A stretch of DNA of 64,000 bases from a virus: the IMG/VR virus record IMGVR_UViG_3300008448_000024, positions 30,275-94,274 of that record. One strand, 5' to 3'. Shown here piece after piece: positions 1-64,000 of this stretch. Numbering within the stretch: position 1 is the stretch's first letter; each line of letters begins with the position of its first letter. Both the position numbers and the translations under genes were made by a program. A model generated the notes under the pieces. It had not been told where the DNA came from. It saw only the letters and a list, made by a program, of their open reading frames with translations, and did not search any database.

Positions 1-969
1 CCGGTGTTTGCAAAGTTAATGAAGGGCGAATTAAAGCAATTCAATACTGTTGAAGATAAGAACACTAAGGCTGGTCAAGAAGTTGCAGCTAAGGTTAAGT
101 CAGGTACTATTACAGCTGAACAAGCAAAAGTTCAATTAGATCAAGCTAAGGAAGAAAACTATGCTGAATTAATTGCAACACGTAAGATTGGATATTTAGC
201 GTTACTTCGTAACCTAAGAAACATCTTAAACACTGGAGCTAAGTCAGAAATTGTTAAAGGCGCTTGTGAACTCTTAACTGACAGCAAGCTAATTAAGCAA
301 TCGCTTGTGTTTCCGCACCAAATCGATTTAGCATTAGAAATAATGTTAGATGAATTCGGAGCAAGTAAAGCAAGACCTTTCATGGAAGCTCTGAATAAGG
401 CATACGAATTATCTATTCCAAACCTTACAGAACTATTCACATCAGGTAAAACTGCAGTAGTATTTGATAGCTCAGGTTCAATGGACACTCCAATCAGACT
501 TGTGAGCAATAAGAGAGGTTCAGAAAGAGCAATCGATAAGGCTGCTCTGATCGCAGCAACTCTCGCAAAAGGTATCAATGCAGATGTATACCACTTTGCT
601 GACTCTTGCAGAATGATTAAGTTCAATCCGCTTGATAGTGTTAACTCGCTTAAGCGTTTATTCACATCAGCTCAAGGTTCAGTAGGTTACGGCACAGCTT
701 TCAACAGTATTATGCCAACTTTAGGAGGTAAGTATGATCGTGTATTCGTAATCAGTGATATGCAAGGACGTGATAGATTAGAACGTTCATCTTACAAAGA
801 TGCTCACGTATATTGTGTAGACATCACTGGATACGGAACTACAATGTTCAAGCCAGGAGAAAAGATCTATCAAATCCATGGCTACTCAGCGGACATCTAC
901 GAACTGATCAAGAAGGTTGAAATTGATCCAAAAGTGTTAATTAAGGCAATCGAGGCGATTGAAATCTAA
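1..969 (+). CDS. TROVE/vWA-domain Ro60-like RNA-binding protein (5' partial)
   Basis: The reading frame is open to the window edge, so the N-terminus is missing. The visible part has the end of a helical TROVE-like domain (around residue 63: YLALLRNLRNILNTG, then a KGACELL...LVFPHQIDLA segment). A von Willebrand A domain follows, with the MIDAS signature DSSGSM near residue 155 and a second Asp in VISDMQ. Ro60/Rsr family proteins have this order and form rings that bind misfolded RNA and Y RNAs. Only about 150 of the usual 300 or more TROVE residues are in view. Codons such as cgt, aac and atc are commoner than in neighbouring genes, hinting at high expression. A terminator-like hairpin and a hairpin-rich non-coding stretch follow directly. 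Confidence 0.75.
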   Translation, partial: PVFAKLMKGELKQFNTVEDKNTKAGQEVAAKVKSGTITAEQAKVQLDQAKEENYAELIATRKIGYLALLRNLRNILNTGAKSEIVKGACELLTDSKLIKQSLVFPHQIDLALEIMLDEFGASKARPFMEALNKAYELSIPNLTELFTSGKTAVVFDSSGSMDTPIRLVSNKRGSERAIDKAALIAATLAKGINADVYHFADSCRMIKFNPLDSVNSLKRLFTSAQGSVGYGTAFNSIMPTLGGKYDRVFVISDMQGRDRLERSSYKDAHVYCVDITGYGTTMFKPGEKIYQIHGYSADIYELIKKVEIDPKVLIKAIEAIEI

Positions 970-973
970 TATA

Positions 974-1000
974 ACAGGCGGTATAACACGCCGCCTGTAT
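974..1000 (+). terminator. Hairpin after the Ro60-like gene
   Basis: An 8-bp perfect GC-rich stem (974-981 with 991-998) closes a 9-base loop five bases after the stop codon. The downstream tract is AT-rich (atatttat) rather than a pure T run, so termination may be partial. It overlaps the ATATTTAT promoter-like box. Confidence 0.55.
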
Positions 1001-1006
1001 ATTTAT
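999..1006 (+). promoter_or_regulatory. ATATTTAT late-promoter-like box
   Basis: ATATTTAT, followed by ATAATAG, lies between the terminator hairpin and the gene-free 1010-1494 stretch. The same octamer precedes about twenty genes here. No start codon follows for nearly 500 bases, so this copy would drive the candidate non-coding RNA. Confidence 0.45.
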
Positions 1007-1009
1007 ATA

Positions 1010-1460
1010 TAATAGATCTTTGATAAAAACAATTAGGAAAAGGTGTAGGTAAAACAGCTGGAAGAGCAGCAACACAAGGGTACACACTTAGAACTCTCTT
1101 TTATGGTGTGTGAAGCAGCATCTGAGATTATATCAACATTGTGATGTGTTAGCAAGATTCTTGACGAAGTTTACTATCTAATTGTTTTAAAATATTACCG
1201 TAGTAAGGGTATGAGGTACTTCGAAATTAAAACCGTCCGCAAGGACAACTTTAAATTCAGATAACAAGCAAGAAATCCCTCCATATCTAAGTGAAGAGGA
1301 CGTATACTGGTTTCCACAGGTGGGAGCTTGACAACGAGCGTAAATTCACTAGGCTGTTCGGAGCTACCGAACGACTCATCCCTATAATCTCGGTTACCTT
1401 ATTAATACTGTAGTCATAATTGAGTTACTTCGCAAGCAAATCGACACACACTCAATTTAG
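1010..1460 (+). ncRNA. Candidate structured non-coding RNA next to the Ro60-like gene
   Basis: About 480 bases have no plausible gene on either strand but many local hairpins. These include gctg/cagc (1057-1070), acacac/gtgtgt (1082-1111), acat/atgt (1136-1147), a GTCC-GCAA-GGAC hairpin with a GNRA tetraloop (1235-1246), a five-pair stem with loop cagg (1312-1325), a perfect 6-bp gttcgg/ccgaac stem (1356-1372), and a perfect 8-bp aattgagt/actcaatt stem (1418-1457) near the end. A promoter-like ATATTTAT lies just upstream. The stretch does not visibly match tmRNA, RNase P RNA, a tRNA or a group I intron core. Its place beside a TROVE gene suggests a Y-RNA-like partner, which is inference. Boundaries are approximate. 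Confidence 0.45.
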
Positions 1461-1494
1461 TTTTCTCAGTCTTAATTTTTTAAACTCCACAGAA

Positions 1495-1953
1495 ATGGAA
1501 AAGGTATACAAAACACTATCTACAAATGTGCATGTAGATTTAGTTAGCTATATAAAAAGCTACATTCGAAAGCACCCAGAAACGCAAGTCTTAATTGGTT
1601 GCGATTCTCAAAATAGAAAGAAAGAAACAATATATGCTATTGTCATCGGTTTATATAAACCCGGTAAAGGTGCTCATGTGATTTACTCTAAATTTAGTAC
1701 TATTCGGGAAAAAGAAAACGTTAATAGACTCTTAAATGAAGTTTGGTTTTCAGTTGAAGTAGCCGAAATTTTAAAACAAGACGTTGGAGTTGTGGCTACA
1801 TGGATCGATATCGATCTTAATCCCGATCCAAAATACAGATCAAATCAAGCATTAGCAAGTGCAGTTGGTATTGTAACAGGTATGGGATATAGTGTAAGAC
1901 ACAAAGGCCATAGTCCAGTGATGACATATGCAGCAGATCATTTAGTAAAATGA
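1495..1953 (+). CDS. DUF458/YkuK-like RNase H-fold protein
   Basis: A 152-residue protein beginning MEKVYKTL. The stretch VLIGCDSQN, with Asp37, followed by a beta-rich IYAIVIGLY segment, is the pattern of DUF458 (YkuK) proteins, which have an RNase H-like fold with an early catalytic Asp. A second acidic cluster (WIDIDLNPDP) lies near residue 103 and a conserved-looking KGHSP motif near the C-terminus. The start at 1495 is chosen because the frame upstream runs into the hairpin-rich non-coding stretch and lacks family similarity. A strong terminator follows five bases after the stop. Its role in the phage is unknown; a nuclease acting on RNA or DNA ends is possible. Confidence 0.55.
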   Translation: MEKVYKTLSTNVHVDLVSYIKSYIRKHPETQVLIGCDSQNRKKETIYAIVIGLYKPGKGAHVIYSKFSTIREKENVNRLLNEVWFSVEVAEILKQDVGVVATWIDIDLNPDPKYRSNQALASAVGIVTGMGYSVRHKGHSPVMTYAADHLVK

Positions 1954-1957
1954 CCAT

Positions 1958-1982
1958 AAGCCCCTTAATTGGGGCTTTTTTT
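1958..1982 (+). terminator. Rho-independent terminator
   Basis: Stem aagcccc (1958-1964) pairs with ggggctt (1971-1977) across a ttaatt loop and leads into an uninterrupted T run to 1982. Confidence 0.9.
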
Positions 1983-1985
1983 CGT

Positions 1986-1993
1986 ATATTTAT
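1986..1993 (+). promoter_or_regulatory. ATATTTAT late-promoter-like box
   Basis: The octamer is followed by A and ends 13 bases before the ATG at 2007, directly after a terminator. This is a clean position for a promoter restarting transcription. Confidence 0.55.
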
Positions 1994-2006
1994 AATAAAT
2001 AAAACC

Positions 2007-2171
2007 ATGAACAAAGAACAAGTATTCGGTATTATCCGTCACACACTAACTTTCGCAGGCGGTATTCTAGTAATTAAAGGAGTAGCAGATCAAGCAATCG
2101 TAAATGAAGTAATTGGTAGCATCCTATCTTCAATTGGCCTAGTATGGTCACTTATAAAAAATAAAGCATAG
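2007..2171 (+). CDS. Small holin-like membrane protein
   Basis: 54 residues beginning MNKEQVFGIIRHTLTFAGG. One hydrophobic segment (residues 8-24) and a second (about 34-50, IGSILSSIGLVWSLI) end in a basic tail (KNKA). This size, the MNKEQ...IRH.LTF.GG start and the two-segment layout resemble small phage holin-like proteins that form pores in the inner membrane for lysis. The start at 2007 follows a terminator and an ATATTTAT box; an upstream in-frame ATG would run through the terminator and is rejected. The stop overlaps the next GTG start by one base. Confidence 0.55.
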   Translation: MNKEQVFGIIRHTLTFAGGILVIKGVADQAIVNEVIGSILSSIGLVWSLIKNKA

Positions 2172-2419
2172 TGAAAGATTTTGATTTAGTAAAATTTGTA
2201 AGAAATAACCAACTTCTAAACGAAGGCGTTGGTGGATATGTAGATATGAAATCTACTAAAGAAGAGTTAGGTACTGCTATGGAAGAAGATACAATGGCTA
2301 GTGATGAAAGAATCATGGGCTTAGGTGGTGATAAACTAGTAATGGCTACTCAATTTCTAGTAGATGATGGATTCGAAATAGATACTATATTAGACTTCCT
2401 TAGAAGAAATGTAAGATAA
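2171..2419 (+). CDS. Tagged small protein of unknown function
   Basis: 82 residues starting with GTG that overlaps the previous stop (TAGTG). The N-terminus KDFDLVKFVRNNQLLNEGVGG has the hydrophobic tag ending in L-N-E followed by Gly that recurs across this genome and looks like a prohead-protease site. The remainder is acidic with a predicted helical C-terminus (FLVDDGFEIDTILDFLRRNVR). No family is recognised. Cotranscription with the holin-like gene is likely from the overlap, and a strong terminator follows. Confidence 0.6.
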   Translation: MKDFDLVKFVRNNQLLNEGVGGYVDMKSTKEELGTAMEEDTMASDERIMGLGGDKLVMATQFLVDDGFEIDTILDFLRRNVR

Positions 2420-2437
2420 CAAATAACAACACTATTT

Positions 2438-2466
2438 AAAGACCCAACTTGTTTGGGTCTTTTTTT
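2438..2466 (+). terminator. Rho-independent terminator
   Basis: Stem aaagaccca (2438-2446) pairs with tgggtcttt (2454-2462), loop acttgtt, followed by T residues to 2466. It closes the 2007-2419 unit. Confidence 0.9.
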
Positions 2467-2511
2467 CGTTCTTACATGAAAGAAATATTGTTTTTCTTTA
2501 GCTTAATTTAG

Positions 2512-2523
2512 TATATTAGTAGT
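2512..2523 (+). promoter_or_regulatory. TATATTAGTAGT promoter-like motif
   Basis: This 12-mer lies 38 bases before the 2562 start in the spacer after a terminator. The identical 12-mer occurs at 26079-26090 before the primase gene. Both precede plus-strand operons that lack the ATATTTAT box, so it may mark an early or middle promoter class. Confidence 0.35.
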
Positions 2524-2561
2524 TAATATTAGTTATGTTATAAAATCAATAAAACAAAATT

Positions 2562-3617
2562 ATGAGTAGCAATTTCAATTTTACTTATTTTACAGACTAC
2601 GAAAAAAATAAGAACATTAAGATAGGCGTTTCAGCCATCGTTGGTAAGATAAGCAAACAAATATCTTCACACAAAGCTGGTTGGCCAACAATGATTGTTA
2701 ATCAGTTAAAACATGCGGGATATACTGATGTAACTCTTATTCATGATCAAAAAACAAATTGGTCAGACTTTGAAGTTATTATAATTGAACACGGTATGGA
2801 ATTCAAAGGAGTGTTTAATATATTCGGTGGTGCTAATGATGAACTATATGATCAAGTAAAAAGGATATTTACACAAGGCGTAAGACTTTATTCATTACAT
2901 GTAGATATGCCGATGATTGGAGATTTGATTAAAGTTAGGCACAAAACAGGTACAGAGCAATTCAAATCATTATTAGATAAAGCAGATATTGCAAATAATA
3001 TATGTACTACATCCATTCCTAGAGTAGATTTTATTGAAAAAACAGAAAAATTGGTTTTTGGAGACTCTCATTGTTTTAGTACTTATAGACCTGGTTTTAT
3101 GGTATCAAGACATGATGGTTTGACTATGCATGGAGCTTTAAGTAGAGGTCTAAATACGTATGTTTATCCATGGACAAAAGAACTTATTGTTTATATGGGA
3201 AATATTGACGTTCGACATCATCTTATGAGGCAAGCTGATCCATTAGTGTCTATCGATAAGATGATTAGTGATTATGAAAACCAATTAAAGAGTCTTAATT
3301 TAGATAGTATCACTGTTGTAGAGGTGCTACCTATAGAAAACGTATCTAGAAAAATCCCTAAAACAGGTTGGTATAAAAAAATGCCGTACTTTGGAACTTG
3401 GGAAGAACGCTCAGCTTTGTCTAAATATATTAATATTAAGATTGAAATGATGTGTTTAGCAAATGGATGGAATGTTTATTATGTTCCTAATGTATTTACT
3501 AATGAAGCTGGTGAATTAGATTTTAAAGTAATGGAAAAACCTCAATCTGTTCATATATCAAGAGAGTTTCACTACTGGAATTACGAAGAAAATAAAATAA
3601 ACGATAAAATACAATGA
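2562..3617 (+). CDS. GDSH-motif protein of unknown function, first gene of a five-gene operon
   Basis: 351 residues. An N-terminal alpha/beta-looking half (residues 18-125) is followed by a central LVFGDSHCFSTYRPG motif near residue 168 and SRHDGLTMHGAL shortly after. GDSH resembles the first block of SGNH-type hydrolases, but the other blocks are not clearly identifiable, so an enzymatic role is only possible. There is no signal peptide. Its stop overlaps the next start by four bases (ATGA), and the next three genes are equally tight, so the five genes probably form one transcript. The context fits nucleic-acid modification rather than virion structure. Confidence 0.55.
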   Translation: MSSNFNFTYFTDYEKNKNIKIGVSAIVGKISKQISSHKAGWPTMIVNQLKHAGYTDVTLIHDQKTNWSDFEVIIIEHGMEFKGVFNIFGGANDELYDQVKRIFTQGVRLYSLHVDMPMIGDLIKVRHKTGTEQFKSLLDKADIANNICTTSIPRVDFIEKTEKLVFGDSHCFSTYRPGFMVSRHDGLTMHGALSRGLNTYVYPWTKELIVYMGNIDVRHHLMRQADPLVSIDKMISDYENQLKSLNLDSITVVEVLPIENVSRKIPKTGWYKKMPYFGTWEERSALSKYINIKIEMMCLANGWNVYYVPNVFTNEAGELDFKVMEKPQSVHISREFHYWNYEENKINDKIQ

Positions 3618-4798
3618 CAAAACACATTTCTAGTTTAGTAAAATATATTAAACCTACGAATTATTATGATGAGTTCATAAGATACTACCAAATGGCTAAA
3701 ACTCAACAAGAGGAATGCAATTTAGGTATGTTAAAACATGCTGATTCAAGCGTTAATGACGATCTAATGAAGCATGTAGAGTTATATGATGTAGTAGAAA
3801 GAAAGTATGCAGGATTCTCTCAGATTGTTAACGATGCTTTTTATGGTTGGTCTCCTGATCATCCATATTGGCATAAAATGCAACAACAACATATGACTAA
3901 ACAGAGAGAACTCGTGTCTAAAAATTGGACTGGTAAACAAAGTGTGTTTGGTCTAAAAGAATGGTTATTTCTTTTTATGTTCCATAGGTTAACTGGTTCA
4001 GGAATTAACTATTCAAAGAAGCCTTCAGGCTATCATAATACGCTCCTATTCGAACTACATAAAGCAGATAATATACCTCAAATGGTAGAAATTATCAAAC
4101 AAGCTATAAAACCCTTCTATACTTCAGTAGGTTATCAATTTCCTAGTTTTCCAAAACCTCAAGGTCGATATAAACGTGGTGGTGATTATTTTATTTGCGA
4201 ATATGTACCTAGATTAATTGATGACTTAGTTGTATTTTTAGAAACAGGAGAAAAGAAAAAAGACTTACGCGTAATTGGACAGTTTTTATTTGATTGGAAT
4301 AAACGAAATGGTCTCCGTGCTTTTAAATTCCAATATGCTGCATTTATAGCAGATATAGCGGATTGGTTTCCCGAATATGTAAATAGAGAAAGCGTATTTT
4401 ATTACGGATCTAACGCAGAAGAGTGCATAAGTTATTTAGCAAGTAAGACTATCAAAATGCCAAAAGAAGACTTTTTAGATGCCGTAATGTTAAAAGTATA
4501 TGAAGATACAGGAGCTTTTCCTTATAATGCGGAAGACGTGGCTTGTGATTTTATCAGATGGGTTGAAAACTATGTTAAACCTGGTGCAGACTACGATCAT
4601 TTAGACTTAGATTATGTATGGAATAGTTGTAATATACTTGATCATCCTTACGGAAGACAAAAAGCAATGCTCGATCTAAACCTAGTGCCATCCTTTAATG
4701 GTATGAAAGATCACCCATCAGATGATAAGGTTATTAAATCATTATTAATTACAGAGGAACAATACAAACAAAAAGTTAATCAATTATACGCATTATGA
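3614..4798 (+). CDS. Helical protein resembling phage thymine-hypermodification (aGPT-PPlase/ADDT-type) enzymes
   Basis: 394 residues, mostly predicted helix. The block LFLFMFHRLTGSGINYSKK with GYHNTLLFEL (residues 117-146) resembles the glycosylase-like helical domains described as alpha-glutamyl/putrescinyl thymine pyrophosphorylase or amino acid:DNA transferase families of hypermodifying phages. A later segment (FKFQYAAFIADIADWFP, near 237) is also well ordered. It overlaps both neighbours by four bases. The other helical protein of the operon (5546-6541) has a comparable layout. The family call is by recall of motif style, not by a search, and is tentative. Confidence 0.4.
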   Translation: MTKHISSLVKYIKPTNYYDEFIRYYQMAKTQQEECNLGMLKHADSSVNDDLMKHVELYDVVERKYAGFSQIVNDAFYGWSPDHPYWHKMQQQHMTKQRELVSKNWTGKQSVFGLKEWLFLFMFHRLTGSGINYSKKPSGYHNTLLFELHKADNIPQMVEIIKQAIKPFYTSVGYQFPSFPKPQGRYKRGGDYFICEYVPRLIDDLVVFLETGEKKKDLRVIGQFLFDWNKRNGLRAFKFQYAAFIADIADWFPEYVNRESVFYYGSNAEECISYLASKTIKMPKEDFLDAVMLKVYEDTGAFPYNAEDVACDFIRWVENYVKPGADYDHLDLDYVWNSCNILDHPYGRQKAMLDLNLVPSFNGMKDHPSDDKVIKSLLITEEQYKQKVNQLYAL

Positions 4799-5070
4799 AA
4801 CACTCACAAGTTGTAGAAATAAACGCGAATTTATTTAGACAATCTACATTAGAAAAAAATAAAGTTATAGATCACGTAACAAAAGAAATGGCTGCTAAAT
4901 TAGGCATACATCTTTTAGAACAGAAACTTATTAATATAGAAATTATTGATCCTAATGAACCTATAGAAGTTAAAAGATATGATGAAAAAGATCTAAACTA
5001 TATACTCAGCAAAAGAAAACATCTTGAAGTTGAAAATAAAGTGCAAATAACAATAAGTATAAATCTATAA
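4795..5070 (+). CDS. Small protein of unknown function in the 2.5-6.5 kb operon
   Basis: 91 residues, with predicted helix at the N-terminus (SQVVEINANLFRQSTLEKNKVIDHVTKE, in part) and beta-rich ends (KVQITISINL). It starts inside the stop of the preceding gene (ATGA) and ends two bases before the next ATG, so translational coupling is likely. No domain is recognised. Possibly an accessory subunit of the neighbouring enzymes. Confidence 0.5.
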   Translation: MKHSQVVEINANLFRQSTLEKNKVIDHVTKEMAAKLGIHLLEQKLINIEIIDPNEPIEVKRYDEKDLNYILSKRKHLEVENKVQITISINL

Positions 5071-5072
5071 TC

Positions 5073-5549
5073 ATGGATAGAAGTTTTAAACAAAAAGCCA
5101 TTGGTACAATAGGAGAGAAAATTATAGCTAATAAGTGTACATCTAATGGTAAAAAAGTTATGTGGAATGTGCAAGAATTTGGTTATTGGGATTTAGAAAT
5201 AGAAGATCTTAAGTGTCAAGTAAAGACGTTAACTCCATTTGTAAAACATAATTCATGGTGCATATCTGAATCGAAAACAGGAAAAAATATAGAAAACATA
5301 CTTAAGTGTGATTATCTTTATATTGTTAGTATACCTACAATAAAACCTCATAAAACAGATGGTAAAATAATAAAAATAGACACGTCAAAACTTTCTAGAA
5401 AAGACGTAATACTATTAGAAGGGAGCGAAACTCCATCTCTAGTTATCAATAGAGACGCTACGTATATATCAGAAGAATACACACTAGATCAACAAGAAGT
5501 TGCAGCAATTACCGAACATAAAATATCATACTTCAATAAGAAATCATGA
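5073..5549 (+). CDS. Putative PD-(D/E)XK-fold nuclease-like protein
   Basis: 158 residues. The start GTIGEKIIANKC gives a helix with Glu15, followed by WDLEIEDLKCQVKT with Asp40 and Q49-V-K51. This E...D...(E/Q)xK arrangement is typical of the PD-(D/E)XK nuclease core found in resolvases and restriction-type enzymes. The middle is beta-rich (LYIVSIPTIKP). The stop overlaps the next start by four bases. A nuclease inside a possible base-modification operon could be repair-related or act against unmodified DNA; the sequence does not decide this. Confidence 0.4.
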   Translation: MDRSFKQKAIGTIGEKIIANKCTSNGKKVMWNVQEFGYWDLEIEDLKCQVKTLTPFVKHNSWCISESKTGKNIENILKCDYLYIVSIPTIKPHKTDGKIIKIDTSKLSRKDVILLEGSETPSLVINRDATYISEEYTLDQQEVAAITEHKISYFNKKS

Positions 5550-6541
5550 GCAATATAATATATCAAAATACATGTGAAGTACTTTTTAAGGGAAAGAAGC
5601 CTATAGATAGTTGGATGAAGGATTGGACTTTAGATCAACGCTTAGATAAGTTTTTTGAGTTCTGTCATAAATTCGACGATAGACAAGATGATTTACTAAA
5701 ATCAGAATACCAGATCTTCTCACATCGTTTACATTGGCATGAACATCCATATTGCGAGTGGATGCAAAATGTTACTGATAACCGTGCTAGATTATTTTTA
5801 ACTTTAGTCTTTAGTTTTACAAATGAACATTGGGGTACATTCACTAAATTATATAATGAAGGCATACAAGCCACTAAAGAACACTTTAAAGAAAATAGGC
5901 ATGCTCGTAATGATCTATTTCAAATATATTATCCTAAGGGCACAAATGTAAAAGAGTGGATTCTCACAGGACCTAAGAAAGCTGCGGATGATTTATTCTA
6001 TGTATTAGATGAGATTGAAAGCGGTATACGACCTAAAATGACTATGATGCAATTTGCTAAATTCCTTGAGTCATATTTTAAAGAACATCAAAATTTTAGA
6101 AGTCCATTATATCCATGTAAAAATACAGCAAGATACATTGCAATGTCATATCCTCATTTAGTAGACCCAGAATCTATACTATTTGGAGGAACTGGACATT
6201 TCGATGGGCTACATCAAATATTTGGTGGACAGAACTTAAATGGTAAAGTTAAATATACTATAAATGAATTAGGCGATTTTATACCTGAAAATAAACAAGC
6301 AGAAGAGTGGGTAAGACAGATGCAAATTTTAGTAGAGCATCCTAATAATCCTATGAAAGAACAGAAGTATTTAAACGTAGAAGATAAAACGTGCTTTTTT
6401 TGGAAGCACATAGCTATATCTCATGGACAAAAACGACCTACTAAAAACATTCCTTACACATGGATATTTAATGATAGTTTCAATTTAGGTAATAATCCTA
6501 AGTTTTTACAAGACATAAAAGATAGTAGTTTGATGTATTAA
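5546..6541 (+). CDS. Second helical protein of the putative DNA-modification operon
   Basis: 331 residues, aromatic-rich and largely helical. Ordered motifs include FRSPLYPCKNTARYIAMSYP (about 192-211), a glycine-rich LFGGTGHFDGLHQIFGG turn just after it, and DKTCFFWKHIAISHG near 286. These resemble the compact helical domains seen in phage thymine-hypermodification operons, as does the 3614-4798 product. The assignment is by pattern and uncertain. It is the last gene of the overlapping run; the next gene has its own ATATTTAT box 24 bases after this stop. Confidence 0.4.
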   Translation: MSNIIYQNTCEVLFKGKKPIDSWMKDWTLDQRLDKFFEFCHKFDDRQDDLLKSEYQIFSHRLHWHEHPYCEWMQNVTDNRARLFLTLVFSFTNEHWGTFTKLYNEGIQATKEHFKENRHARNDLFQIYYPKGTNVKEWILTGPKKAADDLFYVLDEIESGIRPKMTMMQFAKFLESYFKEHQNFRSPLYPCKNTARYIAMSYPHLVDPESILFGGTGHFDGLHQIFGGQNLNGKVKYTINELGDFIPENKQAEEWVRQMQILVEHPNNPMKEQKYLNVEDKTCFFWKHIAISHGQKRPTKNIPYTWIFNDSFNLGNNPKFLQDIKDSSLMY

Positions 6542-6564
6542 TACTATCTTTACTAAAATGCTTG

Positions 6565-6572
6565 ATATTTAT
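6565..6572 (+). promoter_or_regulatory. ATATTTAT late-promoter-like box
   Basis: The octamer, preceded by G, ends 15 bases before the ATG at 6588. Confidence 0.55.
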
Positions 6573-6587
6573 GTAAAAGATAATAGT

Positions 6588-6896
6588 ATGATTAATTTAA
6601 CAGATTTATTGATAGAAAATGATACAGATAGTGAAAATATTTTTGTAAAAGAAGTTATGATTTTAAATAAATCAGCTTTTAAAATCGCTGGTATTATAGT
6701 ACCAACTAAACGCGGATTTACTGGATATTTAAAAAAGTATGTGTCTAGTGATTTGCCAGCAGCTGGATTTAGAAGTCGGCCATCTTTTAGTGAATCTTAT
6801 GGAGATACTTTATATAAAACTGAAAAACCTTTTGCAACAAAAGAAGATTGCATTAAACATTTAGAACAAGCAGCGAATTCGCTTACAGTAAAGTAA
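6588..6896 (+). CDS. Tagged small protein of unknown function
   Basis: 102 residues beginning MINLTDLLIENDTDSEN. The first nine or ten residues are the recurring hydrophobic tag ending L-I-E. The rest has a beta segment (KIAGIIVPTKRGFTGYL) and a helical C-terminus rich in Lys and Glu. The start at 6588 is preferred over an in-frame ATG at 6558 because it places the tag at the N-terminus and the ATATTTAT box at the usual distance. No family is recognised. If the tag works as in T4 internal proteins, the product enters the prohead and is trimmed after residue 10. Confidence 0.6.
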   Translation: MINLTDLLIENDTDSENIFVKEVMILNKSAFKIAGIIVPTKRGFTGYLKKYVSSDLPAAGFRSRPSFSESYGDTLYKTEKPFATKEDCIKHLEQAANSLTVK

Positions 6897-6976
6897 TTGT
6901 AATAGTATACTGCATATTTAATTGATAGTCAATCAGTTATAACTCATTGATAACCAATACGCCCAAGACACACCAG

Positions 6977-6998
6977 GAGCTCACCAGAGCTCTTTTTT
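6977..6998 (+). terminator. Rho-independent terminator
   Basis: GAGCTC (6977-6982) pairs with GAGCTC (6987-6992) around the loop acca and is followed by six T residues. It lies 80 bases after the 6588 gene. Confidence 0.8.
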
Positions 6999-7002
6999 AT
7001 GG

Positions 7003-7101
7003 CCTATATGTTATATTATCCCTTTAATTAGACTCTGAGGATGAGCTCGGGTGCGCTTTTGGGAAAGATCTATATATTGCCATACTATAAGCATTTATTA
7101 C
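7003..7101 (+). promoter_or_regulatory. Leader element shared with 53608-53698
   Basis: Between a terminator and an ATATTTAT box lies gact-(ctgagg)-atgagct, followed at fixed spacing by GTGcG and TTGGGAaAG. The leader at 53631-53666 has the same order (gact, atgagct, GTGtG, TTGGGAgAG), and the distance to the ATG is 95 bases here and 94 there. In addition, cctatatgttata at 7003-7015 is the exact reverse complement of 53608-53620. Function unknown; perhaps an upstream regulatory or RNA element. Confidence 0.4.
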
Positions 7102-7109
7102 ATATTTAT
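7102..7109 (+). promoter_or_regulatory. ATATTTAT late-promoter-like box
   Basis: cATATTTATA ends 16 bases before the ATG at 7126. Confidence 0.55.
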
Positions 7110-7125
7110 ACATAAAAACAATAAA

Positions 7126-7515
7126 ATGAAGCAGATAATTAACGAAGCGAAAAGATTACAAAAATTAGCAGGCATACTTACAGAAGCCGAAACATCATTT
7201 AATCAGTGGCTAAGTGATATATCTAGTGGACGATCTTACATTAAACAAGACCTAGATAAACTAGGAGTAGATGCTAATATAGTAACTCCTGAAGAATTTA
7301 TGGATGCTGTTAGAAGTAGTGGTAAATTAGTTAACCAAGATCTAGAAGCTTATAAGTTTGGAAATGCTACAACAGTTTATCCAAAATTTATATCATTTAA
7401 TAGCGGATTAGAGACTTTTGGAACATATAGCCTTATGACTGGTAAAGGCGACATCACACCAAAATCACAAGATCCTAGAGCTAATATCTATCCTCAAGGG
7501 TCTAAAATGGACTAA
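7126..7515 (+). CDS. Protein with the MKQ-INEAKR-LAGI capsid-targeting-like tag
   Basis: 129 residues. The start MKQIINEAKRLQKLAGILTEAE is nearly the same as the N-termini of three genes at 36983, 37263 and 37581, and ends in L-T-E before Ala. The body (about 105 residues) shows no family; it has a helical start and a Gly/Ser-rich C-terminal part. The ATG at 7126 is chosen over an upstream one because the tag begins there and an ATATTTAT box lies 16 bases upstream. It converges with the 7527-7982 gene, with 11 bases between the stops and no clear terminator. Confidence 0.65.
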   Translation: MKQIINEAKRLQKLAGILTEAETSFNQWLSDISSGRSYIKQDLDKLGVDANIVTPEEFMDAVRSSGKLVNQDLEAYKFGNATTVYPKFISFNSGLETFGTYSLMTGKGDITPKSQDPRANIYPQGSKMD

Positions 7516-7526
7516 TTCAATATTTA

Positions 7527-7982
7527 TTATAATTCAGGATCAACTTTTACATCGCGTCTATAGTATCTTCCAGCGATAGTATCGTTATATGAATCAACAT
7601 GCAACACTCTTAATTTGTGTTGCCACTGCTCTTCGTAATAAGTACATTGTTTCTTATTAAAGCAGAATTCTAATATCTCTCTGTGAAAATGTTGAATACC
7701 TAATAGCTTTATGTCTTCTTGTAGTGCTTTATTACTTCCATTGTAGTCAATCCAATTACTCTCTTTCTTCTCTTTCTTTTTCTTTGGAATTCTACCTGGT
7801 TTGTCCCAGCTTTCAGTTTCTTTTTTAGTAAGCTTCTTAGTAAGTGTGTTGTGGAGTGTCTTCTTTCCGATGTAAAACTTTCCGTTAGTAGTGTTTGTAA
7901 TCATATATACAAAACCTACACAACCTTCTGGAAATTCTGAAATAGTTACTATCTCTTTCCCTTCATATAACCAATTTGACAT
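7527..7982 (-). CDS. GIY-YIG endonuclease-like protein
   Basis: 151 residues starting MSNWLYEGKEIV. GFVYMITNTTNGKFYIGKK carries the GIY and YIG elements (here VYM and YIG), followed by a Lys-rich linker, SNWIDYNGSNKALQEDI, and ILEFCFNKKQCTYYEEQWQ. This is the layout of freestanding GIY-YIG proteins related to T4 Seg enzymes. The start at 7982 is preferred because an ATATTTAT box in minus orientation ends 14 bases upstream; the longer frame would run through the end of the neighbouring gene. A mobile endonuclease is the likeliest role. Confidence 0.7.
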   Translation of the reverse strand: MSNWLYEGKEIVTISEFPEGCVGFVYMITNTTNGKFYIGKKTLHNTLTKKLTKKETESWDKPGRIPKKKKEKKESNWIDYNGSNKALQEDIKLLGIQHFHREILEFCFNKKQCTYYEEQWQHKLRVLHVDSYNDTIAGRYYRRDVKVDPEL

Positions 7983-7996
7983 ATACTTGTTTTTAT

Positions 7997-8004
7997 ATAA
8001 ATAT
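7997..8004 (-). promoter_or_regulatory. ATATTTAT late-promoter-like box (minus strand)
   Basis: It reads ATAAATAT on the plus strand, 14 bases upstream of the minus-strand ATG at 7982 and directly after the stop of the 8005-8433 gene. Confidence 0.55.
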
Positions 8005-8433
8005 CTAGCTATTTTGATTAGCAACTCTTTCCATATCGCCAAAACCCTCTTCCCCTTCTTCAAATTTAAAACCAAATTTTTTATAAAAATTAACTAATTG
8101 CTTATAATTTAGCTTATTTTTATCTTTTCCATAAGGTACAGGATCTAGCGCTATAGTTACATTATGTTTATCTGCTATCTTACAAATAGTAGTCATAACT
8201 TTAGTAGCATTGCCCTCTTTTTTTTCTATTGATTTTAAACTACTTATCCAAAGTCTTTTATCCCAATTTGAAACTTCAATTATTACTTTATCGTCTATTA
8301 CAATTTCACTAGGATTTAAAGGATTTCTATAACCTAAACTACTTATATCATTTATTGCTTTATCTATATTAGATGGATCGCTTGGCGTGTATTCTAATAG
8401 AACACTCTTAAGTATATTTATTAAATTAATCAT
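8005..8433 (-). CDS. Tagged GNAT-like acetyltransferase
   Basis: 142 residues. The N-terminus MINLINILKSVLLEYTPSD matches the recurring tag and offers L-L-E before Tyr. The C-terminal half reads KVMTTICKIADKHNVTIALDPVPYG then LNYKQLVNFYKKFGFKF, the helix-strand-helix ending with L...FY...GF that marks GNAT acetyltransferases. The acetyl-CoA loop is poorly preserved (KKEGNATKVM), so activity is unproven. An ATATTTAT box lies nine bases upstream of the ATG, immediately after the stop of the 8451 gene. If packaged, it could modify host proteins after injection; that is inference. Confidence 0.6.
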   Translation of the reverse strand: MINLINILKSVLLEYTPSDPSNIDKAINDISSLGYRNPLNPSEIVIDDKVIIEVSNWDKRLWISSLKSIEKKEGNATKVMTTICKIADKHNVTIALDPVPYGKDKNKLNYKQLVNFYKKFGFKFEEGEEGFGDMERVANQNS

Positions 8434-8442
8434 AATCTTTAA

Positions 8443-8450
8443 ATAAATAT
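8443..8450 (-). promoter_or_regulatory. ATATTTAT late-promoter-like box (minus strand)
   Basis: ATAAATAT on the plus strand, nine bases upstream of the ATG at 8433 and abutting the stop of the upstream gene. Confidence 0.55.
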
Positions 8451-9293
8451 CTAACTATCCCAACGAATTATAAAAGTTAAATCTGTATTTGATGGAATAG
8501 GGTATGGAGTAGAGAGTTTTCCAACAACAAGAAGTTCATCTGCTGAATTATAAAGTCCTACTGTAGTCGCATAAGGTCTAAAATCTGAACCTGTTACAGC
8601 ATCTATATATGATCCTGTACTGCCTGCTTTGTTCGCGCTTGGGTTTAAAGTATAATTAAAGTCATTTTCAGATACTCTACATCTAACAGAGTTCTCATAT
8701 ATAGTACTCTCAGCTTGAAATGTTACTAATGGATTATCTATACCTTCAGGATTAGGCGATTCAATCATTAAAGCTGATCCTGTTTTAGTAAATATTACAA
8801 CGCCCTGCGAATATATAACGTTGCCAACTCTTTCACTTCCACTAACTTTTACTAAATTTCCATTTCCATCGTCTATTACATGCAAGTTTGAGTAGGAGTG
8901 AGAAATTCTTAAGCTACTTGGAGATATTTGTTCGCCTACAAGATCTCTTGGCATATATAAAACTTGAATATTTGCGTTAGATTCTGTTGGAAAATATCTA
9001 TAATCATCATCCAAAGTGCCTGATGCTGCTGTAGATTGCAAAGAAGAATCCCAACCACTTCCAGAACCTAATAAAGAGCCTGATAAGTAGTTCATATAAT
9101 ACATTTGACGTATCATTCTATATAATAAGGTCGAATAGGTTAAAGATCCGCTATTTGTAACGCTTCCATTTGACCCTGATAACACATGCGCATTATAAGT
9201 AGGATCAAAAGCGAACAAAGATTGCGAATATTTTACCTTTATTGGAACAGTAGATACATCAGATGTAAATATACTATTTTTGCATATGCTCAT
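8451..9293 (-). CDS. Virion structural protein, paralogue of the adjacent 9295-10326 product
   Basis: 280 residues, Ser/Gly/Tyr-rich and predicted beta. The C-terminal region has R-V-S...FNYTLNPSA then ATTVGLYNSADELLVVGKLS and ends FIIRWDS. The adjacent upstream gene product ends with the same series (YNYTTNPSF, YPTTVGLYNDNNDLLAVAKLS, RVKLDW), so the two are paralogues sharing a C-terminal domain common in aquatic phage virion proteins. Position after baseplate genes suggests a tail or baseplate-associated protein. The stop-to-start gap to its paralogue is one base. Confidence 0.6.
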   Translation of the reverse strand: MSICKNSIFTSDVSTVPIKVKYSQSLFAFDPTYNAHVLSGSNGSVTNSGSLTYSTLLYRMIRQMYYMNYLSGSLLGSGSGWDSSLQSTAASGTLDDDYRYFPTESNANIQVLYMPRDLVGEQISPSSLRISHSYSNLHVIDDGNGNLVKVSGSERVGNVIYSQGVVIFTKTGSALMIESPNPEGIDNPLVTFQAESTIYENSVRCRVSENDFNYTLNPSANKAGSTGSYIDAVTGSDFRPYATTVGLYNSADELLVVGKLSTPYPIPSNTDLTFIIRWDS

Positions 9294-9294
9294 A

Positions 9295-10326
9295 TTACCA
9301 ATCTAATTTGACTCTAATCAACATTTCCTTTGTAAAGTCTTTAGTTAACGGTTTAGAAAGTTTTGCAACTGCTAAAAGGTCGTTATTATCGTTATATAAA
9401 CCTACAGTTGTAGGATATGTTTGTGGACTGTTAATGAAATTAGTGTATACCATCTCTCCAGATCCTGTTATAAATGATGGATTAGTCGTATAGTTATAAT
9501 CACTATTTCTAACTCTAACAAATATATAATTAGATGATATTGTCTCTTGAGATTGTAATTGGAAACCTAATCCTGAAGATATTGCAGAGTAAATTAAATC
9601 ATTATTAGCTAAGTTTTGGTTAGCATTACTACCTGAATAGAAAGGAATCGCTAATCCTCCTGAAGCGAATGGTAATGCTAATGCTCTTGGATTCAATATG
9701 ATTGTGCCGATATCAGGTAAGAATAGTCCATAAGAACCAGATACTGTATACCCTTTTGTACTAGATCCTAAAGGTGCAGTAACAGTAGCAGAACTACCAT
9801 TAGAGCCAGAAACTACGTTAAATACTCTTCCACAATCTAGATAATTAATAGTTGTAGCATCTATAGAGTTGTCAGTTAAGTGAATCTTACCTGCTGAGCT
9901 AGATAACGCTAAGTTGAATGTACCTGGCATTAAGCTCTCTTTATATCGGCTTCTATCAACTGATATTGCAATTAGATCATATGATGATGGATTTCCATCT
10001 CCAAAGTTAAAGCTAGATTCTGCATCTCCAAATACTAAATTTCTAAATTGTCCAAAGTTAATTCTTGTTGGAGTGTTTCCAGGAATAAGAGAGTTTATAG
10101 GAGCAGAACCTGATCCGTCGCTTCTACCATAAGCTATTGAAAATTGAATAGCAGAATTAATACTAGAAGGATCTAAGTTATATACATCTCTATAAAAACT
10201 ACTAGAAACTCCAGTAGAAGCGGTATAAAATGTATTTAGTGTAGGAACATTACCACTCCATGCTGGAGCAGTTACTGAATCCGCGGATACTACAAAATCT
10301 GTTGCAGCTAATGTTGTAAATGACAT
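9295..10326 (-). CDS. Virion structural protein with conserved YN(Y)T-NPS / TVGLYN C-terminal domain
   Basis: 343 residues, low in charge and rich in Ser, Gly, Asn and Thr, as expected of an extended beta structural protein. Near residues 118-160 comes SYDLIAISVDRSRYKE then LALSSSAGKIHLTDNS. The C-terminal block (about 272-343) is shared with the neighbouring 8451-9293 product. It sits downstream of the gp7-like gene in the minus-strand tail cluster and is probably part of the baseplate or its fibres. No catalytic motif is visible. Confidence 0.6.
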   Translation of the reverse strand: MSFTTLAATDFVVSADSVTAPAWSGNVPTLNTFYTASTGVSSSFYRDVYNLDPSSINSAIQFSIAYGRSDGSGSAPINSLIPGNTPTRINFGQFRNLVFGDAESSFNFGDGNPSSYDLIAISVDRSRYKESLMPGTFNLALSSSAGKIHLTDNSIDATTINYLDCGRVFNVVSGSNGSSATVTAPLGSSTKGYTVSGSYGLFLPDIGTIILNPRALALPFASGGLAIPFYSGSNANQNLANNDLIYSAISSGLGFQLQSQETISSNYIFVRVRNSDYNYTTNPSFITGSGEMVYTNFINSPQTYPTTVGLYNDNNDLLAVAKLSKPLTKDFTKEMLIRVKLDW

Positions 10327-10344
10327 ATTTTAAAATGAAGTTTA

Positions 10345-11004
10345 TTATGAATTAACTTTTGTTATTTGAACTGGAATAGATATTCTAGCACCTGAGTCTC
10401 TTCCTGTGATGATTAAAGTAGTATATAAGATTGTTTGTGATCCGAATAATGTATTAACAGTAGTTGCTGTTAGATTTATAGTAGTTCCTATTACGGTCTT
10501 ACTAACATTAGTTCCTATAGTTGTAGTAGCATTTAAAGCAGTCGCTTCAGCTGTATTTATACCAACTCCAGTAAATGAACTCATAGTTCTAACATCACCT
10601 ATAGTAACGATGTAACCAGATGGTTCAAATTGTGTAGTAGCACTTAGGTAATTTAAAGTTTGAGGAGTTATAGAAAGCGACGCACCCTGTTTAAGTTGTA
10701 TTGTATTGTATGGTATGCTAATCACAGGTATTTTTGCTGTGCCTCTTGGTAGAGTAATTAGCTTATACTTCATAATTTCATTATCATTAGGAAACGCTTG
10801 CAAAACTGGCATAGCTTCAATAGCTTCGCCATAGAAAGCAGATCCTGATGGATGTGTAGGATTATATAATGTATAATCTACTTCGTCATCAGATAATGAG
10901 AATTGAGTTATTCTAAAAGAGCCATCGTTTCTTGAAAGAAGCTCTCTACCTTTTTTAGTAAGTATTGCGTCTACTACTACTGAAGTTTGACTTAAATAAG
11001 ACAT
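10345..11004 (-). CDS. Tail/baseplate-associated structural protein
   Basis: 219 residues starting MSYLSQTSVVVDAILTKKGRELLSRNDGSF. The KKGRELL segment followed by ITQFSLSDDEVDYTLYNP is a pattern I associate with virion proteins of aquatic T4-like phages. The C-terminal half is almost all beta with many Thr and Ile residues (TTTIGTNVSKTVIGTTINL). It has its own ATATTTAT box 19 bases upstream and heads the 8451-11004 group. The exact position in the virion is unknown. Confidence 0.55.
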   Translation of the reverse strand: MSYLSQTSVVVDAILTKKGRELLSRNDGSFRITQFSLSDDEVDYTLYNPTHPSGSAFYGEAIEAMPVLQAFPNDNEIMKYKLITLPRGTAKIPVISIPYNTIQLKQGASLSITPQTLNYLSATTQFEPSGYIVTIGDVRTMSSFTGVGINTAEATALNATTTIGTNVSKTVIGTTINLTATTVNTLFGSQTILYTTLIITGRDSGARISIPVQITKVNS

Positions 11005-11023
11005 GTTTTATTTTTCTTTAAAT

Positions 11024-11031
11024 ATAAATAT
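11024..11031 (-). promoter_or_regulatory. ATATTTAT late-promoter-like box (minus strand)
   Basis: ATAAATAT on the plus strand in the 73-base gap between the gp7-like gene and the 10345-11004 gene, ending 19 bases before the latter's ATG. Confidence 0.55.
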
Positions 11032-11077
11032 AATATTTTTCTGTTTCTCATAACTATTTTTATTATTGGTAGATAAA

Positions 11078-14000
11078 CTATATTAAGTTTTGAGATTTTA
11101 ATGACTTAATAATATCCCCTGATTTTATTCTTAGATCTTGATCAATATATTGAGGATATAGTAAACCTTCTTCTACTAAAGTAGAATTTTTTGGATTATA
11201 TTTTAAAACAATATTAGTTTCGTCTGGCACTCTTTTCCATATTACGTATTTACAAGCTTTAAAATTTGCTAATGTCGTACTATCTGGAGATGCTGATTGT
11301 GTAAATAAATTTAAACCTGGGGTTTCTAATAAATCTACAACTAATCTAGACGAGGCAGAAGTTGGTATACCTGCAAAACCTATAGATTTTACAGTTAATT
11401 CAAATTTATCACTCCATCCTAAAGACGCGCTATTATATAGTGAAATTTTATCTCCTGGTTGTAGATTGAACGGGTATACTACTCTTTCTAAATTTCCCTC
11501 TAATCCGACTAAATTTGATGTTTTCCAAGTAGAATCGCTATTAGAATCAAATATTGGTTGATTATTAGTATAAATGTCTTCTGTAGAAAGTTGATTATCA
11601 TAATCAGATAGCTTTATAACTATTTGATTTGATGAAGTGCTATAATATAAACAAGTTTGTGTAGTACTAGTTTGTGATGTATATGATATACTAGATCCAG
11701 AACTTGCGACTATGCCAGAACCAGTTGGCTGCAATATTGATATATACATAGAAGATGTGCTATATCTACCAGGATTTGCAGTGACTGTAAATATAGCATT
11801 AGAGGTATTAGTTGCGCTATATACTGAATTAGATGCTGTTATAACTAAGTTTGTAGTTAAAGTCGGTGCAGTACCTGGTGTAATTGGTGGCATAGTAATA
11901 GTTACACTAGCTGTTACATTTGTAGGCCATGTGGCATTATAGTATACTACAGCACCAAAATATTCAAATGGAGTTGAAGAATTATAAAATCTAACAGGTA
12001 AACTCCAATTTGAGACATTCCAAATAGGATCATTAGGATTGTAATTCCCTCCGGGTTCTACGTAAGGCGTTTCTACAGTAATTGGATCATCAAAATTAAA
12101 GCTAGAAGACGTCATATTTCCGCCTAAATTATGTAATATAGGCAAATATCTAAATCCTCCATCATATATTTTTAATGTTGAATTATTTGCTAATATTTGC
12201 GAATAAGGATTCAATTCATCATATTGAAATAATGCTACATCACAATTTTCACCACTCTTAAATACGTTTTGAATATCGAAGATATTAGAATTTCTTTTAG
12301 TTAAATCTAATACATTTTCATTGCTATCTATTAAGTATTTAATTTGTGCATTACTTCTACCAGGGAAGTATATTGATGATGTATATATATCTTTTAAATA
12401 CGCAAAACTATTTTTTATTTTATCAATAGCTGCTGTTTTACCATAAGATTTATCTCCTGTATAAGATGTATCTACTTCAACATTAGAGGTTACTCTTATA
12501 TATGTTGGTATAGGAGGAAAATATCCTCCTGGAGTAAATATTATAGTGCCTGTATCAGGATAATATGTATAATCGCTTGGATTAATTAGTCCGTATCCGC
12601 CTAAATATACTTGAATATTCGATAATCCTATTATATTAGGATTAGAGTAAGTTGTAGGCTGTATTGCAAAATAAAACCACGCTAAACCACCAGGATTAGT
12701 TTCTGTAAAACTAAATGCAGTTTCTTCAATTGAACTTCTTGCAGGTCCTGTATAAGTATTATATAATTTACTTATAGTCTTTGATCCATAGTATCTAGGC
12801 TCTGTAAATGCCCTGCTAGCATAATTAGTATCTTGCAGTTGAGCATAAGGATTATATAGATTAGTGTATGTATTATAGTTATCACCTTGCGATTGAGATA
12901 TAGATTGCGTTATCAATCCTAAATTAACGGGCATCGATTGATCATAAGAGTAGTCTAAATCTAAAAACCTAGTTGATCTTACAGATGAACTAACATTTTG
13001 ATAAATAGCTCCATAGTTAATTTGTATATTTTGAGAAGATCCACTAGAATTTTTTGATAATTCTGTTTGTGATATAGCATCTCCATTAGTTACTTGTATG
13101 AAGCTACCACTAAATTCTCCATTATACTTTTCTACATCTTGTGAAGAACTATAAGCGGCAAATCCTAAAGGAGTCATTACATTATTAGACCACGCTGTAG
13201 ATTGAAATATCGCCATTGCGTCACCCGCGCTGATGGTTAGCATATCTATTGACTCTGATAGGTTATTATCAAAGCTCATACTTGGTTCGTGCCTAGCGTA
13301 CTTATTACGCTCTAGGATATGACTTTTGATTATTATACCAGTAGATGTATTTGATCTAGCTGGTACATAGTCCTTAATCATTTTAAATAATGAGTTATTG
13401 TAATATTTAACAAGTCTCATGTATTCCCAAATGCTATGAGGATATGTGTAAGTACTAAAATAAGATTTCTTTTCTTCCTCTAAAGCAGGATATGTACTAA
13501 GTGTTTGGTATTCAGGATTTCCTATTAATTGATCAAGACTAACAAATCCAGATGAAGATACAAAATTAGCATTAATAGCGTCAGAAGGAGAAAATCCAAC
13601 TTCAATATCAGTAGTATTTAATCTATAATCGGTATTATATTTTTGTAATGTTGTCGTAGGATATAAAAGATTTGATTGTATTTGAGCGCTAGCTGTTATT
13701 ACATTTATCTTTTCATCATTTATTTCATATATACCGCTTCCAGTATATCTATTATTACCACCAAATTCATTAACGCTTAATATACTTTCTGGAATACCAT
13801 AACAAGCTATTAAAGCTTTTATTCCTCTTTGCGTACCTTTTGTTTTTAAGAGATACGGTAAATTATGATAAATTCTCTTATATGTTTCTTTTTCAAGATC
13901 ATTAGAAGATATTGTATCGATACTAGAAGTTACATAAGAGTTGATTAATTCAGAACCTGTAGGAGGTAGTAAAGATCCATCAGGATTTACTCCAAATAAT

Positions 14001-15508
14001 GTGTAATATAGGTTATCTGATACACTTGTATTTGTGTATAATTTGATACCTAATGCTCTTAATGAATCTGCAACTAAATCCATAGACACTCCCGTATTAG
14101 GGTTGTTACTAGAATCATATCGATTGCTTACGTCTTTATAGTATAACCAAATATTATCGAAGTGTTGCGCAACCATATCAATAAATGTGACATATGGAGC
14201 ATTATTTGGATCATCTAAAAGATATTGAGGAATAGCATTAGATAATTTATCTTTATTCGTATCATCGTAAAATGAAGCAGAATACAACATAGACACTGAA
14301 GTGTTGGTTGGCATGCTGTCTACCGATCCTAACCAAGATATAGCTTCAGACGAAGTCACTGAATATAACTTATAAGGTACAGTACTAGTACTTTTTGGCC
14401 ACGCAAAAGATTCTGAACTATAGTATAGATAGTATTCGTAAGTATCGAATTTTTTAATGATATTATCTATATTATTTTGAATCAATATATTTGATTGGGT
14501 TACCGAAGATAGCGTATTAGCGCTCATACTAGTGAACGTTAGAGATTCGTTTAATTCACTTTGGTAATCTTCTATTAATCTTAATTTATATGCAAAGTTA
14601 TTTAGCCTTTCAACAGCGCTAGAAAAATGTATAAAATTAGAAAAATTAGTGTAATCTACGTTTATAGCTATAGCCTTATCATCATAATAGCTAGATAACT
14701 TTTGCATAGATGATGATACAGTACTAGAAAATAATGCATCATATGTGTAATATGGAGTAGTTTGACCAACTCTATCAGATACTTTAATTTTAAAATTAGG
14801 TCCTCTAAGTTTATTCTCTAATATTACCTCTTCTGCTTCTACTTGTGTATCTACGTCAAAACTAACAGACTCTGCAAGTTTATCAACAATCCATAAAGTT
14901 GTTTTTACATTAAAATCTACTGGAAGAGGTTCATAAAGTTTTACTAATAAGAATGTCTCTTCTCCTTCGGTAAATAAAGCAACATTATTTGCGATTACTA
15001 ATCTATTTAAACCAAAATTTAGATAGAAGTCCGCAAAATAGTTTTTATTTGCGATATAAGTTTGAAAGTTATTAAACCCGTCAACTATACTATCATTACT
15101 TATTACTTGACTAGCTAATTTTAACTCTGTTCTAGACGTAGAAATTTCTTTAATCCAGTAGTTGTTTAGATAACTTGAATTAAATAGATTCTTTAAGAAG
15201 TTATATTGTATGTTTAATAGACCTCTGTCATATCCTAAATCACTTAAATTCTTTTTTGGATCTAGTTGTAAAGAAGAATATGTATTAGTTACAGGATTTA
15301 CGCTATCACTCTCTGGTTTATAATCCTTAAGATCATAATTAATATCTAAAAACTGACCAGTTTCATCGTATATTACATACTCTATCGTATCATCAACTGC
15401 GCCATAAGATGAGAATATATAGTTAGATATTACAAGATTATCGTCTGACGTATTATAGTCTTGATATGAAACCCCAGCACCTTTATAAAAAATATTAACT
15501 AATTCCAT
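11078..15508 (-). CDS. Giant baseplate wedge protein (gp7-like, with tail-protein-I-like segment)
   Basis: 1,476 residues, the largest product in the window. A central segment (about 525-575) reads YKRIYHNLPYLLKTKGTQRG then IKALIACYGIP. This KGT...A...L...G block is characteristic of phage tail protein I / T4 gp7-type wedge proteins that bind gp6 to form the baseplate trimer. Just before it are helices such as FIDMVAQHFDNIWLYYKDV. The rest is Ser/Tyr/Asn-rich beta sequence. Gene order (gp25, gp6, two small genes, this one) supports a wedge role. It is longer than T4 gp7 (about 1,030), suggesting extra surface domains. Confidence 0.65.
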   Translation of the reverse strand: MELVNIFYKGAGVSYQDYNTSDDNLVISNYIFSSYGAVDDTIEYVIYDETGQFLDINYDLKDYKPESDSVNPVTNTYSSLQLDPKKNLSDLGYDRGLLNIQYNFLKNLFNSSYLNNYWIKEISTSRTELKLASQVISNDSIVDGFNNFQTYIANKNYFADFYLNFGLNRLVIANNVALFTEGEETFLLVKLYEPLPVDFNVKTTLWIVDKLAESVSFDVDTQVEAEEVILENKLRGPNFKIKVSDRVGQTTPYYTYDALFSSTVSSSMQKLSSYYDDKAIAINVDYTNFSNFIHFSSAVERLNNFAYKLRLIEDYQSELNESLTFTSMSANTLSSVTQSNILIQNNIDNIIKKFDTYEYYLYYSSESFAWPKSTSTVPYKLYSVTSSEAISWLGSVDSMPTNTSVSMLYSASFYDDTNKDKLSNAIPQYLLDDPNNAPYVTFIDMVAQHFDNIWLYYKDVSNRYDSSNNPNTGVSMDLVADSLRALGIKLYTNTSVSDNLYYTLFGVNPDGSLLPPTGSELINSYVTSSIDTISSNDLEKETYKRIYHNLPYLLKTKGTQRGIKALIACYGIPESILSVNEFGGNNRYTGSGIYEINDEKINVITASAQIQSNLLYPTTTLQKYNTDYRLNTTDIEVGFSPSDAINANFVSSSGFVSLDQLIGNPEYQTLSTYPALEEEKKSYFSTYTYPHSIWEYMRLVKYYNNSLFKMIKDYVPARSNTSTGIIIKSHILERNKYARHEPSMSFDNNLSESIDMLTISAGDAMAIFQSTAWSNNVMTPLGFAAYSSSQDVEKYNGEFSGSFIQVTNGDAISQTELSKNSSGSSQNIQINYGAIYQNVSSSVRSTRFLDLDYSYDQSMPVNLGLITQSISQSQGDNYNTYTNLYNPYAQLQDTNYASRAFTEPRYYGSKTISKLYNTYTGPARSSIEETAFSFTETNPGGLAWFYFAIQPTTYSNPNIIGLSNIQVYLGGYGLINPSDYTYYPDTGTIIFTPGGYFPPIPTYIRVTSNVEVDTSYTGDKSYGKTAAIDKIKNSFAYLKDIYTSSIYFPGRSNAQIKYLIDSNENVLDLTKRNSNIFDIQNVFKSGENCDVALFQYDELNPYSQILANNSTLKIYDGGFRYLPILHNLGGNMTSSSFNFDDPITVETPYVEPGGNYNPNDPIWNVSNWSLPVRFYNSSTPFEYFGAVVYYNATWPTNVTASVTITMPPITPGTAPTLTTNLVITASNSVYSATNTSNAIFTVTANPGRYSTSSMYISILQPTGSGIVASSGSSISYTSQTSTTQTCLYYSTSSNQIVIKLSDYDNQLSTEDIYTNNQPIFDSNSDSTWKTSNLVGLEGNLERVVYPFNLQPGDKISLYNSASLGWSDKFELTVKSIGFAGIPTSASSRLVVDLLETPGLNLFTQSASPDSTTLANFKACKYVIWKRVPDETNIVLKYNPKNSTLVEEGLLYPQYIDQDLRIKSGDIIKSLKSQNLI

Positions 15509-15849
15509 TATGCGCTTATGTTATTTATTGTTGTAAATGTATTACCTAACTCAATAAGTTGTTGTCTAAGTGAATTGATTTCTTCTACTAAAGCTGCTTT
15601 TTCTGCATCAAATATAGAACCGCCTAAATATTGAGTACTTCTTTCTATAATATACTTATGAGAGTTTATTTCACCTTCTACAGGTATATCGAAAAATAAT
15701 TGATCATATAACTCAAAAAATCTTTCTACAGTTACAGCTTCTTCTACAGTTGGAACCTCTGGACTAATAAGCTCAGTAAACTCAGTATCAATTGCTTTTG
15801 TGTAAGTATTGACACCTCTAACTTTTTTGATTAAATCTACCTTTGACAT
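15508..15849 (-). CDS. Small baseplate-cluster protein
   Basis: 113 residues. A central helix-rich part (VTVERFFELYDQLFFDIPVEG) is followed by a probable coiled coil (AEKAALVEEINSLRQQLIEL). It shares single bases with both neighbours' start and stop codons, so it is translationally coupled between the DNRLRE-like protein and the gp7-like protein. No family is recognised. A small adaptor or chaperone in wedge assembly is plausible from position. Confidence 0.5.
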   Translation of the reverse strand: MSKVDLIKKVRGVNTYTKAIDTEFTELISPEVPTVEEAVTVERFFELYDQLFFDIPVEGEINSHKYIIERSTQYLGGSIFDAEKAALVEEINSLRQQLIELGNTFTTINNISA

Positions 15850-16949
15850 TAATTAATTACTTTAAATATATAATCATTATCATACACAACCTTTTCTCCT
15901 GAAGGTAGAGCAGAAGATATTAATATTTTATAATATCTTTCGGGTTCTAATCCATTCATATACATATTAAAATAGCTACTTGTTCCATCGCAGCTTATTT
16001 TAGTATAGTTATCATCAAAATCTATAACTATGTCATTAGTTTTTGCATCTATTAATGACCAATAAGAGGTTTGTGGTAATCTTTTATTAGTAGTATATAG
16101 AGATGATGTGGTGAATACTCTAGTTGGATATTTATCTCTAGCGTTAACTCTAAATTTATATAGAGTAGTATCTGTTTTATATACACTTAAATTATTAGCT
16201 AATGTGACAACAGAGTTGCTATCTGATAGAACGCTTAAACTTCCAGTAATGTATACGCTGTCATCCCAACGCATTTCAAGAGTTGGAGGATATATAGTAT
16301 GTGTATCATTACTAAAAAAGTTTATAGCTATATAACTACCTGAATTATTTTCTACCGCAGTAGGATGCTTAATTAAAAATCCGTTATTAGGCGCTGAATC
16401 ATTGAACCATGTGCTAACTATAGAAGTAACATCAGCTTCAACATCTTTGCTAGATTCGTTATTAAAAGATTGAGTTGCAAATGTATTAGTCCAAGATCCA
16501 CCACCAGAAGTTAAATAGTATGATGGATTTATCCAATCTGTAACACTACTATAGTATGCAGATGTATTATACCAACAAACTCCATTTCTAGTTTGTGGAG
16601 AATCTCCAAAGTGTCCTGTACCCATTGACCAAGACTGCGATACTTGTCTTATTTCTAAAGTATAATCAGTAGATAGATTTTCTGCATTAGCAATATACAG
16701 TTTTAAATAAGTTTTCCAAGATCCTGAAGCGTATTGCTTAATTAAGTCTAGATCAACATCAGAAAATTTAATAATAGATCTTCTTAAGTCATCAGATAAA
16801 ATAGGTCCATATCCTGCTACTAAGCTATTTGTTTGATCTTCACTATTTTTTACTGATACTTCTAATATTTCATCTAGTCCTGTATTCATAGCGGGGAACT
16901 TAGAATATATACTAGCGTCTTGCGATGAGAATATTTTATATATTGCCAT
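15849..16949 (-). CDS. Structural protein with a DNRLRE-like domain
   Basis: 366 residues. Residues about 1-230 have the layout of a DNRLRE-type jelly roll: an opening AIYKIFSSQDASIYSKFP, LRRSIIKFSDVDLD, LKLYIANAENLSTDYTLEI, and finally VTSIVSTWFN with PNNGFLIKHP. That domain occurs in surface and adhesion proteins. The C-terminal part is a second beta region ending YKILISSALPSG. It sits between gp6 and the gp7-like gene, so it is probably a baseplate wedge or decoration protein. Confidence 0.55.
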   Translation of the reverse strand: MAIYKIFSSQDASIYSKFPAMNTGLDEILEVSVKNSEDQTNSLVAGYGPILSDDLRRSIIKFSDVDLDLIKQYASGSWKTYLKLYIANAENLSTDYTLEIRQVSQSWSMGTGHFGDSPQTRNGVCWYNTSAYYSSVTDWINPSYYLTSGGGSWTNTFATQSFNNESSKDVEADVTSIVSTWFNDSAPNNGFLIKHPTAVENNSGSYIAINFFSNDTHTIYPPTLEMRWDDSVYITGSLSVLSDSNSVVTLANNLSVYKTDTTLYKFRVNARDKYPTRVFTTSSLYTTNKRLPQTSYWSLIDAKTNDIVIDFDDNYTKISCDGTSSYFNMYMNGLEPERYYKILISSALPSGEKVVYDNDYIFKVIN

Positions 16950-16968
16950 TTATTTCTTTTTAAATCTA

Positions 16969-18825
16969 TTAGTATGTAACAACACGACCTTGAATATCTG
17001 TATCTAAGAACTTAACTTCGAATATAGATGGATCTAAACTAGGATATACGACTCCATTTACTGTTGCAGCACTAATATCATATGAATATAATGAATATCC
17101 GTTAGATACACCAGTTTTATTTACTAGTTCAACATTTTTTACTGTTTGAACACCATCTACTCTATCAAGTAGAATATAAATATCTGATATTATAATAGGC
17201 TCATTTATTTGCCAATTATCTATATTGAAGAAATCCTTTAATTGAACTATACACCTCGCTACTACATCTTGTCCAACATAGTTTGGTCTTATTGTAATAT
17301 CAAAGTTGCAACCTAAATTAATTATATATGCTGATTTTAGATTAATGGCGTCTGTCATCATTCTAAAGTCATTAAGATATGTTTGTAAATTAGTTAATAA
17401 CGCATTCGTTGGAGTAGCTAAATTTCCATTAGAATCTAATCCAAGAACGTACATACTAACTAATGAATTATCTTTATTTGATGGGTCACCTTTATAGTAG
17501 TTTGCAAATGTAGAATCATCTTTTGTAATATATGCTTTAGATACTTTACCATATTTTGCGGGCATTGAAGTAGCTTTAACTAAGTAATCATCTTGAGTAA
17601 CTGCTCTCATTTGACTTGCAAAAGTCGCTTGTATATTTAATCTAAGATCTTCTACCGTATCTCCATCACCTCCACCTGTAGCAGGATTAGGATTATTTAT
17701 TGTTACTGTTCCAACATTAGTTGTATTAATACCTGTTGCTACAATATTGCTTGGAACCGTTAATTCATTAGATAAAACATTATATCTAGCGCCTCCACCA
17801 GCTAAGTATGTAAATGTAATAGATGTATTTGATGGAGCTATACCGTATGTTTTTGTAGTTACAAAGTTTGTAGGATCGAAAGCTGTATTAATCGTATCAG
17901 ATCCTGAAGTTAAGCCAATTCCTACTGTTGCAGGATTAGGTAGTATAACTTCATCAGCAACGCTATTAACACCTGGACCAAACTCTATAACTAATGATTC
18001 ATTGCTAGTAAATCTAGTTGTAAATCTACGATCAACTTTTACTTTCTCTAAAATATAAGGAACTTGATAAGAATCTTGATACATTCCTGGGTAATTAGAA
18101 AACGTATTAGCTACTGGATTGTATATATAATCTTGCGCTAAATATGGAACTTCATACCAAGTGTTGCCTGAAGAATCTACGGCGCTTACAATTGATACAA
18201 TATCTGTGTCATTTATAGTTATCGTAGGGAATCTTTCAGCTGACCCAAAAGAGAATGACTGATTCTTTAATAAACCAGATATTCCATTAGCTTTCTTTTT
18301 TAACAAATATGAATTAGGGGATCCATTTCCAGTTACTTCATAAACAGTAATCTCTGTCTCGTCTAAAGATGAAGAAACCCTAAAATCAACTTTTTCAGAT
18401 ACATAAAATCCAACAGATGGATTTACATTAGAAGATACTACCATACCTGGTTGTATAATCAATGCATAATCAAAATCAGGCGTTTTTAATCCTCCAACAG
18501 TTTTAGCGGGGATAACTTGATATACATCTAATTCTGCTATAGCAGCTGATATTACTTTTGGTTTATACCCTAAAGTATATGCTAATGCGAATAGATTATT
18601 TTTCTGTTTCGCATATTGAACATATGTTTCTTGTATTTGATTATCTAAATAAAACGATAATACATCTCCTACATAAGAAGCCATGTTTATGAACATACTA
18701 CCTGGAGATGCTTGTGTAAAGTCATTATATACCGTTGGGAAATAAGATTTCGCATACTCTATCAAATCATTTTTGAAAGTATTAAAGTCTTTATTTAGGT
18801 ACTTAATATCTGGTTTATTGGCCAT
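16969..18825 (-). CDS. Baseplate wedge protein gp6
   Basis: 618 residues, close to T4 gp6 (660). The N-terminus matches gp6 closely: KYLNKDFNTFKNDLIEYAKS, then ASPGSMFINMASYVGDVLSF, then YLDNQIQETYVQYAKQKNNL and LGYKPK. The middle shows the gpJ-like fold signatures (GDGDTVEDLRLNIQATF then AVTQDDYLVKA). gp6 dimers form the inner baseplate ring that reacts to sheath contraction. It sits next to gp25 as in other T4-like genomes. Confidence 0.92.
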   Translation of the reverse strand: MANKPDIKYLNKDFNTFKNDLIEYAKSYFPTVYNDFTQASPGSMFINMASYVGDVLSFYLDNQIQETYVQYAKQKNNLFALAYTLGYKPKVISAAIAELDVYQVIPAKTVGGLKTPDFDYALIIQPGMVVSSNVNPSVGFYVSEKVDFRVSSSLDETEITVYEVTGNGSPNSYLLKKKANGISGLLKNQSFSFGSAERFPTITINDTDIVSIVSAVDSSGNTWYEVPYLAQDYIYNPVANTFSNYPGMYQDSYQVPYILEKVKVDRRFTTRFTSNESLVIEFGPGVNSVADEVILPNPATVGIGLTSGSDTINTAFDPTNFVTTKTYGIAPSNTSITFTYLAGGGARYNVLSNELTVPSNIVATGINTTNVGTVTINNPNPATGGGDGDTVEDLRLNIQATFASQMRAVTQDDYLVKATSMPAKYGKVSKAYITKDDSTFANYYKGDPSNKDNSLVSMYVLGLDSNGNLATPTNALLTNLQTYLNDFRMMTDAINLKSAYIINLGCNFDITIRPNYVGQDVVARCIVQLKDFFNIDNWQINEPIIISDIYILLDRVDGVQTVKNVELVNKTGVSNGYSLYSYDISAATVNGVVYPSLDPSIFEVKFLDTDIQGRVVTY

Positions 18826-18826
18826 T

Positions 18827-19237
18827 TTATGCGTTTTCTATTTTTATTATGATACTATCATTTTCATTAGTATTTCTTAAAGTATAACTAAAATTTATTG
18901 TTATTGCTAAAGTACTTGGATCTCCACTTACACTTAATCGACTAATAACTACATTAGGAAAATTAGATTCTATTTTAGATGTAATAGACATTTCTAATTC
19001 ATCTAAAGAATCACTAGTTATCTGCTCAAATAATGAAGATCTTAAACCTGCACCGAATAAAACTAATGGTGTTTCTCTAGGATCACTTAAAAGAAAGTTT
19101 ATTAAGTTATATTTAGTCTGTTCTTTTGTTGTATATACGCTAGTGAATACATTACCCGCAGAAAATGGTAGTTTTACGCCAATAGCGGTAGACGGTTTAA
19201 GGTCTATAGGAGATATTTGTTTTAGTCCGTAAGCCAT
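18827..19237 (-). CDS. Baseplate wedge protein gp25 (sheath initiator)
   Basis: 136 residues, the usual size. LLSDPRETPLVLFGAGLRSSLFE and a helix with SLDELEMSITSKIESNFPNV followed by a beta strand TLAITINFSYTL are the gp25/gpW-family signature (P-R-E-x-P, FG-x-G-L, P-x-V). gp25 starts tail-sheath polymerisation on the baseplate. It is one base from gp6 and overlaps the upstream gene by one base. Confidence 0.9.
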   Translation of the reverse strand: MAYGLKQISPIDLKPSTAIGVKLPFSAGNVFTSVYTTKEQTKYNLINFLLSDPRETPLVLFGAGLRSSLFEQITSDSLDELEMSITSKIESNFPNVVISRLSVSGDPSTLAITINFSYTLRNTNENDSIIIKIENA

Positions 19238-19683
19238 TATATTAAGCCTTTACTCTTCATCGCGTTCATAACTCCAGAAAAATCTGGAACTGTATCTATT
19301 TCTACCATCTCTATTGCACTACTTCTTTTAGCACTCGCAAGCATAGCATCTACAGAACCAACTGATGCTTCTTTTTGATGCATTCCTTCCATAAATCCAC
19401 CTTGCGTATTTGCAAAACCAGCAACATCATCAGTTGTCATTGAAATAGCTGTTTCATTTAATAAAGAACCTAATGGATTTTTTGTATTAAATGAAGGTTT
19501 TGGTTTTGGTACAGATGTATTTAGAGTTAATGGCACTGTTTTACCTTCTACCTTTTCCTTTAATTGTTGTCTATAGTCAGACTTTTGCATAACACTTTCT
19601 TTAAGAATCTTAGGTAGTTCTTCTTTAATAACTGCTCTAAGTTCCTCTCTTATTAATTTTCTAAAAGAATCTAGTTTACTCAT
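19237..19683 (-). CDS. Baseplate-cluster protein with repeated (L/I)xE N-terminus
   Basis: 148 residues. The N-terminus contains I-R-E, I-K-E and L-K-E in series within SFRKLIREELRAVIKEEL and PKILKESV, giving three potential prohead-protease-like sites in the first 31 residues. A Pro/Lys linker and a low-complexity middle follow. Its own ATATTTAT box is only six bases upstream. In a tail cluster an (L/I)xE tag is unexpected, so this may simply be a charged helix. Function unknown. Confidence 0.5.
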   Translation of the reverse strand: MSKLDSFRKLIREELRAVIKEELPKILKESVMQKSDYRQQLKEKVEGKTVPLTLNTSVPKPKPSFNTKNPLGSLLNETAISMTTDDVAGFANTQGGFMEGMHQKEASVGSVDAMLASAKRSSAIEMVEIDTVPDFSGVMNAMKSKGLI

Positions 19684-19689
19684 ATTGAT

Positions 19690-19697
19690 ATAAATAT
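19690..19697 (-). promoter_or_regulatory. ATATTTAT late-promoter-like box (minus strand)
   Basis: ATAAATAT on the plus strand lies six bases upstream of the ATG at 19683, within the 28-base gap after the 19712-21589 gene. At this spacing a transcript would be nearly leaderless. Confidence 0.45.
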
Positions 19698-19711
19698 TTA
19701 TGATTTAATTT

Positions 19712-21589
19712 TTATACTCTACTAGCGATATTATTTGATAATCTTCCTGATGGATCTGTCGAACTTAAGTTAGATTGTAAGTTATTTTTATTTTTTTCCA
19801 TCATTTTTCTCATTCTACGTCTAAGTCTATTGCTACCTTTAATACTATTTAAGAATGCATTTAGACCTAGATTATCATCACTCTCTGTATTACTATTTGG
19901 TGAATCTAATGAATAACCACCTACTTCTATATTATCCCAATTAATACTATCATCATACAGATATGCAGTAGACTCATTAATAGCATCCTCTTCTTCTAAC
20001 GAATATACGTTTATTTTTGCTTTTACTAAATTTTTTGCTGATAATAGTTGTTTTACTTCTTGTAGTATAATATTGTCATCAGAAGCAAATGTAGGAGTTG
20101 ATTGCAGTATTTTTATCCCTCTATTATCTAAAGCAACACCGTATCTTCTTCTAAGCGTAAACGTTTCATCAACAACTTCTTCTTCTATTATGCTAATAGT
20201 ATATTCTCCAAATTGATTATTTCTTGATTTTACTTTATCATTAGTTTGTTTATTTTCTAAAAACTTATTAAATGAATCTACAGTAGATTTTAAATCGCTA
20301 GATACTTTTTGTAATTGATTGATTATACCCGTCTCGTCTAATGTATTAAGACTATTACATGCTTGTAAATTAGCTATTAATAGGTTTAACTTAGCAATAA
20401 CATCATTTAGAATAGGTATTAACGTATTTAATAAATTTACTATTAAACCTAAAAGTATATTTACTTGATTTAATCTAGTTATAAATCCATTTACACCTTG
20501 TTTTTCTAACTTTTCTGTTATTGTAGAAAACGTTGTTGTTATACCACTAGTTGTATATAAGTTTGGGATTGGACTAACCTTAAAAAATGTTATTATCGCT
20601 TTAAATACTTTTACTAAAGTAGTAGCTAATGTTATAATTAATTGACCAAATCTTATTATAGTAGATATATTTGTACAAATTCTTTGTATCTTTACACACG
20701 CATTCACTATTTTTTTTAATGTTGGTATAGCTTGAGCTGGATTTATTATATCTTGAATCCTTTTTATAGATTCGTTAAGAGCGTTTCCTACTCCAAGTGC
20801 ACCTAATGCAGCTGTTACTGATGCTGGTGTATTAAGCGCTTGTATTAATACACAATATTCTCGTATTTTATCTACGCTATTTATGATTTTTTGTAAATCA
20901 CTACTAGGTATTTGTCTATAGTCAGTAAATTTTTCATATGAACTAATTTTATCATTTACGTAGCTACCAACTTTTTTTAATACTGGAAATGTAGTAATAA
21001 GTAAATCAATAGACTGTTCAGGGGTAGCAATATTTGCAAGTGTTGCAATATCTCCGGGAATTTGTGGAGTAGTCGATGATTGACTATCTATGTCTTTTTT
21101 AATTTTATTTGTAAACGTTGAAAAATTATGTTTAACATCATTCACTAAATTAAATAGAGCGTTTTTACTTTCTGGATTATTGGGATCTGTATAATTTCTA
21201 TAGTACTTATCTATTTCTGTTTGTACAGTAAATGCGGTATTTTGAAAATTCCATTTAACAAGTCCAAATGTGTCTGTAGGTTTTTTATTTGGATCAAAAC
21301 TAGACGCAACAGGTATATTACTTATTGCATAATTAACTATATCGCAGTAATTTACAGACACTATTTTATCTAAGATAGGTATTATTCCTAAGTCTAATGG
21401 GTTTTTAGGTCTACTAGTATTTTTAGCAAAGCTAGCACTAGTTAAAGGTTTTCCATAAAAAATAGTGTTCATACCTTCACTAAGATCCATAACAGTAAGA
21501 CAGCTTTTTAGAATCAAGCCTTCTAATCCTTTAGCGTCACTTTTAAAATATGATTTTAAACTATTTGAGTATGTTTCTTTTAATGACAT
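19712..21589 (-). CDS. Large tail/baseplate protein with long hydrophobic helices (possible tape measure or hub component)
   Basis: 625 residues. Residues about 290-410 form a chain of hydrophobic helices (ICTNISTIIRFGQLIITLATT, ILLGLIVNLLNTLIPILNDV), flanked by polar helical regions and a charged C-terminus with RRRMRKMMEKNKNN. T4 tape measure gp29 is of similar length (590) and helix-rich, which suggests this role. The gene lies between hub/spike genes and gp25. The assignment is inference from composition and position. Confidence 0.45.
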   Translation of the reverse strand: MSLKETYSNSLKSYFKSDAKGLEGLILKSCLTVMDLSEGMNTIFYGKPLTSASFAKNTSRPKNPLDLGIIPILDKIVSVNYCDIVNYAISNIPVASSFDPNKKPTDTFGLVKWNFQNTAFTVQTEIDKYYRNYTDPNNPESKNALFNLVNDVKHNFSTFTNKIKKDIDSQSSTTPQIPGDIATLANIATPEQSIDLLITTFPVLKKVGSYVNDKISSYEKFTDYRQIPSSDLQKIINSVDKIREYCVLIQALNTPASVTAALGALGVGNALNESIKRIQDIINPAQAIPTLKKIVNACVKIQRICTNISTIIRFGQLIITLATTLVKVFKAIITFFKVSPIPNLYTTSGITTTFSTITEKLEKQGVNGFITRLNQVNILLGLIVNLLNTLIPILNDVIAKLNLLIANLQACNSLNTLDETGIINQLQKVSSDLKSTVDSFNKFLENKQTNDKVKSRNNQFGEYTISIIEEEVVDETFTLRRRYGVALDNRGIKILQSTPTFASDDNIILQEVKQLLSAKNLVKAKINVYSLEEEDAINESTAYLYDDSINWDNIEVGGYSLDSPNSNTESDDNLGLNAFLNSIKGSNRLRRRMRKMMEKNKNNLQSNLSSTDPSGRLSNNIASRV

Positions 21590-22029
21590 TACGCGGTACG
21601 TGTTATATTTGATAGAGTAGAATCAAGTCTTTCTTTTAAATTAGTAGCATTTATATTGACATTTTTACCAAATAAAGCTATATACGTCATACTAGAACCT
21701 AATTCTTTAGTAGGTGCTGTCGCTCCAGCTGAAACCTTCATTAAAAAATCACTAGCTGCTATTAAAGACGATAAAAACTCTTTTAACTCTTTTACAAATG
21801 TATCTCCTAAAATAACTCTTTCTTTAGCATTAACATCACCTAACTTAACACTTGGAGATTGTAATATAATACCATTAGATGCATCTAAATTTACAGTATT
21901 TGTTGACGATAAACTAACTGATTGTTTTGCAAATAAAAATACAGAATCTGTTTTTGCTAGTAAGTGTACTCTATCAGAAGCTACTATTACTTGTTTACCA
22001 TCATATGGAAATTTAGGTTTATAATCCAT
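21589..22029 (-). CDS. Spike-like beta-helical protein (gp5 C-terminal type)
   Basis: 146 residues. Residues 10-70 consist of short beta repeats (VIVASDRVHLLAKTDSVFLF, SVSLSSTNTVNLDASNGIIL, SPSVKLGDVN), the pattern of intertwined beta-helices in gp5/VgrG spikes. The C-terminal half is helical. It sits directly after the hub OB-like gene, as if spike and hub parts of gp5 were separate genes. The ATG is at 22029; the stop shares a base with the next gene. Confidence 0.5.
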   Translation of the reverse strand: MDYKPKFPYDGKQVIVASDRVHLLAKTDSVFLFAKQSVSLSSTNTVNLDASNGIILQSPSVKLGDVNAKERVILGDTFVKELKEFLSSLIAASDFLMKVSAGATAPTKELGSSMTYIALFGKNVNINATNLKERLDSTLSNITRTA

Positions 22030-22038
22030 TATTAAATA

Positions 22039-22947
22039 TTATTTTAAATTAGCAATATCTTGAGAAGCAGCACTAGTCGCACTATTGCTAGTTGCAACAC
22101 TATATTTTTTAATTACAGATTTAGATTCTATAGCAGTTATACCAAATGACTTTAATGGAAAACTTGATATATCTTTTATATTTATTTCTTGACCCGATGT
22201 CATCCATATTGTAGAATCATCAACATTAATATCTTCTACTGTTTGTTCAAAGTAATCTTTACTTTTTTGTTGACCTTGACCATTTCTGATTATGGTTATT
22301 GGAGAACCAGGAGCTCCTGAATTAGACCATGGATTCTGAGTTTTAGAAGCCAATATAGTACTGCTAAATCTTATGGATTGACCAAATCTAGATTCAATTA
22401 TAGTATCTCCTTCAAATGGTTTTAAACTTCTAATGTTAGTATTTTCGCTAAATGTGATACCAACTGGTAAACTAGGAAAATCTGCAGCATCTCTTAACTT
22501 ATTACTATATTCATCACTATTATAAAGTTCTCTTAAAGTTTCTGCATACTCTTCCATATTAGGAAAAGCATTATGATTTAAAGAGTTCCAAATAGAATAA
22601 GGAGGAAAGTAATAATATTCTTGTCTATCTAAAGATTCATTTAGATTTGAGCTAGGACCTGGAACTATATATACTATCTCTGAAATTAATGGATATTGTC
22701 TAATAAAACTAAATATAGGATACGCTGATTCAAATGCTACGTTTGATTTACCTACACTTATATTAGTGTATAATATTTCATAGGTTATTTTTCCTAAATC
22801 TTTTGGGTTTTTATACTCTTCATTAGGAGTACCATCATACTTATTTTTACTTAAAACAATGCTCTTAACACGACCTATTATAAAGCCTGAACCTTTGCTT
22901 TTCCCTGATTGAGGATTAGAACTTTGTCCATAATAGTATTGAGCCAT
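22039..22947 (-). CDS. Baseplate hub protein with gp5-like OB region
   Basis: 302 residues. FIIGRVKSIVLSKNKYDGTP followed by KITYEILYTNISVG is an OB-like beta start. LKPFEGDTIIESRFGQSIRF near residue 172 and GSPITIIRNGQGQQ near 215 are strongly patterned blocks that I associate with the gp5-type hub/OB proteins of aquatic T4-like phages. No lysozyme domain is visible, unlike T4 gp5. It is followed by the spike-like gene. The start overlaps the upstream stop by one base. Confidence 0.6.
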   Translation of the reverse strand: MAQYYYGQSSNPQSGKSKGSGFIIGRVKSIVLSKNKYDGTPNEEYKNPKDLGKITYEILYTNISVGKSNVAFESAYPIFSFIRQYPLISEIVYIVPGPSSNLNESLDRQEYYYFPPYSIWNSLNHNAFPNMEEYAETLRELYNSDEYSNKLRDAADFPSLPVGITFSENTNIRSLKPFEGDTIIESRFGQSIRFSSTILASKTQNPWSNSGAPGSPITIIRNGQGQQKSKDYFEQTVEDINVDDSTIWMTSGQEINIKDISSFPLKSFGITAIESKSVIKKYSVATSNSATSAASQDIANLK

Positions 22948-23306
22948 TATTCAGGTAATTTTTTTTGATTTACAGGCACATTTATTGATGATACTTCTTC
23001 GAATAATTGCTGTATATCTTTTTCAGATAGTAAATCTGAATCTTGATCGCCTGCTTTTTTAGCTTCAGAATTTTGTTTAAATAATTGTAATATCTTTAAA
23101 AGAACATCATTATTTTTTACATTAGTATCAAAAAGCTCTTTTATATGAGGAATAATAACAATAGCATCACCAGCTCCTTCTATAAAAGAAGATAAACGTT
23201 CAACTTCTTGTTTAATTGCTTGCTCTTGATCTTTCTGTTTATTATACACGTCTTCTATAATATCAGAAATTTTTTTATCAGCAAACACTATTTTTTCTAA
23301 TTCCAT
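22947..23306 (-). CDS. Small acidic helical protein between gp55 and the hub gene
   Basis: 119 residues, highly charged and helical (ISDIIEDVYNKQKDQEQAIK, LLSEKDIQQLFEEVSSI), ending PVNQKKLPE. It has its own ATATTTAT box ten bases upstream and starts the hub/baseplate transcript. T4's late co-activator gp33 is a similarly small acidic helical protein (112 residues), and gp55 is the neighbour here. That resemblance is only in size and composition. A tail chaperone is an equal possibility. Confidence 0.45.
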   Translation of the reverse strand: MELEKIVFADKKISDIIEDVYNKQKDQEQAIKQEVERLSSFIEGAGDAIVIIPHIKELFDTNVKNNDVLLKILQLFKQNSEAKKAGDQDSDLLSEKDIQQLFEEVSSINVPVNQKKLPE

Positions 23307-23316
23307 AGCTTTTTAT

Positions 23317-23324
23317 ATAAATAT
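23317..23324 (-). promoter_or_regulatory. ATATTTAT late-promoter-like box (minus strand)
   Basis: ATAAATAT on the plus strand, ten bases upstream of the ATG at 23306 and immediately after the gp55 stop. It would give the baseplate genes their own late start. Confidence 0.55.
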
Positions 23325-24095
23325 CTAGTAATACATTTTTTTAATATGATCTTGTAATACTTGCTTATATATAGTCTTTAATCTCTTAATGACTTTTGTT
23401 ATAGAATTTGTAGGCACATCAACCATTTCTTTAATGTAGATGTATATTAATTTTTTATTTATAAGTAGTTTACTAAATTCATCAACATCTTTTGTTTTTT
23501 GAAATAGATCTACTATAGAAACTGCGACTTTAAGATCATTTTCTGAACTAAAGAGTTCGAACATATTAGTATCTACATAATTTATAAACTCATCTACAAC
23601 TTTTTGTGTATCTATTTCTGAACTAAAGTCTTCATAAATAAGAGAATCAATTGTTTTGTTTTCATTATCAATCTCTTCTACTTCTACTTTTGCTACTTTA
23701 TTAGAATAATTCTTTTTATTATAAACTATTAAGTATCTTTTAACTATCGTGCCAAAGTAAGAATATGCTTTACCTTTATCTTCGTTATATAAATCTATTT
23801 TTTGTAATAAAAAAGATATAACTTCGTATTTTAAGTCCTCAATAGACTCAGAATCAAGATAGTAAAACTTAAATGTATGTATGATATTTTCAACTAACTT
23901 ATAAAAAGCATAGTGTATTTTCTCTCTATATAATTTGTCCCTTTCATCTTGGTTTTTACTAGCTCGAAATACTAATATAGCTGCTTGAGTTTCTTCTGTA
24001 AAATAATCATTACTCTTCTTTGGTTTTCTTTTACGTATTTGCCCTTTTTTTGTGAGCAATAAGCTATCGTCTATAGTCTCTAATGATCCTTCCAT
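23325..24095 (-). CDS. Late-transcription sigma factor gp55-like
   Basis: 256 residues. The region of about 56-130 (HYAFYKLVENIIHTFKFYYL, DLKYEVISFLLQKIDLYNED, KGKAYSYFGTIVKRYL) has the order of T4 gp55: a helix followed by F..Y, a helix ending with N(F/Y)(D/N)E..K, then A-Y-(I/S)-(T/Y). In gp55 this is the sigma region 2 that reads the late promoter -10 box. The C-terminal half is longer than in T4 gp55 (185 residues). The protein is the obvious reader for the ATATTTAT boxes in the window. One base separates it from the upstream gene. Confidence 0.7.
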   Translation of the reverse strand: MEGSLETIDDSLLLTKKGQIRKRKPKKSNDYFTEETQAAILVFRASKNQDERDKLYREKIHYAFYKLVENIIHTFKFYYLDSESIEDLKYEVISFLLQKIDLYNEDKGKAYSYFGTIVKRYLIVYNKKNYSNKVAKVEVEEIDNENKTIDSLIYEDFSSEIDTQKVVDEFINYVDTNMFELFSSENDLKVAVSIVDLFQKTKDVDEFSKLLINKKLIYIYIKEMVDVPTNSITKVIKRLKTIYKQVLQDHIKKMYY

Positions 24096-24096
24096 A

Positions 24097-24366
24097 TTAA
24101 TCTTCGTATTGTTGCGCTAATTGTTGCATTTCTTTTATATTCTCAAATAGTTCAATGAACTCAGGATCGGATTGAATCCAAATTTTAGAGTCTATTTTGT
24201 TAACTAACTCACTAAATCTTTTTAAGTTAGCTTTCATTTCTAATGTGAATTCTGCTTGTTTAATTAGCATGTTTTCCAACTTTACATTTTTATTGTATAA
24301 GTTGTAGATAACGTACCCTACAATTGAGATTATCCATAATGCTACTGATGCTATGATATATTCCAT
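24097..24366 (-). CDS. Small single-span membrane protein with coiled coil
   Basis: 89 residues. An N-terminal hydrophobic stretch (IIASVALWIISIVGYVIYNL, residues 4-23) is followed by a charged helical tail probably on the cytoplasmic side or a coiled coil (FTLEMKANLKRFSELVNKID). No family is recognised. It lies between the HD hydrolase and gp55 in a tightly packed run. Confidence 0.5.
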   Translation of the reverse strand: MEYIIASVALWIISIVGYVIYNLYNKNVKLENMLIKQAEFTLEMKANLKRFSELVNKIDSKIWIQSDPEFIELFENIKEMQQLAQQYED

Positions 24367-24370
24367 TTTT

Positions 24371-25021
24371 TTATTTTATTTGTTTTTCTACTCTACTAGC
24401 CATAAGATCTGCTTGATGCAGTATATAAACTAGGTTTGTTTTAATTTCAAAATCGCTACTGTAAGTGATATAGTAAGGTTTGTTCGCTTCTTCATATAAG
24501 CCATCATGCAATTTAATAGCTAAAAACTCTGTTTCATTAACCGCAATGCCAGCTTCTTGTAATGCGTATAAACTACGATCAGCTATTCTCATATGAGGTA
24601 TGCTCTTATTATATTTATAAAAAGTACCTTGTTTTTCTATTTGCCAAGTTTCATCATTTGGTTGATAGAAAGGCTGATCATTAGTTCCAAGTTTGCCTAA
24701 ATCATGGTTAATAGCAGAGAATACAAGTTCTTCAGTTGTATAGTCTTTTTGCTGATTAAATCTATCCCATACTTTATCAAAAACTAAAGCTGCTTCAGTA
24801 ACTCTAATAACATGATCTACATATCCACCAGCAAAACAATTATGATGAGAGATTTTGCTTGAGGCTGGACTAGTTGCTAATGTTAATTCTATGGAGTTAT
24901 AGAACTGAGTTAGTTTTTCTTTTCTTGGAGAGCTTATATATTTGTCAATTAGCTCGTAAAACCTTTCTAAATTTGATCTAATCTCATCTTCAGTTAGAGA
25001 TTTCATTTTAAATGTTGCCAT
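24371..25021 (-). CDS. HD-domain phosphohydrolase
   Basis: 216 residues. Metal-binding residues are recognisable: SHHNCFAGGYVDHVIRV gives His60 and His70, and INHDLGK gives His106-Asp107. A later LAIKLHDGLYEE and a final ILHQADLMASR supply further HD-family residues. Such proteins hydrolyse phosphate esters in nucleotides or nucleic acids; the substrate is not evident. The gene is upstream of gp55 in the same run as a glutaredoxin-like gene, suggesting nucleotide metabolism. Confidence 0.75.
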   Translation of the reverse strand: MATFKMKSLTEDEIRSNLERFYELIDKYISSPRKEKLTQFYNSIELTLATSPASSKISHHNCFAGGYVDHVIRVTEAALVFDKVWDRFNQQKDYTTEELVFSAINHDLGKLGTNDQPFYQPNDETWQIEKQGTFYKYNKSIPHMRIADRSLYALQEAGIAVNETEFLAIKLHDGLYEEANKPYYITYSSDFEIKTNLVYILHQADLMASRVEKQIK

Positions 25022-25038
25022 AACTTATATTTTAATTA

Positions 25039-25218
25039 TTAAATGCTGTCTTGTTCTGTGTTAATTAATACTTGCACTTCATGTATCTTTTCTAGCATTC
25101 TTTCTAGTTGAAACTTAAGTTCTTCTGGAGATCTCAATTGAGAGATGCTAGATGATTGAGAATGGATTTGATTTTTTAATTCTTCCAATTTCTTTTGGAT
25201 TAGTTGTTTGTACCTCAT
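25039..25218 (-). CDS. Small coiled-coil protein (59 aa)
   Basis: 59 residues, MRYKQLIQKKLEELKNQIHS onwards, then a helical LKFQLERMLEKIHEVQVLIN and the end TEQDSI. The heptad-like spacing of Leu and Ile suggests a coiled coil. The ATG overlaps the stop of the glutaredoxin-like gene (ATGA) and the stop is 17 bases before the HD gene, which supports a real gene despite its length. No function can be assigned. Confidence 0.6.
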   Translation of the reverse strand: MRYKQLIQKKLEELKNQIHSQSSSISQLRSPEELKFQLERMLEKIHEVQVLINTEQDSI

Positions 25219-25586
25219 TTTTTTATTTCTTTTTTTAATTTTTCTAACATCTCAGTTAGAGTTAATACTGGAATACCTGTATAATTTTGTGATAATTTAA
25301 TTTTTTTAGAATCCTCTTCATAATTAGAAGCTAAGTATAGTATAGTGTGATCATCTATGTATACACCAAAGCCTCCACGATCAACATATTTCTTTTTTAC
25401 AACGTCTATCATAGGGTACATATAGCAATTTGTTGTTTTTTCAACTTCATCGCATTTATAGCTGCTATCTTCACATAAGATTAATCTATGATCTATTCCA
25501 GCCTCATTTAAGTACTCAACCATAGCTTTACATTTAGAACAAGCAGATAATGCGTACAATATAATATTACTCTTCTCCATCTTCAT
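25215..25586 (-). CDS. Glutaredoxin-like protein
   Basis: 123 residues. ILYALSACSKCKAMVEYLNE carries a C-x-x-C (CSKC, residues 16-19) at the end of the first strand, as in thioredoxin-fold enzymes. The usual cis-Pro region is altered (NYTGIPVLTLTE near 102 may hold it). The middle (DVVKKKYVDRGGFGVYIDDH) is an insertion. Phage glutaredoxins serve as electron donors for ribonucleotide reductase. The start could also be Met3 at 25580. The upstream small gene overlaps this start. Confidence 0.6.
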   Translation of the reverse strand: MKMEKSNIILYALSACSKCKAMVEYLNEAGIDHRLILCEDSSYKCDEVEKTTNCYMYPMIDVVKKKYVDRGGFGVYIDDHTILYLASNYEEDSKKIKLSQNYTGIPVLTLTEMLEKLKKEIKK

Positions 25587-25734
25587 CTAATAGTTTTTGA
25601 TCTAATTCAGACAATAAATTAAATAATGCTACTTTCTCTTCAGGTGAAAAATCATCTTCATTTTCACTTATGTAGTAATATAACATTATTATGTCTTCTT
25701 CTTTTAAATTACTTTTTAGTTCATCAATATTCAT
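25567..25734 (-). CDS. Small acidic protein (55 aa)
   Basis: 55 residues beginning MNIDELKSNLKEEDIIMLYY and ending in an acidic DEDGEE tail. It is predicted helical. It is the first gene of the minus-strand run, overlaps the glutaredoxin-like start by about 20 bases, and follows the divergent intergenic region. No family is recognised. Confidence 0.55.
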   Translation of the reverse strand: MNIDELKSNLKEEDIIMLYYYISENEDDFSPEEKVALFNLLSELDQKLLDEDGEE

Positions 25735-26094
25735 ATAGCTTTTTTTCTATAAGCACTTCCCGCTTTAAAGGGTTGTGTTTTTTTCCGTTTTAATATTTGT
25801 TTTATTTCTAGTTCCCCTTAGCGGTTTTATCCGTCGGCTCCTATCCGATATTAAACTAGGTTTTATAACTTATATCTATTTATATACCTGACGCTATATT
25901 ATTAAGACACCTGGTAGTTTTGTTGCCATTTAATCTAAAAACTCGCTCATGGAATTTCACCAAGCTACGGTATAGAGCTTAAATCAAAACATTAATACAG
26001 CTAATATAACAAATAATATTGATATAAAAAAATTAATTTCACAATATTTTTAATTTTTTTTATTAAACAATACTGTATTATATTAGTAGTACTT
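25735..26094. other. Divergent intergenic region between the minus-strand and plus-strand gene blocks
   Basis: 360 bases with no plausible gene. It is very AT-rich towards the primase side. The minus side has short GC islands with local hairpins: ccc/ggg around an inner ctttaaag palindrome (25759-25772), cgg-ttttat-ccg, a doubled tatccg around cggctcc, and aagct/agctt (25962-25980). TATATTAGTAGT lies at 26079-26090. Position suggests bidirectional early promoters and possibly a replication origin; neither is shown by the sequence alone. Confidence 0.5.
26079..26090 (+). promoter_or_regulatory. TATATTAGTAGT promoter-like motif
   Basis: Identical 12-mer to 2512-2523, ending four bases before the primase ATG. 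If it contains a -10 box, the transcript would be leaderless or nearly so. Confidence 0.35.
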
Positions 26095-27081
26095 ATGACT
26101 AGACAAAATCTAAAAATAAATACTGACATTTCTGATAAAACAACGCAACAACTAGTATTAGGCGTATTAGAAAACAGTTTTGGTAAGGCAAAACGCGATA
26201 AAAAAGATAATTATATATTCCATTGTCCATTTTGTAATCATAAAAAGCCTAAATTAGTTGTCAATATTAAGACTGGAAAGTATAACTGTTGGACGTGTGA
26301 GCCTGCAACGAAAGGAACAAAGCCAGACTCTTTATTAAAGAAGGCAAATGCTTCAAAAGAAGCTATAAAAGAGATTAGGTCTTATTATAATATAAAGAAG
26401 TTTGATCTTAATGAGAAAGAAGAGACTAGAGTAGCTGCACTACCAATTGAATATAAGAGCATTAATATTCCAGGTAAGTCTCTACTAGAAAAAAAGGTAG
26501 TAAATTACTTAATAAATGATAGAGGTTTGTCAAAATTAGATATTATTAAGTACAATATAGGTTATTGTGAAACTGGAAAATTTGCTAATAAGGTCATCAT
26601 ACCTTCATACGATTTAGATGGTCGTTTAAATTATTTTGTAGCAAGATCTATAGATAAATTAGCTAAGTCAGCACATGACGCTTGTAGTGTAGATAAGAAT
26701 TCATTGATTGGATTTGAATACTATATTAATTGGGATGTACCAATCGTATTATGTGAAGGCGCTTTCGATGCTATAGCGATAAAAAGAAACGCTATACCAT
26801 TATTTGGTAAGACAATATCTAAGGCGTTAATGAAAAAATTAGTAGAATCTAAAGTAAAAACTATTTATGTAGTATTGGATAATGATGCACTTAAAAAATC
26901 TATGGAATATGTAGAGACTCTTATCAATTATGGAAAAGATGTGTATCACATAAACTTAGAAGAAAAAGATCCTTCGAAGATTGGATTTAATGGTATGATT
27001 AAAATATTACAAAAAGCAAAACCTATAAAATCCGAAGACCTATTTTTTAAAAAAATGCAAATGATAATAGCTAGAGCATGA
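26095..27081 (+). CDS. DNA primase (gp61/DnaG-type)
   Basis: 328 residues, close to T4 gp61 (342). A zinc-binding region HCPFCNHKKPKLVVNIKTGK then YNCWTCE (residues 43-69) gives CxxC...CxxC. The TOPRIM core follows: IVLCEGAFDAIAIK (near 218) with the catalytic Glu, and IYVVLDNDA for the DxD-type acidic residues. It synthesises RNA primers for lagging-strand replication with a helicase that is outside this window. The stop overlaps the start of the fused nuclease gene. Confidence 0.8.
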   Translation: MTRQNLKINTDISDKTTQQLVLGVLENSFGKAKRDKKDNYIFHCPFCNHKKPKLVVNIKTGKYNCWTCEPATKGTKPDSLLKKANASKEAIKEIRSYYNIKKFDLNEKEETRVAALPIEYKSINIPGKSLLEKKVVNYLINDRGLSKLDIIKYNIGYCETGKFANKVIIPSYDLDGRLNYFVARSIDKLAKSAHDACSVDKNSLIGFEYYINWDVPIVLCEGAFDAIAIKRNAIPLFGKTISKALMKKLVESKVKTIYVVLDNDALKKSMEYVETLINYGKDVYHINLEEKDPSKIGFNGMIKILQKAKPIKSEDLFFKKMQMIIARA

Positions 27082-30000
27082 GTAAAGTAAAAAAATGTAA
27101 ATTAAAGATTAGTAAATTAGATAGAATCATTCATATATCTGATATACATGTAAGAAATTACAAAAGACATGATGAATATAGACGAGTATTTCATACTTTG
27201 TACAATCAACTAAGAGAAACGATTAAAGAGAATGATCTTATTTGTTTGACTGGAGATATTGTGCACTCAAAAACTGATGTTAGTCCTGAACTATTTCAAG
27301 AGGTGCAAGATCTATTAAAAAATTTAAGCGAGATAGCGCCTGTATTAATGATTCCAGGTAATCACGACGCTAACTTAAATAATGCGCATAGAATGGATGC
27401 ATTAACGCCAATAGTCAATGCAATCGATAATGATAATTTTGTATACTTTAAAAATTCTGGTATACTTCAAATAGCAGATGTTAAATTCTATCATTGGTCT
27501 GTGTTTGATGAGATTTCTAAGTACCCTAAAAGACAAGTTGAAGATACGTGCACCAGCATAGCATTATTTCATGGATTAGTAAATAATTCGACAACCGAAG
27601 ACGGCTTTATATTACAATCTGAGAGCATTAAGGCTTCTATGTTTAGCGATTTTGACTTAACTCTATTAGGAGATATACATAAGCACCAATACTTAGATGA
27701 AAATAAAACTATAGCATATCCAGGTTCACTTATTCAACAAAACCATGGTGAAGATTTAGTGCATGGATATATGATATGGGACCTAAACAATAAATCTTCT
27801 GAATTTGTTGAGGTGGTTAATGATACTGCTTTTTATACGATAGAGATTAATAATGGTATATATGAAAAATTACCAACTAATTTACAAAAAAATCTGTATT
27901 TACGAATAAAATACAAAAATACTGATCAATCTACTATAAAAACTATTGTTAATGAAATAAAGCAAGATCATAATATAGTAGAACTATCTTATAAACCAAT
28001 ACGTGATTTTTCTGCAAGAAGTAGTAGTGCCAATGAAGTAAAAGGCGTAGATTTTAGATCTGTAGATCAACAAAAATTATTATTAAAGAAGTATCTAAAT
28101 CAAAAATATAAATTAAGTAAAGAATCACTATCAATAATATATGCTATAAATGATCAAGTAAATAAAAGTCTAAGTAAGAACGAAATACCTAGAAATAGTC
28201 TATGGTTGCCTAAATTCTTTGAGTTTGAAAACATGTTTAGTTATGGAAAAGATAACCATGTAGATTTTTCAAAAATGGAAGGGACATATGGTATATTTGC
28301 GCCTAATGCAAGCGGTAAATCTACACTATTAGACGCATTAACCTATTGTATATTCGATAAATGTACTAAGACTACTCGAGGACATCAAGTTATGAATAGT
28401 TCTAGTAATTCTTTTTATTGTAAATTAAACTTTGAATTGAATGGTATAGATTATTTTATTGAAAGAAATGCAAAAAGACAAAAAAATGGAAATGTTAGAG
28501 TTGAGGTAGATTTTTATCAATTAGATAGAGAAGGTAATAAGACTTCTTTAAATGGCAAGGAGCGTACAGATACTAATAATAATATTAAAAATCTTCTTGG
28601 CAACTATGAAGACTTTGTGTTGACTACTTTATCTACTCAGAGTGGTAATTCTGGCTTCATTGATATGAATCAAAAAGACAGGAAAGATCTTCTTTCCCAG
28701 TTTCTAGACATAGGCGTATTTGAAGAATTATATAGTATTGCTAATGAAAGTTCAAAAGAAGCAGGAACTATATTTAAACATCACCAAAAAACAGATTATG
28801 AAGCGGAATTAACTATTGCAGACTCTGAAATTAAAGAAAAGCAAAAGCTATTAGACTTAAAACAAAAAGAACGTAATAAACTTGTAAAAGATAGAACAAA
28901 TTTATCAGATAGAGCATTACAATTAGCAACAAAATTACAATTAGTTGATGAGTCGCTAATAGATGAGACTATGCTTATTGATAGAAAAAATGATGCTAAT
29001 TCTATACTTAGTTCAACCTTAGTAAAATTAAAGATAAATGAAGGTAAACAAACCACTAATAACGAAGAATTAGACAGTATAAAAAAACGTTTAGACTTAA
29101 TTGATGTTACAAAAATAGAAAGCGATGAAAAAGAATTAAAAGCTCAAATGACTGAGTATCACAATCTTAATTTAGAAGTAAAAAAGATGGAAAGTGATAT
29201 GTTACATAAGCGTAAAAAAATGGAAAATCTTAAAGAATTAAAGTATGATCCTAATTGCGTTTATTGCATGGAAAATGTATTCGTTAAGGACGCTATTAAG
29301 ACAAAAGATGAAATAGAGAAGGATGAATTAGCTCTTAGTAAAATATTAATAGCTAAAAGTCAGTTAAAAGATAAGTTAGATGAGTCTACAAAAAAAAATG
29401 AAGCGATAAAAAGCGAATATTCTAGTCTAATAAACCAATTAAATAACTGTAACAAAAATAATTTAATATACCAAAAAGAATCCATAAGTTTAAATGATAC
29501 AATAGAAAAAATAAAACAAGGCATACAAAAAATAGAAGATAAGTTACAAGAAAGACAAAGATTAGAAAAAACTATTCAGCAAAACCAAAAAATAAATGAC
29601 GAACTAGTAATAGTCAAACTAAATTTAAAAACAGTAGAGGATAGTTTAAACCAAATAGATGATTGTATATCAAAAACTAGCATAGATGTTAAGGTACTAG
29701 AAAATACTATAAGATCTATACATCAAAAGATAGAAGAACGAAATAAATACGAAGAGATATATAAGCACTATCAATATTATTTAGAGGCGGTACATAGAGA
29801 TGGCATACCACATGACTTAATAGCAATAACTATACCTCAAATAGAAGAAGAGGTGAATAACATACTATCACAGTTAGTAGATTTTAAAATAGTATTACAA
29901 ACTGATGATAAGAACGTTAACGCCTATATCGCATATAGTGAAGATCACTTTTGGCCATTAGAATTAACGTCTGGGATGGAGAAATTTATATCTTCTTTAG

Positions 30001-30242
30001 CTATTAGAACATCATTAATTGGAATATCTACATTGCCTAGACCTAATTTCATCGCGATTGATGAAGGCTTTGGAGCTCTAGATAAGTCTAATTTATCATC
30101 TATGGCAATGCTATTTGATTATTTAAAATCTCAATTTAAGTTTATACTAATTATATCACATATAGATTCTATGAGAGACATAGTTGATTCACATGTAGAG
30201 GTTAATAAAATCAATGGAAAGTCAAACGTAAAGCACAACTAA
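27078..30242 (+). CDS. Fused Mre11-Rad50-type (gp47-gp46) recombination nuclease
   Basis: 1,054 residues. Residues 1-330 are an Mre11/SbcD/gp47 phosphoesterase: SDIHVR, LTGDIVHSK, PGNHDANL, and later FHGLV and LLGDIHKHQ supply the metal ligands. Residues from about 375 are Rad50/SbcC/gp46: FENMFSYGKD, Walker A GIFAPNASGKST near 405, long coiled coils, a zinc hook CVYC near 727, signature LTSGMEKF near 963 and Walker B FIAIDEGFGALD near 990. Both halves look intact, so the enzyme is one chain where T4 has two genes. It processes DNA ends for recombination-dependent replication. It is coupled to the primase by a four-base overlap. Confidence 0.9.
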   Translation: MSKVKKCKLKISKLDRIIHISDIHVRNYKRHDEYRRVFHTLYNQLRETIKENDLICLTGDIVHSKTDVSPELFQEVQDLLKNLSEIAPVLMIPGNHDANLNNAHRMDALTPIVNAIDNDNFVYFKNSGILQIADVKFYHWSVFDEISKYPKRQVEDTCTSIALFHGLVNNSTTEDGFILQSESIKASMFSDFDLTLLGDIHKHQYLDENKTIAYPGSLIQQNHGEDLVHGYMIWDLNNKSSEFVEVVNDTAFYTIEINNGIYEKLPTNLQKNLYLRIKYKNTDQSTIKTIVNEIKQDHNIVELSYKPIRDFSARSSSANEVKGVDFRSVDQQKLLLKKYLNQKYKLSKESLSIIYAINDQVNKSLSKNEIPRNSLWLPKFFEFENMFSYGKDNHVDFSKMEGTYGIFAPNASGKSTLLDALTYCIFDKCTKTTRGHQVMNSSSNSFYCKLNFELNGIDYFIERNAKRQKNGNVRVEVDFYQLDREGNKTSLNGKERTDTNNNIKNLLGNYEDFVLTTLSTQSGNSGFIDMNQKDRKDLLSQFLDIGVFEELYSIANESSKEAGTIFKHHQKTDYEAELTIADSEIKEKQKLLDLKQKERNKLVKDRTNLSDRALQLATKLQLVDESLIDETMLIDRKNDANSILSSTLVKLKINEGKQTTNNEELDSIKKRLDLIDVTKIESDEKELKAQMTEYHNLNLEVKKMESDMLHKRKKMENLKELKYDPNCVYCMENVFVKDAIKTKDEIEKDELALSKILIAKSQLKDKLDESTKKNEAIKSEYSSLINQLNNCNKNNLIYQKESISLNDTIEKIKQGIQKIEDKLQERQRLEKTIQQNQKINDELVIVKLNLKTVEDSLNQIDDCISKTSIDVKVLENTIRSIHQKIEERNKYEEIYKHYQYYLEAVHRDGIPHDLIAITIPQIEEEVNNILSQLVDFKIVLQTDDKNVNAYIAYSEDHFWPLELTSGMEKFISSLAIRTSLIGISTLPRPNFIAIDEGFGALDKSNLSSMAMLFDYLKSQFKFILIISHIDSMRDIVDSHVEVNKINGKSNVKHN

Positions 30243-30245
30243 TGT

Positions 30246-30253
30246 ATATTTAT
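30246..30253 (+). promoter_or_regulatory. ATATTTAT late-promoter-like box
   Basis: tATATTTAT ends only four bases before the ATG at 30258 and begins four bases after the previous stop. It is the first box of the tagged-protein cluster. Confidence 0.45.
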
Positions 30254-30257
30254 TTAT

Positions 30258-31199
30258 ATGGTAAATAAAGTAATAGCTGTATATCCAGGCAGATTCCAAC
30301 CTATGGGAAGACACCATGCCGCTACATTTAAGTGGCTTCAAGACAAGTTTGGTAAAGAAAACTCTTACATAGTGACTTCTGATAAGGTAGAAATGCCTAA
30401 AAGTCCATTAAACTTTTCAGAAAAAGCTACAATTGCGAGCAAATATGGATTTGGAGACAATATTGTTAGAGTTAAAAACCCATATAAAGCAGAAGAAGTA
30501 ACTTCAAAGTATGATCCAGAGACTACTGCCATTGTTTTTATGGTAGGTAAAAAAGATATGGAAGAGGATCCAAGATTTAAGATAGGCGTAAAGAAAGATG
30601 GAACGCCCGGATATTTTAGAAAGTATGAACAAGGTAAGAAAATGCAGCCTTTTACAAAACATGGTTATTTAATAGTAGCTCCTCACGTATCTCTTAAAAC
30701 ACCAGATGGACAAGAGATGAGCGGAACAAGTATACGTTCAGTGTTATCTAATCCTAAATCAACACCAGATGAATTTAAAAGTATATTTGGTTGGTATGAT
30801 CCAAAAATAGAGAAAATGATTAAATCTAAATTTCATATGAAAGAAGAAAGAATAAGTCTTATGGAATTATTAGAAGAAGATCTTAGTCATGGGCTAATAA
30901 CTTTAGCTATTATGGGTGGAGTAATATTAAGTGCTGATATTGGTACATGGATGGATGATCCTAATGCATCTATTCTTAAAGGATGGTTCAATAATTTAAA
31001 AACAGCGTGGAAAAAATTTAGATTCAAGAGAGAGGTGCTACCCATTATCAATAAATTAAAAGATGATCCAGAAATTCTAGATTTTTTAAAGCAACCTCAA
31101 AATATACAAATTGGTAATTGGAAAAAATTAATTGCTAAAAAGCTAAATGATAAAGAAATGCAGTATTTGGATAAAATCTATAAAAAGTATTTCCTTTAA
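30258..31199 (+). CDS. NMNAT/cytidylyltransferase-like enzyme with C-terminal extension after an internal (L)LEE site
   Basis: 313 residues. The N-terminal 190 residues form a nucleotidyltransferase: VYPGRFQPMGRHHAATF has the GRFQP...HH (HxGH-type) motif and EMSGTSIRSVL near 153 the C-terminal SGTxIR motif of NMNAT/NadR-type enzymes. Residues 199-209 (ISLMELLEEDL) mimic the N-terminal tag of other proteins, followed by a hydrophobic segment (LITLAIMGGVILSADI) and a charged helical domain. The enzyme part could make NAD or another nucleotide cofactor. Cleavage at the internal site would free the C-terminal domain; this is inference. Confidence 0.7.
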   Translation: MVNKVIAVYPGRFQPMGRHHAATFKWLQDKFGKENSYIVTSDKVEMPKSPLNFSEKATIASKYGFGDNIVRVKNPYKAEEVTSKYDPETTAIVFMVGKKDMEEDPRFKIGVKKDGTPGYFRKYEQGKKMQPFTKHGYLIVAPHVSLKTPDGQEMSGTSIRSVLSNPKSTPDEFKSIFGWYDPKIEKMIKSKFHMKEERISLMELLEEDLSHGLITLAIMGGVILSADIGTWMDDPNASILKGWFNNLKTAWKKFRFKREVLPIINKLKDDPEILDFLKQPQNIQIGNWKKLIAKKLNDKEMQYLDKIYKKYFL

Positions 31200-31215
31200 G
31201 ATATAAAATAAAAAT

Positions 31216-32268
31216 ATGAATTTAATTAAAATTTTATTAAGCGAAGGTGGAACTGGTGGTCATATGGCACATCCATTCGATTTACCTCAAGTAAATACTG
31301 GAAATGAGTTACTAAAGTCTTTTATATATGCAGTAAAATCATTACAAAAAAATCCCGCATCGGTTAAAATAGATGGAGTAAATGCATCAGTTAGGTTAGT
31401 TAAATTAGACGGAAAACAACAATTTGTTATGGATAGAGGCTCTAATAAGCCTTTAGACGTAAAAGGTATAACTAAAGCTGACTTAGAAGATAGATTTGCG
31501 CCTGGTCATGGTATGGTTAAGATTGGAGGAGAGGTATTAGACATATTTAATGAGTCTTTACCAAAAATAACCAAAGAGCTACAGGTTTTAGGTCTACTTA
31601 ATGATCCAAATATACTACTAAATATAGAATATGTATCAGGAAAGACTAATGTTCAAGATTATGGTAAAAACTTCTTAGCAATACATGGTCTTTTAAAAAT
31701 AGAGCAAGTTACTCCAACTAGAAGAGCTGCAAAAGAGACATCTTATGATAAAAAAGCTTTAGATTCGATGATAAAAAAGATGGGTCCTATAGCTAAGTCA
31801 AAGGATTTTGAAGTATTAGGATCTATACCAGCTACTTTTAAAAATGAGCCAAACTTTTCAAGTGAATTATCAAAATCTTACACAGTTAATTACACAAAAG
31901 ATAAAAAAGAGACTAAAAGTTTAAAAGATTGGTTAAAAACTACTAAAGTTCCTAAAGGCGTAAAAATAACCTTAGCAGATGGTAAAAAAGTAGATGCTTT
32001 AAGTAAGCAGGTATTTGTTGCTATAAAGAATGGAACGCCTTTAGATAAATTAGTAGCAAATAAAAACGAATACAAGAGTGCAATAGATGGATATGTTACC
32101 TATCTAGCAACAATGCAATTAGGCGATTCAGTATTAAAATCAATGGAAAGTCCACTTGGAGACGTAGATCAACAAGAGGGCATCGTAATAAGAGATAAAA
32201 GTATATATGATAAGCCCTTTAAGATAACGGGTTCATTTATTTTAAGAGGATTAGGTACATCATTTTAG
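31216..32268 (+). CDS. Tagged ATP-dependent polynucleotide ligase-like nucleotidyltransferase
   Basis: 350 residues. The N-terminus MNLIKILLSEGGTGG is a tag ending L-S-E before Gly. Motif I is ASVKIDGVNASVRLV (KxDG, adenylated Lys near residue 55). Later come LLNIEYVSGKT, motif IV QEGIVIRDKS (near 322), and motif V YDKPFKITGSF. These blocks fit the covalent nucleotidyltransferase core of DNA and RNA ligases. No OB or other extra domain is obvious, and whether the substrate is RNA or DNA cannot be told. The conserved opening HMAHPFDLP is shared by relatives in aquatic T4-like phages as far as I recall. Confidence 0.65.
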   Translation: MNLIKILLSEGGTGGHMAHPFDLPQVNTGNELLKSFIYAVKSLQKNPASVKIDGVNASVRLVKLDGKQQFVMDRGSNKPLDVKGITKADLEDRFAPGHGMVKIGGEVLDIFNESLPKITKELQVLGLLNDPNILLNIEYVSGKTNVQDYGKNFLAIHGLLKIEQVTPTRRAAKETSYDKKALDSMIKKMGPIAKSKDFEVLGSIPATFKNEPNFSSELSKSYTVNYTKDKKETKSLKDWLKTTKVPKGVKITLADGKKVDALSKQVFVAIKNGTPLDKLVANKNEYKSAIDGYVTYLATMQLGDSVLKSMESPLGDVDQQEGIVIRDKSIYDKPFKITGSFILRGLGTSF

Positions 32269-32274
32269 TAGTGT

Positions 32275-33180
32275 ATGGAAGATCAACAAAGAATATCGAT
32301 TTATACTGACTTTTTAAAGTATTGTTATAGAGAATTAGGCATAAAACAAGCGCCTAAGATAGATTTCACTACTGATAAGAAATTTGCAACTACTAATCAT
32401 AGTTTTGGTGGATATGTACCTTCTCAACAAAGTATTATTGTATATATAAACAATAGAAATATCGCTGATGTATTAAGAACATTGGCACATGAATTAGTAC
32501 ATCATAGCCAGAATGAAAATGGACTATTAACTCAAGAATCGGGTGAAACTGGGTCTGATATTGAGAATGAGGCTAACTCAAAAGCTGGAATTTTACTTAG
32601 AAATTACGGAAAAGTCAATCCTATCATATATGAAAGAGTAGATATGTCTATTCTTAGAGAGGATTTACAAAAATATGAGTTATATTGTGATATGGATGGA
32701 GTTCTTTGCGATTTTGATGCTCAATTTGATCACTACTTTGGTTTAAATCCAAAAGAATACATACAAGATCGAGGAGAAAAATCATTTGAGAATGCTATAG
32801 AAGAAGGTGGGATAGAATTTTGGTCTACTATGCCATGGTTTCCTAATAGTGAAAAACTTTGGAGCAGAATAGGTAAGTTTGGAGTAAACATACTATCAAG
32901 CCCTAGCAATTTTTCAGCTGCAAAAGAAGGAAAGCTGCTATGGATAAAGAAACACTTAAATCCACAACCTAAAAAAATAATATTTAAACAGACAGGGGAT
33001 AAGCATACCGTATTAGTAGGTAAATCTCAAGTAGAAATAGAGCATTCTGTATTAATAGATGATTATTCAGTTAATTTAAAACCTTGGATGGCGATGGGTG
33101 GTATAGGAATTAAACATGAAAATGAATCAAATACTTCTCACATACTACAAACATTAGATAAAAATGATAAAACTAACTAA
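32275..33180 (+). CDS. Zincin-like domain fused to HAD-type 5'-nucleotidase across an internal LRE site
   Basis: 301 residues. Residues 1-120 hold a HELVH zinc motif (72-76, in LAHELVHHSQNENG) with a possible third ligand in the following ENEAN helix. Residues 124-130 (MSILRED) mimic the tag with L-R-E. Residues 137-300 are a HAD phosphatase: YCDMDGVLCDFD for motif I, LSSPSN for motif II, and VLIDDYSVNLKPW for motif IV, as in 5'(3')-deoxyribonucleotidases. If the internal LRE is cut, two separate enzymes would result. The start codon follows the previous stop by six bases, and the 3' end overlaps the next start. Confidence 0.7.
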   Translation: MEDQQRISIYTDFLKYCYRELGIKQAPKIDFTTDKKFATTNHSFGGYVPSQQSIIVYINNRNIADVLRTLAHELVHHSQNENGLLTQESGETGSDIENEANSKAGILLRNYGKVNPIIYERVDMSILREDLQKYELYCDMDGVLCDFDAQFDHYFGLNPKEYIQDRGEKSFENAIEEGGIEFWSTMPWFPNSEKLWSRIGKFGVNILSSPSNFSAAKEGKLLWIKKHLNPQPKKIIFKQTGDKHTVLVGKSQVEIEHSVLIDDYSVNLKPWMAMGGIGIKHENESNTSHILQTLDKNDKTN

Positions 33181-33403
33181 AATATTAGAAGAAAGCAAAA
33201 AACTTGGATCAATTGAATATCCAGATGATCATAAGCCAGGCTTAAAAGTACCAACTGGCGGCTCAATGTGCGCTAATTGTGAATATTGGATAAAAGATGG
33301 TAATATGTGTAAAAATGAATACTGGTTAAAGTGGAATAAAGGAAAAGCTAAAATACCACATGCAGGTAATCAATACTGCTGCGACTGGTGGCATAAACAA
33401 TAA
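33164..33403 (+). CDS. Tagged small Cys-rich metal-binding protein
   Basis: 79 residues starting MIKLTKILEESKKLG, the tag with I-L-E and L-E-E sites. The body holds five Cys residues: MCANCEYW, MCKNEYW and QYCCDWWHK, an arrangement suggesting a zinc or iron-sulfur site. It overlaps the end of the preceding gene by 17 bases, so it is translated within the same run. Function unknown; small Cys-rich phage proteins may be structural or redox-active. Confidence 0.6.
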   Translation: MIKLTKILEESKKLGSIEYPDDHKPGLKVPTGGSMCANCEYWIKDGNMCKNEYWLKWNKGKAKIPHAGNQYCCDWWHKQ

Positions 33404-33418
33404 AAATAAAATACTGTT

Positions 33419-33991
33419 ATGAAAGAACAATCAAACTTAAAGAGAGAATTTAGTAAAAAAGACGTACAACGAATGCGCAATATCATAACAGGTAAAGCTG
33501 GTGATAGAACACAAGTACTTTCTGGTTATCAAAAACAAGAAATAGAACACAAAGAGGGAGATATTTGGGAAGAAAGCGGTAAAAAGTGGACTATAAAAAA
33601 TGGAATTAAGCAAACCGTAACTGTTATGGATCGATTTAAGAAGTTAGTAGTGCTTCCATTATGTTGTCCAAACTGTAATAAACCAATGAAACTTAATGAT
33701 TTGAATAAAAAAATGTATGCTATTCACTCTACATGCTTTGATTGCGTTTTAGAAAAAGAACAAAAAATAAAGTTAAGCGGTAATTGGGAAGAGTATACAA
33801 AAGGTGTACTATCTAATAATCATAACGTATATTTAGGTGATGTAGAACAAGCGTTAGAGGCATGGTACAATGAAAACGAGTCTTTTATTACTGAAGCTGG
33901 AGATGTAGAGACATGGAAAGGTGGTAATAAAAAAGAAATATATGATCAACTAAAAAAACAGTTAACCAAAATAAAGGAAGAAAACGGTTGA
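33419..33991 (+). CDS. Zinc-ribbon-like protein with C-terminal ITE site
   Basis: 190 residues. The N-terminus is basic and helical (SKKDVQRMRNIITGK), then IWEESGKKWTIKNGIKQTV and a CCPNC...CFDC pair (near 79-116) form a probable zinc ribbon. YNENESFITEAGDVETWKGG near residue 160 contains I-T-E before Ala, which looks like the sites elsewhere at N-termini. No N-terminal tag is present, so a processing site near the C-terminus would be unusual. The first residues are not hydrophobic. Confidence 0.55.
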   Translation: MKEQSNLKREFSKKDVQRMRNIITGKAGDRTQVLSGYQKQEIEHKEGDIWEESGKKWTIKNGIKQTVTVMDRFKKLVVLPLCCPNCNKPMKLNDLNKKMYAIHSTCFDCVLEKEQKIKLSGNWEEYTKGVLSNNHNVYLGDVEQALEAWYNENESFITEAGDVETWKGGNKKEIYDQLKKQLTKIKEENG

Positions 33992-33998
33992 TATTTAT
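33991..33998 (+). promoter_or_regulatory. ATATTTAT late-promoter-like box
   Basis: gATATTTATA overlaps the last base of the preceding stop codon and ends 16 bases before the ATG at 34015. Confidence 0.55.
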
Positions 33999-34014
33999 AG
34001 ATAAAACAATTATT

Positions 34015-34623
34015 ATGCCAGCGACAAGCGAACCGCAAAGAAAACTATTTGGTGCAGCATTATCAGCTAAACGTGGAGAATCAAAACCAGTGAGTAAAAA
34101 AGTATCAAATATAGCTAAGAATACTAGTGAAAAAGAACTAGAAAAAATGGCTTCGAAGCCAAAAAAAGAAGGAATGGACGATGGATCTATTTCTCAATTG
34201 TTTGTAGTTAAGAAACCTGATCAGGGCTGCACCAGAGACAATCTGGTAGCGCCAATTAATCCGCTTAATGGTATATCGGATTTACAGTTAAGTCCTGACC
34301 AAGTGCACGGGGTATATCCTGATGCTGATTCTGCAGGAATGATGGCTGAAAGAATGTGCCAAGAGTACGAAGAAGGTCAAAAAATGTTAGAAGAAAAGAA
34401 AGGTACTACTACAGAGAAGATAAAAAAAGCTATAGATAAGCTTGAGAAGAAGCGTAAAGAGCACATGGATGCGATGAAAGAAAATCCAAAGACTGCTAGT
34501 GAACATAAAACTGCGATTGCTGATTTAGCTACAAGAATCGATGATTATATAACAAAGTTAGAAAAGATCGAGAAGAGCAAAAAGGCTGAAGAAAAGAAAG
34601 AAGATAAAAAAGACAAAAAATGA
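34015..34623 (+). CDS. DUF3008-like protein
   Basis: 202 residues from MPATSEPQRKLFGAALSAKRGE. That start (P-A-T-S-E-x-Q-R-x-L-F-G-x-A-L-x-x-K-R-G-E) is typical of DUF3008-type phage proteins. A middle region follows (LNGISDLQLSPDQVHGVYPD), then a long charged helix to a Lys-rich end (KAEEKKEDKKDKK). The ATG at 34015 is used because the motif and the ATATTTAT box set it; an earlier in-frame ATG would place ten unrelated residues first. Its basic tail and helix suggest nucleic-acid association or packing, but that is inference. Confidence 0.65.
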   Translation: MPATSEPQRKLFGAALSAKRGESKPVSKKVSNIAKNTSEKELEKMASKPKKEGMDDGSISQLFVVKKPDQGCTRDNLVAPINPLNGISDLQLSPDQVHGVYPDADSAGMMAERMCQEYEEGQKMLEEKKGTTTEKIKKAIDKLEKKRKEHMDAMKENPKTASEHKTAIADLATRIDDYITKLEKIEKSKKAEEKKEDKKDKK

Positions 34624-34991
34624 TAAAGTTAACAGAGCTAATGAACGAATACGGTGATTTTAATGATCCAGTGCTCATGGCCACTAGAGCTTCTAAATTC
34701 AGTAGAGATAAAAAGCTTTCTGCTCAAAAGGCTGCCGCAAAAAAACGGATTTATGGTAAGAAAAGACAAGCATTGGAAGATAAATTAATCGACATAAATG
34801 ATGATATTAAGTCAGCAATACAACAAAGACATGCATTATTTATCGATATGGAAGAAGAAGCTGGTGAGAAAGGAGAAGATTGGTCAGACGAGGACGCGAA
34901 CAGATACGGACAACAGCTGAATGACATAGATGACACTATACAAAATCTAAAGTCGCTACGAAATAAAATAGAAACTAGACTAAACTATTAA
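34620..34991 (+). CDS. Tagged coiled-coil protein
   Basis: 123 residues beginning MIKLTELMNEYGDFNDPVLMA. The tag includes L-T-E and M-N-E. The rest (residues 20-120) is almost entirely charged coiled coil (KKRIYGKKRQALEDKLIDIN, DIDDTIQNLKSLRNKIET). The start overlaps the upstream stop by four bases. The DPVLMA...R block is one I associate with small phage proteins of unknown function. Confidence 0.6.
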   Translation: MIKLTELMNEYGDFNDPVLMATRASKFSRDKKLSAQKAAAKKRIYGKKRQALEDKLIDINDDIKSAIQQRHALFIDMEEEAGEKGEDWSDEDANRYGQQLNDIDDTIQNLKSLRNKIETRLNY

Positions 34992-35000
34992 AATAAATAA

Positions 35001-35369
35001 ATGAAACTAATAGACCTATTATCTGAATCTTTCGCAACAAATTCAAAATTAGCAAGTGCTGTTAAGTTTATGAAAAAAAATGCAGAATCTGCATATGAGG
35101 ATGAAAAAGAAATCCAAGCAGCTATGAAAGATGTAAAAGCATCAGGATTAACTTCGGACGATATATTTAAGTTTGCAAGTTTATTTCCAAGAGATAGTTT
35201 TAAAGTAGATGATATTCGTAGTGGCAAATTGGAGGCACAAATAAAACGAGTATATTTTAGTGGTGACGACCAATCAAAAGCATTGGAAAAAGCAAAAGCA
35301 CTAAAATCGTTTTTATTAGCATTTGATAAAAACCACGGTGGAGATAAAAATTGGTACAAAAGATATTAA
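35001..35369 (+). CDS. Tagged small helical protein
   Basis: 122 residues beginning MKLIDLLSESFATNSKLASA. The tag ends L-S-E before Ser. The body is helical and Lys/Asp-rich with the C-terminus FDKNHGGDKNWYKRY. No domain is recognised. Ten bases separate it from the upstream gene, and the next gene starts 12 bases downstream. Confidence 0.55.
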   Translation: MKLIDLLSESFATNSKLASAVKFMKKNAESAYEDEKEIQAAMKDVKASGLTSDDIFKFASLFPRDSFKVDDIRSGKLEAQIKRVYFSGDDQSKALEKAKALKSFLLAFDKNHGGDKNWYKRY

Positions 35370-35381
35370 AAAATAATTACA

Positions 35382-35753
35382 ATGGAAAACATAGGACTTT
35401 TATTAGGTACATTGATGCAAAGCAGAAATCAAGCCCATGTGTATCATTTGCAAGCAACAGGACCAGGTTCTCATGCAGCTCATTTAGCACTTCAAGCTTA
35501 TTATGAAGATATAGTGCCTTTAGTGGATGCTTTAGCAGAAGGTTGGCAAGGTCGTTATGGAATAATTACTGGATATAATATGGCGGGTACAATAAAAGAA
35601 GATGGCAACGCAGTTGCTTATTTTGAAACTCTTTGTAAGTTTGTTGAAGTAATAAGAAAACAAATACCCCAAGATTCATATATTCAAAATCAAGTGGATG
35701 AAGTAGTATCATTAATAGAAACTACAAAATATAAACTTATAAATTTACAATAA
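35382..35753 (+). CDS. DUF5856-like ferritin-fold protein
   Basis: 123 residues. LLGTLMQSRNQAHVYHLQAT then GSHAAHLALQAYYEDIVPLV, then DALAEGWQGRYGI, are recognisable as the DUF5856 family of T4-like phages, which appear related to Dps-like four-helix bundles (Q-A-H...H-L and Y-E-x-I placed like metal ligands). No tag is present. It is inside the tagged-gene run, so the bundle may be part of the head or a soluble protein; the role is unknown. Confidence 0.6.
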   Translation: MENIGLLLGTLMQSRNQAHVYHLQATGPGSHAAHLALQAYYEDIVPLVDALAEGWQGRYGIITGYNMAGTIKEDGNAVAYFETLCKFVEVIRKQIPQDSYIQNQVDEVVSLIETTKYKLINLQ

Positions 35754-36347
35754 GTGATAAGCATTATTAATACACTAAACGAAGATCTAAATGGAGAAAA
35801 TCCATGTTGGAGAGGGTATGAACCTATAGGAACTAAAGAGAAAGATGGAAAGACTGTTCCGAACTGTGTACCAATAGATGAACAAAATCAGCCTAATTTA
35901 CAACAAATAAAGAAAGGCATAGAAGTTGAGATGGAACATACCAGTGATAGGAAGACTGCACTAAAAATTGCCTTAGATCATTTAGCAGAAGATCCAAATT
36001 ATTACGATAAATTGCAAGCAGCTGGGTTAGAAGAGGAATTAAACGAAGGTGAATTCTGTTCTGAGTGCTTAAAAGAGTACATACAGCAAATGTCAAATCT
36101 AATGCTTGAAGCTGAATATAAAGGTAGAAAAGTGCCATTAGGTAAGCCTATGAAAGGTGACGTTAAAAAGTTTAAAGTATATGTAAAAAATAAAAAAGGT
36201 AAAGTTGTAAAAGTTAATTTTGGACAAAAAGGCGTAAAAATAAAAAAAAGTAACCCAAAAAGAAGAAAATCATTTAGAGCAAGGCATAAATGTCATACAG
36301 CTAAAGATAGAACAACACCTAGATATTGGAGTTGTCGTAAATGGTAA
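35754..36347 (+). CDS. Tagged DUF5872-like basic protein with internal site
   Basis: 197 residues from a GTG start that overlaps no gene. The first residues MISIINTLNEDLNGENPCWRG (with L-N-E) are tag-like. PCWRGYEPIGTKEKDGKTVP is followed by an acidic helical middle and QMSNLMLEAEYKG near 120, a second tag-like stretch. The C-terminus is very basic and Cys-containing (NPKRRKSFRARHKCHTAKDR, then PRYWSCRKW), as in small DNA-binding phage proteins. Splitting after the second site would free the basic domain for DNA binding; this is inference. Confidence 0.6.
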   Translation: MISIINTLNEDLNGENPCWRGYEPIGTKEKDGKTVPNCVPIDEQNQPNLQQIKKGIEVEMEHTSDRKTALKIALDHLAEDPNYYDKLQAAGLEEELNEGEFCSECLKEYIQQMSNLMLEAEYKGRKVPLGKPMKGDVKKFKVYVKNKKGKVVKVNFGQKGVKIKKSNPKRRKSFRARHKCHTAKDRTTPRYWSCRKW

Positions 36348-36358
36348 AAATATATAAC

Positions 36359-36970
36359 ATGAATAATAAACTTTTCGTAAAACACTTAATATTAGAGACA
36401 TTATCAGAAGCAGAAGTCGATAGCGAAGTAGACAAAGGTATGTCAGATGCGTATACTGCTCTAAAATCAAATTTATCTATTTTAGAAGGATATAAAGCTA
36501 AACAACCTAAAAAAGAAGGGCAAATAAATGAAGCTTTAGGCGCAATGGTTGCTAGTGGTTTATTAGCCGCACCTAAAATAATTGAATGGATAGCGAAATC
36601 TATAAATTATTTAGTTAAAACTTTTTCTAAAAAAGATGAAAGTCAAATCGCTAAATCTATTGAAAAGTTTGCACATAAGTGGGAAAAATTATATATAACA
36701 ATAATAAAAAAAGCAGTAAAATATACTGGATTTTTAGAAAATCTTTGGAAAAAAGAAAAACAAGTTGATGAAGAAAAGCTAGAACTTGTCGCAAAAGTAA
36801 TATTTGCATTAATACTAGCACTCGCAGCAGGTACTGCATTAAAAACAATATTATCACCAGCATCACCAGTGATTAAGGCAATAGAGGCTACATTAGGTGG
36901 AATTAAAGCTACTGAGATTATTGGAATTGCTAAAACAGTAGCTAATAAAATTGGTATTAAAGTAGTATAA
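36359..36970 (+). CDS. Tagged protein with hydrophobic helices
   Basis: 203 residues beginning MNNKLFVKHLILETLSEAEVD (tag with L-S-E before Ala). INEALGAMVASGLLAAPKII near 55 and a strongly hydrophobic span (VIFALILALAAGTALKTIL, near 148) suggest membrane interaction. The ATG at 36359 is chosen so that the tag is N-terminal; a start at 36341 would add six residues and overlap the previous stop. A packaged membrane-active protein could act on the host envelope at entry, but nothing confirms it. Confidence 0.55.
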   Translation: MNNKLFVKHLILETLSEAEVDSEVDKGMSDAYTALKSNLSILEGYKAKQPKKEGQINEALGAMVASGLLAAPKIIEWIAKSINYLVKTFSKKDESQIAKSIEKFAHKWEKLYITIIKKAVKYTGFLENLWKKEKQVDEEKLELVAKVIFALILALAAGTALKTILSPASPVIKAIEATLGGIKATEIIGIAKTVANKIGIKVV

Positions 36971-36982
36971 AATAATAAAAAT

Positions 36983-37240
36983 ATGAAACAAGAAATTAAT
37001 GAAACTAAAAGACTGCAAGAGTTAGCTGGCGTTGATAAACAATCTCAATTAAATGAAGTAATATCTCCAATACATAAAAATCGGCTTCGGCTTCCTACAT
37101 ATAAAAAAATTGATACGTATTTAAAATCTATTATTGGAAAACCATTTGATAAAAAAATGGCTGATGATATATCAATTATGGCTTTTGATTTAGCTAGAGA
37201 TTATTTTGAGAAGTATTCAAAAGATGGATTTCAAAAATAA
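36983..37240 (+). CDS. MKQ-tag protein 1 of three in tandem
   Basis: 85 residues. MKQEINETKRLQELAGVDKQ is followed by SQLNEV, a candidate L-N-E site at residues 23-25. The remainder is a short helical domain (KIDTYLKSIIGKPFDKKMAD, then MAFDLARDYFEKY). The leader and ATG form the 17-mer aaaataataaaaatatg (36969-36985), exactly repeated before the next two genes. The gene is one of four with this tag. Confidence 0.65.
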   Translation: MKQEINETKRLQELAGVDKQSQLNEVISPIHKNRLRLPTYKKIDTYLKSIIGKPFDKKMADDISIMAFDLARDYFEKYSKDGFQK

Positions 37241-37262
37241 AAATATACAAAATAATAAAAAT

Positions 37263-37568
37263 ATGAAGAAATATATTAATGAAGCAAAAAGAATGCAGCA
37301 ACTAGCAGGTATCTTAAAAGAAGGAGCTGATTTATCAAGATATGATAGTATGTCTGATGCTGATCTTATTAAATGGGCGAAACAAGATGGAATGGAAGAA
37401 TTTATTGTTATTGATGGAGAAGGAGGATTAGCAAATAGAGAAGAATTATTAAATGGTTTACTAGGAATAGAAGATACATATACATCAGATGAAGACGATG
37501 CTATTGATAGTATGTGGGATGATGAATTAGATCCAGCAGGCGGTAGAGGACCATTATCACATATATAA
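37263..37568 (+). CDS. MKK-tag protein 2 of three in tandem
   Basis: 101 residues beginning MKKYINEAKRMQQLAGILKE then GADLSRYDSMSD. The tag ends L-K-E before Gly. The body is strongly acidic and short (ADLIKWAKQDGMEEFIVIDG, EDTYTSDEDDAIDSMWDDEL), with an FIVIDGEGG strand-turn. The leader-plus-ATG 17-mer is at 37249-37265. The acidic body resembles a DNA mimic or scaffold-like peptide only in composition. An upstream ATG in this frame lies inside the preceding gene and is rejected. Confidence 0.65.
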   Translation: MKKYINEAKRMQQLAGILKEGADLSRYDSMSDADLIKWAKQDGMEEFIVIDGEGGLANREELLNGLLGIEDTYTSDEDDAIDSMWDDELDPAGGRGPLSHI

Positions 37569-37580
37569 AATAATAAAAAT

Positions 37581-37874
37581 ATGAAACAACAACTTAACGA
37601 AACAAAAAGAATGCAGCAATTAGCTGGTATTATTAAGGAAGATAGGAATATGGAAATGATGGGGGAGATGCATAGTGAAGAGGATTTTATGGCTCCAGTA
37701 ATAAATTATATAACCAAAAAATATTCAAGCTTAATTGCTAATAAAGATTACGATGCTTTAGGAGCTGCTATTGAAAAAGATTTTCCGTCGCTTCGTTCTG
37801 ATTTAGTTCTTCAAACTATATTTGGAAATGATACTCCTGAAGAGTTATCAACTCCTCCTAGCGGCTTTTTTTAG
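37581..37874 (+). CDS. MKQ-tag protein 3 of three in tandem
   Basis: 97 residues beginning MKQQLNETKRMQQLAGIIKE then DRNMEMMGEMHSEED. The tag ends I-K-E before Asp. The body is helical (FMAPVINYITKKYSSLIANK), ending PEELSTPPSGFF. The leader-plus-ATG 17-mer is at 37567-37583. The stop is followed by a 100-base spacer with no terminator seen. Confidence 0.65.
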   Translation: MKQQLNETKRMQQLAGIIKEDRNMEMMGEMHSEEDFMAPVINYITKKYSSLIANKDYDALGAAIEKDFPSLRSDLVLQTIFGNDTPEELSTPPSGFF

Positions 37875-37976
37875 TATTTCCTTTATCTGTATAAAATTTA
37901 AACGATAAACTAAGTTGCGATATTATTCACCAAAATCCATTTATGGAAGAAGACAGTAAAATCCAAAAAAGAATAA

Positions 37977-38186
37977 ATGACTTGGAGATCGAAATTCTTA
38001 AGCAATGTAGCTACAACGTGTCTGATGCTAGCGATGTTTTTCAACCCGCTTGGCTTCGACATATTATTCAAACTAGTAATGGACTTGACAGATTCTTACT
38101 TAATTACGGATTTACTTTTCTATTTCGCTGCGCTTTTATTTCTTGGATTATATTTCTTATTCAAAAAAGCATCTAATAGATCTTAG
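37977..38186 (+). CDS. Small two-span membrane protein
   Basis: 69 residues: MTWRSKFLSNVATTCLMLAM, FFNPLGFDILFKLVMD, LTDSYLITDLLFYFAALLFL, GLYFLFKKASNRS. Two hydrophobic spans with NPLGFD and a polar hinge between them match small inner-membrane phage proteins I have seen in aquatic T4-like genomes. Another frame begins at 37943 and overlaps it; the 37977 frame is favoured for its clean two-span layout and basic end. It may be a lysis or host-membrane protein. Confidence 0.6.
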   Translation: MTWRSKFLSNVATTCLMLAMFFNPLGFDILFKLVMDLTDSYLITDLLFYFAALLFLGLYFLFKKASNRS

Positions 38187-38187
38187 C

Positions 38188-38195
38188 ATATTTAT
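38188..38195 (+). promoter_or_regulatory. ATATTTAT late-promoter-like box
   Basis: cATATTTATA begins two bases after the previous stop and ends ten bases before the ATG at 38206. Confidence 0.55.
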
Positions 38196-38205
38196 ATAGA
38201 GTAGG

Positions 38206-38499
38206 ATGATTAAATTAATGACCATATTACAAGAGGAACCTTACGTAGATGTTAGTAAAACTAATATAGGTAAAACTACTACAGATTCAGGAATAACTAC
38301 AAAATTAACTGATATTGATCCAAGTACTGGAAAAATGGGTTGGGATGTAAGTTATGATGTAGATCCAAAAGAGGTGTATGAAAAGCTATCTGATCTTTAT
38401 AAATTTTTAGCTAACATAAATCCTGATAGTCCACTAATTGTAATAAGAGATCAAGTTAAAAAACTAAGAAATAAAACATCTAGATTAATAGTAAAATGA
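38206..38499 (+). CDS. Tagged small protein of unknown function
   Basis: 97 residues beginning MIKLMTILQEEPYVDVSKTN. The tag ends L-Q-E before Glu. The body is a mixed alpha/beta domain (GKMGWDVSYDVDPKEVYEKL, DLYKFLANINPD). It overlaps the next gene by four bases (ATGA). No family is recognised. Confidence 0.6.
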   Translation: MIKLMTILQEEPYVDVSKTNIGKTTTDSGITTKLTDIDPSTGKMGWDVSYDVDPKEVYEKLSDLYKFLANINPDSPLIVIRDQVKKLRNKTSRLIVK

Positions 38500-38957
38500 A
38501 AAATGTATCATTACAATCATTAGTAAGCTTACTAAGAGAAGAACAAGAGGCAGAATTATCAGAGAATCATAAAGTTGGAGATTTTGTTGTTCCTAATGTA
38601 GGTGCACATAAAGGGCTTAAACATAAAATCATCGCAATTAAAGATGATGGTAGCTACAATATACAACCAATTCTTAATAAAGGACAAAAAAATAAGTATA
38701 GATTAGGAGCAGCTAATGCAAAGCTTGATCAACTATCACCATATAAAGAGGAAATTAAAGAAGGCGCTGATCATGAAGTAGCGATGGCTATGAGCAGTCT
38801 AAAAGAAATAGTTAGTAATGCTTCCCAACTTATGGATAAATTAGGTGGAATGGAAAGAAACATTCCCGGCTGGATTCAAGATCACATAACTAACGCTGAA
38901 AATTTTATAGAGCAAGCAAATCAAGGATTTCATGAGTTAGACCACTCAGGTGAATAA
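38496..38957 (+). CDS. Tagged protein with conserved ADHEVAMA...NIPGWIQDHI domain
   Basis: 153 residues beginning MKNVSLQSLVSLLREEQEAE (tag with L-R-E, and L-S-E slightly later). A beta-rich KVGDFVVPNVGAHKG region follows, with IIAIKDDGSYNIQPI. The C-terminal helical domain has GADHEVAMAMSSLKEIVSNA, NIPGWIQDHITNAENFIEQA. That domain recurs in proteins of aquatic T4-like phages, where its role is unknown. The first domain may be a small KOW or SH3-like barrel. Confidence 0.6.
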   Translation: MKNVSLQSLVSLLREEQEAELSENHKVGDFVVPNVGAHKGLKHKIIAIKDDGSYNIQPILNKGQKNKYRLGAANAKLDQLSPYKEEIKEGADHEVAMAMSSLKEIVSNASQLMDKLGGMERNIPGWIQDHITNAENFIEQANQGFHELDHSGE

Positions 38958-38984
38958 AGTTATATAAAGTAAAAACACATAAGT

Positions 38985-41087
38985 ATGAATATGGACTCTT
39001 TAATACTAAAAAATATATTATTAAGAGAGATAGACGAAGAAGATGCTAAAAAAGAAGAAGATCAAAGTCAATCTCCATTTGAAAAAGATCCTATGGGATT
39101 TATATTAAAGAAGTATGTAACTTTGAATGAGTTATTAAGTGAATTAATGACTCCATCATTTAAAGAGTACTTAGATGCCATATTTATCGTTGCTCCAAAA
39201 CCAACAACATTTAAAATATTATTACATAACGGACAATACTTCTTTCTTACGTATTTAGAAAAGGCGTATCAAGCTACAATATCAGGTAAAAATTATTACC
39301 TAATGACTACAGGAGAGAAGCAATTATGTATGCAAGCTATTGCAAGATTGTTAAGATTTGGATCTCCATTAAAAACAAAAGGCCCTGAAGGATCTGAACA
39401 AGGTCCAGAAGCTGAAGATGCTGGAGAATCAACAACAGAACCAGCAGAAACTACACCAGAAGCGGGAGGTGAAGAAGAGACACTGGCAGAATCAGTAATA
39501 TTAAAGCATATATTAAAAAAGCTAGTATTAACAGAAGCCGCAACAGACATGAAAAGACCAAATACTGGTAATGAAATTTCTTTAAAAGAGGGATTAGTTT
39601 GTTTATTTTATGATGTTTTTAAAGACTCTTCTTTAGTTAAAGATATAGAAGAATTACACGCTATAGTTACAACAAAACAAGCGGCTGAGCAAATTGTAGA
39701 AGACGATATAAAAAAAATAGTTGATAAAATAGCTCAAGTATATAATAAAAATAAACAATACTATGGCGTAGGCAAATCTATGCCAGAGAATCTAGATTTA
39801 TATATTAAATATGTTTTCTTATCTAGACAAGAGGTAGACACTTTAACAAACGCTATATCAGCAGCCGCATCTATACATAAAGATATTTCTACAGAAGGTA
39901 GAATAATTAGGAATGAAGACTTTGATAAGATTAGACAAAAAGCTGTTTCATTAATAAAAGAACAGTATAATGTATCATTACAAGCTGATAACTGGTGTCC
40001 AGGCGACGTTTATTTAGTATTAAATCAATCAAGTATATCAAATTGTTTAAAAGCAGATACTGTTAATATAGGAAAATCAAGTTTAAATCATCAATTTGAA
40101 AAAGATGGAGATTTAATAGCTATATCTTTAAAAGAAGAAAAAGCACAAGCTGGAAAAGCTACAACTTTTGCTAATACTGTATTTAGTAATAGTTTTGATG
40201 CTGATGTAAATCCAGATGATAAATATGGTACATCAGATAATAAAGACTTAGCTAAAATATCAGCAAAAATAGCAAGATTTGAAGATTATTATTATGGTCC
40301 AAAAAGAGGTGGAAGACGATCTCAAAGTTATATAAATGCTATAACAAAAGATAAAAAATTGCATGGATCGGTTAATTCAATACTTCAAGCAGCAGGAAAA
40401 TCAAAAATAAAAACTACTAATATAAAAAGTGAATTTCAATCAGAAGATGCTTTTTATAAAGCAAATAAACAATTATTTGATGATATAGAATCTTCTATAA
40501 AATCTTTAAAAAATAAAATGACTGGGGGTGATTCTACAACGAAGGTAAAAAAGTCATTTATTACTAGTAGAGATAAATTTATAGATGATATAAAAAAATA
40601 TGAAATAGAAGTAAGCGCAGAAGATAATAATAAGTTTTCTAAAGAGATAGAAAAAGAAAATGAAGATTACATAAAAGTATTATCTATGAAGACTGCTACG
40701 TATGAATTAGCAAGTTTAATCATTGATAAATGGACAGATAAAAATGCTAAAATATCCCCAGCGTATAAAAAAATACAAGAGATTACAAATCCATTCGTTG
40801 CTTTAACTGCATTTGCTATAGCTGAAGCTGGTTTAAGTCCGAGTTTTTATAAAGTTATTGGTAGTTCTAAAACACTAATAGGACATACTGATTATTTCGA
40901 TGCAAAATCAGAAGTTGATATAGATTCTAGTAGTACAAAAATGACTTTAATAGATTCTCCAAAACAAGCTGGTTTTATGCTATCATATATTACTAAATTA
41001 GGTAAAAAAAATTATTCTACGAAATTGGTATTTAGGTTTTCTGGTTCTGAAATAAGAATAGAGGTACAAGAATTAAAAGCACAATAA
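38985..41087 (+). CDS. Large tagged protein with second internal tag (probable packaged protein)
   Basis: 700 residues. The N-terminus DSLILKNILLREIDEED offers L-R-E. After a helical part and an acidic low-complexity linker (EDAGESTTEPAETTPEAGGE, near 145), the sequence SVILKHILKKLVLTEAATD (about 168-186) repeats the tag with L-T-E. The C-terminal 500 residues are a separate, mostly helical domain containing the stretch YYYGPKRGGRRSQ and FWD-free charged helices; no enzyme motif is recognised. Cleavage at both sites would remove the tag and linker. It is the longest member of the tagged cluster. Confidence 0.6.
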   Translation: MNMDSLILKNILLREIDEEDAKKEEDQSQSPFEKDPMGFILKKYVTLNELLSELMTPSFKEYLDAIFIVAPKPTTFKILLHNGQYFFLTYLEKAYQATISGKNYYLMTTGEKQLCMQAIARLLRFGSPLKTKGPEGSEQGPEAEDAGESTTEPAETTPEAGGEEETLAESVILKHILKKLVLTEAATDMKRPNTGNEISLKEGLVCLFYDVFKDSSLVKDIEELHAIVTTKQAAEQIVEDDIKKIVDKIAQVYNKNKQYYGVGKSMPENLDLYIKYVFLSRQEVDTLTNAISAAASIHKDISTEGRIIRNEDFDKIRQKAVSLIKEQYNVSLQADNWCPGDVYLVLNQSSISNCLKADTVNIGKSSLNHQFEKDGDLIAISLKEEKAQAGKATTFANTVFSNSFDADVNPDDKYGTSDNKDLAKISAKIARFEDYYYGPKRGGRRSQSYINAITKDKKLHGSVNSILQAAGKSKIKTTNIKSEFQSEDAFYKANKQLFDDIESSIKSLKNKMTGGDSTTKVKKSFITSRDKFIDDIKKYEIEVSAEDNNKFSKEIEKENEDYIKVLSMKTATYELASLIIDKWTDKNAKISPAYKKIQEITNPFVALTAFAIAEAGLSPSFYKVIGSSKTLIGHTDYFDAKSEVDIDSSSTKMTLIDSPKQAGFMLSYITKLGKKNYSTKLVFRFSGSEIRIEVQELKAQ

Positions 41088-41137
41088 AAATAAAATATAT
41101 AGATTAGTAAATAATTGTTATATTTAAGAAAAAAGTT

Positions 41138-41611
41138 ATGAATATTTTTTATCTCCATCAAGACCCAATATTAGCAGCTAAAGATTTATGTGATCAACAC
41201 ATTTTAAAAATGGGTATAGAGTCTGCACAAATGATGTGTACTGCGCATTGGTTAACTGATAATGAAGCTCCATATAAAAAAGCACACGTAAATCATCCAT
41301 CTACAATTTGGACTAGACAATCAATTTATCACTACGAATGGTTATTAAATCACGCGAAAGAGATATTTAAAGAGTACAATCGCAGATACAAAAAAGTTCA
41401 TAAAACTGAATCAGTAATTGCATGGCTAGACAAAAATAAACCAAATATACCGGACTTAGCATTTGTAGAACCACCACAATGTATGCCTGATGAGTATAAA
41501 AATGTAGATACTGTAACAGCATATAGAAACTTTTATCTATACGATAAGATACTAATAAAGGGTTTAAAATACGATAGAGCAGAAAATATCCCTAATTGGC
41601 TATATAGCTAG
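41138..41611 (+). CDS. Pyrimidine-dimer-glycosylase-like protein
   Basis: 157 residues. MNIFYLHQDPILAAKDLCDQ then HILKMGIESAQMMC give the D-x-H-x-x-K arrangement seen in a phage family sometimes annotated as endonuclease V/pyrimidine dimer DNA glycosylase. AHVNHPSTIWTRQSIYHYEW and an R-R-Y-K-K-V-H-K-T segment follow. The reaction is not proved by the sequence, and the resemblance to T4 DenV is weak. It stands before the lysis-like pair and terminase, with no tag. Confidence 0.5.
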   Translation: MNIFYLHQDPILAAKDLCDQHILKMGIESAQMMCTAHWLTDNEAPYKKAHVNHPSTIWTRQSIYHYEWLLNHAKEIFKEYNRRYKKVHKTESVIAWLDKNKPNIPDLAFVEPPQCMPDEYKNVDTVTAYRNFYLYDKILIKGLKYDRAENIPNWLYS

Positions 41612-41616
41612 TATAC

Positions 41617-41624
41617 ATATTTAT
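41617..41624 (+). promoter_or_regulatory. ATATTTAT late-promoter-like box
   Basis: cATATTTAT ends 12 bases before the ATG at 41637, ahead of the two membrane genes and the terminase. Confidence 0.55.
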
Positions 41625-41636
41625 TAATAAAAGTAT

Positions 41637-41996
41637 ATGAAAAATAAAATAAATTCATTATTTACTAGTAGAAATATTATAGACATAATAATTTTAGTGT
41701 CTATTGCATATTTACTATTTATTGTAGTTTTTGAAAAACCTATAGACACTTCTATACTAGATTATAAATTAGAGGAGATCGATAAAAGTACAAAAAAATT
41801 AGAAGCTGCTCAACTAAAATATGATAGTCTAATAAAAGAAACGAAACATGAAATTTCTGATATTGATTATAAGATAGATAACATAAAAGAAAAAACAACT
41901 ATTGTTAGAGAATACTATCATGAAATAAGTAAAAAAGCGGATAATTATAACTCAAGTCAAATAGATTCTTTCTTTAAAATTAGATATAATTACTAA
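41637..41996 (+). CDS. Membrane-anchored coiled-coil protein (spanin-like?)
   Basis: 119 residues. A short basic N-terminus is followed by one membrane span (IIDIIILVSIAYLLFIVVF, residues 14-32) and a periplasmic-looking coiled coil (LEEIDKSTKKLEAAQLKYDS). This is the layout of an inner-membrane spanin (Rz-type), though family signatures are absent. It is followed by a secreted coiled-coil protein, so the two could act together at lysis. Confidence 0.45.
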   Translation: MKNKINSLFTSRNIIDIIILVSIAYLLFIVVFEKPIDTSILDYKLEEIDKSTKKLEAAQLKYDSLIKETKHEISDIDYKIDNIKEKTTIVREYYHEISKKADNYNSSQIDSFFKIRYNY

Positions 41997-42008
41997 AATC
42001 GTAATAAT

Positions 42009-42449
42009 ATGAATAAATGCATTTTACTAATACTTTTATTTTTTTCATTAACTGTAAAATCACAAACAAAGCCAGTATATGATTTTAATGGTAACGTAAC
42101 TTATTTTATAAGTGATACAATAAAATTACCTGGATATGTAGCAAAACGAGTAGTAAAAGATCTAATCATCGGAGATAGCGCAATAGCAGAATTAAAATTA
42201 ACTCGCCAACAATTACTATTAACAAAAGAAAAAATCGCTCTTAAAGATACTATCATAAAATTCTATCAAGAGAAAGAAGACTATTATGTGCAGTTAATAC
42301 AAGCTGAAAAGTCAAGAGCTTCTTTATGGAGAGGACAATATAAACAACTTCAAGTAGAATATAAAAAAACAATTGCAAAAAATACAATTTTTAAAATTAC
42401 CATAGGTGTTCTTACAGGAACCTTTGCAGTATTGTATATGCTAAAGTAA
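42009..42449 (+). CDS. Secreted/anchored coiled-coil protein next to the terminase
   Basis: 146 residues. A signal peptide MNKCILLILLFFSLTVKSQ with a likely cut near S-Q is in the style common in Bacteroidota. Then a coiled coil (LKLTRQQLLLTKEKIALKDT) and a C-terminal span (IFKITIGVLTGTFAVLYMLK). There is no lipobox at the expected Cys, so it is not a typical o-spanin. With the upstream membrane protein it may form a lysis or envelope-spanning pair. The terminase ATG follows one base later. Confidence 0.5.
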   Translation: MNKCILLILLFFSLTVKSQTKPVYDFNGNVTYFISDTIKLPGYVAKRVVKDLIIGDSAIAELKLTRQQLLLTKEKIALKDTIIKFYQEKEDYYVQLIQAEKSRASLWRGQYKQLQVEYKKTIAKNTIFKITIGVLTGTFAVLYMLK

Positions 42450-42450
42450 T

Positions 42451-44046
42451 ATGGAAGAAAGCAAACAAACCATACGAGATAGAATCAAATCAGAATTTTT
42501 AAAATGCGCAAGTGATCCTGTGTACTTTATGCGTAAGTATTACATGATCCAACATCCTACAAAAGGGAGACAGTTATTTGATTTATATGATTTCCAACAA
42601 AAAGTATTATTGCTTTTTCAAGGTAATGAATATTGCGTAATTAATAAATCTAGACAGTTAGGGATTTCTACGCTAGTATCAGCTTACTCACTATGGTTGA
42701 TGCTTTTTAATAAAGATAAAAACGTACTCGTAGTCGCTACTACACAATCTACTGCAAAAAACATGGTAACCAAAGTAAGGTTTGCATACCAAAATCTACC
42801 TACTTGGTTAAAAATAGGTCATACTGAAGATAATAGACTTAGTTTAAGATTAACAAATGGCTCCCAAATAAAAGCTGTATCTGCAGCTGGTGATGCAACT
42901 CGTTCTGAAGCTGTATCTTTACTAGTAATAGACGAAGCTGCATTTATTGATAGAATCGAAGAAATATTTACAGCGGCTCAACAAACTCTTGCTACAGGTG
43001 GTAGATGTATAGCATTATCTACGCCTAATGGTATAGGAAACTGGTTTCACAAAACTTACACAAAAGCTCAAAAAAGAGAGAATAGATTTTTACCAATATC
43101 TCTACCATGGACAGTACATCCAGAAAGAGATGAAGAGTGGAGAGAACAACAAACAAAAGAATTAGGCGTTAGAAATGCAGCTCAAGAGTGTGATTGTGAT
43201 TTCGCAACATCAGGCGCGGGCGTAATTGAACCAGAGATTTTGACATGGTATGAAATGAATATGATCTCAGACCCTATAGAACGTAGAGGTATGGATAAAT
43301 CTTTATGGATATGGGAATATCCTGATCCAGTTAGGTACTATGTTGTATTAGCTGACGTTGCTCGAGGAGATGGATCAGACTATTCTGCTTTTCATGTTAT
43401 AGACGTAGAAACTCTCACTCAAGTAGCAGAATATAAAGCACAAATAGATACAAGAGAATATGCAAATATACTATTATCTATATCGAATGAGTATAATCAA
43501 GCTCTTTTAGTAGTTGAAAATGCAAATATTGGTTGGGACGTTATACAAAGCATAATTGAAAAAGGCTATCCCAATATGCATTATGGACATAGAATTGAAG
43601 CTGATAGCTCATTTGAAAAGTATATTGATAAGTTTGATAGAGGATCAGGATTAGTTCCAGGATTCACTATGAGTCAAAAAACTAGACCAATAGCTATAGA
43701 TAAAATGAGAGACTTTATAGAAAATAAAGTAGTAACTATAAGATCTATAAGATTATTAGAAGAGCTTAGAGTATTTATATGGAAAAATGGTAAACAACAA
43801 GCGATGCAAGGTTATAATGATGATTTGGTAATGTCATTCTCAATGGGAATGTACTTAAGAGAAACATCTTTAAGATTTAGAAAAACTATGGATAGCCTAA
43901 CTGCTGCTTCTATAAATAATATAAGCAATACAAGCAATCAATATCCTACACAAAACTTTATACACGATAATTATAATCAATGGAGTATGAAACTTCAATT
44001 ACCCGATGGTAATGTTGGAGATCAAGACTTAACTTGGTTATTATAA
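42451..44046 (+). CDS. Terminase large subunit (gp17)
   Basis: 531 residues. The ATPase has a Walker A-like NKSRQLGIST (residues 65-74), motif VVATTQSTAK, and Walker B LLVIDEAAF. TPNGIGNWF is the coupling motif. The nuclease half begins VLADVARGDGSDYSAFHVID, where the first Asp is catalytic, and has VVENANIGWDV for the second acidic residue. The enzyme translocates and cuts DNA at the prohead portal. Sizes fit T4 gp17 (610) with a shorter N-terminus. The portal gene follows after seven bases. Confidence 0.92.
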   Translation: MEESKQTIRDRIKSEFLKCASDPVYFMRKYYMIQHPTKGRQLFDLYDFQQKVLLLFQGNEYCVINKSRQLGISTLVSAYSLWLMLFNKDKNVLVVATTQSTAKNMVTKVRFAYQNLPTWLKIGHTEDNRLSLRLTNGSQIKAVSAAGDATRSEAVSLLVIDEAAFIDRIEEIFTAAQQTLATGGRCIALSTPNGIGNWFHKTYTKAQKRENRFLPISLPWTVHPERDEEWREQQTKELGVRNAAQECDCDFATSGAGVIEPEILTWYEMNMISDPIERRGMDKSLWIWEYPDPVRYYVVLADVARGDGSDYSAFHVIDVETLTQVAEYKAQIDTREYANILLSISNEYNQALLVVENANIGWDVIQSIIEKGYPNMHYGHRIEADSSFEKYIDKFDRGSGLVPGFTMSQKTRPIAIDKMRDFIENKVVTIRSIRLLEELRVFIWKNGKQQAMQGYNDDLVMSFSMGMYLRETSLRFRKTMDSLTAASINNISNTSNQYPTQNFIHDNYNQWSMKLQLPDGNVGDQDLTWLL

Positions 44047-44053
44047 TAATAAT

Positions 44054-45976
44054 ATGGAACAAGAAAAAAAACCACAAGCTAATTTATTTAGCTCACTAAG
44101 ACGACTATTTTCTACTGACGTTATCATAAGAAATGAAGGCGGAGGTATGGTAAAAGTCATTGACACTGATAAAATACAAACATCAGGTGTAATACAGACT
44201 AATAGTATAATCGATAGATTTCATAAAGTATACACTACGTCTACTGCGTATGGTGTTAATATGAATCTTGCTCAAAACTATCAATCAGCGAGAGTTCAAA
44301 TATACGCAGACTATGATGCTATGGACACAGATGCAATTGTAGCATCTGCTTTAGATATTATATGTGATGAGTGTACATTAAAAAATGAACAAGGGGAAGT
44401 ATTACAAATTAGATCTTCTGATGAGAACATACAAAAGATTTTATACAACCTATATTATTCTATTTTAAATATAGAATTTTCTCTATGGTCATGGATACGT
44501 TACATGTGCAAATATGGAGATTTCTATCTTAAATTAGAAATAGCTGAAGGTTTTGGAGTATACAATGTAATACCATTCTCAGCGTATAATATAGTTAGAC
44601 AAGAGGGTTTTAATCCTGAAAACCCAAGTGAAGTTAGATTTAAGTACGATCCAAATGCAGCGATTGCATCAACTACTGGATATGGTTCTGCTTTTAATAA
44701 TCAAGATACTGGAATTTATTTTGATAATTTCGAAATTGCTCACTTTAGATTAGCAGGAGACGTAAATTATCTGCCTTATGGTAGATCTTACTTAGAACCT
44801 GCTAGAAAACTGTTTAAGCAATATACGCTTATCGAAGATGCGATGCTAATTCATAGAATAGCAAGAGCTCCAGAAAGACGTGTATTCTATGTTAATGTTG
44901 GAGCAATACCTCCTGCAGAAGTAGAAAATTACATTCAAAGGATGATGAATAAGATGAAAAAAACTCCTTTGATTGATCCAAATACTGGAAATTACAATCT
45001 AAAGTATAACGTACAAAATATGTTAGAGGATTTCGTAATACCAGTTAGAGGAAATGACCAAACTACAAAAATAGAAACCGCAAAAGGTTTAGACTATAAT
45101 GGTATCGAAGACGTTACTTATTTTAGAGAAAAGCTATTTGCTGCCCTTAAAGTGCCTAAAGCATTTATGGGATATGAAAAAGATTTAACTGGTAAAGCAA
45201 CATTAGCGGCTGAAGATATTAGATTTGCTAGAACTATTGAACGTATACAAAAAATCATTATATCTGAATTAACAAAGATAGGATTAGTACATTTATACGC
45301 GCATGGTTACACAAACGAATCAGCTGCTAATTTTACAATTTCGCTTACGAATCCATCTATCATATATGATCAAGAACGCGTTGCTTTATTTAAAGAAAAG
45401 ATTGAATTAGCTAAAGCTGCGATGGAAGGTCAATTATTACCTAAAGATTATATATATGATAAAGTATTCCACTTCTCTGAAGATCAATATAGTGAATTAG
45501 AAGATATGATCGTAGAAGACCAAAAGAGAGCATTTAGATTTAAACAAATTGCAGAAGAAGGAAATGATCCTTCTGAAACAGGTCAAGCATTTGGAACGCC
45601 TCACCAATTAGCTAGTTTATATGGAGGAAAAGGAGATATGTCATTAAACGTTCCTACTGGATATGATGAAACTAAGCCAAAAGATCAATATGAATCTCCA
45701 GGTCGACCTTCAACAAAAGCGTCTAAAATAAAAACTGATGATAGTCCATTTGGAAGAGATCCATTAGGTGCTTATGATATGAAAGCTAAACCAAATGCGG
45801 GTGAAGATGCTTTAAAGCCCACTTATAGAGGAGGACCATTAGCTATGGAAGGAACTATGAGTGAGTATATGAAAAATAAAAAGATGCTAGAGTCATTAAA
45901 TTTTAATAGAAAAATAAAATTGTATGAATCTCCAAGTGTTTTAGATGAAAAAAACATATTAGACGATTCTAAGTAA
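44054..45976 (+). CDS. Portal vertex protein (gp20)
   Basis: 640 residues. Conserved blocks: RVQIYADYDAMDTDAIVASA, ALDIICDECTLKN, LWSWIRYMCKYGDFYLKLEI, LPYGRSYLEPARKLFKQYTL, IARAPERRVFYVNVG, and NMLEDFVIPVRGNDQTTKIE, LKVPKAFMGYEKDLTGKATL. These are the gp20 portal hallmarks. Twelve copies form the DNA gate through which terminase packs the genome. It is longer than T4 gp20 (524), with a Pro/Gly/Lys-rich C-terminal extension after residue 500. Confidence 0.92.
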   Translation: MEQEKKPQANLFSSLRRLFSTDVIIRNEGGGMVKVIDTDKIQTSGVIQTNSIIDRFHKVYTTSTAYGVNMNLAQNYQSARVQIYADYDAMDTDAIVASALDIICDECTLKNEQGEVLQIRSSDENIQKILYNLYYSILNIEFSLWSWIRYMCKYGDFYLKLEIAEGFGVYNVIPFSAYNIVRQEGFNPENPSEVRFKYDPNAAIASTTGYGSAFNNQDTGIYFDNFEIAHFRLAGDVNYLPYGRSYLEPARKLFKQYTLIEDAMLIHRIARAPERRVFYVNVGAIPPAEVENYIQRMMNKMKKTPLIDPNTGNYNLKYNVQNMLEDFVIPVRGNDQTTKIETAKGLDYNGIEDVTYFREKLFAALKVPKAFMGYEKDLTGKATLAAEDIRFARTIERIQKIIISELTKIGLVHLYAHGYTNESAANFTISLTNPSIIYDQERVALFKEKIELAKAAMEGQLLPKDYIYDKVFHFSEDQYSELEDMIVEDQKRAFRFKQIAEEGNDPSETGQAFGTPHQLASLYGGKGDMSLNVPTGYDETKPKDQYESPGRPSTKASKIKTDDSPFGRDPLGAYDMKAKPNAGEDALKPTYRGGPLAMEGTMSEYMKNKKMLESLNFNRKIKLYESPSVLDEKNILDDSK

Positions 45977-45984
45977 TTAATTAT

Positions 45985-45992
45985 ATATTTAT
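45985..45992 (+). promoter_or_regulatory. ATATTTAT late-promoter-like box
   Basis: tATATTTATA lies nine bases after the portal stop and 21 bases before the ATG at 46014. Confidence 0.55.
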
Positions 45993-46013
45993 AGGTAGAA
46001 TATAACAACAAAT

Positions 46014-46859
46014 ATGCGCATAAAGCACAGTAAATATCGAAATCCCGCGATCTTGTTTGAATTATTAGTTAGACAAACCACCGCAGATTTGATACAAAAC
46101 AAAGATTCAGTATCAGTTAAAATACTAAAAAAGTATTTTACTAACACAGAATTGGGAAAAGAGTATGCATTGTATTCGACATTCAATACTACTCAAAAAC
46201 TTTCTGAAGCAAAAGCAGAGATGTATATTAATACAATACTAGAGCAAAGAAAGAAATTAGATAATAATAAGCTAAATAGAGAAAAGTATAATCTTATAAA
46301 AGAGATTAAAAGAAGCTATGATATAGATAATTTCTTTAAAGCTAAAATAGATAATTATAAAATCTACGCTGCGATATATACTATATTTGAGTCTAATCAA
46401 AATAAAGAAGTAGATACTAAACAAATTCTATTAAATAAAATTAATATCCTAGAGCATATAACGGAAGGTGGAATTGAGAACAAAACTGCCAGCGCAACGA
46501 TAGTTGAAGAGTTTATGAAAGAGGATAAAGAGATTAGGCTTATAGCATATAAACTAATGGTAGAAAAATATAATACAAAGTATGCTAACTTTTCTACTAA
46601 ACAAAAAGAAATTCTAAAAGAATACATTAATAATGTATCTGAAACAGAATCTTTAAAAGCTTACTTAAATAAAATAATCAAAGAAATAAAGTCTGAACTT
46701 TTGACCATATACGAGTCAATTGATGATCAAGTTACAAAAATTAGGCTTAATGAAACTATTAAACTACTTAAGCCAATTAAGCAAAACGAATCTATAAAAG
46801 ACGAAGTAATTTCAAATATATTACAGTATGTTGAATTGGTTGATATTTTAAAAAAATAA
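46014..46859 (+). CDS. Conserved protein between portal and protease (prohead core candidate)
   Basis: 281 residues. The start RIKHSKYRNPAILFELLVRQ followed by TTADLIQNKD is a pattern I associate with a conserved protein next to gp20 in aquatic T4-like phages. The rest is helical and Lys/Glu-rich. In T4 this interval codes small prohead-core proteins (gp67, gp68), so a core or scaffold role is plausible; no motif proves it. Confidence 0.55.
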   Translation: MRIKHSKYRNPAILFELLVRQTTADLIQNKDSVSVKILKKYFTNTELGKEYALYSTFNTTQKLSEAKAEMYINTILEQRKKLDNNKLNREKYNLIKEIKRSYDIDNFFKAKIDNYKIYAAIYTIFESNQNKEVDTKQILLNKINILEHITEGGIENKTASATIVEEFMKEDKEIRLIAYKLMVEKYNTKYANFSTKQKEILKEYINNVSETESLKAYLNKIIKEIKSELLTIYESIDDQVTKIRLNETIKLLKPIKQNESIKDEVISNILQYVELVDILKK

Positions 46860-46863
46860 TAAT

Positions 46864-47718
46864 ATGAATAAGACATTCAATAACCAATTTGCAACTATAA
46901 AACTAAGAGAAGAAATAGAAGAAGATAGTGTTACTGGATCTGGAGAAGCCTATAAGCCATCATTAAACGTTCCAGAAAAAAAGTATAAGGGCGTTTCAGA
47001 AAGAATCGATACGATTACCTTACAAGATTTTAAAAATGAATTTGAAAAGTTTAAAAGAGGTCTTCGTAGAAAAGATGATATTATCGCAGCATATGCTAAA
47101 CTAAGTTCATCTGATCAAGATTCTGCTAAAGGATATATGAGAGACATCAAAGAAAACAATATTATTGTAGAAGATGATTTATCAGGATATAAGCCAGTAA
47201 AAGGATTCAGAGCTGGTCATACTAAAGATACAGGCGGATTCCAATATAGTGATTTATGGAATGTTAATGAAGCAGATGAACGATATAACGTTGGAGATGA
47301 AGTTAGAGTAACAAAAAAAGGTTCCATTCAATATAATAAGATAGGAACAATAGATGCGATAGATGAAAAGTCTAATATGTACAAAATACAATTTAAAAAC
47401 GGGAAATCTGGAATGTATCACGAATCTGATTTAGTAAGACCCTCAGAGCCAAAAGGCCCACAAAAAATACTAAAAATAGACGAAAACTATAATCGCTTTA
47501 AAAAAGAAACTAGCGTTAGAAGTAAGGAGCAACAAATGCATGAAGCTATGAAGCTAGTTAGAAAAAAATTAGGAGAAGCAGAGAAGGTTATTGATTATGT
47601 AAAAACAATGAAAGAGGAGTTAGGATTGCAAGAGTATAAGAGTCATACAAATAGGTTGATGGAAAAATTACAAGTATCGATTAGTGAAATATACAAAAAA
47701 TACAAAAGCATAAAATAA
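46864..47718 (+). CDS. KOW-like protein of the head module with a LRE site
   Basis: 284 residues. The N-terminus has FATIKLREEIEED (L-R-E near residue 15). Then helical segments (FKNEFEKFKRGLRRKDDIIA) and a KOW/SH3-like domain RYNVGDEVRVTKKGSIQYNK, with IGTIDAIDEKSNMYKIQF near 156. The C-terminal 100 residues are coiled coil (EAMKLVRKKLGEAEKVIDYV). It sits in the interval where T4 has core proteins and may be cleaved in the prohead. Confidence 0.55.
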   Translation: MNKTFNNQFATIKLREEIEEDSVTGSGEAYKPSLNVPEKKYKGVSERIDTITLQDFKNEFEKFKRGLRRKDDIIAAYAKLSSSDQDSAKGYMRDIKENNIIVEDDLSGYKPVKGFRAGHTKDTGGFQYSDLWNVNEADERYNVGDEVRVTKKGSIQYNKIGTIDAIDEKSNMYKIQFKNGKSGMYHESDLVRPSEPKGPQKILKIDENYNRFKKETSVRSKEQQMHEAMKLVRKKLGEAEKVIDYVKTMKEELGLQEYKSHTNRLMEKLQVSISEIYKKYKSIK

Positions 47719-47719
47719 G

Positions 47720-47848
47720 ATGGCAAAGGCAAAAGGTAGCAATGACGCTAAAAAAATAAGTTTCGGTAAAAGAAAAAAAGGTAGCGCTCAAAAATCTTAT
47801 AACAAACATAATCCTCGTCCAAAAGCGTATCGTGGACAAGGTAGATAA
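47720..47848 (+). CDS. Small very basic protein (42 aa)
   Basis: 42 residues: MAKAKGSNDAKKISFGKRKK, then GSAQKSYNKHNPRPKAYRGQ and GR. Fourteen or so Lys/Arg residues give a strong positive charge, and the ending AYRGQGR is reminiscent of a small conserved phage peptide. The ATG follows the preceding stop by one base and the stop abuts the next ATATTTAT box, which supports a real gene. Perhaps a DNA-binding core peptide packaged in the head. Confidence 0.65.
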   Translation: MAKAKGSNDAKKISFGKRKKGSAQKSYNKHNPRPKAYRGQGR

Positions 47849-47855
47849 TATTTAT
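47848..47855 (+). promoter_or_regulatory. ATATTTAT late-promoter-like box
   Basis: It overlaps the last base of the preceding stop and ends only four bases before the ATG at 47860, so a transcript would be near leaderless. Confidence 0.45.
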
Positions 47856-47859
47856 TAGT

Positions 47860-49350
47860 ATGATAAACATAACTAAACTCTATCAACAACTACAAGAAGG
47901 TAAAACTACCCGCGAATATTTTATTAGAGAAGCTCGTAGACAATTTCCGCAATTTATTAGTCCTGTAACTTCTTTTAATGATGCTATAAATATATTGAAA
48001 GGCAAACGACTAGTATCTGAGAATGAAACTAAAGAATTAACTAAAGAGGTTAGCGGCGCTATGTTTGATGCGCGTCTATATGAAGATAAAGAACCTTTAC
48101 AAGAGGCGCATAAGCTTGATACAGAACAAATATTAGATCGTATGTCTCCATACGCAGTTAAAAAAGGCATAGAGATAGAACTAAAAAAAGAAAAGACTTT
48201 TGATAATACTACTATTGATAAGGTTAAAACTCGTGTTGCTAAAAAATTAAAAAAGAATCCAAAAGCTTACGAAGATCTAGTAACATCAAATGCAAAAGAA
48301 GTTGATAAGACTGATAAAGATCTTGAAACTAAAGAACTTAAGCAAGAGTTAGTAGATAAGAAGAATGCTATGGTTAAACCCAAAGGATTCAAAGCAGAAA
48401 AAGCTAATACAAAAGCATCAAAGAAAGAGAATAAAAAAGGCAATCCAAAAGGTGTAAAGGTAATGCAAGATAAAGGCGTTACTGGAACTGAAAAGGTTAT
48501 AAAAGAAGATGTTAGATCATTTGATTATAAACACTTACCAACTAAACAATATAGTGCTAATCAAGTTAAAATGCAGGATATAGTTGATTTTGTTAAAAAA
48601 TATCCTGGTATTACTACAAAAGAATTAGCTTTAAAAGCTTATGGAACAGGCTATAATTATGGTAATAATAAAGATAAAGTATTACAAGGTGCTGTTTATA
48701 TGATAAATAGAGCTGTAAATGCAGGAAAAATCGTTAAAGTAAAGGATATTAAAGTAGGTTCAGCGCGCTTTACATATTTTACTCCAGAAGATTATCAAGA
48801 ATTTCTTCAAAAGAAAAAATCTATGAAAATAGGTAATATTTCTATAAAAGAAAACGTATTAAGCATATTAAAATCTTCTTTATTAGAGAATATGATGCAT
48901 ACTTACGTAAAAGGTGCAGAAGTACATACTCCTGATGGAATAGGTATAGTAGATGATGTCATAGGCGGAACTTTAACTGTAAAATTAGGAGATGGATCTT
49001 TAAAAGATTTTCAAATAAATGTAATCGATAAAGCTACTAGAGATACAAAATTCGATAGTATGAAAGGTTTTGGAGACACTTTACAAACAAAAAAAGAAGA
49101 AGTTAGCGAACCTAAAAAAGCTGAATTAACATCTGAAGAAAAACTTAAAAGCATTTTTGAGAGAATATCTAAAATAAAAGATAAAGAAAAAGCAAAAAAA
49201 ATGCTAGAAGCAATAGAACAAATTACAGGTAAAGATAATTTAGGCAATGATATAACTTTAGCTGTTACTCAACCCGGAAAAGGTCAATCAATGGTTAATA
49301 AACTAAAGTCTCAAGGCGCAAAATCAGTTAAGGTAAATAAAATACAATAA
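47860..49350 (+). CDS. Tagged, multi-part protein in the head module
   Basis: 496 residues. MINITKLYQQLQEGKTTREY is a tag ending L-Q-E before Gly. A Lys-rich low-complexity middle (about 165-215) is followed by a winged-helix-like stretch (GITTKELALKAYGTGYNYGN, near 250), then a second tag-like site IKENVLSILKSSLLENM near 330 with L-L-E. Then a KOW-like TPDGIGIVDDVIGGTLTVKL domain and a C-terminal motif LKSQGAKSVKVNKIQ. It ends on the first base of the protease gene. A head-core substrate of the protease is the likeliest role. Confidence 0.55.
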   Translation: MINITKLYQQLQEGKTTREYFIREARRQFPQFISPVTSFNDAINILKGKRLVSENETKELTKEVSGAMFDARLYEDKEPLQEAHKLDTEQILDRMSPYAVKKGIEIELKKEKTFDNTTIDKVKTRVAKKLKKNPKAYEDLVTSNAKEVDKTDKDLETKELKQELVDKKNAMVKPKGFKAEKANTKASKKENKKGNPKGVKVMQDKGVTGTEKVIKEDVRSFDYKHLPTKQYSANQVKMQDIVDFVKKYPGITTKELALKAYGTGYNYGNNKDKVLQGAVYMINRAVNAGKIVKVKDIKVGSARFTYFTPEDYQEFLQKKKSMKIGNISIKENVLSILKSSLLENMMHTYVKGAEVHTPDGIGIVDDVIGGTLTVKLGDGSLKDFQINVIDKATRDTKFDSMKGFGDTLQTKKEEVSEPKKAELTSEEKLKSIFERISKIKDKEKAKKMLEAIEQITGKDNLGNDITLAVTQPGKGQSMVNKLKSQGAKSVKVNKIQ

Positions 49351-49982
49351 TGACGAAACAACTCTTAATAGATTATTCATTATTCCAACCAATTAATGTA
49401 CTAAAAGAATCTACTCAAGCGAGAGCTGGAAACATAATTGTTACTGGATTAGTGCAAGCTTGCGATAAACCAAACGCAAATAGAAGAATATATCCATACG
49501 ATACATTATATTCTCAAGTAGAAAAATATATTGCGGGTCCTATATCAGAAAATAGGGCGTTAGGAGAATTAGATCATCCAGAGAGTGAAATAATAAATCT
49601 TAAAAATGTATCTCATAATATATTAGAGCTTTGGTGGAAAGGAAAAGATTTATATGGAAAAGTAGAGATACTTCCAACACCATCAGGTAATATACTAGCG
49701 CAGTTATTCTTAAATAAAATAACCGTAGGTATATCGTCAAGAGCTATGGGATCAGTTACGCCTATCGGTGAAGGACTAGTAAAAGTAGAAGACGATCTAA
49801 ATATCATATGTTGGGATTTCGTATCTCAGCCTAGTACTTATGGAGCTTATATGAGACCTCACGTATCAGGAATAAATGAATCTTATCAGTATACTACACA
49901 AAATCCTAACAAATACTCTAAAGCGAATTTAATAATGAGAGATCTGATATGCGAAATGTCTGGTGTTTGTTGTTTAAATTAA
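49350..49982 (+). CDS. Prohead core protease (gp21)
   Basis: 210 residues, as in T4 gp21 (212). The serine protease residues are recognisable: His76 in GELDHPESEI and Ser129/130 in VGISSRAMGSV. IIVTGLVQACDKPNANRRIY and ILELWWKGKDLYGKVEILPT supply the family frame. T4 gp21 cuts prohead proteins at (L/I)xE and is essential for maturation; this enzyme is the presumed processor of the tags found in the window. Its own N-terminus also has INVLKES (L-K-E). A terminator follows. Confidence 0.9.
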   Translation: MTKQLLIDYSLFQPINVLKESTQARAGNIIVTGLVQACDKPNANRRIYPYDTLYSQVEKYIAGPISENRALGELDHPESEIINLKNVSHNILELWWKGKDLYGKVEILPTPSGNILAQLFLNKITVGISSRAMGSVTPIGEGLVKVEDDLNIICWDFVSQPSTYGAYMRPHVSGINESYQYTTQNPNKYSKANLIMRDLICEMSGVCCLN

Positions 49983-50000
49983 AAATAAAAAATAAAGTAT

Positions 50001-50025
50001 AGCCTCCTTTTCAGGAGGTTTTTTT
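50001..50025 (+). terminator. Rho-independent terminator
   Basis: cctcc (50003-50007) pairs with ggagg (50014-50018), loop ttttca, followed by seven T residues. It ends the portal-protease transcript. Confidence 0.85.
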
Positions 50026-50055
50026 ATGTTTTTTTGAATTTTACCAAAAACTTAC

Positions 50056-50063
50056 ATATTTAT
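50056..50063 (+). promoter_or_regulatory. ATATTTAT late-promoter-like box
   Basis: cATATTTAT lies 94 bases before the scaffold ATG, after a terminator. The leader holds a nine-codon reading frame from ATG at 50070 to TAA at 50097-50099, which may be chance or a leader peptide. Confidence 0.5.
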
Positions 50064-50157
50064 TGGTAAATGCGCGAATCCCACTATTGCGCTAAATAAA
50101 AAATCCTCATATTGCTTTTCATAATCTACTAATAAGCAATTAAAAATCAAACAAAAA

Positions 50158-51174
50158 ATGGAACAAAACAAATTGTACAAAGAAGCGATTCTTGACGCAA
50201 AAGCAGTTCGTGCTAGTGCAATCGCAACAGCAAAAGCCACTTTACAAGAGGCTATCGAACCAAAAATTCAAGAAATGATGCGTTTAAAACTTTCCGAAGA
50301 ATTCGAAGAAGGTATCGAAGAAGAAATTGAAGAAGGTACTTACGAAGAAGGATACGAAGAGGAAGGAATGCAACACACTGAAGAAGGTGTTGAAGAAGTA
50401 ACTGATGCTACTTTAGACGAAATTCTAGCTGAACTTGACGCTTTAGAGGAAGAAGAAGACGAAAGTCTTAATGAAGCCGAAGAAGAAGAATCTGAAGAAG
50501 AAGATGAAGAATCTGAAGATGAAGAAGGCGAAGAAGAAGTTGAAGGAGCAGAAGTTGAAGATGACACTAAAGTTATTGACATCACTCTTGGAGATCTAAA
50601 ACAAGTTCTACAATCTGTAATGGGTGGAGAACAAGCACCAGATCTTAGCGCATTAGGTGGTGAAGAAAGTTTAGAAGGATCAGAAGAAGAAATGGGCGAT
50701 GAAGAATCTCCTGTATCTTTAGATGAAATTCTTGCTGAACTTGAAGAAGAAGGCTACGGTAAAGTTGAGGAAGAAGAAGAAATTGAAGAAGGCAAAAAAG
50801 AAGAAGATGAAGAAAAGAAGAAAATGGAAGAAGAGCTAAATTTAGCTAGAAAAACCATTAACACTTTAAGAGAAAGCATCAATGAAATTAATCTTCTTAA
50901 TGCTAAGCTTCTTTATATGAATAAAATCTTCAAAGCTAAATCTTTAACTGAGTCTGAAAAAATTAAGGTAATTAAAGCTTTTGACAGAAATGCATCTGTA
51001 ACTGAAGTTAAAAACACGTACGAAACCCTTAAGGAATCTTTTAGCTCTAAAAAATCACAACTAAAAGAATCTATTGGATTTGCGTCAAAATCACTTGGAG
51101 TTGCGCCTAAAAATAACATTATCGAATCTGATAGTTTTGTTAATAGATGGCAAGTTCTAGCTGGTATTAAATAA
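50158..51174 (+). CDS. Prohead core scaffold protein (gp22)
   Basis: 338 residues. A Glu/Asp-dominated N-terminal two-thirds (EEEEDESLNEAEEEESEEED and similar) is followed by the gp22-type helix INEINLLNAKLLYMNKIFKA, KSLTESEKIKVIKAFDR. The C-terminus is ESDSFVNRWQVLAGIK. Scaffolds of this sort fill the prohead and are broken down by gp21. It lies between protease and capsid gene exactly as in T4. It has multiple (L/I)xE sites because it is so acidic, which is expected. Confidence 0.9.
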   Translation: MEQNKLYKEAILDAKAVRASAIATAKATLQEAIEPKIQEMMRLKLSEEFEEGIEEEIEEGTYEEGYEEEGMQHTEEGVEEVTDATLDEILAELDALEEEEDESLNEAEEEESEEEDEESEDEEGEEEVEGAEVEDDTKVIDITLGDLKQVLQSVMGGEQAPDLSALGGEESLEGSEEEMGDEESPVSLDEILAELEEEGYGKVEEEEEIEEGKKEEDEEKKKMEEELNLARKTINTLRESINEINLLNAKLLYMNKIFKAKSLTESEKIKVIKAFDRNASVTEVKNTYETLKESFSSKKSQLKESIGFASKSLGVAPKNNIIESDSFVNRWQVLAGIK

Positions 51175-51209
51175 AAAAAATAAAAAAACAAAAACAAAAA
51201 CAATTAACA

Positions 51210-52847
51210 ATGGCAAACTTAGTACAATCGCTTTTAAGCGAATCTGCTCAAACTGCCTTCGCTAGTCAAGACGGTGTATCAGCCAGACTAACGAAAAAGT
51301 GGGCAAAATCTGGACTTCTAGAAGGTCTTCATGATTATGATCAAAAAAGCATGGCAGTATTGCTTGAGAACCAAGCTAAACAATTAGTAGTAGAAACTAC
51401 AAACACAAACCAAGGGGGTTCTACTTGGAGTGGTAATGGAACAGGTGAACAATGGGCTGGCGTTGCTCTTCCATTAGTTCGTAAGATTATGGGTCAGATC
51501 GCATCTAAAGAATTCGTTTCTGTACAACCTATGAATCTTCCTGCTGGTCTAGTATTCTATCTTGATTTCCAATACGGAAGTGAGAAAACTCCATTCACTA
51601 CAGGTAGTTCTATTTATGGTACTCCTTCTGCTAACTTCGGTAACTTAGCTGCTGGTGGTCTTTATGGCGCTGGTAAATTCGGTTATTCACTTAACCAATT
51701 TAGCGCGTCTGGAACTGCAACTATCACTTCTGCTTCTTATGCAGATATCGATTTTAACGCAGATCTTTCAGCTTCTTACGTTGCTGGTCAAGTTAAAAAG
51801 GTAGCTATAGCTTACAGTAATTTACTAACTCCTGATTTAGATGCTGTACGTTCTTTCATTCCTACTTCTGGTTCAAATTTCACAACAACTGGAACTAAAG
51901 TTTTACAAAACTTTACAAAAGTAAACGGAGCTAATATCGAGTTCTTCGTAACTGCATCTACAGCTGAAACTGCTGGTACTGCTTGGACAGTGTTCTACAG
52001 TAAGGAAACAGACTTCAACTCACGTGGTGATTTCGAAGATAGAACTGGTCTTCCTTCAGTGCCTAACGCTGCATCTGCAACTTCAATCGTTATCCCTGAG
52101 ATCAACGTTCAAATGAAGAGCCAAACCATCTCTGCTAAGACTCGTAAGTTAAAAGCACAATGGACTCCTGAATTTGCACAAGATCTTAATGCTTATCAAT
52201 CTCTTGATGCTGAAGCTGAATTAACTGGTATCCTTTCTGAGCACATCTCTCTTGAGATCGATCTTGAAGTAATGGATATGCTAATCAGTAATGCACCTAC
52301 TGTTGAGTATTGGTCAGCTAAGGTTGGTAACCAAATTAATGCATCTGCAACTGATTTCACTTCAAACACTGCGGGTGTATATTACACTCAAATGACTTGG
52401 TTCCAAACTCTTGGTATCAAACTACAAAAAGTATCTAACATCATCCACCAACGTACTTTACGTGGCGGTGCTAACTTCATGGTAGTATCTCCAACTGTTG
52501 CAACTATCCTTGAATCGATCCCTGGATTTGCTGCTGATACAGACGGAGCTGCTGATACAATGAAGTATGCTTATGGTGTACAAAAAATCGGTGCTTTAAA
52601 TAGCCGTTACAAAGTATACAAAAACCCATACATGACTGAAAACGTAATCCTATTAGGTTTCCGTGGTAATCAGTTCCTTGAGTGTGGTGCTGTTTACTCT
52701 CCGTATGTTCCATTGATCATGACTCCTCTTGTGTACGATCCTAATACCTTCACTCCAAGAAAAGGTATCATGACTCGTTACGCGATGACAATGATCAGGC
52801 CGGAGTTTTATGGTTTAGTTGTAGTAGCAGATACAAATGTTATCTAA
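51210..52847 (+). CDS. Major capsid protein (gp23)
   Basis: 545 residues. The gp23 frame is clear: ALPLVRKIMGQIASKEFVSV, QPMNLPAGLVFYLDFQYG, LKAQWTPEFAQDLNAYQSLD, AEAELTGILSEHISLEIDLE, and FNPRKG-like TFTPRKGIMTRYAMTMIRPE. The N-terminus MANLVQSLLSESAQTAF is itself a tag-like stretch with L-S-E, and further L-L-E sites occur at residues 36-38 and 51-53. T4 gp23 is cut after residue 65 in maturation. Codon use is richer in C-ending codons than in its neighbours, in keeping with very high expression. A terminator follows. Confidence 0.95.
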   Translation: MANLVQSLLSESAQTAFASQDGVSARLTKKWAKSGLLEGLHDYDQKSMAVLLENQAKQLVVETTNTNQGGSTWSGNGTGEQWAGVALPLVRKIMGQIASKEFVSVQPMNLPAGLVFYLDFQYGSEKTPFTTGSSIYGTPSANFGNLAAGGLYGAGKFGYSLNQFSASGTATITSASYADIDFNADLSASYVAGQVKKVAIAYSNLLTPDLDAVRSFIPTSGSNFTTTGTKVLQNFTKVNGANIEFFVTASTAETAGTAWTVFYSKETDFNSRGDFEDRTGLPSVPNAASATSIVIPEINVQMKSQTISAKTRKLKAQWTPEFAQDLNAYQSLDAEAELTGILSEHISLEIDLEVMDMLISNAPTVEYWSAKVGNQINASATDFTSNTAGVYYTQMTWFQTLGIKLQKVSNIIHQRTLRGGANFMVVSPTVATILESIPGFAADTDGAADTMKYAYGVQKIGALNSRYKVYKNPYMTENVILLGFRGNQFLECGAVYSPYVPLIMTPLVYDPNTFTPRKGIMTRYAMTMIRPEFYGLVVVADTNVI

Positions 52848-52872
52848 TATTAACACCATATACTAAAACGAA

Positions 52873-52900
52873 AAGACCCATTAATTTGGGTCTTTTTTTT
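52873..52900 (+). terminator. Rho-independent terminator
   Basis: aagaccca (52873-52880) pairs with tgggtctt (52887-52894) around ttaatt and runs into T residues to 52900, after the capsid gene. Confidence 0.9.
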
Positions 52901-52920
52901 ATAGTATCCATAAAATTCAC

Positions 52921-52928
52921 ATATTTAT
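52921..52928 (+). promoter_or_regulatory. ATATTTAT late-promoter-like box
   Basis: cATATTTATA ends 13 bases before the ATG of the GIY-YIG gene, after the capsid terminator. Confidence 0.55.
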
Positions 52929-52941
52929 AATAAAGAATTCT

Positions 52942-53511
52942 ATGGAATATTGCGTATATCTTTTTACATTCCCAAATGGAAAATACTATGTAGGAAGAAC
53001 TAACGACTATGAGCAAAGGTTGGCTACACATAAACACAAAGCTAATAAAAAAACTAAACACGAATTGTATTGGGCTATAAAAAAATATGGTTGGGATAAT
53101 ATAAAAAAAGAAGTCTTAGAAAAAGCTAATACGCTAGACGAAATAGTAGCAATGGAGTATGAATATATAGTTAAATACAATAGCATAAGAAATGGATACA
53201 ATATGACAGAAAATACGAATGTGGGTGGTAATAATTGGATAGGTAAAAAAGATTCTCGAGAATTTTTAGAATTTAAACAATATATGAGCGAAATAATGTG
53301 CGGAGAAAATAATGGTATGTATGGCAAATCCCATTCAGATAAGACTATTAAATTACAGAAAGAAAAAGCTAAAGGTCGGTTTTCTCTTCCTTGGTTTATA
53401 GAAAAATATGGAGAACATGAAGGTAAAATTAAATATGAAAATAGAAGAGAGTTTTTAAAAAATAGACAACTAAAAAGATCAAATGATGGAAAATTCTCTA
53501 CTTTAAAATAA
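52942..53511 (+). CDS. GIY-YIG homing endonuclease with NUMOD3
   Basis: 189 residues. EYCVYLFTFPNGKYYVGRTN carries the VYL and YVG elements of the GIY-YIG nuclease domain, with ELYWAIKKYGWDNIKKEVLE following. CGENNGMYGKSHSDKTIKLQ near residue 125 is a NUMOD3 DNA-binding motif; a further KYGEHEGKIKYENRREF repeat follows. It is a freestanding homing endonuclease inserted between the capsid and PhoH genes, flanked by its own promoter-like box and a terminator. Base composition is more AT-rich than the capsid gene. Confidence 0.85.
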   Translation: MEYCVYLFTFPNGKYYVGRTNDYEQRLATHKHKANKKTKHELYWAIKKYGWDNIKKEVLEKANTLDEIVAMEYEYIVKYNSIRNGYNMTENTNVGGNNWIGKKDSREFLEFKQYMSEIMCGENNGMYGKSHSDKTIKLQKEKAKGRFSLPWFIEKYGEHEGKIKYENRREFLKNRQLKRSNDGKFSTLK

Positions 53512-53531
53512 TAAACCGTTTAAATAAAATT

Positions 53532-53557
53532 GGCCAGCCTGTAAGCTGGCCTTTTTT
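53532..53557 (+). terminator. Rho-independent terminator
   Basis: ggccagc (53532-53538) pairs with gctggcc (53545-53551), loop ctgtaa, followed by six T residues. Confidence 0.9.
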
Positions 53558-53607
53558 ATGCCTAGACTCACCCAAGCTTCTAGATTAATGTATTATTTCT
53601 TCTTAAG

Positions 53608-53698
53608 TATAACATATAGGTAAAAAAATAGACTGATAATGAGCTTCTGGTGTGATTTGGGAGAGCTAAACTATTTTTAGTTTATTTGCAGTCATTGC
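53608..53698 (+). promoter_or_regulatory. Leader element shared with 7003-7101
   Basis: tataacatatagg (53608-53620) is the exact reverse complement of 7003-7015. Then gact (53631), atgagct (53639), GTGtG and TTGGGAgAG follow in the same order and spacing as in the 7031 leader, and an ATATTTAT box and a gene start follow at similar distances. The element occurs after a terminator in both places. Confidence 0.4.
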
Positions 53699-53706
53699 AT
53701 ATTTAT
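53699..53706 (+). promoter_or_regulatory. ATATTTAT late-promoter-like box
   Basis: cATATTTATA ends 18 bases before the ATG of the PhoH-like gene at 53725. Confidence 0.55.
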
Positions 53707-53724
53707 ATCAAACACAGTTGCACA

Positions 53725-54399
53725 ATGGAAAATCAAGCTAGTCAACAAAAAAGAAAGCCTAAAAATCCAATAAGATTTCAAGTTACATTAAACGAAGAAC
53801 AAAAATCAGCTAAAGCGATTATTTTAAATAGTAAAATAACTGTTATAAAAGGTGGAGCAGGTTCTGGTAAATCGATGGTTGCGGCACAGGTTGCATTAGA
53901 TCTTTTATTTACTAGACAAGTAGAAAGAATAATTCTAACAAGACCAGCAGTTACTTCAGGAGAAGAACTAGGTTTTATGCCTGGAGATAAAGATGCTAAA
54001 CTTGCACCATATACTGCCGCTATCTATGATAATATGTATAGGTTATATAACAAAGAAAAGATAGATAAAGAAATATCTGAAGGTAATATAGAGGTAATAC
54101 CCGTGGCTTTTATGAGAGGTAGAAATTTATCTAAATGTTGTGTAGTTGTTGATGAGGGACAAAATATAACTCATAGACAAATGGAACTAATATTAGGTAG
54201 ATTGTGTGAAGGAAGTAAAATGATTATTTGTGGAGATACAGCACAAGTTGATTTAAAAGATAGAAAACAGTCTGGTTTTTCTTTTATATGCAATAACCTA
54301 ACACTAGTACCTGGATTTTCTGTAGTTACATTAAAAACAAACCATAGAGATCCAATAGTTGAAGAGATTTTAAAAATATATAACGATCATAGAGATTAA
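53725..54399 (+). CDS. phoH: PhoH-like ATPase
   Basis: 224 residues starting MENQASQQKRKPKNP. Walker A is VIKGGAGSGKSMVAAQVALD (Lys49). IILTRPAVTSGEELGFMPGD is the PhoH RP motif, CCVVVDEGQNITHRQMELIL the Walker B region, and MIICGDTAQVDLKDRKQSG and LKTNHRDPIVEEIL complete the family set. PhoH ATPases are widespread in aquatic phages; the role in infection is not settled. The start at 53725 is chosen by motif spacing and the ATATTTAT box; an in-frame ATG at 53686 precedes the box. Confidence 0.9.
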   Translation: MENQASQQKRKPKNPIRFQVTLNEEQKSAKAIILNSKITVIKGGAGSGKSMVAAQVALDLLFTRQVERIILTRPAVTSGEELGFMPGDKDAKLAPYTAAIYDNMYRLYNKEKIDKEISEGNIEVIPVAFMRGRNLSKCCVVVDEGQNITHRQMELILGRLCEGSKMIICGDTAQVDLKDRKQSGFSFICNNLTLVPGFSVVTLKTNHRDPIVEEILKIYNDHRD

Positions 54400-54410
54400 A
54401 AAAATAAATA

Positions 54411-55577
54411 ATGAGTAACCCTAACATATATGACGGAACTCCTATACCAATATCTGGTAGTACTCCGTTTGGATTTTATGATAACGATGCAAGATTTCAG
54501 GCAGACGGCCCGAAAGTTGCTAATTTTGTTGCGAGAAAATTAGGGTATGGCGTAATGGACGTTGAATTAGATGATCTAAATATTTACGCATGTTTTGAAG
54601 AAGCTGTATCAGTTTATGCAGAAGAAGTGTATCAACACAAAATAAAAGATAACTATCTAAGTTTAGAGGGATCACCTACTAATACGCAACTTAATAATAT
54701 AGTTGTTACTCCATCTTTAAGTAATGTTATTGCTATAGCAGATGATTATGGAGAAGCAGCAGGCGTTGGAGGTAATATAGAATGGTATACAGGATCTCTT
54801 TACATGACTAAAAATAAACAAGTTTATGATTTACAAGAGTGGGCGATTGCTTCAGCTAGTATGAGCGCAACAGATAGAATACAAATAAAGAGAGTATTCT
54901 ACGAAGCAAATCCTGCGATTAATCAATACTATGATCCATATATAGGTGGATCTATAAACTATCAAGGCGCTACTGAAAATTTTGGATGGGCGAGTTATTC
55001 TCCTGGTTTGAACTTTGTATTATTTCCGATTTATTGGGACATACAAAGAATACAAGAGATCGAGATGTCAAATCATGTTAGAAGATCTGCTTTTTCTTTT
55101 GAATTAGTGAATAACAAATTAAGAATATTCCCAATACCTGAGGTTGATGGAATGATGCTTTATTTCCAATATAGTAAAAGAAGTGAATCATCTAATATCG
55201 CCTCAAGTAGTTATTATGGAACTAATTCAGGCTTAGTAACGAATCCTTCAAATGTGCCTTATGGTACTATTACTTATAATGAAATAAATTATCCAGGAAA
55301 ACAATGGATTTATGAATACACTTTAGCATTAGCTTCAGAATTATTAGGACTAATTAGAGGTAAGTATAATAATATTCCAATACCTGGAGCTGATGTTACT
55401 TTAAATGCAAATGATTTAGTAAGTAAAGGTAAAGATGCGCAAACTTCTTTAAGAGAAAAACTTAGAACTGATTTAGAAGACATGAGTAGAAGATCTCAAT
55501 TAGAAAGAAAGCAATCTGAGAACCAATCTTTAAATGATACCTTAAATCAAATACCAATACCAATATTTATAATATAA
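54411..55577 (+). CDS. Neck protein gp13-like
   Basis: 388 residues. FVARKLGYGVMDVELDDLNI then YACFEEAVSVYAEEVYQHKI is the conserved R-x-L-G...V-E-L-x-D-x-x-I...E-A block of head-tail connector (gp13) proteins. The middle has LNFVLFPIYWDIQRIQEIEM and MLYFQYSKRSESS. T4 gp13 forms the neck with gp14 after packaging. Length exceeds T4 gp13 (309) with extra Asn/Gly-rich segments. Confidence 0.7.
   Translation: MSNPNIYDGTPIPISGSTPFGFYDNDARFQADGPKVANFVARKLGYGVMDVELDDLNIYACFEEAVSVYAEEVYQHKIKDNYLSLEGSPTNTQLNNIVVTPSLSNVIAIADDYGEAAGVGGNIEWYTGSLYMTKNKQVYDLQEWAIASASMSATDRIQIKRVFYEANPAINQYYDPYIGGSINYQGATENFGWASYSPGLNFVLFPIYWDIQRIQEIEMSNHVRRSAFSFELVNNKLRIFPIPEVDGMMLYFQYSKRSESSNIASSSYYGTNSGLVTNPSNVPYGTITYNEINYPGKQWIYEYTLALASELLGLIRGKYNNIPIPGADVTLNANDLVSKGKDAQTSLREKLRTDLEDMSRRSQLERKQSENQSLNDTLNQIPIPIFII
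55563..55570 (+). promoter_or_regulatory. ATATTTAT late-promoter-like box inside the end of the gp13-like gene
   Basis: aATATTTATA overlaps the last codons of the gp13-like gene and ends six bases before the gp14-like ATG. The location within a coding region could make it fortuitous. Confidence 0.35.
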
Positions 55578-56068
55578 TGGCACTTTTTGGATCAAGACGC
55601 GATATAGGCACTTTTACTGGCATATCAAGAGAATTATTAGAAAATATAATATCTCAAAATTGCGGGTATTATAAAGTGATGTTAAATGATACAAAAATAA
55701 ATGTATATGGTGAAGGTCAAACTAAATATTATGTAGGACCAGTATTAATAAACTGCCTTATAGAAAGAGGGGATTTTACGTTTAAAAAAGAAGAATTTGG
55801 AGTTGATGTAGATAGAGATGTTACTTTTAGATTTTTAAAATATCATTTAGTACAAGCAAATATAGTCCCTGAAGTAGGAGATGTTATAATGTACAATGAA
55901 TCATATTATCAAGTAGATAATACAAATGAAAACCAATTAATAGTTGGTAAAGATAACGAATATTCTTATGAGAGTGGATTACAAAATTTTGGTGATTCAT
56001 ACTCTATAATACTATCAACTCACTTAACAAGTCCTGATGTATTAGGTATAAAAGAAAATAGATTATAA
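55577..56068 (+). CDS. Neck protein gp14-like
   Basis: 163 residues. VDVDRDVTFRFLKYHLVQAN then IVPEVGDVIMYNESYYQVDN matches the P-x-x-G-D-(L/V)-I...N...(F/Y) stretch of gp14 neck proteins, followed by NENQLIVGKDNEYSYESG. It is shorter than T4 gp14 (256). It shares a base with its neighbours on both sides and so is cotranslated with gp13- and gp15-like genes. Confidence 0.6.
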   Translation: MALFGSRRDIGTFTGISRELLENIISQNCGYYKVMLNDTKINVYGEGQTKYYVGPVLINCLIERGDFTFKKEEFGVDVDRDVTFRFLKYHLVQANIVPEVGDVIMYNESYYQVDNTNENQLIVGKDNEYSYESGLQNFGDSYSIILSTHLTSPDVLGIKENRL

Positions 56069-57324
56069 TGAATCAAGGAACCAGAGCAAGATCACGCAGA
56101 GAATTTATGACTTCTTTATCGGAGCCATATGTTAGTGGATATACTGACCCCACTAAAGTATTTTCTGAACCAAAAAAATCTGGACAACCTGAAATAAATA
56201 GAGCATATCAAATATCTTCAGACGACCAATTAGATAAAGATTTTTCTATTGGAATAAAAGACATAGATGAAGCTGTTATGCATTATTTTAATAATGTGTT
56301 AAAGCTATATGTTATACAAAATAATACAAAAGTTAATATTCCTATAATGTATGGAAATGCTGAGAGTTGGAAAAACTTTCAAGCAGACGGATACTATAGA
56401 GATAAGGAAGGGAAGCTAATGGCTCCACTTTTGATTTTTAAAAGAAATAGCGTTACTCAAAATAGAGATTTAGGGTTTAAATTAGATGGTAACCTAGCTC
56501 ACAATTTACAACTATTTCAAAAAAAGTATTCAAACAGAAATTTCTATAGTAATTTTTCAGTGCTTTCTAATAGAAGTCCAGAAACAGAATACATAGCAGT
56601 TGTGACCCCTGACTATGTGACTATAGAATATGAATGTGTAGTATGGACACATTTTGTAGAACAAATGGATAAAGTAATAGAAGCTTTAAACTTTTCATCC
56701 AGAGCTTATTGGGGAGATCCAAATAGATTTCAATTTTATAGCTCTATTGAAACTTTTACTGATACAACTACTTATGCGCAAGGTGAAGATAGATTAATAA
56801 AAACAAATTTTAATATAACCTTAAATGGTTATCTAATACCTGATACAATAAATAAAAAATTAGCAAACGCTAATAAATATTATGGCGTATCAAAAGTTGT
56901 TTTTGGATTAGAAGCAACAAATTCACCAATAGAAAATCTAGATGTTGCTAAAAGAAGCTCATCTAAGAAACTATCGAATATTATTGCTGCAGATTCTACA
57001 AATACTGTAATACAAATAACACAAAATCAAGGCGTGGATCCTACAACAGTAACATACTTAAATACAAATACGCAAAAAGAAGGCGCATTTATAAATGAAA
57101 CAACAATAGAGTTTCCAGCTATTTGGCTTACTGCACCAACAGGTCTTCCGGCAACTTCTGTTGATAACTTTACGTTTTTCTGTAATGGTCAATTCATAGA
57201 AAAGACAGCTATTGTAAGCTTCACACAATTTAGTGGAGTATCAACATTAGTGATAGATCCAGTTATATTACAATATACTTTTGAAGAAACTGATGAAATA
57301 GTAGGAATAGGAAAATGGGCATAA
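56068..57324 (+). CDS. Tail completion and sheath stabilizer gp15-like
   Basis: 418 residues. VTIEYECVVWTHFVEQMDKV then IEALNFSSRAYWGDPNRFQF corresponds to the I-x-Y-E-x-x-(I/V)...Q-(I/M)-x-x-(I/V) helix of gp15. RLIKTNFNITLNGYLIPDT corresponds to the later F-x-(V/L)-N-G-(W/Y) strand. T4 gp15 caps the tail tube and joins it to the head; this protein is longer (T4: 272), with an extra C-terminal domain. Position after gp13 and gp14 supports it. Confidence 0.65.
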   Translation: MNQGTRARSRREFMTSLSEPYVSGYTDPTKVFSEPKKSGQPEINRAYQISSDDQLDKDFSIGIKDIDEAVMHYFNNVLKLYVIQNNTKVNIPIMYGNAESWKNFQADGYYRDKEGKLMAPLLIFKRNSVTQNRDLGFKLDGNLAHNLQLFQKKYSNRNFYSNFSVLSNRSPETEYIAVVTPDYVTIEYECVVWTHFVEQMDKVIEALNFSSRAYWGDPNRFQFYSSIETFTDTTTYAQGEDRLIKTNFNITLNGYLIPDTINKKLANANKYYGVSKVVFGLEATNSPIENLDVAKRSSSKKLSNIIAADSTNTVIQITQNQGVDPTTVTYLNTNTQKEGAFINETTIEFPAIWLTAPTGLPATSVDNFTFFCNGQFIEKTAIVSFTQFSGVSTLVIDPVILQYTFEETDEIVGIGKWA

Positions 57325-57325
57325 T

Positions 57326-57628
57326 ATGGCAAAACTAAAATTAAAACAAATATTATCCAATTTACATTATGATGCTAATAATGATCAGTTAATTCTTAGT
57401 GGATCTAAAACTCCTGCGGGTTTACAAAATTGGGAAGATGTTGATCAAAATTGGAATGAAGCATTAGGTACTTGGGAAGGTAGCAGAGCAAATATACCAG
57501 ATTTTGTAATACATGGATCTACATATGTAACATCAAGTGTATATACAACTGGATCAATAACTATAGAAGGCGTAGATACATTTGGAGATAGCGGTAGTTT
57601 TGACACAATAGATTTAGGAGAATATTAA
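57326..57628 (+). CDS. Small beta-rich protein preceding the tail-fibre genes
   Basis: 100 residues beginning AKLKLKQILSNLHYDANNDQ, LILSGSKTPAGLQNW, then a repetitive beta end (TYVTSSVYTTGSITIEGVDT). The composition resembles the neck of fibre proteins downstream. No family is recognised; perhaps a fibre attachment or adaptor protein. Confidence 0.5.
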   Translation: MAKLKLKQILSNLHYDANNDQLILSGSKTPAGLQNWEDVDQNWNEALGTWEGSRANIPDFVIHGSTYVTSSVYTTGSITIEGVDTFGDSGSFDTIDLGEY

Positions 57629-57644
57629 ATAATTATATAAGATT

Positions 57645-59090
57645 ATGTCATCATTAACTGGACAAAAAATTAAAGACACATACCAATCGTTGTTAAAAAC
57701 AGACGATAATGGTTTAGTAACTAATGCTTTTAAAAATATTACGGATGGTAGTGGAAGCGCTAGCGGATTATATCTTAAAAATAATGGTGTTCTTTTAAGT
57801 GGATCTGTAGATATATCTGGAAGCTTAAATGCCATTAGTATAACTGGTTCATTACGAGGTACTTCTAGCTTTGCTATATCAGCTTCTTGGGCACCAAGTA
57901 GTCCAGCTATACCAGGCGGATCTGATACTCAAATTCAATTTAATAGTGGAAGTACTCTCTTTGGCAGTGAAGCGTTTAAATATATATATGAAAGTCAAAG
58001 CCTACAACATGGGTATACAACTGAAGCTATAGGAGCATATTCGCATACAGAAGGATCTAATACAGTTGCATCTGGCGATTATTCACATGCTGAAGGAACA
58101 GACACAGTAGCATCAGGCTCTTACTCACATGCTGAAGGTAATAGTACACAAGCAGTGGGAAGTTACTCACATGCTGAAGGTAATAGTACACAAGCAATGG
58201 GAAATTACTCACACGCTGAAGGTATTGTTACGCAAGCGATAGGCGGTTTTTCACATGCAGAAGGTTGGGGCGCACAAGCAATAGGAGGTTACTCACATGC
58301 AGAAGGCTATAGTACACAAACAATAGGAGACTATTCCCATGCTGAAGGAAACTCTACACAAGCAATAGGAGAGGGATCACATGCAGAAGGCAATATGACA
58401 TATGCGTCAGGCGCTTATTCTCATGCTGAAGGTTATTTGACTACCGCGAGCGCTAACTGGTCACATGCAGAAGGTCGTCTTACAAGGGCTAGGAGTGAAG
58501 GTTCACATGCAGAAGGTACAGGGGCTGTAGCATCAGGCATTTATTCACATGCTGAAGGTTATTTAACGCTAGCTACAGGATCATATTCGCATGCAGAAGG
58601 ACAATTAACACAAGCTATAGGCGTGGGTTCACATGCAGAAGGCTCTAGTACTATGGCCATAGGCGATAGTTCCCATGTAGAGGGCCTCAGCGCTTTGGCA
58701 TTTGGAGATTATTCTCATGCAGAAGGAGCAGGAGCAGTAACCATAGGATTCGGTTCACATGCAGAAGGACAAGGAACTATCGCATCAGGTTCATACCAAC
58801 ACGTATCAGGCCAATATAACCAACACAACAACGACACATCATATTTCGTAGTAGGTATAGGATTAGATGATACTTCTAGAAAAGATGGCTTCACAGTAGA
58901 TGTAGATTCAAACGGAAGTGGATCGATAATGATACCGTGCAATGATTCTCAAGGCGGAATAATATTTCCTTTAAATCCTAAGATTGGTTCTATGTTTATA
59001 GATCCAATAAACAACCTATTTTATGTATTCACCGGAAATGGAGCAACAGGTTGGACATATGCATCCCTCATCCCCGTAACTCCACCATAA
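57645..59090 (+). CDS. Tail fibre with 18 YadA-like SHAEG repeats
   Basis: 481 residues. An N-terminal fibre region (DISGSLNAISITGSLRGTSS) is followed from about residue 132 by eighteen 14-residue units centred on S-H-A-E-G (one T and one V variant), the left-handed beta-roll found in the YadA/adhesin head domain. A C-terminal domain then has YFVVGIGLDDTSRKDGFTVD, NPKIGSMFIDPINN and LFYVFTGNGATGW. The repeat forms a trimeric shaft. It probably projects from the tail and binds a host surface structure; that is inference. Confidence 0.8.
   Translation: MSSLTGQKIKDTYQSLLKTDDNGLVTNAFKNITDGSGSASGLYLKNNGVLLSGSVDISGSLNAISITGSLRGTSSFAISASWAPSSPAIPGGSDTQIQFNSGSTLFGSEAFKYIYESQSLQHGYTTEAIGAYSHTEGSNTVASGDYSHAEGTDTVASGSYSHAEGNSTQAVGSYSHAEGNSTQAMGNYSHAEGIVTQAIGGFSHAEGWGAQAIGGYSHAEGYSTQTIGDYSHAEGNSTQAIGEGSHAEGNMTYASGAYSHAEGYLTTASANWSHAEGRLTRARSEGSHAEGTGAVASGIYSHAEGYLTLATGSYSHAEGQLTQAIGVGSHAEGSSTMAIGDSSHVEGLSALAFGDYSHAEGAGAVTIGFGSHAEGQGTIASGSYQHVSGQYNQHNNDTSYFVVGIGLDDTSRKDGFTVDVDSNGSGSIMIPCNDSQGGIIFPLNPKIGSMFIDPINNLFYVFTGNGATGWTYASLIPVTPP
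58038..58793 (+). repeat. Tandem 42-bp repeats encoding 14-residue SH(A)EG units
   Basis: Eighteen in-frame units of 42 bases, starting with the Tyr codon at 58038. The core S-H-A-E-G is invariant apart from one Thr and one Val, and the flanking positions vary in size and charge. Some neighbouring units are almost the same (the NSTQAVGS and NSTQAMGN pair), suggesting recent duplication. Confidence 0.9.
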
Positions 59091-59191
59091 GCGGTTTACT
59101 TTACGTATTTAACAGAAACGGTAAAATAAAGATAGGAATGTTTATTTGGATAGGAACTTGGCAGCAAATATAGAGAGAACACATTAATAGC

Positions 59192-59199
59192 ATATTTAT
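59192..59199 (+). promoter_or_regulatory. ATATTTAT late-promoter-like box
   Basis: cATATTTAT in the 163-base gap between fibre genes, 54 bases before the ATG at 59254. The leader contains small repeats of tag and agctacatagct but no terminator was recognised. Confidence 0.5.
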
Positions 59200-59253
59200 T
59201 ACTAGCTACATAGCTATACATAATATTAGTACATACTAATCCATACCTGACAT

Positions 59254-62200
59254 ATGTCAAACCAGTATCTTAAGCTACGTCGTAGTGGCGTACCAGGCAA
59301 AATTCCCACAACAGAATCTATTGATTTTGGTGAGATAGCACTTAATACATATGATGGTTTGGCTTATATGAAAAAATCAGGTTCTAGTGGGATTGAAGTA
59401 GTACCAATTGGGCTTTCATCTGGTTCATTTTCAGGAAGTTTTAGGGGTACATTTACCGGCTCTCTACAAGGAACGGCTAGTTGGGCACAAAACTACAACG
59501 AAACAGACCCAGTCTTTACAGCAGTATCAGGTACATTTGCTACAACAGCATCCTTTAATGCTTTTACATCATCATACAACACCGGATCATTCACAGGCTC
59601 TTTCACAGGGTCGTTACTAGGAACCGCAGCTACAGCAAGCTATGTAAAAAATGCACAAACAGCGTCTTACGTAGTGTTAGCTCAGACAGCAAGTTATATA
59701 CAACAAGCACAAAGTGCATCATACGCCAGTACAGCCTCTTATGTTTTAAACGCTGTAAGTGCATCGTATTCAAACACAGCCTCTTACGTAGAACTAGCTC
59801 AAACTGCTAGCTACGTCTTAAATGCTGTGAGTGCTTCATATGCTCTGTCATCATCCTATGCCGTAAATGCAACTAATGCTGCAACAGCGTCAAATATATT
59901 AGGTGGTAAAGCACCGCATATACCTTATTTTATTACAGATACAACACTAGCAACAAGTTCATTATACCAATCAGGCTCTTCAACTGTTATCATAAACCAA
60001 GATGCAGCAACAGAAGCCAATCCTGAAGCTTTATATGTTTGGCAACCGAGCACATCATCAATTAATGTAATAAGTGGTAAAGGTAACTTAGATAACTATC
60101 TACAGCTAAACATTCAAAATACAAACCAAGGACCAAACGCATCATCAGATGTAGTTGCAACTGCCAATAACGGTAGTGAATTAGACAACTACATTGACAT
60201 GGGTATCAACAGCCAGAACTATGCTGGTTTCTTGGGTGATGCAAATGATTCTTATCTCTATTCGCATGGTCATGATATGTGGATAGGAAATATAAATGAT
60301 GGATATAATCTACATTTATTCAATAGTTCTAGTATAAATCCGCTTGTAACAATAACACCGTCTAACGATGTTGATGTTAATACAAGATTAAACGCACCTA
60401 ACTTAACAGGTAGCTTAGAAGGAACTGCTAGTTGGGCTAAAAATATAATATCATCCTCTCATGCAATTAATTCAGACTTTGCTGGCTATGCACAAACAGC
60501 AGGTATAGCGGCAAACGGAGGCGTAACACAACTTATAGCAGGATCTGGAGTATCATTAATACCATCGACAGGAGTAGGTAATGTAACAGTGATTGCTACT
60601 GGAGTAGGAGGTGTAACAATATTATCTGGTTCTAATGTAACACAATCATTTAGTAACTCAAATACTTGGAATTTCACTCATAATCTAGGCGTTAGAACTC
60701 CAATTATAAATGTATTTGATTCAAATTATAATCAAGTAATACCAGAATCAATACAACTAATAGATACTGCAAGTGCAATAATTACATTCCCAACTTTAGA
60801 AAGTGGATTTGCAATAGCATCTGTTGGAGGCGTAACAGGAAATGCATTATCATCTTCATATTCTTTATTAGCTACATACGCAGACACGGCATCTTATTAT
60901 GCTGAGACAGATCCTATATTTGTAGCTAAAAGCGCATCATTAGCGACTACTGGTTCTAATATATTTAGAGGTACACAAACAATAAGCGGTAGTATGATTT
61001 TAGTGAATGGTGCTACTGGTTCATTATTAGGAACAGCATCATTTGCTACAACAGCATCATACACTTTAAATGCACTAAGCGCTTCATACGCTCAAACAGC
61101 GTCATATTCGCAAAATCTAGTAGTATCGGGATCAATCTCAACAGTAGATTATATTGATTTTAATACAACAACTAACCCATCTCATTTAGAAGGTCGTGTA
61201 CATTGGGATGATACAGTAAAAACATTGCAGCTTGATACTGAAAGCCCCAACTTCAGTATTGACGTTGGACATCAGAATGTTGTTAGAGTTTACAATAATA
61301 CAGGAGCGGATATACAGGCAGGTAAGATAGTGTATATAAACGGAGCTCAAGGAAATACACCTACAGTAGCTACAGCTAGCTGGGAAATAGATCCATCATC
61401 AGCAAGCACAATAGGATTCGCAGCAACAACAATATCAGGCTCTGGTGGTAATAGACACGGCTACGTTATAACAAATGGGTTAATAACAAATATAAACACA
61501 AACGGTATAGCTGTTGGTAGTAGATTATTTTTATCATCTAGTGGTACTTTTACAGATGTAGCACCTGATGCTCCATTACACGAAGTTAGATTAGGTGTTG
61601 TAGTAGTAAACAATGCTACCACAGGCGTTATCTATGTAAACATAGTAAACGGTTTTGAATTAACAGAGCTACATGATGTAAGAACAACATCAGAGAGTAA
61701 CGGTGATCTATTGGTTTATAGCGCATCTCTTTGGACAAATTCAAAAGCACTAACAGGAAGTTACAGCGTAACTGGATCACTTACAATATCAGGTTCATCT
61801 ACATTTACCAACATAGGCCCCGCTGTATTTACTGGTAGCGTTGGTATATCTGGCAGCGTGAGTATGGCCGGAAGTATTATACCAGCAGTATCTAGTTCAT
61901 TTAGCTTAGGATCAGCAACTAATCCGTGGAAAGACATATTTGTAAAATCAGGATCAATCAGTATAGAATCAGATGTGCCTGGTAACCCATCAACTCTTAT
62001 TTCAAATGTAGGAGGTAATATATTACTATCAGCTGGTGGTATGCAACTATTAGGTAGTGGATCATTTAATGCAGCAACTGGATCATTTGGGTATATTAGC
62101 GGATCGCTAACACACGTAGGTACACTTACACAAGTAGGTGATACAGTAATAACAGGGTCATTAACATTAAACTCAGGATCAGTATTAAATCTAAACGATG

Positions 62201-62661
62201 GATTTTATGTAAACGGTACAAAGCAATACAACTACGGTCAGTTTAGCAGTACAACATCACAATCAGGAAGTGTAAACGTAACATCATCTTTTAACTATGA
62301 TACGACGGTATATTCACAAGGAGTTAATATAGTAAGCGGAAGTAGAATTACCATCCCACACGGTGGAGTATACAATATAACAGCAACAACAACTGTTGAG
62401 ATAACTACTAATGTTACTACAAATGTGTATTTATGGCTAAGAAAAAATGGAACTAATGTTAGTAATAGTACAGTTTTCTTTCAAGGAAGAGCAGAGTATC
62501 ACTATCTGGCTTTAAATCATGTAGTAAGTGCTAGTGCAGGAGATTATTTTGAAGTGATGAAATTATACGACGCAGATGCGCCTATATTTAGAGCAGTAGC
62601 AGCTGCAGGAAGTGTACCAGCTATACCATCAATAATAACAACAGTAACACAGATAGCATAA
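59254..62661 (+). CDS. Giant tail fibre protein with A(S)Y heptad repeats
   Basis: 1,135 residues. The start SNQYLKLRRSGVPGKIPTTE continues with a GEIALNTYDG...GSLQGTASWA fibre-attachment style. Residues about 126-213 have a heptad pattern x-A-x-T-A-S-Y-V repeated 12 or more times. Later regions are beta repeats: GRVHWDDTVKTLQLDTE, QNVVRVYNNTGADIQAGKIV, ELTELHDVRTTSESNGDLLV. The last 130 residues resemble a C1q/TNF-like jelly roll (GGVYNITATTTVEITTNVTT, then YLWLRKNGTNVSNS). It is likely a long tail fibre with a receptor-binding tip. Confidence 0.75.
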   Translation: MSNQYLKLRRSGVPGKIPTTESIDFGEIALNTYDGLAYMKKSGSSGIEVVPIGLSSGSFSGSFRGTFTGSLQGTASWAQNYNETDPVFTAVSGTFATTASFNAFTSSYNTGSFTGSFTGSLLGTAATASYVKNAQTASYVVLAQTASYIQQAQSASYASTASYVLNAVSASYSNTASYVELAQTASYVLNAVSASYALSSSYAVNATNAATASNILGGKAPHIPYFITDTTLATSSLYQSGSSTVIINQDAATEANPEALYVWQPSTSSINVISGKGNLDNYLQLNIQNTNQGPNASSDVVATANNGSELDNYIDMGINSQNYAGFLGDANDSYLYSHGHDMWIGNINDGYNLHLFNSSSINPLVTITPSNDVDVNTRLNAPNLTGSLEGTASWAKNIISSSHAINSDFAGYAQTAGIAANGGVTQLIAGSGVSLIPSTGVGNVTVIATGVGGVTILSGSNVTQSFSNSNTWNFTHNLGVRTPIINVFDSNYNQVIPESIQLIDTASAIITFPTLESGFAIASVGGVTGNALSSSYSLLATYADTASYYAETDPIFVAKSASLATTGSNIFRGTQTISGSMILVNGATGSLLGTASFATTASYTLNALSASYAQTASYSQNLVVSGSISTVDYIDFNTTTNPSHLEGRVHWDDTVKTLQLDTESPNFSIDVGHQNVVRVYNNTGADIQAGKIVYINGAQGNTPTVATASWEIDPSSASTIGFAATTISGSGGNRHGYVITNGLITNINTNGIAVGSRLFLSSSGTFTDVAPDAPLHEVRLGVVVVNNATTGVIYVNIVNGFELTELHDVRTTSESNGDLLVYSASLWTNSKALTGSYSVTGSLTISGSSTFTNIGPAVFTGSVGISGSVSMAGSIIPAVSSSFSLGSATNPWKDIFVKSGSISIESDVPGNPSTLISNVGGNILLSAGGMQLLGSGSFNAATGSFGYISGSLTHVGTLTQVGDTVITGSLTLNSGSVLNLNDGFYVNGTKQYNYGQFSSTTSQSGSVNVTSSFNYDTTVYSQGVNIVSGSRITIPHGGVYNITATTTVEITTNVTTNVYLWLRKNGTNVSNSTVFFQGRAEYHYLALNHVVSASAGDYFEVMKLYDADAPIFRAVAAAGSVPAIPSIITTVTQIA
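59629..59893 (+). repeat. Heptad A-S-Y-V peptide repeats in the long fibre
   Basis: A roughly 21-base period encodes T-A-S-Y-V-x-x-A-x type units, giving an Ala/Ser/Tyr-rich shaft. Codons vary, so the repeat is maintained at the protein level. Confidence 0.65.
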
Positions 62662-62662
62662 A

Positions 62663-63160
62663 ATGAGAATATTTCAACCCATAGTAACCTCTTCGCTTAG
62701 CGTACAAGATACGGTAACAGCAGTTGCTTTCTCCGGAAGCCTGTATGGTACTGCTTCATGGGCTGTATCATCATCTAATGCTATAAATGCTATAAATGCA
62801 CAAAGCAGCTCCAACTTTACTGTAACCAGTACACTACATATAGATGGTACAGCAACAAACGTACAGTCTGCATTATCAACTATTGTTGGATCAAACAACA
62901 TATACAGCACACCAACTGGTTCCTATACAGCATTCTTTGGAAAATATACAATACATAAGAGCACAAATGCACGAGCAGGTGAATTTATGGCTGTATGGAA
63001 CGATAGTCTACCAGTAGTATACACAGATGTATCAACAACAGACATAGGAAATACTTTAGATATATCTTTCACAGCAACGCTTATTGGTAACGATATTCAA
63101 GTAAATGCTGACGCATTATCATCTGGTTGGACTGTAAAAATGCTTGGCACTTTTATCTAA
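62663..63160 (+). CDS. Tail fibre or fibre-associated protein
   Basis: 165 residues beginning MRIFQPIVTSSLSVQDTVTA. VAFSGSLYGTASWAVSSSNA is the fibre-joining motif seen in other fibre genes (GSL-GTASWA). The C-terminal part (GSYTAFFGKYTIHKSTNARA, EFMAVWNDSLPVVYTDVSTT) is a beta sandwich-like stretch. Start and preceding stop are separated by one base, suggesting coupling. Confidence 0.6.
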   Translation: MRIFQPIVTSSLSVQDTVTAVAFSGSLYGTASWAVSSSNAINAINAQSSSNFTVTSTLHIDGTATNVQSALSTIVGSNNIYSTPTGSYTAFFGKYTIHKSTNARAGEFMAVWNDSLPVVYTDVSTTDIGNTLDISFTATLIGNDIQVNADALSSGWTVKMLGTFI

Positions 63161-63166
63161 CTTAAC

Positions 63167-63174
63167 ATATTTAT
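63167..63174 (+). promoter_or_regulatory. ATATTTAT late-promoter-like box
   Basis: cATATTTAT lies six bases after the preceding stop and 42 bases before the ATG at 63217. Confidence 0.5.
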
Positions 63175-63216
63175 TACTGAGTATTTGGTTGGATAGGGAA
63201 AACTAAAATACAAAAC

Positions 63217-63633
63217 ATGGCTAATGAATTCGTAGCGCGCAACGGTATAATTGCGCTAAATAACTCCACTGTAACAGGCTCATTAAACGTCACAGAACGT
63301 ATAGTAGCCCAATCTGTATCATCTAGTTTCTCAGGCTCAGGAGCAAACCTATACGACATACCAGCATCAGGTATCGTAGGCCTAAACTTATCCCAAATAT
63401 CATCAGGATCAGTATCTGCATCTATATCACCGAATAATGGATTTAGAGTAAATACTGACACAACAATAAGCGGATCACTAACAGTAAACGGCGTAACTGA
63501 TGGAACTGGATCTGGACACGTGATAATGTACAACACATCATCCGGTCAATTCTTTTACACCGCATCATCAGCAATAGGTGGTGGTGCATCAAACGACAAT
63601 TTTCAACAAATATTCCTATTAATGGGAGGATAA
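63217..63633 (+). CDS. Short tail-fibre-type protein
   Basis: 138 residues beginning MANEFVARNGIIALNNSTVT, GSLNVTERIVAQSVSSSFSG. The pattern N-G-I-I-A-L-(N/D)...G-S-L-x-V is common to virion fibre proteins of aquatic phages. The rest is a beta-rich repeat (TDTTISGSLTVNGVTDGTGS). The Gly-rich end NDNFQQIFLLMGG may be a chaperone or attachment contact. Confidence 0.6.
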   Translation: MANEFVARNGIIALNNSTVTGSLNVTERIVAQSVSSSFSGSGANLYDIPASGIVGLNLSQISSGSVSASISPNNGFRVNTDTTISGSLTVNGVTDGTGSGHVIMYNTSSGQFFYTASSAIGGGASNDNFQQIFLLMGG

Positions 63634-63637
63634 CAAT

Positions 63638-63967
63638 ATGCCAAACGTAGCAAAAGTATTAGGACAGATAGTATCAACAGGTAGCGCAGTAGATTTATAC
63701 ACTGTACCTGCATTGAAACAAACAGTAGTATCAACACTCACAGTAGCAAACCTAACTGCGGGATCAGGAACGTTCGATGTAGCTATCAGAGTAAGTGGAT
63801 CTGCTATAGAAGATAAACACTACATCTATAAGAATGTATCGCTACCAGCTAACGATACCTTTGCAGCAACGTTTGGTATAACGATGGCTGCTACAGACGT
63901 AGTAACTGTAGCTTCATCAGTATCAAGCTCATTTAATTTATTTGGACAAGAAGTAACAACAACATAA
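63638..63967 (+). CDS. Small virion protein of the fibre cluster
   Basis: 109 residues: PNVAKVLGQIVSTGSAVDLY, TVPALKQTVVSTLTVANLTA then FDVAIRVSGSAIEDKHYIYK. An all-beta domain of this kind occurs in several phage structural proteins near fibres. It starts four bases after the preceding stop. The role is unknown. Confidence 0.55.
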   Translation: MPNVAKVLGQIVSTGSAVDLYTVPALKQTVVSTLTVANLTAGSGTFDVAIRVSGSAIEDKHYIYKNVSLPANDTFAATFGITMAATDVVTVASSVSSSFNLFGQEVTTT

Positions 63968-63970
63968 TAA

Positions 63971-64000
63971 ATGGCACAAGGAACTTCTACAACAACATCA
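63971..64000 (+). CDS. Start of a further gene (3' cut by window end)
   Basis: ATG GCA CAA GGA ACT TCT gives MAQGTSTTTS to the end of the window, three bases after the preceding stop triplet and in the fibre cluster. Too short to identify; the spacing and codon style fit a real start. Confidence 0.45.
   Translation, partial: MAQGTSTTTS

Follow-up and report, generated by a model that had tools for sequence, protein, structure and literature searches.

Tagged genes in the window

The window, by which we mean the whole 64,000-nucleotide stretch of viral DNA analysed here, carries a series of genes whose products begin with a short N-terminal tag ending in hxE (h, hydrophobic). These tags fall into three families—class A (MIKLxxLLKE, 10 aa), class B (MKxQINExKRMQxLAGIIxE, about 20 aa), and class C (MENFDLKKFLVENKLTxNSxxLxE, about 24 aa)—and are placed as follows:

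2171–2224, + strand: class C-type tag MKDFDLVKFVRNNQLLNE on an 82-aa protein, an N-terminus common to two relatives (G008:46057 and G002:108946)
6588–6617, + strand: class A tag MINLTDLLIE on a 102-aa protein
7126–7185, + strand: class B tag MKQIINEAKRLQKLAGILTE on a 129-aa protein
8392–8433, − strand: probable class A-like tag MINLINILKSVLLE on a 142-aa protein
31216–31245, + strand: class A tag MNLIKILLSE; the predicted mature enzyme begins GGTGGHMAHPFD
33164–33193, + strand: class A tag MIKLTKILEE on a 79-aa Cys-rich protein
34620–34649, + strand: class A tag MIKLTELMNE on a 123-aa protein
35001–35027, + strand: class A tag MKLIDLLSE on a 122-aa protein
35754–35783, + strand: class A tag MISIINTLNE on a DUF5661-containing protein
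36359–36409, + strand: long class A-like tag MNNKLFVKHLILETLSE
36983–37057, + strand: class B tag MKQEINETKRLQELAGVDKQSQLNE
37263–37322, + strand: class B tag MKKYINEAKRMQQLAGILKE
37581–37640, + strand: class B tag MKQQLNETKRMQQLAGIIKE
38206–38235, + strand: class A tag MIKLMTILQE
38496–38540, + strand: tag-like N-terminus MKNVSLQSLVSLLRE
38985–39029, + strand: tag-like N-terminus MNMDSLILKNILLRE on a 700-aa protein

An earlier note on this DNA had listed 19 N-terminal (L/I)xE sites, that of the capsid protein among them, and suggested that the tagged products form a packaged arsenal. All 19 sites were present, in place or adjoining; three of the listed genes, 46864, 47860, and 51210, encode head assembly or shell proteins rather than cargo. 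Gene starts for the tagged genes were taken from a caller with codon and upstream models, an earlier caller having misplaced several, and three starts needed care: 33164, which shares 17 bases with the upstream gene, and 35754 and 2171, both GTG. The protein at 19237–19683 (MSKLDSFRKLIREE...) also matches the class A pattern, yet was not counted as tagged because it is a conserved tail-region protein found in at least seven relatives.

Within the block at 30258–41087, (L/I)xE occurs at residues 4–24 in 11 of 16 genes of at least 75 aa, against 4.5 expected when the first 30 residues are shuffled. The observation is confirmed, but the bare motif is only moderately enriched over whole genomes (about 1.5-fold)—65 of 202 N-termini versus 43.3 expected (z 4.1) in G001, a 179.6-kb contig that contains the same phage and serves as the window's full-length relative, and 55 of 180 versus 40.2 expected in the Flavobacterium phage vB_FspM_immuto_2-6A (hereafter immuto). 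With one set of specific tag patterns, shuffling predicts 1.4 matches in G001 and 2.1 in immuto, where 14 and 15 were found, and the negative control crAss001 showed no excess (1 versus 1.1). The 75 genes in the window part of G001 account for 13 of its matches, the other 152 genes for one (p = 2.7e-6); these pattern counts take in two non-cargo proteins, the capsid protein and the tail-region protein at 19237–19683.

Three tag families on many unrelated bodies

Among the matches listed, the class A pattern starts at the first ATG of its ORF in 116 of 128 cases (a scrambled pattern does so in 4 of 55), the class B core starts no more than 13 residues from the nearest ATG in 120 of 122, and class C no more than six residues away in 123 of 142. 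It could be argued that such tags are accidents, since many proteins begin with an amphipathic helix and (L/I)xE is short, and the modest enrichment of the bare motif would fit that idea. We regard chance as practically untenable, however: in the window's genome the specific patterns exceed shuffled N-termini by about 10-fold, crAss001 shows no excess, and class B and C core motifs are almost confined to ORF starts. Judged from sequence, the observation in the earlier note is stronger than could be seen at the time, with specific tag families underlying (L/I)xE; the three families, their wide spread over contigs, and the internal cut sites described below had been missed.

Among the matches listed, members of these families occur on hundreds of phage contigs from the environment, and the tag-bearing group is a large set of related bacterial viruses of lakes and seas; no class B core motif was found in 84,980 bacterial and archaeal genomes. 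The 102 class B tags contain 94 distinct 36-nt cores, a diversity which argues that selection acts on the protein. The 271 tagged proteins among the matches listed form 148 body clusters. Nearly all of these bodies belong to no known family, and PHROGs assigns almost no function to the tagged proteins.

Homologous bodies bear different tags, with homology beginning at or near the glutamate. The body at 36359 has homologues with class B tags in four contigs (L189, L149, L135, and L020) and with a class C tag in a fifth (L217); homologues of the Cys-rich protein at 33164 bear MISLIQILKE, MYSLLELLKLQE, and MKQFDITDYLLNQQLKE; and a homologue of the 38206 protein begins MKKSDLKKIVREIAE (L130), while a related body lacks a tag (L205). 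The C-terminal (EGxDHEVxMA) domain of the 38496 protein recurs after different tags and once alone. For the 142-aa protein on the minus strand, no homologue with an exchanged tag was found. Counting against the capsid-targeting reading set out below, homology in some pairs begins only several residues past the glutamate, and some bodies also occur untagged (the nucleotidyltransferase at 30258, and cases in L055 and L205).

We found no report of these tags in the literature, and no paper joining 'capsid targeting' with metagenomes or cyanophages, in a search that left most subscription journals uncovered. A tblastn search of named phages with a 26-aa class B tag gave no match, though immuto carries the tag; short queries are therefore unsuited to that search.

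Enzymes and proposed internal cut sites

Enzymes and tag-like sites inside proteins of the window are placed as follows:

30258–31199, + strand: HIGH-type nucleotidyltransferase without an N-terminal tag (weak CTP_transf_like match)
30852–30878, + strand: internal tag-like site ISLMELLE(E) in the same enzyme
31246–32268, + strand: ligase-like covalent nucleotidyltransferase, with K51-x-D-G, EGxV, and K336 invariant in the alignment
32638–32661, + strand: internal tag-like cut site VDMSILRE, separating a zincin-like metallopeptidase part from an NT5C-like nucleotidase part
36099–36110, + strand: internal cut site LMLE, preceding a basic AEYKGR domain (36111–36344)
39492–39536, + strand: internal tag-like cut site SVILKHILKKLVLTE in the 700-aa protein

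The tagged products had been said to include a ligase-like and a GNAT-like enzyme. The former assignment is borne out for the 31216 product by motif, since the KxDG, EGxV, and C-terminal Lys of the ATP-dependent DNA/RNA ligase superfamily are invariant, and matches to DNA/RNA ligases in the PDB are weak (E 0.02–0.06, low TM-score); for the latter we found no Pfam support. The residues of the 31216 tag have a pLDDT of about 24 in a predicted structure of mean 84.5.

The nucleotidyltransferase, separate here, is fused to the ligase in relatives (a 553-aa ORF of L168), and in two distant relatives (L238 and L252) an N-terminal tag precedes the homologous start. The nucleotidase has tagged homologues in L264, L307, and immuto, and the N-terminal domain of the 700-aa protein is a separate protein of 150–160 aa in many relatives; the predicted structure of the C-terminal part of the 700-aa protein (pLDDT 47) is too poor for use. 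Across the AEYKGR domain family, hxE stands at 38 of 40 distinct junctions, and it precedes the GGxxGHMxHPFD motif of the ligase-like enzyme at 9 of 10, both against a background of 2%. As such sites part domains within fusion proteins, the head protease probably cuts polyproteins too, a cleavage inferred from sequence alone.

Enzymes among the tagged bodies include ART-PolyVal, RNase_T exonuclease, ligase-like, nucleotidase, and 2H phosphoesterase proteins, and some tagged relatives encode ADP-ribosyltransferases. The 2H phosphoesterase of one relative (L133) resembles the anti-CBASS protein Acb1; its Pfam Acb1 score (26.8 bits) falls below the cut-off of 27, and by sequence it can safely be called only 2H phosphoesterase-like, not Acb1.

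Head genes and the prohead protease

The head genes are placed as follows:

44054–45976, + strand: portal protein (gp20; Pfam Portal_T4, E 4e-71)
46864–47718, + strand: probable head core protein; the N-terminal FNNQFATIKLRE and a conserved C-terminal 80 aa flank a variable middle
47860–49350, + strand: probable head core protein; the MINITKLYQQLQE start is kept in close relatives
49350–49982, + strand: prohead protease, gp21 homologue (Peptidase_S77, E 6e-23)
50158–51174, + strand: scaffold protein, gp22-like by its position between the protease and capsid genes, with 19 internal (L/I)xE sites
51210–52847, + strand: major capsid protein gp23 (Pfam Gp23, E 3e-76), with the tag-like N-terminus MANLVQSLLSE

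The gp21 homologue reported earlier is indeed present. It shares with T4 the conserved His of GELDHP and Ser of GISSR, and has its own conserved N-terminal site, LLIxxSxFxPxxxLxE. The likely maturation site of gp23 is LVVE at residues 59–62 (51384–51395), conserved in 16 aligned sequences. All 10 class B contigs of at least 79 kb carry the protease; so do 5 of the 9 large contigs that the scrambled-pattern control picked out, and co-occurrence of tag and protease is therefore only weak evidence and was dropped as a strong test. One class A contig of 126 kb has no detectable protease.

The tags might instead be anchors that bind the scaffold during assembly only, the tagged proteins being parts of the core that are degraded and removed rather than delivered. 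Small, acidic proteins do occur in the tagged set, and T4 gp22, gp67, and gp68 are likewise cut to fragments (PMC5694885). We hold this to be very unlikely, given the enzymes among the bodies and the high variability of the bodies between relatives, unlike core proteins.

Capsid targeting as the preferred reading

In T4 IPIII, mutagenesis has shown that residues 4 and 7 direct targeting and residues 8 and 10 processing, Asp at position 10 blocking it (PMC9026906). Class A alone meets these requirements, being hydrophobic at 4, 7, and 8 with Glu at 10 as in the T4 capsid-targeting sequence. The pattern M..h..hh.E begins at 30 of 975 start methionines and 13 of 4187 internal ones (p = 4e-13); of the 81 start-Met cases of M..h..hh., 30 have Glu as residue 10 and only 2 have Asp. 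Classes B and C follow their own pattern rather than the IPIII spacing, exceed most T4 tags in length, and showed no relation to any known capsid-targeting sequence. This dissimilarity to class A leaves room for another partner, and with head location lacking experimental support here, the tags could address another cell site or virion part (membrane, replication complex, or tail), their glutamate unlinked to proteolysis. Such an address is very unlikely in our view, as it would not account for the strong preference for Glu over Asp, for hxE at internal domain junctions and within the N-terminal arm of both the capsid protein and the protease, or for the replacement of one class by another on the single body at 36359.

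We consider it highly probable that the tags are T4-type capsid-targeting propeptides, as the earlier note had proposed; this remains the best-supported reading, resting on the protease, the IPIII-like class A, and tag exchange. Three further marks of such a system are present: an N-terminal peptide of about 10–20 residues ending in (L/I)xE, one tag on unrelated, exchangeable proteins, and a gp21-type protease encoded alongside. Observed directly in the sequences are tags placed at N-termini and exchanged between bodies, the sites at domain boundaries, and the protease gene; core binding, cleavage, packaging, and injection are inferred, without virion proteomics, and packaging is unproven. In the proposed sequence of events, a short hydrophobic N-terminal helix of any class would bind a component of the prohead core and so build the tagged protein into the immature head, where the gp21-type protease would cleave after the glutamate of hxE, shedding the tag and freeing a mature protein that would stay with the DNA and be ejected into the host at infection. 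Where hxE sites lie between domains, several mature proteins might be delivered from one reading frame.

Whether tags and internal sites amount to a general delivery code in a major aquatic phage lineage, with three interchangeable labels, cut sites between domains, and at least ten proteins per phage, host-modifying and counter-defence enzymes included, that enter the head as precursors or polyproteins, mature there, and are then injected, seems to us evenly balanced. To our knowledge, phage proteins that enter the host with the DNA have been identified in only a few model phages. If the tags have been read correctly, three short N-terminal patterns would suffice to list from sequence what a large group of uncultured phages injects, and hundreds of uncharacterised proteins would gain a first testable function; protein delivery beyond the T4 system may also find packaging signals in these tags.

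Comparison with known phages

The prohead protease propeptides of phiKZ-like phages and SPN3US (PMC5694885) resemble the present tags, for which cleavage and packaging are inferred, in cleavage after Glu, in packaged and ejected proteins, and in identical N-termini on two paralogues; they differ in being mostly long and not common to unrelated proteins, and in their cut motif (A-x-E, S/A/G-x-E). Immuto (NC_055915.1), a cultured phage on Flavobacterium LMO8, has a capsid protein 51% identical to that of the window and all three classes of tag, including a tagged nucleotidase, whereas its annotation makes no mention of tags. The closest parallel to the arrangement inferred here is T4 itself (the IPI, IPII, and IPIII targeting sequences, the Alt propeptide, and gp21), which shares tags of 10–19 residues, small internal proteins, a gp21-type protease, and an ADP-ribosyltransferase among the cargo, the last encoded here in relatives and of inferred cargo status. 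T4 IPII and IPIII both start MKTYQEFIAE; here, one family extends over very many unrelated bodies, and there are three such families. The host group is probably Bacteroidota, as inferred from immuto, internal sites divide fused enzymes, and the tagged set is, as had been suggested, much larger than T4's: roughly 15 tagged proteins against about four, a count of tags from which packaging is inferred.

The phage and its head genes

The window comes from a 94-kb IMG/VR fragment, and we took G001, a 179.6-kb contig, as a longer copy of its phage because the terminase is identical and the same genes occur throughout the region compared. The window's head genes are T4-like—a terminase, a portal (Portal_T4, E 4e-71), a prohead protease (Peptidase_S77, E 6e-23), and a capsid protein (Gp23, E 3e-76; all Pfam)—and GELDHP and GISSR are kept between this protease and that of T4 (24 sequences compared). 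By capsid protein, the nearest named phages are Flavobacterium phage vB_FspM_immuto_2-6A (NC_055915.1, hereafter immuto; 51% identity) and Microcystis phage Mel-JY01 (49%). In the capsid protein, both the tag-like N-terminus and an hxE (h, hydrophobic) at residues 59-62 are conserved, the latter close to the 65 residues of the T4 gp23 propeptide. The gene at 46864-47718 encodes a probable head core protein, of which the N-terminus (FNNQFATIKLRE) and C-terminal 80 aa are conserved and the middle part varies in length and content among relatives (284 to 503 aa overall). Ahead of the window, at about -18000 to -1500 in its coordinates, the stretch G000:C1 is poor in convincing genes, is rich in short spurious ORFs, and may carry tRNAs, of which the window itself yielded none.

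Three families of N-terminal tags

Short N-terminal peptides ending in hxE fell into three families:

Class A, about 10 residues, MIKLxxLLKE
Class B, about 20 residues, MKxQINExKRMQxLAGIIxE
Class C, about 24 residues, MENFDLKKFLVENKLTxNSxxLxE

Genes were called with a codon and start-site model; gene starts rest on our own caller. N-terminal enrichment of bare (L/I)xE over shuffled N-termini, anticipated by the earlier note, was present in every relative tested, though moderate: at residues 4-24 it occurs in 65 of 202 G001 proteins (43.3 expected), 55 of 180 in immuto (40.2 expected), and 11 of 16 in the block singled out by that note (30258-41087; 4.5 expected). The signal resides in the whole tag rather than in bare (L/I)xE. 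The pattern M..h..hh.E was found at the start methionine in 30/975 proteins versus 13/4187 at internal methionines (p = 4e-13), and among 81 cases matching the hydrophobic positions of M..h..hh., 30 have Glu at residue 10 and 2 have Asp. Pooling the three families gave 14 tags in G001 against 1.4 expected; the corresponding figures were 15 and 2.1 for immuto and 8 and 0.5 for contig G005. The Bacteroides phage crAss001, which served as control (capsid genes not annotated as T4-like; Peptidase_S77 content not searched), had 1 tag for 1.1 expected. The G001 tags are concentrated in the part corresponding to the window (13 of 14 among its 75 genes, one among the other 152; p = 2.7e-6); two of the 14, the capsid protein and a protein of the tail region, are not treated as cargo.

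We scanned 2.9 million viral contigs with one DNA pattern per class; IMG/VR is redundant, pattern positions are conserved by construction, and counts are lower bounds referring to the matches listed. The class B and C patterns include no start codon, so N-terminal position is a result and not an assumption: among the matches listed, 120 of 122 for class B begin no more than 13 residues from the nearest in-frame ATG (116 of 122 when measured from the furthest-upstream one), and 123 of 142 for class C no more than 6 residues from the nearest ATG. For class A, whose pattern contains the ATG, 116 of 128 listed matches coincide with the first ATG of their ORF, against 4 of 55 with a scrambled pattern. 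None of 84,980 bacterial and archaeal genomes matched the class B pattern. Its conservation acts at the protein level, because the 102 distinct tags listed have 94 different 36-nt cores and an invariant Arg, though the pattern also allowed Ser; the INE glutamate, which lies ahead of the core used for searching, reaches at least 90% conservation. Among the matches listed, the protease is present in 10/10 class B contigs of at least 79 kb and 6/7 class A contigs over 100 kb, which is weak evidence, since 5/9 large control contigs from the scrambled pattern also carry it.

Tag-like N-termini also occur in cultured phages. T4 gp2, the DNA end protector (NC_000866 gene 2, 76061-76885), starts MAIFQIINES and fits the class A pattern; we know of no report of its being cut. 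In immuto, the gene at NC_055915.1 117631-118632, whose annotation is cob(I)alamin adenosyltransferase, starts with a class C-like tag (MADNFNLRSFLTENKLTKNAQLLKE).

Exchanged tags and cut sites between domains

Among the matches listed, 271 class A and B tagged proteins yielded 148 body clusters (91 singletons), and different tags occur on homologous bodies. For the 36359 body the tag is class A-like in the window, class B in the related contigs L189, L149, L135, and L020, and class C in L217; relatives of the small Cys-rich protein 33164 show at least four different tags. The nucleotidyltransferase 30258 lacks an N-terminal tag in the window, and its distant relatives in L238 and L252 have one immediately ahead of the homologous start. 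Homology between differently tagged bodies usually starts at the glutamate or a few residues later.

Similar sites lie inside fused proteins. The ligase-like enzyme 31216 is separate and tagged in the window and forms the C-terminal part of ~450 to 1,100-residue fusions in relatives, where its GGxxGHMxHPFD start directly follows LxE in 9/10 distinct junctions. The basic AEYKGR domain ending 35754 is preceded by hxE in 38/40 distinct junctions (background, 2%), with L/I/V/M at -3 in 95%, Glu at -1 in 97%, Ala, Gly, or Ser at +1, and -2 variable. In the window the nucleotidase at the end of 32275 is preceded by ILRE, and in L264, L307, and immuto it is a free protein with an N-terminal tag. Residues 170-184 of 38985 (700 aa) form a second tag-like site, and many relatives encode the N-terminal domain of this protein separately, at 150-160 aa. 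The position of these sites between fused domains suggests, from sequence, that the head protease handles polyproteins besides single tags.

Cargo

The majority of tagged bodies have no family match. Pfam matches among tagged representatives of relatives include two ADP-ribosyltransferases (ART-PolyVal, E 1e-27 and 2e-10)—a sensible cargo, since T4 packages the ADP-ribosyltransferase Alt (PMC9026906)—an RNase_T exonuclease, and a P-loop protein joined to a nucleotidase. A class B-tagged 2H phosphoesterase-like protein (L133:584-1144, on the 174-kb contig G010) has Acb1 as its best Pfam match, scoring 26.8 bits against a cut-off of 27, and could possibly be a head-delivered counter-defence enzyme. 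In the window itself, the tagged enzyme 31216 shows the motifs typical of covalent nucleotidyltransferases (KxDG, EGxV, and a C-terminal Lys), with only weak fold matches to ligases. Small class B-tagged proteins (L100:3793-4251 and one in L189) contain a hydrophobic LAGLITLxTxGG segment, and residues 208-230 of 30258, at the nucleotidyltransferase end behind an internal site, resemble it; these segments are possibly membrane-active.

Comparison with T4

In the literature that could be searched, we found no description of three tag families common to many phages, or of the same cut sites between domains of fused enzymes. The class A tag has the same length and geometry as MKTYQEFIAE, which the T4 record gives for both internal head proteins IPII and IPIII. 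The first 10 residues of IPIII are enough for packaging; residues 4 and 7 steer targeting, residues 8 and 10 govern processing, and an Asp at position 10 permits the former without the latter (PMC9026906). The 31216 tag is disordered in the predicted structure (residues 1-10, pLDDT about 24 versus a mean of 84.5). By analogy with T4, and without virion data, the tag would bind the head core and be cleaved during processing, and the tagged protein would be packaged in the head and then ejected. The shared tags are real, and the T4-type capsid-targeting interpretation put forward in the earlier note remains the best one, resting on T4 parallels with packaging and cleavage inferred, and the tag system is a much enlarged variant of this known mechanism.

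Follow-up and report, generated by a model that had tools for sequence, protein, structure and literature searches.

In phage T4, the propeptides of the internal proteins, 10 to 19 residues long, act as capsid-targeting sequences (CTS) and are removed on maturation, and the protease gp21 cuts after (L/I)xE (PMC9026906). The leader and tag DNA are common to ipII and ipIII, two T4 genes for internal proteins that carry a CTS, and therefore offer a precedent for a cassette. In phage P1, an N-terminal signal of fewer than 30 residues in DarB is enough to direct a reporter into the head (PMC9024508). Redundant sites within one propeptide are described for phiKZ and SPN3US (PMC9026906).

We analysed a stretch of 64,000 nucleotides, referred to here as the window, which belongs to a viral record of 94,274 bases. 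The window carries a large terminase gene together with Portal_T4, Peptidase_S77 and Gp23 genes, and is part of a T4-like phage. Four of its genes begin with a common peptide, the tag, which on the evidence presented below is very probably a capsid-targeting propeptide of the T4 type, one that would dock like the tail of the scaffold protein, be cut by a gp21-family protease and be copied as a cassette.

A common N-terminal peptide on unrelated bodies

The four genes share MKxxINEAKRxQxLAGIxxE, and the tag core occurs in the window at 7141, 36998, 37278 and 37596 and nowhere else; 100 dinucleotide shuffles of the window yielded no match. The features are as follows.

7126 to 7185, plus strand: tag MKQIINEAKRLQKLAGILTE, with a different leader
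7186 to 7515, plus strand: body of gene 7126, matched in a sibling record only
36341 to 36970, plus strand: gene adjoining the trio, with a short tag (..LFVKHLILETLSE-AE)
36969 to 36985, plus strand: A/T-rich leader 17-mer and start codon, copy 1, exact match
36983 to 37057, plus strand: tag MKQEINETKRLQELAGVDKQSQLNE, with predicted gp21-type sites INE and QLNE
37058 to 37240, plus strand: body of gene 36983; homolog in G040/G041 with 53% identity and a different tag
37249 to 37265, plus strand: leader 17-mer, copy 2, exact match
37263 to 37322, plus strand: tag MKKYINEAKRMQQLAGILKE
37323 to 37568, plus strand: body of gene 37263, a DGEGGLANREE domain also found within larger phage proteins
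37567 to 37583, plus strand: leader 17-mer, copy 3, exact match
37581 to 37640, plus strand: tag MKQQLNETKRMQQLAGIIKE
37641 to 37874, plus strand: body of gene 37581; relatives searched, none found

An earlier note on this DNA had described the same tag on unrelated bodies, and the bodies of the four genes indeed have no mutual similarity even at E<10. It had also pointed to an identical 17-mer before three of the genes and to a different leader before the same peptide in gene 7126; both observations hold, and the 17-mer, aaaataataaaaatatg, has exactly three copies in the window (36969, 37249 and 37567). The next best match in the genome has 2 mismatches, and five genes have 3. A-rich leaders being frequent in this genome, the identity of the three is noteworthy but extends over a short length. 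The start of gene 37263 lies inside a longer open reading frame with alternative starts (ATG at 37224 or TTG at 37206), and 37263 is favoured because the tag itself begins there.

Selection on the peptide, which had been suspected from third-position differences, was confirmed by comparing synonymous and non-synonymous changes among the four tags. Synonymous sites mostly differ (pS 0.51-0.82, near saturation), non-synonymous sites seldom do (pN 0.06-0.14), and the resulting pN/pS of 0.10-0.22, taken over a tag of only 20-25 residues, indicates purifying selection. Judged by this divergence, the tag copies within the window are old.

Viral contigs were scanned with two exact DNA patterns for the tag. 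The first gave 42 stretches and the second, a variant, at least 120; together they yielded at least 170 distinct tagged proteins among the matches listed, and 164 bodies fell into about 108 clusters, again among the matches listed. A MAFFT alignment (n=72) has the consensus MxxxINEAKRMQxLAGIIxE, followed by almost no conservation, the pattern of a short N-terminal peptide on proteins with differing mature parts. Relatives comprise Flavobacterium phage immuto, Microcystis phage Mel-JY01 and a viral record of 179.6 kb in which the same tag genes occur. Immuto (MW353175; laboratory host Flavobacterium sp. LMO8) encodes two tagged proteins, immuto26A_188 at 111675 of its record and immuto26A_41 at 25061, with (I/L/F)xE sites behind the tag core. 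The protease and scaffold of Mel-JY01 (L152, PP395634) group with those of the window and the Flavobacterium phage and not with those of cyanophages; the phage is listed as a Microcystis phage, and this host label may deserve a check. Across 84,980 prokaryote genomes there were two exact DNA matches to the tag, neither at a plausible N-terminus, which is about the level of chance. The tag is a viral feature.

Against Pfam and PHROGs the tagged bodies had almost no matches. For the body family of gene 36341 the AlphaFold model had a mean pLDDT of 43 and was not used; that of the 37263 protein was confident in part, at about residues 30-70, and its best match in the PDB by Foldseek was no better than E=5.7. 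The tag peptide strings were not found in a literature search.

The C-terminus of the scaffold candidate

The head genes of the window are arranged as follows.

44054 to 45976, plus strand: portal, Gp20 family (PF07230, E=4e-71)
49350 to 49982, plus strand: gp21-family prohead protease, Peptidase_S77 (PF03420, E=6e-23; phrog_207, E=6e-47)
50158 to 51174, plus strand: acidic scaffold candidate in the gp22 position (order protease-scaffold-capsid; no PHROG or Pfam family match)
51136 to 51171, plus strand: C-terminus of the scaffold candidate, FVNRWQVLAGIK, with the core as in the tag
51210 to 52847, plus strand: major capsid protein, Gp23 family (PF07068, E=3e-76)

The acidic protein encoded at 50158-51174 lies between the protease and capsid genes, which is the position of the T4 scaffold gp22. 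It had no profile match to the gp22 scaffold family T4_CASP (PF25623), and hhalign against gp22 gave E values of 0.0005-0.03 with low probability. We use the name scaffold on the basis of position and composition, because the profile similarity to gp22 is weak.

The tag core, RxQxLAGI, corresponds to the last ~10 residues of this scaffold, which ends in IIESDSFVNRWQVLAGIK in the window and in IVESNDVITRMQKLANIIK in an example record. Taken by itself, the window offers a short core match to the scaffold, one that 1-6 of 500 shuffles attain. We searched for the core as R[MFWLIYV][QK]xLA[GN][ILVM] in six frames of 1.56 Mb and obtained 93 hits, 73 N-terminal and 20 C-terminal, with scaffolds accounting for 18 of the 20; inspection revealed none internal to a protein, and reversed and permuted core motifs had no matches in the same 1.56 Mb. 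In 0.66 Mb of further loci the motif was N-terminal in 96 cases, C-terminal in 12 and elsewhere in three, one of these being tag-like without an ATG and two lying inside a longer frame. When scaffold homologs were picked by an internal coiled-coil block alone, with the motif unused, 40 of 41 had the motif at the C-terminal end. In the remaining case the frame is fused with the capsid gene, and RWQVLAG is still present; this single frame of 946 residues (L132, record G006) joins scaffold and capsid at RWQVLAG and reflects either a deletion or an assembly error.

In immuto the likeness of tag and scaffold extends upstream, with SEQ..RxQKLAGII in both. Mel-JY01 has the scaffold motif, and a scan of 99% of its genome found no N-terminal tag; in the head regions of T4 and two cyanophages the motif was absent. 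We also observed a second protein, of 330-340 residues, that ends with the core motif after INE (L130, ending at 1801; L233). C-terminal tagging may exist too, because this protein is not a scaffold.

Our preferred interpretation of these matches is that the tag is apparently a copy of the terminal docking peptide of the scaffold and, because the peptide matches the scaffold tail end, most likely serves as a removable head-loading label for cargo. Alternatively, the tag might be a head-loading propeptide whose likeness to the scaffold is secondary, either because convergent helices bind one site or because the tag binds the scaffold itself. We consider this possible, though clearly the less probable reading. 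It gains from the short L..LLxE tags and the LIPIP tag (MAKLINLIPIPNLKEAKD), which occur on homologous bodies but bear no likeness to the end of the scaffold, and from the T4 CTS, which is unlike gp22. It is opposed by the RxQxLAGI match itself, which extends to nearly every scaffold over 8-9 positions and occurs almost nowhere else, and by the upstream likeness in immuto. We had predicted beforehand that the scaffold of the LIPIP-tagged G040 would have a LIPIP-like end; it ends in RFKKLAGIIK instead. Because this prediction failed, scaffold mimicry holds for the RxQxLAGI tag and is no general rule for tags.

Cleavage motifs, protease linkage and the copying of tags

Behind the tag core, 72 of 74 proteins have an (I/L)xE motif, where shuffles average 26.9 (sd 3.8), and 63 of the 74 have one before the core. 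The gp21 motif (L/I)xE lies at the boundary of tag and body, and body homology restarts right after the site. Most scaffolds have an (I/L/V)xE-like site ahead of the core. The predicted site would thus lie between core and body in both orientations, because it stands before the core in the scaffold and after it in the tag. The N-terminal domain of the clade's capsid proteins closes with a comparable site, L(V/I)xE.

A gp21-family prohead protease is encoded in the window (PF03420), and the family is present in 28 of 39 tag-bearing records, many of which are fragments. Among tag records shorter than 25 kb, 14 of 21 have the protease versus 1.6 expected if the two were unlinked, a count inflated by the fact that IMG/VR favours contigs bearing head genes. 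The tag is on the strand of the protease in all 52 tags measured, 17 tags from 12 records are found 3' of the protease gene at a distance of 0-2.5 kb, on the side where the scaffold comes next, and tagged genes often sit between protease and scaffold. Some tags are 42 to 100 kb from head genes, and the 7126 tag of the window is also distant. Such genes outside the head cluster could be taken to mean that the tag addresses proteins to the tail, the host membrane or a host protein, the gp21-like sites being incidental. We regard this as improbable, given the tight linkage to protease and scaffold, the near-constant cleavage motif (72/74) and the scaffold-tail match.

Other genes of the head block also attracted our attention. 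Shorter tags (MIKLTELMNE, MKLIDLLSE, MIKLMTILQE) open many head-cluster genes (31216-41087, 6558, 44054-52847), and (L/I)xE occurs in residues 5-22 of 16 of 24 head-block genes versus 17 of 88 other genes. These shorter tags are probably a second class of head propeptide, to judge from their motifs. At 35754-36347, also in the head block, a DUF5661 continues into a basic tail with a weak match to DUF5754.

Tags are exchanged between homologous bodies. Gene 36341 begins with a short LLxE-type tag, and a G034 homolog whose body matches it at 45% identity over 181 aa begins with the long one. The body of gene 36983 is long-tagged in the window, and its G040 homolog bears MAKLINLIPIPNLKEAKD instead, which is repeated on the next gene of G040; similarity between the two proteins restarts right after the LNE site, with the LNE-V boundary kept. 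This third tag type opens tandem genes between protease and scaffold (G040, L183:1309-2580), with tag DNA that is nearly identical. The body of gene 37263 is a free tagged protein in the window; in G042/G043 it lies inside a protein whose gene immediately precedes that of the protease. A 40-residue domain, MSDxELIxxAxxDGMEDxIVxDGEGGLANREEVI (window 37323-37568; L162-L179), occurs across many phage proteins of varied size.

Copying was seen most directly in G014, where two adjacent genes with unrelated bodies share 48 nt of leader and 56 nt of coding sequence at 100% identity (104 nt); a similar pair in G035 is less exact. Codon choice in the tags differs from that at other gene starts, both for Asn (AAC:AAT 44:12 versus 247:505) and for Gln (CAG:CAA 37:37 versus 105:469), and by this measure the tags are of common DNA descent. 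The portable leader-plus-tag cassette proposed in the earlier note, therefore, stood in part. Copying is real, as seen in the G014 identity and the tag codons, but the window copies are old, with near-saturated synonymous sites and no more than 14-17 nt of common leader, and the leader is no fixed part of the unit because leaders of different records are mostly unrelated.

Two further explanations have been rejected. One is that the common stretch works at the RNA or DNA level, as a translation enhancer or recombination site, and not as a peptide. Leaders common to some tandem genes and the bias to AAC and CAG would fit such a role, which is nevertheless very unlikely: the peptide is kept while synonymous differences approach saturation, and a role in initiation is impossible for the scaffold copy because there the same peptide is at the C-terminus. 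Least credible of all is a simple tandem duplication with diverged bodies, suggested by three tandem genes with identical 14-17 nt leaders and contradicted by bodies without detectable similarity and by body relatives that occur in unrelated contexts with other N-termini.

The tag and known head-targeting systems

We propose that a tagged protein would be made alongside the late head proteins, and that its tag core, probably a short helix, would dock in the assembling prohead as the near-identical C-terminal peptide of the scaffold does. The docked protein would be built into the core, the gp21-family protease would cut behind an (I/L)xE located between tag core and body, and the mature body would be freed inside the head, from which ejection with the DNA may follow. 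New cargo would be recruited when leader-plus-tag DNA is copied before a new body. Docking and its partner, packaging, cleavage and ejection are what we infer from the tag, its matches and its neighbours.

If this is true, the tag points to the docking site of such targeting sequences, and the scaffold-tail match is a concrete answer, testable by mutation, to the question of what a capsid-targeting sequence binds. Head cargo and candidate injected proteins could then be listed from sequence alone; the tagged proteins of widespread, mostly aquatic phages are predicted to ride in the head, and the resulting candidates for injection have almost entirely unassigned functions. We lean, with some reserve, towards the broader view that throughout a large T4-like clade one copyable peptide matching the scaffold tail forms the loading code for ~100 cargo families, with tags swapped among them.

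The tag has every feature of the capsid-targeting class that a sequence can reveal. The CTS of T4 IPI, IPII and IPIII is likewise a short N-terminal peptide on otherwise different proteins, and it likewise ends at an (I/L)xE gp21 site (PMC9026906). By inspection the tag has no common core with the T4 CTS MKTYQEFIAE, and it is no relative of that peptide by sequence. The tag is also longer, with about 20-25 residues as compared with the 10-19 of T4 propeptides. It matches the scaffold C-terminus, whereas the T4 CTS does not; the T4 CTS as a mimic of gp22 was rejected, its score being reached by 208 of 300 shuffles.

The targeting sequence of P1 DarB is likewise an N-terminal head signal, but there is no consensus among the Dar proteins, unlike the tag described here, and P1 seems to lack a separate scaffold protein, unlike the present phages (PMC9024508). 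In phiKZ and SPN3US, gp21-like proteases likewise cut head cargo after short xxE motifs, although the phiKZ motif is S/A-x-E and not the (I/L)xE found here; a terminal peptide common with the scaffold, which the present tag has, is not described for the giant phages in the passages of PMC9026906 considered here. Judged by titles and abstracts, none of the papers searched that use the term capsid-targeting sequence deals with the present phage group. In T4 the CTS is on a few proteins, while the tag is on about 108 body types across the clade among the matches listed. What is new, read from the genomes compared here, is the number of bodies (about a hundred) that carry the tag, its likeness to the tail of the scaffold and the direct evidence of copying and swapping.
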